22,436 nt of DNA from a virus. A program made the position numbers and the translations under genes. Numbering within the stretch: the stretch's first letter is position 1; each line of letters begins with the position of its first letter. Shown in pieces: positions 1-22,436 of this stretch. The notes beneath the pieces were generated by a model. It had not been told where the DNA came from and made no database searches. It was given only the letters and a program-made list of their open reading frames with translations. Location: IMG/VR virus record IMGVR_UViG_3300024259_000919, positions 1 through 22,436 of that record; one strand, given 5' to 3'.

Positions 1-112
1 AGGTGCGGATGCGGATGTGCGCGAGGTCGGTGATGCCGCCGTCGGCTTCGAGACCGTCGAGGATGGCGCGGAGGTTGGCCTCGGCGCGGGCTACTTTTTC
101 GGCGGCGGTCAT
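1..112 (-). CDS. Partial small hypothetical protein (N-terminus only)
   Basis: Reading starts at an ATG at 112-110 that overlaps the stop of the upstream gene as ATGA, and stays open to the left edge, giving 37 residues beginning MTAAEKVARAEANLRAIL. The visible part looks helical and charged, and I recognise no family. The tight overlap makes it the fourth member of a minus-strand chain (566-763, 318-569, 109-321, then this). The end lies outside the window, so length and function cannot be judged. Confidence 0.6.
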   Translation of the reverse strand, partial: MTAAEKVARAEANLRAILDGLEADGGITDLAHIRIRT

Positions 113-321
113 CGGACAACCCCCTTGATCGGTCGCCACTCCTCGAACGACGCCGAGTCAACGCCGTTGGTGAACACCTCGGGCGTACCGTCGTGGCAGA
201 CACGAAGCTCCACCTGGACGCAATCGCGCTTGTCTGCGGTCTCCTTGTTGAGCCACACTGTGACGGTCTCGCCGCGCTGTAATGTCAGTTCATCAATCCG
301 GACCATGGCGATCGGCCTCAT
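109..321 (-). CDS. Small hypothetical protein, 70 aa
   Basis: The ATG at 321-319 overlaps the preceding stop codon (ATGA). It lies just behind a strong SD, GGAGG, about 7 bases upstream, which decides this start over longer readings of the frame. The product begins MRPIAMVRIDELTLQRGE and alternates hydrophobic and polar residues, suggesting a small beta-rich protein. It has two cysteines (C34 and C42) but no metal-binding pattern. I do not recognise a family. The ORF is tightly coupled to its neighbours, and together they look like an early or accessory phage operon under the promoter at 788-816. Confidence 0.65.
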   Translation of the reverse strand: MRPIAMVRIDELTLQRGETVTVWLNKETADKRDCVQVELRVCHDGTPEVFTNGVDSASFEEWRPIKGVVR

Positions 322-569
322 CGATCCACCTCCTGGGCAACCCGCCCATGCTCCATCCAAGGCTCCGCCGCCCCGCTGTCGAGGTCGGCCAACATATCCT
401 CGTCTCGCTGTTGCTGGCTCCGCTCGTCGTCGATGACACAGCGGCAAGCGTGGTCCTCGTCGAACACGTACCCGCATTCGGAACACCGGCCCGGCTCCTC
501 CTCCCGGTCCCACTCGCCGGAGTCGAAGTCGAGGCAGAGGGCGACGGCGTTGCGAGGGCGGTAGGTCAT
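318..569 (-). CDS. Small cysteine-rich protein, possible zinc binder, 83 aa
   Basis: The start ATG (569-567) overlaps the stop of the helix-turn-helix gene as ATGA. The product contains CSECGYVFDEDHACRC at about residues 29-44, that is CxxC followed ten residues later by CxC with a nearby histidine, which could hold one zinc ion. Much of the rest is acidic (DREEEP, DDERSQQQRDEDM), and the C-terminus is probably helical. Zinc ribbons this small are common in phage accessory genes and often bind nucleic acid or protein, but the target here is unknown. It is co-transcribed with the HTH gene upstream, so a regulatory role is possible; that is inference. Confidence 0.6.
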   Translation of the reverse strand: MTYRPRNAVALCLDFDSGEWDREEEPGRCSECGYVFDEDHACRCVIDDERSQQQRDEDMLADLDSGAAEPWMEHGRVAQEVDR

Positions 570-763
570 CGCTTCGCCATCGCATCCCGTAGCGCGTCCT
601 CGTACCGGTCCAGGTCAGCGGAGCGAACCGTCAGCGGCAGATCCTCCCACCGCTTGACCGTCGATGCCGAGACACCCAGCCGCCCACCCATGTCGCGAAG
701 TTTGATATTCAGGAGGAGCCGCCGCGCCTTGCAGTCGGCTACCCGTTCGGTCGTCGTCGCCAT
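566..763 (-). CDS. Small helix-turn-helix DNA-binding protein, 65 aa
   Basis: I chose the ATG at 763-761, preceded by GGAGG at 775-771. The frame is open further upstream, but that would overrun the promoter at 788-816. Residues 18-38 carry a helix-turn-helix of the XRE/Cro or excisionase kind: RDMGGRLGVSASTVKRWED, with the turn at about LGVS and a recognition helix ASTVKRWE. The remaining C-terminal helix (about DLDRYEDALRDAMAKR) could mediate dimerisation. It is the first gene of a minus-strand chain and faces the plus-strand genes across a 538-base divergent gap. A repressor or Cro-like regulator of that gap fits, but an Xis-type architectural protein is also possible. Confidence 0.7.
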   Translation of the reverse strand: MATTTERVADCKARRLLLNIKLRDMGGRLGVSASTVKRWEDLPLTVRSADLDRYEDALRDAMAKR

Positions 764-787
764 TACCCAACCTCCATGTTGTGTTTG

Positions 788-816
788 ACTGTATCGAACG
801 GCGGAACGCACGTCAA
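788..816 (-). promoter_or_regulatory. Sigma70-type promoter for the leftward HTH operon
   Basis: Read on the minus strand, TTGACG (816-811) is followed after 17 bases by TACAGT (793-788), which matches the -35 box at five of six positions and the actinobacterial TAnnnT form of the -10 box. Transcription would start near 780, giving a leader of roughly 17 bases that contains GGAGG and then the ATG at 763. On the plus strand, TTGAC at 785-789 and GTCAA at 812-816 form inverted half-sites spanning the promoter. They might be an operator, but five bases each is weak. Confidence 0.6.
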
Positions 817-878
817 GCGGTATTCGTGACGGAATGAAAACGCCTATCCTTCATAGCCCGCCCGCGAGTCGTTTCCCC

Positions 879-909
879 TTGACTCCCCCCGCCTCCCCGG
901 TGCTACCGT
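879..909 (+). promoter_or_regulatory. Possible rightward promoter
   Basis: TTGACT (879-884) is followed by TACCGT (904-909) with a 19-base spacer, which is longer than the usual 17. The boxes match the loose TTGACn/TAnnnT pattern of actinobacterial housekeeping promoters. A start about seven bases downstream would fall just before an ATG at 919, so a near-leaderless transcript is conceivable. Alternatively it would drive a long leader of almost 400 bases to the gene at 1302. The long spacer keeps confidence low. Confidence 0.35.
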
Positions 910-1020
910 AGAGACGCGATGACCGATACCACAACGACTCCAGTTTCCACGCCCCGCTCGCTGCCGATCGGTCATCGCACACCTACGGCGGCGGGCGGGC
1001 GCGTGGTCTCTTATCGATTA

Positions 1021-1215
1021 GCACCGAGGGCAGGAAGACGGTCGATCTCGCAAGTCTGTAATGATGCAGGATACGAGTTGTCTACCGCTTTGCTCGTCGT
1101 TGGATTTCGCCGCGCCGACCGAACGCAGCAAAACGACAACAACGAACAGCCCTCGGTGCCCTTTTCTCCCGCCGGCATCCCGCCGGCTGCGTCCCCGGTC
1201 TCGCCCCAGCCGGGG
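1021..1215 (+). repeat. Cluster of inverted repeats (possible structured RNA)
   Basis: GCACCGAGGGC at 1021-1031 has its exact reverse complement GCCCTCGGTGC at 1149-1159, enclosing about 117 bases. CGGTCG (1039-1044) and CGACCG (1116-1121) nest inside it. Downstream are GCCGGC-ATCCC-GCCGGC (1171-1187) and CCCCGG/CCGGGG (1193-1198 with 1210-1215). In a GC-rich region short stems arise easily, but the 11-base outer pair is long. No run of T follows, so none is a classic intrinsic terminator. Confidence 0.4.
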
Positions 1216-1301
1216 GCGCACCTTTGGAGCCACCGTCGCGCCCGTGCATTCGCCCCTGCGGTGGATGGCAGCCGCGGGCGCGGCGGCGGTAGGGGGATGA
1301 C

Positions 1302-1370
1302 ATGCAGGAACTACTAGCCCTCGCCTGCGCCGTTGCGTGGGCGCTCTGGGCGACGGCGGGGAGGGTGTGA
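1302..1370 (+). CDS. Tiny membrane peptide, 22 aa
   Basis: The ATG at 1302 is preceded at the right distance by AGGGGG (1291-1296), and the frame ends at TGA 1368-1370, one base before the ATG of the next gene. The product begins MQELLALACAVAWALW and is one hydrophobic segment with a short polar end (ATAGRV). No family is known to me. A second tiny membrane peptide (1946-2041) sits between the later genes of the same cluster in the same style, which raises my confidence that these are real. It is too short to be certain without expression data. Confidence 0.45.
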   Translation: MQELLALACAVAWALWATAGRV

Positions 1371-1371
1371 G

Positions 1372-1650
1372 ATGCCAGAGCGACTGACGGGCACAGCTCT
1401 ACGCGAGGCGATGGGCGAAGCCAGGCGGAAGGCTTGGACTCCCGGTATGCTCGCGCGCAACGGGTGCCGGTACCTCGGCGACGACAAGCGCAGCGGCGAG
1501 ATGATCTGGGCTGACCCGGTGGCCGAGGGTGCCGAAGCGAGATACGTGTGGCCCTTCGATGTCGTTGGCCCTGGGTGGCGACCAGATGACCGAGACGCAG
1601 TGACCGCTGCGTTCGTGGCACAGGAGGCATCATCATGCCAGAGCGACTGA
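1372..1650 (+). CDS. Hypothetical protein with MPERLTG leader, 92 aa
   Basis: The ATG at 1372 has GGGGAGGG about 7 bases upstream; an ATG further upstream at 1333 in the same frame lacks support and would overlap the tiny peptide gene. The product starts MPERLTGTALREAMGEAR, followed by a mixed region with several tryptophans (for example GEMIWADPV and YVWPFDVVGPGW). I do not recognise a family. Its last residues overlap the start of the next gene by 16 bases, and its stop codon TGA lies inside the repeated start sequence of that gene. The first 21 bases are identical to those of the following gene. Confidence 0.7.
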   Translation: MPERLTGTALREAMGEARRKAWTPGMLARNGCRYLGDDKRSGEMIWADPVAEGAEARYVWPFDVVGPGWRPDDRDAVTAAFVAQEASSCQSD

Positions 1651-1655
1651 CGGGC
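1372..1655 (+). repeat. 21-base direct repeat covering two start codons
   Basis: Bases 1372-1392 and 1635-1655 are identical for 21 bases and encode MPERLTG at the start of two successive genes. The sequences diverge at once on both sides, including the SD regions, so this is a local exact duplication of the start and not the remains of a whole-gene duplication. Confidence 0.85.
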
Positions 1656-1949
1656 GAGGAGTTGCGGGAGATTCGGGAGCGGTGCGGCCCACTGCCCGGG
1701 CATCCCTGGATCGTGAACGACATGAGCGATGTGCGAGACAACGAAGGCCGAACGCTTAGCTTCGGTGGCTTCGCCGGAGCGACAGCCAGGCTCGTGGAGT
1801 TCCGCAACTACGCGATCCGCCTCCTCGCAGCCCTAGCCGCCGAGACCACCGCCCGCCAGCAAGCAGAAGCCCACGCCGTCGCCCTCCAGCGGATCATCGA
1901 TGAGCATCGGGAGGGGATGGCGCGGGCTATGCCGCCGAGGGCGAGATGA
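1635..1949 (+). CDS. Hypothetical protein with MPERLTG leader and C-terminal helix, 104 aa
   Basis: The ATG at 1635 follows a near-perfect AGGAGG at 1621-1626. After the shared leader MPERLTG come ELREIRERCG, a short beta-rich stretch (HPWIVNDMSDVRDNEGRTL), then GGFAGATARLVEFRNYAIR and a long alanine- and glutamate-rich helix, likely a coiled coil, to the end. The order of a helical EELxEIRxR start, a short beta part and an AxLVxFRNxA segment recalls the loose family of Ead/Ea22-like phage accessory proteins, whose biochemical role is not established. That resemblance is by eye only. The stop overlaps the next start as ATGA. Confidence 0.7.
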   Translation: MPERLTGEELREIRERCGPLPGHPWIVNDMSDVRDNEGRTLSFGGFAGATARLVEFRNYAIRLLAALAAETTARQQAEAHAVALQRIIDEHREGMARAMPPRAR

Positions 1950-2041
1950 GCTTTGAACAGGCAGTAGCCTTGGCCCTCCTCGCCTCCGCCGTCGCCCTGG
2001 CCTGGGTAGTCTCGGGACCGTGGCCGAGGAGCAAGCCGTGA
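1946..2041 (+). CDS. Tiny single-helix membrane protein, 31 aa
   Basis: The ATG at 1946 overlaps the previous stop as ATGA and the stop at 2039-2041 overlaps the next start as GTGA, so this short frame fills the space between its neighbours exactly. The product begins MSFEQAVALALLASAVAL, continues AWVVSG and ends with a basic tail (PRSKP). That fits one transmembrane helix of about 20 residues with a positively charged C-terminus. Such peptides in phages include holin-like, superinfection-exclusion and membrane-recruiting proteins; which applies here cannot be told. Confidence 0.6.
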   Translation: MSFEQAVALALLASAVALAWVVSGPWPRSKP

Positions 2042-2505
2042 GCACAACAGACTTTCCGCCGCCGGGCTGGATCTTTGACGACCAGCGCGGATGGTGTCCG
2101 CCCCCTGACGGGGAACCACAGACCTACGAAGAGAGGGAAACCAAGATGACGGAAAACAAGCACTTCTCAAGCGTCGATAACGCGCACAAAGACGGGGAGC
2201 GGATCGCGCTACGGACGCGGCTCGTGTTCGCAATGGTGGATAGGTGGGGCATGGTTGCCGGAATCCTGGACGGTGAGGACTCGGCGGGCAGGTCGCGGCT
2301 CCGGCTGGCAACTCCGAGCGAACTCGTTGATCGGGCATACGACATCGCGGACCTGATGATCGCCAGGGGCGAGACGGATGGGGACTTCGGCGACAAGCCC
2401 ACGCCCGAAGACTTCGGTGCGTTCAGGGCGCAGGCGGCGAGGGCCGAGCGCGAAGAAGCCGCGCGGCTTAACGAGGAGCGCGGGAAGGTCGAGTACACCT
2501 ACTAG
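2038..2505 (+). CDS. Hypothetical protein, 155 aa
   Basis: I chose the GTG at 2038: it forms a GTGA overlap with the preceding stop and has GAGGAG about 7 bases upstream. An internal ATG at 2145 also has a fair SD (GAGAGG) and could give a shorter form. The N-terminus is proline- and tryptophan-rich (FPPPGWIFDDQRGWCPPPDG), a pattern seen at the ends of many small actinophage proteins. The middle is mixed, and the C-terminus is a charged helix rich in alanine, arginine and glutamate. No enzyme motif is seen. It is the last gene of the rightward cluster and converges on the lysis-region transcript 46 bases away. Confidence 0.7.
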   Translation: MSTTDFPPPGWIFDDQRGWCPPPDGEPQTYEERETKMTENKHFSSVDNAHKDGERIALRTRLVFAMVDRWGMVAGILDGEDSAGRSRLRLATPSELVDRAYDIADLMIARGETDGDFGDKPTPEDFGAFRAQAARAEREEAARLNEERGKVEYTY

Positions 2506-2551
2506 CCGCAGCCATGCAGCCTACCCCCGCCTCCATCCTAGCCGCCCCGGA
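2506..2551. other. Convergent gene junction without a clear terminator
   Basis: The rightward cluster ends at 2505 and the leftward late operon ends at 2552. The 46 bases between the stops show no stable hairpin followed by a T-run on either strand. Transcripts may end further on, by Rho, or overlap. Confidence 0.5.
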
Positions 2552-3136
2552 CTAAGGCCACACGATCGCCGACTCCTCCTCCTTAACCGGCGACGACGGA
2601 GTAGATGACGGCTCCCCAGAATCCGAGGACGCCGGCTCCACTGAGAATGACGACCACGGTCCGACGATCTTCAGACCGACGACCCCACCCACAACGGCTA
2701 GCGAGAGCGCGAGCAAGGTGAGCAGGGCCTTGACGACCCAGCCGGGGACGGCGCCCGGTGTCGCTGGCCTGCGCTCCGGTATCGTCTCCACCGCCCCATC
2801 CGGAAGCGCCTGCGGATACTCCCCCGACGATGCCTCCCGCCTCGCCGTCAGGATCAGCGTGAGCCGCGCCATCTCCTCGCGTAGCGTCTCCATCTCCTCG
2901 CGTAGCGTCTCCATCTCCTCGCGCGTCTTCGTCCCGCTGTCCTTGTCGTCTAGCAGCGCCGTCGCTACCCGGTCCAACTGGTCGCTTGTCGTGTCGAGCT
3001 TGTCCAGGATCTCCTGTGCTCGCTCCCTGTCCCGGCGATCCTGGAGGGCAGAGATCTGCCGGCGCCGCTCCACGCTGTCGCTGACAGTCTGCGAAATCTC
3101 CATCAGCTCGCGCTCGAACCAACCTTCGGCCGGCAT
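2552..3136 (-). CDS. Coiled-coil membrane protein, 194 aa (lysis-region, possible holin or spanin-like)
   Basis: The ATG at 3136-3134 is preceded by GAAGGGA; the frame is open a little further upstream, but this start has the better SD. Residues 8-98 form a highly charged coiled coil containing an exactly repeated EEMETLR unit. Residues 134-156 (VVKALLTLLALSLAVVGGVV) form one transmembrane helix. The C-terminus is a serine- and proline-rich tail. A long coiled coil beside a single membrane helix, near an endolysin, is compatible with a lysis accessory protein, but typical holins are shorter and spanins have a different order. It is the last gene of the leftward late operon. Confidence 0.65.
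   Translation of the reverse strand: MPAEGWFERELMEISQTVSDSVERRRQISALQDRRDRERAQEILDKLDTTSDQLDRVATALLDDKDSGTKTREEMETLREEMETLREEMARLTLILTARREASSGEYPQALPDGAVETIPERRPATPGAVPGWVVKALLTLLALSLAVVGGVVGLKIVGPWSSFSVEPASSDSGEPSSTPSSPVKEEESAIVWP
2870..2923 (-). repeat. 21-base tandem repeat, about 2.6 copies
   Basis: CATCTCCTCGCG begins units at 2870, 2891 and 2912. The first two are identical over 21 bases and the third is partial. They encode EEMETLR repeated in the coiled coil of the gene at 2552-3136. Because 21 bases equal seven codons, copy changes add or remove exactly one heptad and keep the reading frame. Confidence 0.9.
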
Positions 3137-3211
3137 CGTCTGCGTCCCTTCTCTGCCGCACTGCGTCAAGCACCCGATCAGCTGCCAGGTCTAGCCGTTG
3201 CTGTCGGACAT

Positions 3212-3309
3212 CTAGCGCAAACATCTCACCCTCAAATCTCCCACCCCGTAGCGTATCACGTCAGCCGCCAGCCACAGGCCGAGAACGGCGAGGGCTAGCG
3301 GGCGGGCAT
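3212..3309 (-). pseudogene. Small membrane-protein ORF interrupted near its start
   Basis: The ATG at 3309-3307 overlaps the stop of the upstream gene as TGATG, the usual coupling in this operon, but runs into TAG after only four codons (MPAR). One base back, the frame is open from there to TAG at 3214-3212 and encodes LALAVLGLWLAADVIRYGVG plus a short basic end, a clear single transmembrane segment. No usable start codon exists in that second frame. Either a one-base change broke a small membrane gene, or a -1 shift joins the two parts into 32 residues. The shift site is not a known slippery heptamer, so a broken gene or sequencing error is likelier. Confidence 0.4.
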
Positions 3310-3602
3310 CACAGCCGGCCTTGCCTCTTCGCCTTGCGCAAGATGGCGCCAGCGATCGGGCAGCAAATCAAGGTGAAGGCCAGCCCGTCCCACCGCTCCC
3401 ACGGATCCGGGAGCGGGATCATCGCGTCGACACGCTCGCCCATCTCGGACGCCAGCGCCCACACGCGCTGCGCTGGGCGCAATGCGGGGAGCTCGTCGGC
3501 CATGTCGTCGAACAGGTCATCGGCGAGGGCGTGGAGGGCGTCACGGTGCGCCTTGCGGGCTGCGCGGGCGGCCTTGCGCTTGGCTTTCAGGTGGCGCGGC
3601 AT
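3309..3602 (-). CDS. Basic protein with hydrophobic C-terminus, 97 aa
   Basis: I prefer the ATG at 3602-3600, sharing bases with the upstream stop (TGATG) behind GGGGAGGAG; a GTG one codon earlier is also possible. The N-terminus is strongly basic (MPRHLKAKRKAARAARKAHR), the middle is amphipathic with acidic patches, and residues 74-90 (GLAFTLICCPIAGAIL) are hydrophobic with two adjacent cysteines, then a basic end. It may be a membrane-associated protein in the lysis region, and one hydrophobic segment of about 16 residues is marginal for spanning the membrane. I do not recognise a family. Confidence 0.6.
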   Translation of the reverse strand: MPRHLKAKRKAARAARKAHRDALHALADDLFDDMADELPALRPAQRVWALASEMGERVDAMIPLPDPWERWDGLAFTLICCPIAGAILRKAKRQGRL

Positions 3603-3805
3603 CACTCCTCCCCCGCGCTATCATCGTCGGCGCTGTCGTCGTCCATGTCCTCGGCGAGACCGGCGATCAGATCCTCAGTATCCACGCTCGCCTCGCAGTT
3701 GATCTCGCCGTCCCGATAGCTGACGGTGACGGATACGGCAGCGATGACCGCGAGGATCGCGACCACCCACAGGGGCGCGGCGCGTTTCTTTTTCTTCTCA
3801 GGCAT
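3602..3805 (-). CDS. Single-pass membrane protein with acidic tail, 67 aa
   Basis: It starts at the ATG 3805-3803, two bases downstream of the previous gene's end. The order is a basic N-terminus (MPEKKKKRAAP), one membrane helix at about residues 11-29 (LWVVAILAVIAAVSVTV), then an acidic tail rich in aspartate and glutamate. By the positive-inside rule, the lysine cluster stays in the cytoplasm and the acidic part lies outside. Its place directly after the endolysin and RyR genes makes it a candidate for lysis control or holin-like action, though an acidic external tail is unusual for a holin. Confidence 0.65.
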   Translation of the reverse strand: MPEKKKKRAAPLWVVAILAVIAAVSVTVSYRDGEINCEASVDTEDLIAGLAEDMDDDSADDDSAGEE

Positions 3806-3807
3806 GA

Positions 3808-4164
3808 CTATCCCTCCAGCGCTGCGTGAACCGCACGAACCACCGACAGGAACACAGCGTCCTTCGCCTGCTGTTCGGGCGGCAGTTCGGCGTATGGCAC
3901 GAAGCACGGGTGTTCGAGCTTCTCCGGGGACTTCACGGGGCCATACACCCACCCCGCTGCCTCCTTCTCAGCGAACCACCCTTCGTGGCTCTGCTCTGGC
4001 GTGTTGCCGGCGAGCGCGCCGCGGACGCCGTTGGCCGCGCTGGACCGCTGCCACTCGGGCGCGGCCTCCCACGCTGGCTGCGAGTCGTCGCCGATGGCGA
4101 TGCAGTAGGCTCGGTTCGCTTCGTGCGCCGCTCTCGCGCACGCCTCGATGATGTGATCACTCAT
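3808..4164 (-). CDS. RyR-domain protein, 118 aa
   Basis: The ATG at 4164 overlaps the endolysin stop by 8 bases. Residues 30-113 match the RyR domain (first described in ryanodine receptors, also found in bacteria and phages). The key landmarks are QRSSAANGV at 39-47, TPEQSHEGWFAEKEAAGW at 55-72, YGPVKSPEKLEHPCFVPY at 74-91 and the terminal LPPEQQAKDAVFLSVVRAV. The domain normally occurs at this size. In phages it stands alone, and its ligand and role are unknown; in some prokaryotic proteins RyR domains are linked to nucleotide or ADP-ribose signalling. Its position directly after the endolysin could mean a lysis role or simply a late-gene passenger. Confidence 0.8.
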   Translation of the reverse strand: MSDHIIEACARAAHEANRAYCIAIGDDSQPAWEAAPEWQRSSAANGVRGALAGNTPEQSHEGWFAEKEAAGWVYGPVKSPEKLEHPCFVPYAELPPEQQAKDAVFLSVVRAVHAALEG

Positions 4165-4999
4165 GGGTTGCCCTCCAGTGGGCTCGATGTTGACGGATCA
4201 GCGGCGTGGGGTAAGCGTTCAGGCACTCAGCCATTACCACCCGCTCCGCGTGATCGTTGATGTCGCCGACCTGCGCCGACTCCGGGAACGCTGCCGACAC
4301 GGCGCGGCGGGTAGCGGGACCGGCTAGCCCGTCGACCTTGCCAACGACGTGGACGCCGATCCTATGCAGCTGCGCCTGGATGTACGCCACCTCTGTGCGC
4401 GCCATGTCCCAGCCGCTCGCGTCGGTATCCCACGCGCCTGCGTCCAGGGTCAGCACCCGCGCCAACTGCGAGTAGGCATCGCGCCGGATGCTGGCTTTCG
4501 CCCATGCGTAGAAGTCTTGCCACTCACCGCGAAAGTCGAAGTGCCAGCACTCGCTACGCTTGCGGTCGGGGGTCGGGATGATCGGCGTGAAGCCCAGCGG
4601 GATCAGGATGTCCCACGCCTCTGCCAGGTCGATGCCGCCGAGGTGGTAGACGTCAATGTCGATCGCTTGCCCCGCGTTGTGCAGGCTCGCGCCGCCGGGG
4701 CTGGCGTAGTGCTTCCGCTCGCCGGCCTTGTAGCGGTCGTGTGCGCGCTGCGAGACGGAGAATGAGCGGTAGCACTCGGTAACGCCTAGAGTCCCTCCAG
4801 CGGCTTCTACGGTGCCCTGTGCTGCGCGTAGGCATATCGCCAGCGCCTCGGTGCCCCAGCCCGTCGACTTGGCCGACAGGTCCACGCGGTCTGCCCACGC
4901 GGATCCCGTCTCGCCGTCGGCGTCATACGAGGAGCGAACGCCGGCCAGCCGGACCAGCGGGTTCCTCACGAACGGGGCAGCGGCGCGGGGAGGGCTCAC
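4157..4999 (-). CDS. Endolysin: M15 (VanY-type) peptidase with peptidoglycan-binding tail, 280 aa
   Basis: I chose the GTG at 4999, which overlaps the upstream stop as GTGA; the frame is open further up, but that stretch is inside the preceding gene. The zinc peptidase motifs are in order: CYRS around residue 76-79, SLHNAGQAID with H107 and D114 as zinc ligands, and SECWHFD with E150 as probable catalytic base and H153 as third ligand. This family cuts D-Ala-D-Ala or other peptide bonds in peptidoglycan stems. Residues 203-237 (VAYIQAQLHRIG to VDGLAGPATRRAVSAAF) fit a degenerate peptidoglycan-binding module. No signal peptide is seen, so export would need a holin. Confidence 0.88.
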   Translation of the reverse strand: MSPPRAAAPFVRNPLVRLAGVRSSYDADGETGSAWADRVDLSAKSTGWGTEALAICLRAAQGTVEAAGGTLGVTECYRSFSVSQRAHDRYKAGERKHYASPGGASLHNAGQAIDIDVYHLGGIDLAEAWDILIPLGFTPIIPTPDRKRSECWHFDFRGEWQDFYAWAKASIRRDAYSQLARVLTLDAGAWDTDASGWDMARTEVAYIQAQLHRIGVHVVGKVDGLAGPATRRAVSAAFPESAQVGDINDHAERVVMAECLNAYPTPLIRQHRAHWRATHE

Positions 5000-5427
5000 A
5001 GGCTCAGCCGGTCGAGCTTCGCACGGGCGTCGGCCTGGCACCGGGCCTTGTACGCCTTGGCCTTGAGGCTGTTCGGGATGCCCAGGCGCGCGCGGCGTTC
5101 GTGCTCGGCGAACCACCCCTTGTTCTCGCTGCCGTCAGCCGCGGCCAGCGCACGCAGGGATGCGACCATCTCCCGCCGGGACTCGCGCCCGTCCTCGTCG
5201 CCTGCGGTCTCGATGGCGTCGGACACGCTTGCGGCTACCGCTGCATCCTCGTCGGCGACGACGGGCAGCGAAGCCCACGCGGGCATCCGGCCGTTTTTGA
5301 TCTCGCTGACCTCGGCCGGCGATCGGATCTCAGTCCAGCCGCCGACGTGGCAGAGGAAGTGGCGGCCACCGGCATCGATGACCGTGGAGGAGTCGGGGTA
5401 GGCTCGGCCCTTGTAGATGAACGGCAT
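4996..5427 (-). CDS. Hypothetical tail-region protein, 143 aa
   Basis: The ATG at 5427 lies 8 bases after the appendage gene's stop, and the stop overlaps the endolysin start. The N-terminus (MPFIYKGRAYPDSSTVIDAGG) looks beta-rich, followed by an acidic alanine-rich stretch (DEDAAVAASVSDAIE), charged helices and a lysine- and arginine-rich C-terminus with KAKAYKARCQADARAKLDRL. I recognise no family. It may be a small virion or fibre-associated protein, because it sits between an appendage and the endolysin. It shares GWFAE with the RyR protein nearby, which may be chance. Confidence 0.65.
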   Translation of the reverse strand: MPFIYKGRAYPDSSTVIDAGGRHFLCHVGGWTEIRSPAEVSEIKNGRMPAWASLPVVADEDAAVAASVSDAIETAGDEDGRESRREMVASLRALAAADGSENKGWFAEHERRARLGIPNSLKAKAYKARCQADARAKLDRLSL

Positions 5428-5435
5428 GATCGCTC

Positions 5436-6638
5436 CTAGCTGATCCGCACGTTGATGGCGGAGATGGTACCGGCCGAGGTGCCGGGGGTCGCGCCGTCGC
5501 CCTTGCCACGCATGGAGATCACGATGTATGGAGCATTCGCTCCGCCCGAGCGCCCGTGCCAGTTGTTCTCGGCGACGGTGGCCGGCGTGACCTGATTGTT
5601 TCCGGATGCGTCGAAGTGGTCGGCGGCGAGGAGCCCGATGCTGGCGCGCATGGTGATCCGCGTGCTGGCCGCGTTCCACTGCGCGACGTTGCTGGTGGCC
5701 CCTGACGTCAAGTTGTTGTTGCTCACACGCTGGACGTTGACCGTTCTGTTCGCGCCGTCGTACTTGAGGATCGCGCGGATGCTCTCGTCTGCGGCGGTGT
5801 TCGCCACGTCTTCGTTCGCGATGTAGACGCTCATGTTGTCGCCGCTGATGCTGCCCATGCTGGTGACGTTCAGCGAGATCGTCACGCAGATCGACTGGGC
5901 GAGGTAGAGGTCGGCGAGACTCAGCCCGTCCAGGCGCGCGACGAGGAAGACCTCCCGGTCGGCGGGGTCGGTGGTGCCGGTGATGCTCCAGGTGATGACG
6001 TTGGTCCCGACCTCGAGGGTAGCCGCAGCGAGGTCGCCGCCCGCGGCTTCGTATGCGTACAAGCCCGACGTCGTGTCCTGCGATCCGTCGCCGTTGGCGC
6101 TCCAATCGTAGGTGCCGGAGAGGTCGACGTCGTGGGAGTACGGCGTCAGGTTCGTGTCAGAGAGTCCCGCGTTCAGCTGCGCGAGCGTGCCGCTGTGCGC
6201 GGTGCCGATGACCAGGGAAGCGTGGGCCGATGCGTCGGTGTCGATGCCGGGGCCAGGCACGCCCGTGAGGTCTGCGTTCCCGTGGGTGTGCGCACTCGGC
6301 GGTCTCGCGTCTCCGCTGTCGTCCAGGGTCGCGTCGGATACGGCGGAGTTGAGTTCGGCCAGCGTGCCCGCGCCGAGGTTGTCAATGTCGGTGGCGTGCG
6401 GGTTGTTGGTGGCGCCGGCGTGCGTGGTCGCGTCGGTATCGACCCCAGCCCGCGCCACGCCCGCGTAGGTGGTCCCGCTGCGGGTGACGACCTGGCCGTC
6501 GGCCACAACGCCAGCGGTCAGCGTGGTCGGGCCGCCGGTCTCGCGGAGACCTTCGGCGACGTCAACGAAGGTGTCGTCGTCGGCGTCGTAGTCCCCGGTC
6601 CGCATCCGGTCGCTCGGGATGGTTACGTATCCAGACAT
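5436..6638 (-). CDS. Tail appendage or fibre protein with internal repeats, 400 aa
   Basis: It begins at the ATG 6638-6636, ten bases after its neighbour ends. The N-terminal 60 residues look like a virion-attachment region. Two copies of a module follow: GVDTDATTHAG (65-75) with GTLAELNSAVSDATL (91-105), then GIDTDASAHAS (131-141) with GTLAQLNAGLSDTNL (150-164). Between them is SAHTHG, an HxH of the kind that can hold metal in trimeric fibres. Residues after about 170 form a beta-rich receptor-type domain ending in NVRIS. Composition (alanine, threonine, aspartate, glycine) and the location after the tail hub support a receptor-binding fibre. The receptor is unknown. Confidence 0.7.
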   Translation of the reverse strand: MSGYVTIPSDRMRTGDYDADDDTFVDVAEGLRETGGPTTLTAGVVADGQVVTRSGTTYAGVARAGVDTDATTHAGATNNPHATDIDNLGAGTLAELNSAVSDATLDDSGDARPPSAHTHGNADLTGVPGPGIDTDASAHASLVIGTAHSGTLAQLNAGLSDTNLTPYSHDVDLSGTYDWSANGDGSQDTTSGLYAYEAAGGDLAAATLEVGTNVITWSITGTTDPADREVFLVARLDGLSLADLYLAQSICVTISLNVTSMGSISGDNMSVYIANEDVANTAADESIRAILKYDGANRTVNVQRVSNNNLTSGATSNVAQWNAASTRITMRASIGLLAADHFDASGNNQVTPATVAENNWHGRSGGANAPYIVISMRGKGDGATPGTSAGTISAINVRIS

Positions 6639-6648
6639 GCCGGCCTCC

Positions 6649-6960
6649 CTAGTTCGTCAGCGTGTAGGCGCACTTGGTGCCGCCGGTTGCCGTCTGGAGA
6701 TAGATCGACACCTCGCCACCGGGAGCGCGGGATCGTCGGATGTCGAGGTCGACCCATGTGTCAGACGGCAAGGCCATGTTGGCGTCACCGAGGTCCACGG
6801 TATCGGTCCCGGTAAACGAGACCTCGCCCGCGTTGGTCTTCATCTCCAGCATGATCGACCGCGTGGCGGCGGGGAGCTGGACCTCGTATGCCACGTTCGC
6901 GTTGGTCAGGGTGATCGACCCGGTGACGGGGATCGCGGTGCCGGTCAAGTCGGTCGCCAT
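6649..6960 (-). CDS. Small beta-rich virion protein, 103 aa
   Basis: The ATG at 6960 lies 11 bases after the hub gene's end, with GGAGTTTG as a fair SD. The whole product looks like one beta sandwich: SITLTNANVAYEVQLP, SIMLEMKTNAGEVSFTG, then TWVDLDIRR and GEVSIYLQTATGG. This strand pattern is shared by many small phage decoration and tail-accessory proteins, so I infer a structural role. A related-looking fold may occur in the head protein at 18427-18969 (VKAILIKNTNTAGGAGYIQI), but no sequence identity is claimed. Confidence 0.65.
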   Translation of the reverse strand: MATDLTGTAIPVTGSITLTNANVAYEVQLPAATRSIMLEMKTNAGEVSFTGTDTVDLGDANMALPSDTWVDLDIRRSRAPGGEVSIYLQTATGGTKCAYTLTN

Positions 6961-6971
6961 GGTTCAAACTC

Positions 6972-8618
6972 CTAAGCTGCCTCGCCTCGCGGGAAGGCGG
7001 GGACGTGAATCTCGATGTCTACCCGTCCGGAGTCCGACCACTGCGCGGCGTGGACGATAGCGGGGCGGGATGCCCAGCCCCGGACGGTATCTGTGATGGT
7101 GACAACGCTTCCCGGGTCCAACAGCCCGCCCGGGTACTGGTCTACCTGATAGACCGCGATCGATCGCTGGGGACCGTGCATACGGCTGACCCACGAAGCG
7201 ATCCGCCCTGCGGTGCCGGAGTCCTCAACAGCGCGGGCGGATTTCGCCTCGGTCTTGGTGGTCCCGTAGATGCGCCACGCCTCGGTGAGCCACGGATCCT
7301 CTACGGCTTCGACAACGTCGTCGAGGATGGCGGGATCGCCTGAGAGCGTGACTGACTCGGCGGGGGAGTTCGTCCGCGGGTCGACGTCGTAGCTGACTTC
7401 CACGGTCGTGGCGACGGCATCGCGTGGCGTCGAGTTGACGTTCGACAACCGCGTCGAGTTGCCACCGGCGTCCGCGTTCAGGTCTGCGATGGCGTCGGCC
7501 GCGGTCGCCGTGTGCCGCCACGGCTGGAGAAACAGCCCCCGATCGCCGTAGTGTAGGGAGACGGGCAGCAGGGGGAGGAGGGCGTCCTGTATCCAGTGCC
7601 ACGGGGGGACACGCTCCCCACGCTCCGCCATGGCGTAGGTTGCGAGCGTGTAGGTGTTGATGTACTCAGCGAGCGCGGCGATCCGTGAGGTGTCGTGAGG
7701 AACGGTAGACCGCCGCAGCATCCATTGAAGGACGTCGCCGGCGCCTTGCATCGGGGCGGAGCCGTCGTCGGCTAGCATACCATAGGACGCAACGCCCGCG
7801 GCGCTGGTCCACGCGCACCACAAGTCATCGCCGTCGCTCGGTGGTGCCACCCACCCGGATAGGTCGGCGGTTGTCACCGGCTGGCCTAGGTCGTCGTACC
7901 CGTTGACGGCGGTTTCCTCTGCGCCGATGCCGTCGGATAGGTTCGAGATGAAGACCTTGGAGCTGTTCGCCCCCGCGTGCGTGTGGTGGCCCGCGATCAA
8001 CACCCGCTCCGATCCCGGGTTGTGATTGACGTAGAGGGCGGGGGATCCTCGTGTCCGCTGCTTCGCTCCGGCGGGAGACCCGAATACGATCGGGTAATAC
8101 TCGCCGCCGATTGTCAGGTCAAAGGCCGTCCAGGTTGCGCCGCCGGTGGGCGCCTTTACACGCGCATTGGGGCCTGGGATTAAACCAGCGTCGACGGTGG
8201 GCGCTACTTCAAGCGTTCCCGTGATCGGCTCCTCGGCTGACGTCCACGCTGGGTCACGGACTGCGCCATCGAGAATCGTCAAGGTGTCGTTAGAGCCATC
8301 GGCCCACAGCATAAGGCGGGCGGTGGCGGAGCCGAGGACGTGTCCAGCGGCCATCATCGCGGGCACGTCAACGTGCGGATACAGAAACAGCGTTAGGCCG
8401 GCGGATGTTCCCGACGCACCAGAGGACCCTATGCCGAAGCGCCGGTCAAAGGACCGCGCCCACTTGAGCCCCGGGAAGTATTCGACGTCCGCGCCGGCCT
8501 CCCCGATCGGGGCGGTCAACCTACGCCCGGCAAGATGCACGGTGCGCCCGGCCCACTTGAAATCAAGTAGGAAGTGGAGCGACCCGCGTAGTTGCGCCTC
8601 GGTGAACTTGCGGACCAT
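6972..8618 (-). CDS. Tail hub / baseplate-like protein, 548 aa
   Basis: I chose the ATG at 8618-8616, with AGGAGG ending six bases before it; it shares one base with the upstream stop. The N-terminal part is beta-rich with KWAGRTVHLAGRRL. The middle has a helical segment (DVLQWMLRRSTVPHDTSRIAA, shown to 20: DVLQWMLRRSTVPHDTSRIA) and WHWIQDALLPLLPVSLHYGD. The end has an oligosaccharide-binding-like barrel signature, GSVVTITDTVRGWASRPAIV then GRVDIEIHV. That order of helical linker, hub and small barrel recalls central tail-tip hubs (gp27-like/Tal). It follows the large tail-tip gene. The family call is by eye and by position. Confidence 0.6.
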   Translation of the reverse strand: MVRKFTEAQLRGSLHFLLDFKWAGRTVHLAGRRLTAPIGEAGADVEYFPGLKWARSFDRRFGIGSSGASGTSAGLTLFLYPHVDVPAMMAAGHVLGSATARLMLWADGSNDTLTILDGAVRDPAWTSAEEPITGTLEVAPTVDAGLIPGPNARVKAPTGGATWTAFDLTIGGEYYPIVFGSPAGAKQRTRGSPALYVNHNPGSERVLIAGHHTHAGANSSKVFISNLSDGIGAEETAVNGYDDLGQPVTTADLSGWVAPPSDGDDLWCAWTSAAGVASYGMLADDGSAPMQGAGDVLQWMLRRSTVPHDTSRIAALAEYINTYTLATYAMAERGERVPPWHWIQDALLPLLPVSLHYGDRGLFLQPWRHTATAADAIADLNADAGGNSTRLSNVNSTPRDAVATTVEVSYDVDPRTNSPAESVTLSGDPAILDDVVEAVEDPWLTEAWRIYGTTKTEAKSARAVEDSGTAGRIASWVSRMHGPQRSIAVYQVDQYPGGLLDPGSVVTITDTVRGWASRPAIVHAAQWSDSGRVDIEIHVPAFPRGEAA

Positions 8619-11600
8619 CACACCTCCTCGCGGATCGTAACGGTCTGGAATCGTTCGAGTTCATCGACGCCTTCATCCCCAAGCGGGGACTGTCGGAATA
8701 GGTCAGTGCGGACGCGGCCCCACAGCATGCAATCCCGCCGCGTTTCAAACTGCGACGAGGATCCGCCGGTGAGGTATTCAACCGCAGTCAACAGGAGGAT
8801 CGGCAACTTGGCGCCCTCTGCCCGCCGGATCGTCCCGTCGAGTACGCGCGCCGCGTCACGGACGGCGGCCATGGGCAGCGAGGATCCGGACTTGCCTAGG
8901 ATGTAGTCGGGGGACGGTTGGGTCGTCCGGGTCTGCGTCAGGTCGGTGACGCCCTCGGCCAGCGCGAAGGTGATTTCGCGGGACTGCTTCCCATCGGAGC
9001 GGGCAACGCTGCCCCCGCCCGGGCGCTCGACAATGGAGACGGGGTTCAGCGCGACCCACGCCACGCCGTTATCGATGGACGTCCCCAGCATCGCCAGGTG
9101 CCCGATCGCAATCGTCCCGATTTCAAAGTACCCGGCGGCGGTGGTCTGGACGGGGATCCGGATCCGCAGTTGCGAGTACGTCGCCGAATAGTCCTGGACG
9201 ACGGCGCCGAACGCTTGACGCCAGATCGCGCCGGTGCCCGACGACACCTCCCCGCCGTTCATCTCGTCGGTGCCGAAGGTGACGGTAGGCAACTTCGTCC
9301 CGCTGCCGGCCCACGCGCCTTCGGTGTTGTGCTTGATCTTCACGTACTGCGCGGCGCCCTCGCTGCCGGCGGCGCCAAGGTCGAAGGTATCCCCTACGTG
9401 GTCTTCGTTGTAGAGGTAGTTGTCGGCCGTCGTTGTCCCACCGGACGGGATGACCTTGCGCCCCTTGCGGGTAAACCCGAGGTTCTTGTACCCGACGGCG
9501 GCATCCATGTAGGCAATCTGGACCCACGCCGCACCGTTGTATCCGTCCAGGTACGCATCCTTGAAGTTGGCGCCGAAGAGGAACGCGCCGATCGCCGAGT
9601 TGTCTAGGTAGCCTTCGTCCGTGAATAGCGCCTCAGTGTCCCACACGAGTTCGACTTGCGAGCCGTCATCGACCGACCGCCACGTCTGCGACGGGCTTGA
9701 CGAGATGCGCGGGTCCACGTTGGCGATCGGGTAGTCGTATGCGGCCTTGACGTCCCACGCATCCCCGATCCGGGTGGGTCCAGACTCGGCGGCGAGGCGA
9801 ACGCCGTCGGTGATCCCCGTCAGGTGCGGCGAGTAGGATCGCGTCCGCAGGCATTCCGGGTTGGACCAATTCGAACCGAAGATCGAATAGTACGCCGGGT
9901 CCTCCGCCCACCCGTTGACGAGGTAGCAATAACCAACCATCGTCCAGTACGAATCATTCGCTGCGGCGGTGAGGTGGCCCCACTGGATCCTGTTCGTGTT
10001 CGCGGTAACGCCAGCGTCGACGGTGGTCCCCGCCTCGCTGGTCACCCACTCGCGGACATGGGCGTCGGCGGCGTGCCACGTCTGAACCTCGCCGCTTCCA
10101 CCGGCTGCGGGGAAGTGCTGCAAGGCGATCCGAATGTGCCGCTCCTTGGTCATGTCCAGCGCGACGGGAGATCCCACGGTGGCGGTTCCGGCGACGTCGT
10201 AAACCGTGTATCCGGCGGCGTCGAACCTGACTTCAACCTCGACTTCGTAGGAGCCGTTGTCGGCGAGGCGCACACCCACCGCGATCTGATTCGTCGAGTC
10301 ATCGCCACCGGACGGAACGCGGACGGCAACCTCCACCATGGCGGTATCGTGGGCTACCGCGTTCGCTTTGAGGTAAGGCTCCGTCTGCCCCGCCGTCGTG
10401 GAGATATGGCAATCCCCCGTTGTCGCCGTCAGCGTGGTCGCGCCTCCGCCACCGCCGCCCCAGCCCATCGAGCCGGGAAGCTGGATCGGGAGGTAGAGAT
10501 CCCCGTCGCCGGTGGCGCCTACGTCGTCGGCCCATGCGAGAGCGTTGACGTCCTCGAATGAGTCGTCCACGTCCGACGTGGAATCGGGCATGGTGTGGCG
10601 GGAGTAGCCGCCCAACCACACGCAGGCGACAGACTCGCCCTCGAAGTTCTGCGCCGGTGACGCCGCCCACCTCGACAGCATCGCCGCGCGCCCCTCGGTG
10701 GAGGCGATGTCGAACTTGGAGAAGTAGTCGAGTTTGTCGCCGAAGCTCCATGCCTGGAGATTGAACGCCGCCCACGATGCGCCGTTGTCCGATGACCTGG
10801 CGGCGTGGACTTCGTAACGCGTGTTGCCCGCGTCTTTGCTGGTAACGATGGCGTAAGCGACCCCGGTATCGTCGACCCACGTGGACCCGTGCGTGCCAAG
10901 GTTCGTCGCCATGGTTGAGATTGCGGCGCGGTCGCCGGTGGTGAGCAGGTCCCACGCGGTCGCCACGCGGTAGCTATACCATCCGTTTGTGGACGGGTGA
11001 TCGGTCCAGCATGAGACAAGGAACCCACCGCCGGGGAGTGCCGACACGGACGGGCAGAGGAAACCTGCGCTCAGGGATTGCGTAGACCCGACGCTTGACA
11101 GGTTTCCGCCGTTGTCGCTGGACGCCCACTGCTGAGTCACAAACACGGCGGTGTCCACGTAGTCGAAGGCGAGGAGGATTTGCCCGCCGTTGTACGCCGC
11201 CTGTAACCGCAGGATCGTCGGGACGGACCCGCCGCTATCTAGGATCGCTTCGGTACAGATACGGGCGCCGAGGAGCGCCCACGTTGCCCCGTCATCGTCG
11301 GACGAGTAGCAGTCAATTTGTGCGCCGTCGGGCGTGACGATGAATAGAAGAACGCGCGGGGTGGAGGAGTCGTCGTAACGGGTGGGCAACTGGACCAGGC
11401 ACGACTGCCGCGTGTTTGTCGTGTCCTGGACGCCGATGTTAATCCCCGGTCCCCACGTCGACGTAGCCCGCGCGTAGGGCCACACCTCGTAATTGCCGGA
11501 GCTGTCGACAATCCCGGACGCGAGGAGGTTACCGGACGCGAGGCGGAGCACGTTCAGGTGCGGTTCAAGAACGTTCGTGGTCTGGTAGTACAGCGGATCC

Positions 11601-11938
11601 CAGCCGGTCACGGCGTTGTAGCAATCATGCCCCTTGTAGTCGTCGGTCCCGTCGCCCGCCTCCACGTCCCGCCACACCATGCCGCCGTCACCGTGTCGGG
11701 GATGCCCCGCACGCCGCGTCAGGATCTCCAGGTGACCGGCGTTGGACTGATCTCCCGCGCCCATAAGCATGAGGTCAGAATCGGACTGCGCCACAGGTTG
11801 TCCCGTATGCGGGCCGCTTTCGTTGAACGTCGATTCCGTCGCACCGGCCCCGGACGCCTTCAGCGTGGCGTTCGTGATTCGCTCGTCAGGGACCAAGATC
11901 CCTTGGTGCGTGGTCCTGCTTGTGTTCTGGTTACCCAT
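8618..11938 (-). CDS. Large tail-tip protein with Asp-box propeller, 1106 aa
   Basis: The ATG at 11938-11936 shares one base with the tape-measure stop; upstream sequence in frame belongs to the tape measure. Residues 120-450 look like a sialidase-type beta propeller, with Asp-boxes (SxDxGxTW) at SDDDGATW (213-220), SSDNGGNL (273-280, degenerate) and SSDNGASW (382-389). WGGGGGGATT (493-502) is a flexible joint, followed by a jelly-roll or concanavalin-like region to about 720 and further beta domains to the end (TIREEV). The sialidase FRIP motif is not seen, so binding or another glycan activity is as likely as sialidase. It lies where distal tail proteins are encoded. Confidence 0.75.
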   Translation of the reverse strand: MGNQNTSRTTHQGILVPDERITNATLKASGAGATESTFNESGPHTGQPVAQSDSDLMLMGAGDQSNAGHLEILTRRAGHPRHGDGGMVWRDVEAGDGTDDYKGHDCYNAVTGWDPLYYQTTNVLEPHLNVLRLASGNLLASGIVDSSGNYEVWPYARATSTWGPGINIGVQDTTNTRQSCLVQLPTRYDDSSTPRVLLFIVTPDGAQIDCYSSDDDGATWALLGARICTEAILDSGGSVPTILRLQAAYNGGQILLAFDYVDTAVFVTQQWASSDNGGNLSSVGSTQSLSAGFLCPSVSALPGGGFLVSCWTDHPSTNGWYSYRVATAWDLLTTGDRAAISTMATNLGTHGSTWVDDTGVAYAIVTSKDAGNTRYEVHAARSSDNGASWAAFNLQAWSFGDKLDYFSKFDIASTEGRAAMLSRWAASPAQNFEGESVACVWLGGYSRHTMPDSTSDVDDSFEDVNALAWADDVGATGDGDLYLPIQLPGSMGWGGGGGGATTLTATTGDCHISTTAGQTEPYLKANAVAHDTAMVEVAVRVPSGGDDSTNQIAVGVRLADNGSYEVEVEVRFDAAGYTVYDVAGTATVGSPVALDMTKERHIRIALQHFPAAGGSGEVQTWHAADAHVREWVTSEAGTTVDAGVTANTNRIQWGHLTAAANDSYWTMVGYCYLVNGWAEDPAYYSIFGSNWSNPECLRTRSYSPHLTGITDGVRLAAESGPTRIGDAWDVKAAYDYPIANVDPRISSSPSQTWRSVDDGSQVELVWDTEALFTDEGYLDNSAIGAFLFGANFKDAYLDGYNGAAWVQIAYMDAAVGYKNLGFTRKGRKVIPSGGTTTADNYLYNEDHVGDTFDLGAAGSEGAAQYVKIKHNTEGAWAGSGTKLPTVTFGTDEMNGGEVSSGTGAIWRQAFGAVVQDYSATYSQLRIRIPVQTTAAGYFEIGTIAIGHLAMLGTSIDNGVAWVALNPVSIVERPGGGSVARSDGKQSREITFALAEGVTDLTQTRTTQPSPDYILGKSGSSLPMAAVRDAARVLDGTIRRAEGAKLPILLLTAVEYLTGGSSSQFETRRDCMLWGRVRTDLFRQSPLGDEGVDELERFQTVTIREEV

Positions 11939-14169
11939 CAGGCGCCACCTTGGTACGGATCGCGTAGGTAAGTCCGCGAGGGCTGCCGGGTGCGGACCAA
12001 TTCCCATACAGGCCCGGAGCGGAGCCGCAACGACTCGTACTCCATGGCCTGCGTGGTCTGGTTATTGACGTGGACGGATACGAAGTCGGGGCCCGTCGCC
12101 GGTCCCTTTTCCAGCTCCTGCAACGCATCGTGCCCGCCTGCGTTGCGGACGGCTTGGCGGCTGCTAACGTGCTCGCCTGCCTCCAGCGTTGCGGAGACCT
12201 CGCCGCCCGTGTGGAACGTCGGCATCTCGGCGGCGACGATGGCGGTCTGGGCGGTGCCTACTCCGGCGGCGGCGATCATGGCGGCGATGCTTTGGGGGTA
12301 GCCCATCTCGTTGGCTTTGGCCACTGCGGCGGCGGTGCTTACCGTGACGTTGGCCAGGGCGGCAATCTTGTTGGCGACGAAGGCTTCGGCCTCGGCTTTG
12401 CGCCTGGCCTCGGTGCCCTCTTCGGTGCTGCGGACAACCGCGTCCGTAAGTCCCCGCTGGATCATCATCGCGGAGTCGGCGTAGGACTGGACGTAACCCA
12501 GTTTTTCGGCAGCGGCAGCGGCGCTCATCGCCCGCTCTTTTTCGATCTGCTCCTCCCGCCACTTGGCGAACTCCTTTTCGAAGTCCCACTCCTCGTCGCG
12601 GATCCTGAACCGCTCGCCCGCGCCCTCCCAAACCAAGTCGGTCTTGCCCTTCTCACCGGCGGCGTAGATTTCCAGCAACCGCAGGTTGTTGGCGTGCGCC
12701 TCGTCGATGATGCCGGTGAACTCGCCTTGGGGTCCGGTGTCGCGGGCGGGGCCGCGTGGGCGGCTCTTTCGTTCCTCGGTCGGCGCCGGCCTCGCGGCCC
12801 CGGCAAGCCCCAACATTCGGAGCATTTCCAGCTGTGAGGATAGGTGGGCGTTGGTGTCCGATACCGCCCCGCCCATCCCTTCCATTTTCTCCTGCCATGC
12901 CTCGATGCTGGACCCGCTGGCGTCCAAGCCCGTTCCCAGGCTTTCCGTCCGCCACGAAACGTCACCCATCTTGTCGTCGAGGATCCCGAGGTCGAGGGCC
13001 AGCTGGGACGTCGTCTGGTCGAGGATCCAACCCTTGCCGATCAGCTCGCTGCCCGACTCGGCCAGGGCGCCCCAGCTTGCGGCCAGGGCGGTGGTTCTGA
13101 TCTCCCCCTCGGACATCGAGTCGAAGACGTCGTAAAGCAACCGGGGAAGTAACTGAACGGGCGCTTTCAATACGTTGTAGACGTTGACCAGACCTTCGGT
13201 CGCCTTGACAACGGTGGTGGTCTTCGACGCCAGCGCCTCAATCCCGCCGAGTAGATCGCTGTCCGCGAGTGACGCCAGCGCCGCGCCGAGTGCCCGGATC
13301 TCTCCGGACTCACGCGCCTGGGCCATCATCTCGCGGATGTTGTCGGTGGTCTCGCGGATCGCCGGTGACACCTCGGCCAGCAGGTCGGACTTGACGCCCA
13401 TCCACGCGAGACCGAGGAGGTGCGCGGAGTCGGCGAGGGCTTCCGCCTCGGCGGCGGCCTCATTGGAGATCAAGCCCGCGCGCTCGATCTCATCGGCGGC
13501 GTTCTTCAACGCACCGGAGCCGCCCTTGAACGCCGGGAGTAGCTTGCCGCCCGATCGGCCGAGGAGGGTTAGCGCAACCTGCGACTTGACGCTTTCCACG
13601 GTGATGGTGTCGAGCCCTTCGGCCATGAGCGCAAGTTGGTCTTCCGCGTTCAGCCCGGTGAAGTCCTCGACCGCTAGCCCCATCTTGTCCAGGGCGCGGG
13701 TCATCGAGGCGGAACCGTCGGCGGCGTCTATCAGATTCTTGCGTAGCTTGGAGACGACCTCAGAGCCCTTGACGCCTCCGCGGGTCAGCAGGTCAATCGC
13801 GCCGACGATCCGCTGGTAGTCTTCCGCGGACTCGCCCACCTCGCGGGCTTCCTTCGCGGTCTGGTTTATCTGGTCGTTCAGGTCCGCGAACTTGGAGATC
13901 AGGCGCCCGACTTGCTGGACAGCAACGCCACCGATCACGGCGGTGAAGATGCCCTTCAGCCCGGCGACCGACTGCCCGTACTTCTTCGGCCCGTTCTTCC
14001 TCGCCGCCTTCCACGCCTTCGTGGATTCCTTCTCAGCCTTCTTCAGCTGGCGGGTCAGCTTCGTGACCATGCGCTTTGCTTCAACGTCGGTCACGCCGGG
14101 GATCTTCTTCAACTCCTTCCGCAGGTCGGTGATGTCGGCGCGGAAGGATACGTTGGCTTCGCGACCCAT
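11938..14169 (-). CDS. Tail tape measure protein, 743 aa
   Basis: Length, helical and alanine-rich character and place after the tail chaperone identify the tape measure, which sets tail length and passes into the cell with the DNA. The N-terminus (about 1-60) is a basic coiled coil with KKAEKESTKAWKAARKNG. A hydrophobic stretch follows (GLKGIFTAVIGGVAVQQVG, 71-89). The long middle is helical. The C-terminal region has AAAVAKANEMGYPQSIAAMI (hydrophobic, common in tape measures) and FHTGGEVSATLEAGEHVSSR, a widespread tape-measure ending. At roughly 1.5 angstrom per residue the tail would be on the order of 110 nm, which is inference. No lytic enzyme domain is obvious. Confidence 0.9.
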   Translation of the reverse strand: MGREANVSFRADITDLRKELKKIPGVTDVEAKRMVTKLTRQLKKAEKESTKAWKAARKNGPKKYGQSVAGLKGIFTAVIGGVAVQQVGRLISKFADLNDQINQTAKEAREVGESAEDYQRIVGAIDLLTRGGVKGSEVVSKLRKNLIDAADGSASMTRALDKMGLAVEDFTGLNAEDQLALMAEGLDTITVESVKSQVALTLLGRSGGKLLPAFKGGSGALKNAADEIERAGLISNEAAAEAEALADSAHLLGLAWMGVKSDLLAEVSPAIRETTDNIREMMAQARESGEIRALGAALASLADSDLLGGIEALASKTTTVVKATEGLVNVYNVLKAPVQLLPRLLYDVFDSMSEGEIRTTALAASWGALAESGSELIGKGWILDQTTSQLALDLGILDDKMGDVSWRTESLGTGLDASGSSIEAWQEKMEGMGGAVSDTNAHLSSQLEMLRMLGLAGAARPAPTEERKSRPRGPARDTGPQGEFTGIIDEAHANNLRLLEIYAAGEKGKTDLVWEGAGERFRIRDEEWDFEKEFAKWREEQIEKERAMSAAAAAEKLGYVQSYADSAMMIQRGLTDAVVRSTEEGTEARRKAEAEAFVANKIAALANVTVSTAAAVAKANEMGYPQSIAAMIAAAGVGTAQTAIVAAEMPTFHTGGEVSATLEAGEHVSSRQAVRNAGGHDALQELEKGPATGPDFVSVHVNNQTTQAMEYESLRLRSGPVWELVRTRQPSRTYLRDPYQGGA

Positions 14170-14645
14170 CAGACTCCCCTATCCGCGAGGGCGAAGAGGT
14201 CGGCTTCTAGTGCCTCGGCAAGCCCCGCCTCGGCCTTGCGCGCGGGCTTGCGGATCAACTCGGTGAGCGGCTTCTTTTCTATCCAGGCATCCCGCGGGGC
14301 GCCCTTGCCATGCTGCGACTTCAGGTACGCCGTCTGCGCCTGCGTCTTCGACGCTTGCCGTAGTTCGGCGATGGTGTACCGGCTCCACTTGATCCGCGCG
14401 GTGTACGGCTCGCGGTTGCTGATCGTCGTGACCAGGGCGTCGGGGCGTAGCGTCGTCGTGACCCGGAACCCGCGGTAGCTGTCGCCGTGGCGGTGCGGCC
14501 ACTCGTCGCCGGCTCGCTTGACGATGAGACGCGCGACCCGCTCGAACTCCGCTTTGATGCGCGGGGCTACGGCGTCGGCCATCGCGTCGAGGTCGTCGAG
14601 TGCGCCGGTGATGCTGACCGTCGATGTGCCGTCACTTCTTCGCAC
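14169..14645 (-). CDS. HK97 gp10-like / tail-completion candidate, 158 aa
   Basis: The frame is open to an ATG at 14681, but that start would overlap almost half of the small gene 14632-14745. I prefer the GTG at 14645 (VRRSDGTSTVSITGALDDLD), whose overlap is 14 bases and which has GGCGGA before it. The middle (RVARLIVKRAGDEWPHRHGD, then SYRGFRVTTTLRPDALVTTI and SNREPYTARIKWS) follows the pattern of gp10-type neck and tail-completion proteins: a helix, then a W-PxxxG-S turn, then three strands. Those genes normally precede the tail tube, so this position after the chaperone is unusual. The C-terminus is a basic helix. Function is a guess. Confidence 0.55.
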   Translation of the reverse strand: MRRSDGTSTVSITGALDDLDAMADAVAPRIKAEFERVARLIVKRAGDEWPHRHGDSYRGFRVTTTLRPDALVTTISNREPYTARIKWSRYTIAELRQASKTQAQTAYLKSQHGKGAPRDAWIEKKPLTELIRKPARKAEAGLAEALEADLFALADRGV

Positions 14646-14745
14646 GGATCCGCCGTTCGGCCAGAAGCAGCACCCGATCATCGTGGCTCAGAGTGAGCCA
14701 CCAAGACGGCGGGTGTCCGTGCTCCCGGCATATCTCCAGCATCAT
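14632..14745 (-). CDS. Tiny second tail-chaperone ORF, 37 aa
   Basis: This frame is short and easily missed. The ATG at 14745 overlaps the chaperone stop as ATGA (a second ATG follows at once), and TGA is at 14634-14632. The product has EICREHGHPPSWWLTLSH and then a leucine-rich basic helix (RVLLLAERRIRAK). A helix, a PPxWW turn and a Leu-rich helix are typical of the small T-like part that follows the first chaperone (G) in siphoviruses and is often joined to it by a -1 frameshift. It lies in the -1 frame of the chaperone, so readthrough fusion or coupled restart is possible. No classic slippery heptamer is seen. Confidence 0.55.
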   Translation of the reverse strand: MMLEICREHGHPPSWWLTLSHDDRVLLLAERRIRAKK

Positions 14746-15128
14746 TCGGTCGGCCCCTCCACGGGCTCCGCGGAGAAATTTGCGGTAGACGCGACCTCCT
14801 GTTCACTGACCTGGAATTCGACCAGTGCGTCGGCGAGGTCTCGCCCAGCGTCGGCGATGGTGGACCAGGGCATCCCAGCGCCGCGTAGGTCGTCGATCAC
14901 GCGCCCGCCATAGTCCAGGCCGTCAGCGGCGAGGAGGCGGATACTGGGCTGCTTCTCCCCCGGCCACGGGGCAGCCGCCGGCCAGCACGCGCCGACGGCG
15001 GCACCGTAGCCGCGGGGAAGGTTGCGACCGAGAACGCCGATGATGTCCAGGATCGCGGAGTAGGAAGCGGGGCGGTGAAGTTCGATCTCCCCGTCCCCGA
15101 CTCGGATGGTAGTAATTGCCTGCGCCAT
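14742..15128 (-). CDS. Tail assembly chaperone (G-like), 128 aa
   Basis: I chose the ATG at 15128, with GGAGGACACATC directly before it; a GTG five codons earlier lies inside that SD. The product starts MAQAITTIRVGDGEIELHRP, then has helices (SYSAILDIIGVLGRNLPRGY and VIDDLRGAGMPWSTIADAGR) and an acidic end. Genes between the tail tube and the tape measure in siphoviruses almost always encode tail chaperones that keep the tape measure soluble during assembly, and size and helical content fit. Identification is mostly by position. Confidence 0.7.
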   Translation of the reverse strand: MAQAITTIRVGDGEIELHRPASYSAILDIIGVLGRNLPRGYGAAVGACWPAAAPWPGEKQPSIRLLAADGLDYGGRVIDDLRGAGMPWSTIADAGRDLADALVEFQVSEQEVASTANFSAEPVEGPTE

Positions 15129-15154
15129 GATGTGTCCTCCCACGGGCAGCTGGT

Positions 15155-15652
15155 TTAGGTCTCGGTCACGGTACCGTAAACGGTGCCGCTGAACGCGATC
15201 GTGTTGGGCTCGCCCTCGCTCAGGTCGCGAGTGACGTGCACGTCGGTGACGGTGCTGACGTGATCGGCGGTGTCGCCGAAGTCAGTCCCCTCGATGGTCA
15301 GTGCCATGTCGACCGTGTACACGTCGCCGAGGGCGGTGCTGGTCGAGATGTTCCCGCTGTAGCTGTTCCGCCGCAGCAGGAAGTCCGACACGGTGGTCTT
15401 CGTCGCGTCGGACAGCCCGCCCATGAGCGTGGAGAAGCTGATCGCCGGGTGCGCGTCCTGACCCTTGCGGAGCGACACGAGCGACCCGCGGGAGTAGTAC
15501 GGACGCACATCCTTGTGCGACTCGCCCAGCCCGGTGATCGACATATCGCCGACCTCCAGATCGACGGTCAACGACACGGGAGATCCGGTGCCGTCACTGA
15601 GGACCAGCGATCCGTCGGTCCATTGTTTCGCGATTGCGGATTCGTAGGCCAT
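15155..15652 (-). CDS. Major tail (tube) protein, 165 aa
   Basis: It starts at the ATG 15652 after AAAGGGGCC. The product begins MAYESAIAKQWTDGSLVLSD and is beta-rich throughout, with a probable sandwich: SPVSLTVDLEVGDMSITGLG, then YTVDMALTIEGTDFGDTADH, then NTIAFSGTVYGTVTET at the end. The RGSLVSLRKGQDAHPAISFS segment resembles the N-terminal loop and strand region of tail-tube proteins. It precedes the chaperone, as tube genes do. The length is typical of siphovirus tube subunits (about 140-250 residues). The tube makes the tail lumen through which DNA leaves. Confidence 0.75.
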   Translation of the reverse strand: MAYESAIAKQWTDGSLVLSDGTGSPVSLTVDLEVGDMSITGLGESHKDVRPYYSRGSLVSLRKGQDAHPAISFSTLMGGLSDATKTTVSDFLLRRNSYSGNISTSTALGDVYTVDMALTIEGTDFGDTADHVSTVTDVHVTRDLSEGEPNTIAFSGTVYGTVTET

Positions 15653-15667
15653 GGTCTCGGCCCCTTT

Positions 15668-16933
15668 CTAGCGGTCGACCGCGAGGTAGATGTAATCGCA
15701 GTCCACCGTCTTGGACGCAGCGCCCGCGGAGATGGTCACGATCGTGGGGTAGAGGTTGACGTCGGGGCTGACGCCCACGTCGCCGGTGAGGGTCAACTCG
15801 GTGGTGCCGTCGATGGCGAACGCGATGGTCGCGCCGTCGGCGCTCACGGTCAGCGTGAGGCGCTGATAGACGCCGTTCGCGGGGGCTACGGTGGTGGTCG
15901 CGTTGCCGGCGTCCTGAACGGTGCCGTCCGCTGCCACGCCGAACCACTCGTCGGTGTCGGCGGCGGGGTCGAACAGGAACCCCACGCAGTCGTCGGCGAC
16001 GAGGGAGATGGTATCCCCGCCACCGATGGTCGCGGGGATCTCCAGCGCGGTGGAGTCGGTCAGCCCGACGAAGACCGCGGATCCGGTGATGTCGGCGAGG
16101 TTCACGCGAGCCTCGAAGATGAGGTTCCCGCTGTCGGCCTGGACCGGATGCGCGCCCGCGAACTGTGATCCGTCGGCCACGATGCCGGAACCCGCCGCGC
16201 CGGAGGTGAGCCGGATGGATCCGCCCTCGGCGGCGACGACATCGGGATCCGCGGCGGCGCCGTCGCTGCCCTTGTTCAGGATCCACGCGCTGTCCAGTTC
16301 GGTGAACCCGGCCTGCTTGTCGTTGAAGTCGTCGAACAGGCGATTGACCAGCGCGGGCGTCAGGCGCTTGGCGAAGAGTCCGACCTCCTGAAGCTGGCCC
16401 TCGGCGGTCGCGGTCGCGAAGTATCCGCCAGCGTCTTCGGCCCCGACCAGTGCAGTCCCCTCGCCGTTGGCTACGCTGGCCAGGTCGCCCCACTTGAGGT
16501 CGAGGGCGTCCAGGGAGGCGTAGAAGGTCTGGTCGTCGGTCAGCACGTTGTCCTCGGTGTACGGGCGCGTGGTGCTGTCGGTGCCGCCCAGGGCGGATGC
16601 GAACAGCTCCTGGAGCGCGGCCTCCACGTCGGTGGCGGTCCAGTACGCGCCGGCGTCAGTGAGGGAGATGTCTCCCGCTGCCTTCGTCCCGGCCTCGATG
16701 GCGTTCCATCCGGTGCCGCCATTGAAGGTCAGATAGGCCAGCGTGTCGACGCTGGAGGCGTCGTTGCGCAGATACAGCATGTGCGTGTGATCGAAGCCCT
16801 CGTCGCCCGACGGGGCGCCCGCGCCGGAGATGATGACCGGCGAGGTGAGATCCGCTTCGTTGGCTGCGGACCGGATGGCAACTCCGACGGCGGCGACGGC
16901 CTTGCGGAGCCTGTGAGAATAGATCGAAGCCAT
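15668..16933 (-). CDS. Virion structural protein with ConA/LamG-like domain, 421 aa
   Basis: The first ATG in the frame is at 16948, but ATGGAAGGAAAGACCATGG shows that GGAAGG is the SD for the second ATG at 16933, so I chose that one. Residues 1-200 have scattered helices and beta parts (DHTHMLYLRNDASSVDTLAY; DDQTFYASLDALDLKWGDL). Residues about 205-421 look like a lectin-type jelly roll: GSIRLTSGAAGSGIVADG, GNLIFEARVNLADITGSAVF, YQRLTLTVSADGATIAFAID and DVNLYPTIVTISAG. This could bind glycans on the host or serve as a decoration. It is coded between a tail-completion gene and the tube gene. Confidence 0.7.
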   Translation of the reverse strand: MASIYSHRLRKAVAAVGVAIRSAANEADLTSPVIISGAGAPSGDEGFDHTHMLYLRNDASSVDTLAYLTFNGGTGWNAIEAGTKAAGDISLTDAGAYWTATDVEAALQELFASALGGTDSTTRPYTEDNVLTDDQTFYASLDALDLKWGDLASVANGEGTALVGAEDAGGYFATATAEGQLQEVGLFAKRLTPALVNRLFDDFNDKQAGFTELDSAWILNKGSDGAAADPDVVAAEGGSIRLTSGAAGSGIVADGSQFAGAHPVQADSGNLIFEARVNLADITGSAVFVGLTDSTALEIPATIGGGDTISLVADDCVGFLFDPAADTDEWFGVAADGTVQDAGNATTTVAPANGVYQRLTLTVSADGATIAFAIDGTTELTLTGDVGVSPDVNLYPTIVTISAGAASKTVDCDYIYLAVDR

Positions 16934-16948
16934 GGTCTTTCCTTCCAT

Positions 16949-16964
16949 ACGGGCTTGCGCCCGT
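16949..16964 (-). promoter_or_regulatory. GNRA-capped hairpin in the leader of the structural gene
   Basis: On the minus-strand RNA, ACGGGC-GCAA-GCCCGT forms a perfect six-pair stem with a GCAA (GNRA) tetraloop, just after the stop at 16971 and ahead of the SD of the gene starting at 16933. No U-run follows, so it is not a classic terminator. It may protect a cleavage end or slow readthrough. Confidence 0.55.
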
Positions 16965-16970
16965 GGCTTG

Positions 16971-17414
16971 CTAGGTCAACGCATAGGCGTGTTTGACACC
17001 TAGCCGAATCTCGCCGATGAAGTACCGGCCCTCGAGTTCGATGGGAACGAACCGCGGGAGTACCCCGCGGAAGATGACGTGCGTGTATAGCGGCCAGTTT
17101 GCGTGGATGGCGACTAGCAGATCGTCGCCCGCGTCGAGGGCTGCGTCGTAGTCGGTGATCGCCGCATCACCCCGAATGCGCCAGAGGTACCGGACAAGGA
17201 TCTCAGTCTCGGCTTCGACTACCGCCTTGCGCCGGCCGCCCGTCGGTGCCGTCGGGTTCGTCGCTCCCACGCCTAGCGCGAAGGTCTGGTGGATCTCCGT
17301 GCTCGCGTCGTAGGCCATGAAGTCGTAGACCCACCGGGACTCGGTCCAGCCCGACAACGCCTCAAGGGTCGTTGCGATGGAGCCGCGGATCTCGCTGGGC
17401 GACGTCGCTGTCAT
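16971..17414 (-). CDS. Head-tail joining / tail terminator-like protein, 147 aa
   Basis: The start is the ATG at 17414 (MTATSPSEIRGSIATTLEAL), which overlaps the stop of the upstream gene as ATGA; the longer reading upstream would run through the preceding gene. The N-terminal helix is followed by SRWVYDFMAYDAS, then EAETEILVRYLWRIRGDAA, then ALDAGDDLLVAIHANWPLY and strands FVPIELEGRYFIGEIRLGV. A helix, then a mixed alpha/beta core with a long alpha helix, fits the tail-terminator (lambda gpU-like) fold. Position just ahead of the tube-associated genes supports it. Identity is by order and pattern only. Confidence 0.6.
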   Translation of the reverse strand: MTATSPSEIRGSIATTLEALSGWTESRWVYDFMAYDASTEIHQTFALGVGATNPTAPTGGRRKAVVEAETEILVRYLWRIRGDAAITDYDAALDAGDDLLVAIHANWPLYTHVIFRGVLPRFVPIELEGRYFIGEIRLGVKHAYALT

Positions 17415-18142
17415 GCGAGCCACACGGTCGGGCGGGCTGCCTTGCGGTCGGTGGTGGAGTCCGGGTCGCCGTCGTCGTCGGTGTCGTACAGGAAGTTGGT
17501 CGAGTTGAACGCGCGCTCGTACGCGGAGCGGTAGTGCTCGGCCTTGCGGCTGTACGCCTCGTTGAGTCGGCTGGACAGGTCTTCGAACACCAGCGAAAGA
17601 ACCAGGTTCATCCACACGTCTCGCAGTGCGGACGGTGAGACGATCAGATTCGGGCGGTTGCCGAGTGCGACCAGCCGGAGCTGAATCATCACGTCGGCCT
17701 CGTCGATGTAGTCCTGGAAGTCGGACAGCGACGTGATAGCGGCTGACCCGCTCGGGTCAAGTGCCGACTCCCGGCGGAAGATGTCCACGTCCGTGATCGT
17801 GGGGTAGAGACGCGCGCGAACACAGGCGCCGTCGTTGCGGGGCGTGTGCGTGATCGTGTCGGGCATGACCAGCGACCACTCGATGACCCAGCCCTCGCCG
17901 AGCTCCTGTGCTCCGAGGACTGCGGACGTGACCGTGTACTGCGCCACGCTCGACACGATGCTGACCGCGGCGGCGGTGATCACGTCCTGGCCTGCGGTGT
18001 TGCGGATCGTGACGGTGCCCGACGACGGAGCTATCACGCCCCCGTCGATGTAGCTGGGCGCTTTGATGAGGTTGTCGCGCCCCTGCTCTAGCATCTCCGG
18101 GCCGAGAAAGCGGAAGGTATACCGGGCGTCGGTGATGCTCAT
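17411..18142 (-). CDS. Head-tail connector / adaptor candidate, 243 aa
   Basis: The start ATG at 18142 overlaps the preceding gene's stop as ATGA. The N-terminal half is beta-rich (GTVTIRNTAGQDVITAAAVS and QYTVTSAVLGAQELGEGWVI). The C-terminal half is helical (SLSDFQDYIDEADVMIQLRL; SALRDVWMNLVLSLVFEDLS; RLNEAYSRKAEHYRSAYERA), the last being a typical adaptor-type helix bundle, with an acidic end (DTDDDGDPDSTTD). Helix-rich small proteins after the portal and capsid genes usually join head to tail. The beta-rich start resembles neck proteins, so it may be a two-domain connector. Confidence 0.6.
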   Translation of the reverse strand: MSITDARYTFRFLGPEMLEQGRDNLIKAPSYIDGGVIAPSSGTVTIRNTAGQDVITAAAVSIVSSVAQYTVTSAVLGAQELGEGWVIEWSLVMPDTITHTPRNDGACVRARLYPTITDVDIFRRESALDPSGSAAITSLSDFQDYIDEADVMIQLRLVALGNRPNLIVSPSALRDVWMNLVLSLVFEDLSSRLNEAYSRKAEHYRSAYERAFNSTNFLYDTDDDGDPDSTTDRKAARPTVWLA

Positions 18143-18426
18143 TGGTCGCCCCCGTTGCCTACCTGGCGATCACGCCACCGCTTGTGGCTCCCCTGCGCCT
18201 TCTCACGCGCATACTTCGGGCTGGCCCCGTTGCGGGTCATCTGGCCGGCGAACTGCGCCGAGGCGCCCGGGTCGACTTCCCACAGACGGGGGGTCCGCTG
18301 GAATGCAGAGACCACGCGCCACGCCTCGCCGCCGCAATGCTCACAGGTGACCGCCCGCTCCTCGTAGGGGACGACGGTTTCGGTGACCTTGCCGCAGGCG
18401 TCACAGGCGTGGTCGTACAAGGGCAT
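18139..18426 (-). CDS. FmdB-type zinc-ribbon protein, 95 aa
   Basis: Start ATG at 18426 directly follows the previous stop (TAG-ATG), with GGAG about 11 bases upstream. The N-terminus has two zinc knuckles: MPLYDHACDACGKV (C8, C11) and CEHCGGEAW (C28, C31), exactly the order of the FmdB putative regulatory family. These have about 50-100 residues, and phage versions often stand among head or tail genes. The rest has a basic stretch (YAREKAQGSHKRWRDRQ) that could touch nucleic acid. It may regulate late transcription or be a small virion component; neither can be shown. Confidence 0.75.
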   Translation of the reverse strand: MPLYDHACDACGKVTETVVPYEERAVTCEHCGGEAWRVVSAFQRTPRLWEVDPGASAQFAGQMTRNGASPKYAREKAQGSHKRWRDRQVGNGGDQ

Positions 18427-18969
18427 CTAGGTATGGTCTCCGATGATGATGATCTCGTACGTCTGGTTGGCGGACAGGGCGCCGAGGTGGAGGATGTTCG
18501 CGGTCGAGTTCGTCACGGTGCCGCCGGTCGGGCTGTACCACTGCCAGTGGCCACCGGGGGGAACGATGCTGGTCGATGCGTCCGTCTCGAACGGGGTGGT
18601 CACGCCGGCCCACGCATCGGCCGCGCCTGCGCCGTCGGTGCCGCCGCCGATCTGAATGTAGCCAGCCCCGCCCGCGGTGTTCGTATTCTTGATCAGGATG
18701 GCCTTGACGTTCGCCATGATGATCGCCCGCAAGGTGGTTCCGGCGGAGTCCTCCTGTGACAGCGCGAACAGGTCCAGGTTCGTGTGCGCCGTGGCGGTGA
18801 TCGTCTCGGTGAAGACGTACACGTCATCGGCGGTGCTGGTCGCGGTGCCGTCGGGCAGCGAGAGGACGTGCGACACCTCGGGGAACTCGCGCACGGCTTC
18901 GCCACCGGGGAGGGAGTACGCGCGGAGCGCCTTGACGGTCGAGGTAATGCCGGTAACCACGGTGGTCAT
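18427..18969 (-). CDS. Head-region structural protein, 180 aa
   Basis: The ATG at 18969 lies three bases after the previous stop. The SD is weak: a GAAGAAGGGC run inside the end of the preceding gene. The product starts MTTVVTGITSTVKALRAYSL, continues with beta strands (DDVYVFTETITATAHTNLDL, IMANVKAILIKNTNTAGGAG, YIQIGGG) and ends QTYEIIIIGDHT. The phrase VKAILIKNTNTAGG is typical of small phage structural proteins that hold a jelly-roll or Ig-like fold. Located between capsid genes and connectors, it may be a decoration or stabilising protein. I do not assign a precise role. Confidence 0.6.
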   Translation of the reverse strand: MTTVVTGITSTVKALRAYSLPGGEAVREFPEVSHVLSLPDGTATSTADDVYVFTETITATAHTNLDLFALSQEDSAGTTLRAIIMANVKAILIKNTNTAGGAGYIQIGGGTDGAGAADAWAGVTTPFETDASTSIVPPGGHWQWYSPTGGTVTNSTANILHLGALSANQTYEIIIIGDHT

Positions 18970-18972
18970 TGG

Positions 18973-19674
18973 TTAGCCCTTCTTCTTCGGTCTTCCTGGC
19001 CCGCGCTTGGCGGGCACTTCGGGTACTTCGGTTTCGACTTCCTCGCCGGGAACCGTGGCGGCCTGCATGGTCTCCAGCCGGTCGCGCTCGCGTGCCAGCC
19101 GGTGCGGGTTGTTCTCGCCCAGCGCGCGTTCGACCCGCTGACGCTGCCCGTCGACGATGGCTTCGGGTACCGTGTCGTCGGGGGCGGTGACGTAGCCCTC
19201 GGTGATGAGGGCGCGCAGCCATGCGCGGTATCCCTCGGTGTCGGACTTGACGATCACGCGGTTTCCGACCTGCTTCGGGATCTCGAAGATCGACAGGTGG
19301 ACCGTACCCCCGCGGCCGGCATAGGCGCGGACGTAGGAATCACGGTCGGGGTCGGCGAGGCGCGCGGCGTCTTCGGGGATGACCTTCCACCCCTTGCGCT
19401 CCAACTCGGCCTTGGCCAGCGACAGCCCGCCATCCTTGTTGACGGCGGCGACCCCGGGTTCGGCTGTCAGCTTGCCGAGGATGGGGAGCCACTCGTCGCC
19501 GAAGACGCCCCAGCGTTCCGGGTGCCACTTGTAGAGGAACGTCGCCGACGCTGGCAGGTTCAGTAGCTTCTGCTCGACCGCGGGGCGCGCGATCGGGACT
19601 TCCTTGAACTGCTGAGTGTTGGGCGAGTTTGCGGGGCGCCGCTTGGGTGCCTTGCTTCCTACGGTTGCGGCCAT
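18973..19674 (-). CDS. Hypothetical head-region protein with AT-hook-like end, 233 aa
   Basis: It starts at the ATG 19674, immediately behind GGAGGACACACC. N-terminus is basic (KAPKRRPANSPNTQQFKEVP), then come mixed alpha/beta parts (LPASATFLYKWHPERWGVFG; DEWLPILGKLTAEPG; KQVGNRVIVKSDTEGYRAWL), a charged helix and a C-terminal KRGPGRPKKKG, an AT-hook-like core (RGRP or PGRP between basic residues). Proteins of this size and position follow the capsid gene in many actinophages, but their function is generally unknown. The gene may be translationally controlled by an anti-SD element upstream (19678-19746). Confidence 0.65.
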   Translation of the reverse strand: MAATVGSKAPKRRPANSPNTQQFKEVPIARPAVEQKLLNLPASATFLYKWHPERWGVFGDEWLPILGKLTAEPGVAAVNKDGGLSLAKAELERKGWKVIPEDAARLADPDRDSYVRAYAGRGGTVHLSIFEIPKQVGNRVIVKSDTEGYRAWLRALITEGYVTAPDDTVPEAIVDGQRQRVERALGENNPHRLARERDRLETMQAATVPGEEVETEVPEVPAKRGPGRPKKKG

Positions 19675-19677
19675 GGT

Positions 19678-19755
19678 GTGTCCTCCTTGCCTGGGTTAGT
19701 TGGGGACGCCCCACGGAGGACACCAGATGGGGCGCCCCCGTGGGGCCATTGCCCC
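19678..19755 (-). promoter_or_regulatory. SD/anti-SD switch-like element after the capsid gene
   Basis: In the minus-strand RNA after the capsid stop (19764), GUGUCCUCC (19723-19715) is the exact complement of GGAGGACAC (19686-19678), the SD of the next gene, with a 28-base loop. A competing stem pairs GCCCCACGG (19746-19738) with CCGUGGGGC (19716-19708), overlapping the first by two bases. A further five-pair hairpin GGGGC-AAUG-GCCCC sits at 19755-19742 and conflicts with the second stem. This could limit translation of the gene at 18973-19674, or be a processing or attenuation site. No U-run follows. Confidence 0.5.
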
Positions 19756-19763
19756 TCGCCGAC

Positions 19764-20705
19764 CTATCGGTCGGTGATGATTGAGACGCCCATGGAATCC
19801 TGGATCTCCACAACGCCACAGTAGTAGTTGCCCACGATCCGGTTGTAGTCGCCCACCTCGTCGTAGTCGGTGCCGACGCGGATCTTCGTGCCCGCCGGGA
19901 TCCCCATCTCGGGAATCAGGCCGGTGCTCATGTCGCCGTAGCCGATGGCTCCGCGACCCCACATTCCGCCCGCGCTGTCCGCGCCACCGTTGGCGGTCGG
20001 GATGAGCGAGGAGGCGAACAGGTCGACGCCGTTGAAGCTGCCGACGTAGTCGGGCCCCTTGATCGCCAGCATTTCCTGCGTGGCGGCGATGAACTGGAGG
20101 GCGCCGGCCTCCGCGCGGATGCTGCCCTGCAGGTCGGTGACCTGGACGGGGTACAGCATGGCGGCATAGGGACCGCCGATGCTGGCCTGGGTCAGCGTGT
20201 ACTGCGCGTCGAAGAAGTCGTCGACGCTCATGTCGACGGTGGTGGTTCCGACGGTGCTGGAGAAGTCGTCCACGATACCGGCAAACATCTCGACCAGTCG
20301 CATCCGGGCGGCGCCGACCATGTCCTGGGCCAGCCGGGACAGCTCCGACGGGTCGCCGTTCAGGCTCGCGGTCAACGCGGCCATGCCGGTCACCTGGCGG
20401 TAGAGGGCCTGGCGGGCGATGGTCAGCTGCGGCGAGGCGTTGGTCAGCGCGGTGACGCTGGCGTCGGCGTTCTCGGCGACGGCCGCCATCCGGTTGTATC
20501 CGTCGAGCCCGGACAAGGGCAGCTCGAACACGTTGGCGCCCTTACCCGCGAAGTCGCCGAGGTACATGATCGCGGGATGGTCGAGGATGCCGGATCCGCG
20601 ATCGGCGGTGAGGAGGTTGATCTCCTGGTGAAGCTGGGCGGCGAGGCGAATATCACCGGCGGCGGCGAGAGTCGCGAGATTGATGGCATTGGCATCGTGG
20701 GGCAT
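19764..20705 (-). CDS. Major capsid protein, 313 aa
   Basis: Position after a scaffold-like gene, length (about 300 residues) and strand pattern identify the HK97-fold capsid. The N-arm has DANAINLATLAAAGDIRLAA, then LPLSGLDGYNRMAAVAENAD (E-loop region), then a spine helix around GDPSELSRLAQDMVGAARMR and the P-domain SVDDFFDAQYTLTQASIGGP. The end has YDEVGDYNRIVGNYYCGVVE and IQDSMGVSIITDR, a typical C-terminal beta strand. I see no HK97-type lysine-asparagine crosslink signature with confidence. The start ATG at 20705 lies behind GGGAG. Confidence 0.85.
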   Translation of the reverse strand: MPHDANAINLATLAAAGDIRLAAQLHQEINLLTADRGSGILDHPAIMYLGDFAGKGANVFELPLSGLDGYNRMAAVAENADASVTALTNASPQLTIARQALYRQVTGMAALTASLNGDPSELSRLAQDMVGAARMRLVEMFAGIVDDFSSTVGTTTVDMSVDDFFDAQYTLTQASIGGPYAAMLYPVQVTDLQGSIRAEAGALQFIAATQEMLAIKGPDYVGSFNGVDLFASSLIPTANGGADSAGGMWGRGAIGYGDMSTGLIPEMGIPAGTKIRVGTDYDEVGDYNRIVGNYYCGVVEIQDSMGVSIITDR

Positions 20706-20715
20706 GGTGTGAACT

Positions 20716-20760
20716 CCCGGAACGAAGGTTAGGGTTTCGCTGCCCTAACGCTGTTCCGGG
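20716..20760 (-). promoter_or_regulatory. Long hairpin in the capsid gene leader
   Basis: On the minus-strand RNA, CCCGGAAC (20760-20753) pairs with GUUCCGGG (20723-20716) and, inside, GUUAGGG (20749-20743 complement) pairs with CCCUAAC (20734-20728), with an internal loop of 3 by 4 bases and an 8-base apical loop. The final GGG of the outer stem is part of GGGAG, the capsid SD, 8 bases before the ATG. The inner arm GCGUUAGG (20751-20744) can instead pair with CCUAACGC (20820-20813) at the end of the scaffold gene. Two exclusive folds are thus possible. There is no U-run, so it is not a simple terminator. Confidence 0.6.
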
Positions 20761-20815
20761 TGCGACCCGAGGCAAGCGCCTTAGTCTAGACCGATTCCGC
20801 GGACACGCGCAAGCG

Positions 20816-21418
20816 TTAGGACGTGGGGCCGTCCCGCTGCACCTTGTAGGCTGCGTACTCCGTCGGGGTCATCCTGGTAATCGCTGCGGCGTCGTAGGGG
20901 TCGGGGGCGTGCGGGTGCGGCTGCGTGCCAGCGTTCGCCGCGGGCGGCGTTGCGGGCGGTACGACGGCGGGCGCAGCCGGTGGGGCCGCAGGGGCGGCGG
21001 GTGGTACCTGTGCCGCGGGGGCGGCTGCCTTGACGTGGGGAGCGAGGAGAGCGGGCGGCTCGATGGCGCCGGATCGCATCCCGGTAACCCACTCGCCGAT
21101 CGTCGCGGGGCGCCCGTCGCCCAGTTTGCCGTAGCTGTCGAGAAAGCCGTCGACGACCTCAGCGGCGATCCCGGCGCTGGTAATCTGCTTGTACGCCTCG
21201 TGTCCCGTGGTCGCTGCGGTCAACTCCTCGCGGGCGAGGTCGAGTTCGGCGCGGACGGCGTCGATGTCAACGGCGCCCTTGCGTGCCTCCTCCAGCGCGG
21301 CGGCGGCCTGAGTCGCCGCGGTCTCGGCGGTCTTCCGCTTTTCGTTCACCTCGTCGAAGCGTTCCTTTGGGATTGCCTCGCCGATGTCTTGCGCGCAATG
21401 CGGACAGCTGAAGCCCAT
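20816..21418 (-). CDS. Scaffold-like protein, 200 aa
   Basis: Start ATG at 21418, with GGAGGACACACC before it. N-terminus carries CPHC (C5, C8), then a charged coiled coil (FDEVNEKRKTAETAATQAAA to about residue 75), an alanine- and proline-rich linker (APAAPPAAPAVVPPA), and a C-terminal helical piece TRMTPTEYAAYKVQRDG. Such a layout with a helical C-terminal capsid-binding end is typical of phage scaffolding proteins that guide capsid assembly and then leave. It sits between portal and capsid as expected. The N-terminal CPHC is not a standard scaffold feature. Confidence 0.75.
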   Translation of the reverse strand: MGFSCPHCAQDIGEAIPKERFDEVNEKRKTAETAATQAAAALEEARKGAVDIDAVRAELDLAREELTAATTGHEAYKQITSAGIAAEVVDGFLDSYGKLGDGRPATIGEWVTGMRSGAIEPPALLAPHVKAAAPAAQVPPAAPAAPPAAPAVVPPATPPAANAGTQPHPHAPDPYDAAAITRMTPTEYAAYKVQRDGPTS

Positions 21419-21434
21419 GGTGTGTCCTCCGGGG

Positions 21435-22436
21435 CTAGGGGGTGATCGGGTTGGCCGACCTCACGCGAGTTTCCGCGATGCGGGCGAGGTCGTCAACGGC
21501 CTGGCTCTCGCTTACGTTGTGGATGTATGCGTAAGCCATCGCGTCCGACATCAGCCCGCGGTCTAGGAGTTCGATCGCGTGGGTCCGTCGCGCCTCAAGT
21601 TCCTGCGGGGATAGCGGGATCTCCTGGTAGACGATTTCGTACCCGCTCTCCGGGTAGTTCGTGCCGGTGGTCCGGTTCAGGAGGATCGCGGACAGGGCTA
21701 CCAGCTCGGCGTCGGCGCGTGCGAACTGCGGGGCAAACTGCTTCTGGGCTTCGCGCTTGCCTTCGTTGCTCATGGCGATCGCGTAGCCGCTGCGGGCGGT
21801 GCCGCCCATGCGCTGGACGTCGCCCGCTGGGACTCCGGCGTCCTGGGCTAGCTGGGTCGCGCGGGATTCCAGCGTGCGCCAGAAGCCCTCCACGTCTGAC
21901 CCGGCAGCCCACTGGCCAACGGTGATGTTCTGCTGCTCGTCGCTCTCGGTCTCCATGAGAAGCAACGTCGCGGCGTCGGTCACGGTCTGGTGTCGGCTGG
22001 CCTGCGAGTCGGAGTCCACCGGGGCACCGCCAACGGGGCGGGCATTGACGCTGTACCGCTGCGGCCAGCTGGCATCTTTCATCAGGTGCAGGTGATGCGA
22101 GTTGCCCACCGCGAGGTTGAGCGATCCCTCGAACGCCTCGCGCATCGCCATGTAGTCCCATAGCCGATCGCCGGTGCGGCTGGCGTGGTAGAGGACGTAG
22201 GGCAGCACGGGATTGCCCGCGCTGTCGGTGTACGCCTGCGGCCAACCCTGCAACGGCTCACCGGTCCCGGGGTCGACGAGGAACGCTGACGACAGGTCCG
22301 CGCCCAGCGTCCCGCCTTCCTTGGCTTCGTACACGCCGAAGATCCCACGCTGCGGCTCGAGAACGTCGAAGGTCCACGCGGGGCGGTGGGTCTGCGGGTG
22401 GATGCGTAGTCGCGCCTCGCGGATGGCGATCGGCGT
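21435..22436 (-). CDS. Portal protein, C-terminal 333 residues (partial)
   Basis: The frame is open to the right edge, so the N-terminus is outside; a GTG at 22334 is inside the gene and not its start. The visible part has DYMAMREAFEGSLNLAVGNS, a tryptophan-rich central region, and a long helical part (RTLESRATQLAQDAGVPAGD, SNEGKREAQKQFAPQFARAD) ending in SPQELEARRTHAIELLDRGL. The long helix plus wing pattern and position before the scaffold and capsid genes identify a portal, the ring of twelve subunits through which DNA is packaged and released. Length with the missing part is unknown. The stop lies 16 bases before the scaffold start. Confidence 0.75.
   Translation of the reverse strand, partial: TPIAIREARLRIHPQTHRPAWTFDVLEPQRGIFGVYEAKEGGTLGADLSSAFLVDPGTGEPLQGWPQAYTDSAGNPVLPYVLYHASRTGDRLWDYMAMREAFEGSLNLAVGNSHHLHLMKDASWPQRYSVNARPVGGAPVDSDSQASRHQTVTDAATLLLMETESDEQQNITVGQWAAGSDVEGFWRTLESRATQLAQDAGVPAGDVQRMGGTARSGYAIAMSNEGKREAQKQFAPQFARADAELVALSAILLNRTTGTNYPESGYEIVYQEIPLSPQELEARRTHAIELLDRGLMSDAMAYAYIHNVSESQAVDDLARIAETRVRSANPITP

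Follow-up and report, generated by a model that had tools for sequence, protein, structure and literature searches.

A conserved pseudoknot element in phage capsid and scaffold gene leaders as a putative translational switch

Our analysis of the region upstream of the capsid gene in the window (the whole stretch of 22,436 nucleotides from IMG/VR virus record IMGVR_UViG_3300024259_000919) identified a leader element of ~36 nt (20775-20740, minus strand), absent from the original prediction for this DNA, in which a stem termed P1 encloses a compact H-type pseudoknot. The consensus of the element is GGGU[C/A]GCNCCCGNAACAGC. Based on sequence comparison and folding models, we propose that this region is a cis-acting leader RNA that functions as a translational switch, in which the Shine-Dalgarno (SD) site of the capsid gene would be more open when the element is folded; we place the probability of this reading at roughly 0.6. 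The original prediction had described two mutually exclusive RNA folds steering capsid translation, and compensatory changes in both folds support that idea, but the partner of the SD hairpin is a different one, namely the element at 20775-20740. The features of the region are listed in Table 1.

Table 1. Features of the capsid leader and its flanking genes in the window
Feature	Position	Strand	Remarks
Capsid gene, 313 aa, HK97-type fold	19764..20705	minus	Homology and structure model
Shine-Dalgarno GGGAG of the capsid gene	20714..20718	minus	Opening cost 7.7 kcal/mol in the free ensemble, 3.8 kcal/mol with the motif folded
Alternative SD hairpin	20716..20760	minus	Outer 20760-20753/20723-20716, inner 20749-20743/20734-20728
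P1 3' strand GGGCAG	20740..20745	minus	Swap control 0/300
Conserved core GGGUCGCACCCGGAACAGCG, H-type pseudoknot	20749..20768	minus	
S2 3' strand GCG	20749..20751	minus	
L3 GGAACA (conserved GNAACA)	20752..20757	minus	
S1 3' strand CCC	20758..20760	minus	
S2 loop strand CGC	20762..20764	minus	Pairs with GCG 20751-20749; compensated types CAC/GUG, GAC/GUC, CGU/ACA
S1 5' strand GGG	20766..20768	minus	Pairs with CCC 20760-20758; compensated types CGG/CCG, AGG/CCU, GGU/ACC
P1 5' strand UUGCCU	20770..20775	minus	Near the predicted transcript start
Candidate -10 TAGACT	20783..20788	minus	TAGGCT in L002, TAGCCT in L003
Candidate -35 TTGCGC	20807..20812	minus	Conserved in L002 and L003; 18-nt spacer to the -10
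Far arm of the original prediction, CCUAACGC	20813..20820	minus	Outside the conserved system; not kept in L002, L003, L004
Scaffold-like gene	20816..21418	minus	Weak Pfam PF06810 match, E 5.7e-6, below the curated cut-off

Homology and structure modelling indicate that the protein encoded downstream of the leader is a capsid protein. Related proteins match those annotated as major capsid proteins in Pelagibacter phage HTVC112P and phage DSL-LC06. When a structure was modelled with moderate confidence (pLDDT 69) and compared with the PDB, it resembled phage capsids and encapsulins (E down to 1e-11). Among the nine predicted late genes at 8618-22334 (minus strand), the scaffold-like gene was the sole one with a Pfam match, and a PHROGs comparison of seven late genes returned a single match, for the gene at 18427-18969; this near-absence of matches suggests that the window virus is far from described phages. 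Searches of cultured phages with the window leader (DNA) and with the window capsid (tblastn) gave no match. In the cultured capsid relatives HTVC112P and DSL-LC06 the scaffold and capsid genes are separated by gaps of just 14 and 29 nt, and the scaffold leaders that were read showed no motif.

Covariation across leaders shows that S1, S2 and P1 form a conserved structure. The loop of S1 pairs with the single strand 3' of it, as expected of an H-type pseudoknot, and this pairing has covariation support: in a 49-row alignment five of the six pairs change on both sides (0/500 shuffles), counts that are inflated since the rows were partly picked by pairing. Pattern scans for S1 and S2 and leaders chosen by protein are less biased. 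When S2 was scanned with a compensated change (loop A with 3' U), 12 contigs were recovered, four of them in capsid leaders (two distinct leaders), while none of the contigs recovered with the uncompensated combinations (seven for loop A with 3' C and 13 for loop G with 3' U) had its match in a capsid leader. The scan for compensated S1 (CGG/CCG) recovered 75 contigs, with about 33 in capsid leaders among the matches listed. The third S2 pair is often non-standard (A-G or C-A), so that S2 is best described as two firm pairs plus an optional third.

P1 is present as a stem of ~4-8 bp around the core in nearly all leaders, in diverse sequences (GCCG/CGGC, UGGGU/GCCCA, UGUGGA/UCCACA and UCGGAU/AUCCGA, among others). 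The 5' and 3' flanks of one leader paired far better with each other than did swapped flanks, at 12.5 versus 7.8 +/- 0.64 in the capsid class and 14.2 versus 9.7 +/- 0.78 in the scaffold class (0/300 in each). Six leaders (L074, L078, L082, L083, L086 and L014) carry the element twice in tandem, with the copies spaced 24-45 nt apart; between them, L074 and L082 have a strong GGCCGGG/CCCGGCC hairpin that takes up the 5' strand of P1 from the second copy. A separate arrangement was observed in a marine AT-rich clade (L126, L130, L131, L137 and L028), in which ACCC, the 3' strand of P1, is able to pair with GGGGUUUAC immediately ahead of the start codon; the arms covary (e.g., GUAAACCCC/GGGGUUUAC and GUUAAACCC/GGGGUUAAC).

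Dozens of independent leaders carry the element. A pattern scan of IMG/VR with GGGTCGCNCCCNNAACAGCG identified 26 contigs, most of which have the core in the leader of a capsid homologue, down to about 25% protein identity. For a sample independent of the motif, 80 loci were fetched by capsid protein alone and grouped into 26 leader clusters; a strict descriptor (S1, S2 and the A-rich loop) matched 20 of these (including L084, counted at a spurious site but also carrying a true variant), with 0.008 matches per shuffled leader, and close variants recognized by eye raise the total to about 24 of 26. When up to three mismatches were allowed, 15 of 22 records gave a match, and in each of these 15 the element was found at one locus per genome. 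Scanning 257 Gb of bacterial and archaeal genomes with GGGTCGCNCCCNNAACAGCG yielded 39 matches, close to the roughly 30 expected by chance according to our own estimate, mostly in coding frames, and none of the 39 was seen before a capsid gene; the element thus appears to be viral. It was found in none of 391 Clostridia-class genomes.

A second scan revealed that a form with an AGC loop precedes the PF06810-like scaffold genes of Bacillota-type phages. One such contig (L206) has the element and scaffold gene followed by genes for a head decoration-like protein and a major head protein, and in the cultured Flavonifractor phage Chenonceau (ON453904) the element immediately precedes genes annotated for a head scaffolding protein and a major head protein. 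In L171, L178, L201, L251 and other Bacillota-type phages, the element is shortly preceded by either a long hairpin or a terminator-like GC hairpin with a U-run, and the scaffold operon may therefore depend on read-through. A possible third gene context is represented by L234, where a copy with a good P1 (CAUCG/CGAUG), located on the minus strand near position 6421 of the reverse complement, precedes a 133-aa protein and then a 1232-aa fibre-like gene. Two leaders of another capsid type (L010 and L032) have a weak P1 and were set aside as possible chance matches. On another motif-bearing phage contig (L217, 13029-13169, minus strand), a tRNA is followed directly by a DUF3800-VIII RNA (Rfam RF03075).

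The hairpin of 8 bp plus 7 bp that had been predicted at the capsid start is present exactly as proposed, and it is stronger than its shuffled counterparts (-26.5 kcal/mol versus -16.7 +/- 2.9; z -3.4; 0/200 shuffles as good). On the minus strand its outer arm CCCGGAAC (20760-20753) pairs with GTTCCGGG (20723-20716) and its inner arm GTTAGGG (20749-20743) with CCCTAAC (20734-20728), so that, as the original prediction held, it reaches the GGG of the capsid SD (GGGAG, 20718-20714), upstream of the ATG at 20705. A plain terminator, already discounted there, was rejected here too, as no U-run lies 3' of the hairpin and no terminator was found; a tRNA mimic was likewise set aside, with no tRNA called.

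The element and the SD hairpin are mutually exclusive in the window clade: the hairpin consumes S1', L3, S2' and P1' of the element, and the two folds cannot coexist. In the window leader and those of its three closest distinct relatives, L002, L003 and L004 (4/4), the first ~40 nt fold as P1 plus S1 and the full leader refolds to the SD hairpin. Both folds show compensation among the relatives, in the inner hairpin (GUUAGGG/CCCUAAC versus GUUGAGG/CCUCAAC), the outer hairpin (CCCGGAA/UUCCGGG versus CCCGUA/UACGGG) and P1 (UUGCCU/GGGCAG versus GCACCU/GGGUGC and CCGCC/GGCGG). Over 32 capsid leaders the alternative helix is supported jointly (Fisher about 1e-5) and individually (<=0.05) in 10, the window leader included, by within-leader shuffles (the swap control was dropped for base-composition bias). 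Since about two thirds of the capsid leaders are individually non-significant, the alternative hairpin may be one of several downstream arrangements. Of the features expected of riboswitches, a conserved, structured aptamer-like element in the 5' leader is seen; an alternative fold that would alter expression signals is clear in the window clade but individually significant in 10 of 32 capsid leaders only.

The predicted consequence for translation depends on the gene context. With the motif fold held, the opening cost of the window SD falls from 7.7 to 3.8 kcal/mol, in energies that ignore the pseudoknot term; among 27 capsid leaders treated in the same way, the cost decreased by >1 kcal/mol in 13 and increased in two. 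In the scaffold leaders, the SD lies inside P1 in 12/12. From these opening costs and this placement, folding of the element is predicted to turn capsid ON and scaffold OFF. How large the effect on the window SD would be is uncertain, since this site is still partly paired in weak local hairpins when the motif is folded.

The original prediction had explained the switch through a different arm. There, the inner arm of the hairpin would alternatively pair with 20813-20820, and ribosomes finishing the scaffold gene would cover this far arm and so alter the fold at the capsid start. The complement does exist, GCGTTAGG matching CCTAACGC at 20813-20820 over exactly 8 nt (p 0.007 by shuffling in this single sequence), but the pairing is absent or displaced in L002, L003 and L004 (p 0.06, 0.39 and 0.71), all of which have intact leaders and capsid genes (capsids 67-88% identical to that of the window). 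In the alignment of these relatives the far arm drifts, whereas CGGGTCGCACCCGNAACAGCG is nearly fixed; of the stems proposed, it is the hairpin that is maintained with compensatory changes in the L002-L004 clade, and the far-arm pairing is not. In addition, the candidate promoter TTGCGC-18-TAGACT (20812-20783) is located just downstream of the far arm, so an mRNA from this promoter would not contain that arm. Moreover, a large marine clade has a ~455-aa fibre-like gene, and not the scaffold, upstream of the motif, and in Bacillota-type phages the element precedes the scaffold, so that a link to the end of scaffold translation cannot hold as a general rule. No conserved alternative arm in or near the upstream gene, as translational coupling or attenuation would need, was found among these relatives. 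The scaffold-coupling model is already largely refuted, and we consider it the least credible of the explanations discussed here.

The position of the element relative to promoters suggests another interpretation, in which the pseudoknot is a stabiliser of the mRNA 5' end or a signal for RNA polymerase or antitermination (put-like), that is, a fixed structure on the most abundant late mRNA, with the SD hairpin separate or incidental. In 32 capsid leaders the best sigma-70-like promoter score is 8.2/12 versus 5.0 in shuffled sequences (the generic promoter scan of the window did not list the TTGCGC-18-TAGACT pair), and the promoter-like site typically ends 3-21 nt before P1, so the capsid mRNA would begin almost with P1 and start base-paired, as such a role would have it. 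A fixed structure would also fit the limited number of leaders (10 of 32) in which the alternative helix reaches significance by itself. This interpretation accounts poorly for most scaffold leaders, where no promoter was seen next to the element, for the location of P1 on the SD in every scaffold leader, and for the mutually exclusive folds with compensatory changes kept throughout the window clade; it is possible, and in our judgement unlikely. A plain SD-blocking hairpin or RNA thermometer with no sensing element would agree with the stable folding of the full leader over the SD, but would leave unexplained the near-invariant core and the covarying pseudoknot in leaders that have no such hairpin, and is very improbable. 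A tentative proposal, and a specific form of the translational switch that we favour, is assembly feedback, in which free scaffolding (or capsid) protein would act on the element as its RNA operator and excess scaffold would turn capsid up and scaffold down. Consistent with it, the motif occurs once per genome where found, before capsid or scaffold, the predicted SD effect is opposite in the two gene contexts, as this model needs, and autoregulation of scaffold is known for phage P22. Of 22 motif records, 15 have a PF06810-like scaffold at E <= 0.1, but most of these matches fall short of the cut-off and control genomes match as well (8 of 14); in addition, scaffold sequences are very divergent and the RNA core is nearly fixed, which an unchanging ligand would explain more easily. 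We therefore regard this specific form as doubtful.

For the translational switch itself, the following course of events is proposed. The capsid mRNA would start just upstream of 20775, as suggested by the promoter-like sites, and its first ~36 nt would form P1 around the pseudoknot, with S1 (GGG/CCC), S2 (CGC/GCG) and an A-containing L3, as indicated by covariation. Once made, the 3' part of the leader would invade this structure and give the 8+7 bp hairpin over the SD, in line with the folding predictions and the compensatory changes of the window clade. Judging from the energies, the SD would be easier to open if the pseudoknot is kept (capsid ON) and closed if it is lost. Some partner is hypothesized to bind and stabilise the pseudoknot; we infer the existence of such a trigger, as we do the transcription start and the sign of the effect. 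In the scaffold leaders, with the SD in P1, the folded element would mean OFF, and one signal could thus act on both genes, upwards on capsid and downwards on scaffold. As the trigger, free scaffolding protein would agree with this opposite logic. The near-invariance of the core favours an unchanging partner, such as a small ligand or host factor, and the restriction to capsid and scaffold genes with reversed polarity favours an assembly signal such as free scaffold. In its broadest version, which we offer as speculation with the odds against it, a virus-specific RNA switch would be spread across different capsid families and probably different host phyla, its pseudoknot sensing free scaffolding protein or another assembly signal and acting on capsid (up) and scaffold (down) through opposite placement of the ribosome-binding site.

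No gathering-level match to Rfam 15 was obtained for the element in the window or in 25 motif loci, and at E 10 the window leader and one scaffold leader gave only two chance-level matches. Among the papers searched, none was found to describe the motif or print its sequence. The 2017 Weinberg survey reportedly names GP20-a/b RNAs near PF06810 genes, from which the element is separated by the negative Rfam scan only. On the basis of these comparisons, we classify the element as a cis-regulatory phage leader RNA of a new class, resembling riboswitches in architecture only. The balance between scaffold and capsid in phages is an old question, as with the autoregulation of scaffold in P22, and a defined RNA target would allow direct tests; the element offers such a target, with about 20 nearly fixed nt, and numerous uncultured phages carry it, as does at least one in culture (Chenonceau). 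If a small molecule were bound, the element would represent a class of riboswitch dedicated to virion genes, and we know of no precedent for that.

Several known systems share properties with the element. Like translational riboswitches of the preQ1/SAM-II type, it is a small conserved leader pseudoknot with a variable downstream region and a refolding that affects the SD, and the tandem copies of some leaders add to the likeness; unlike them, it is virus-specific, lies on structural genes instead of metabolic ones, has no Rfam match and a much tighter loop, and its ligand is putative. The leader of the phage T4 gene 32 mRNA contains a pseudoknot involved in autoregulation, and the element, likewise a pseudoknot in the 5' part of a phage mRNA, may also control how the downstream gene is translated, but its sequence and gene differ, P1 encloses the knot and the partner protein is hypothetical. 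With P22, the element would share post-transcriptional control of scaffold/capsid stoichiometry; scaffold as ligand is a hypothesis for the element. Frameshifting pseudoknots of the luteovirus type have a short S1, a 3-bp S2 and an A-rich loop, expected in the S1 minor groove, and the likeness is one of fold only, as the element lies in an untranslated leader, has an enclosing stem and is associated with no slippery site in a reading frame. Finally, the put antitermination RNAs of phage HK022 are structured RNAs just downstream of a phage promoter, as the element would be in capsid leaders, but put consists of two tandem hairpins, whereas the element is a pseudoknot that also occurs where no promoter is visible and that overlaps the SD.
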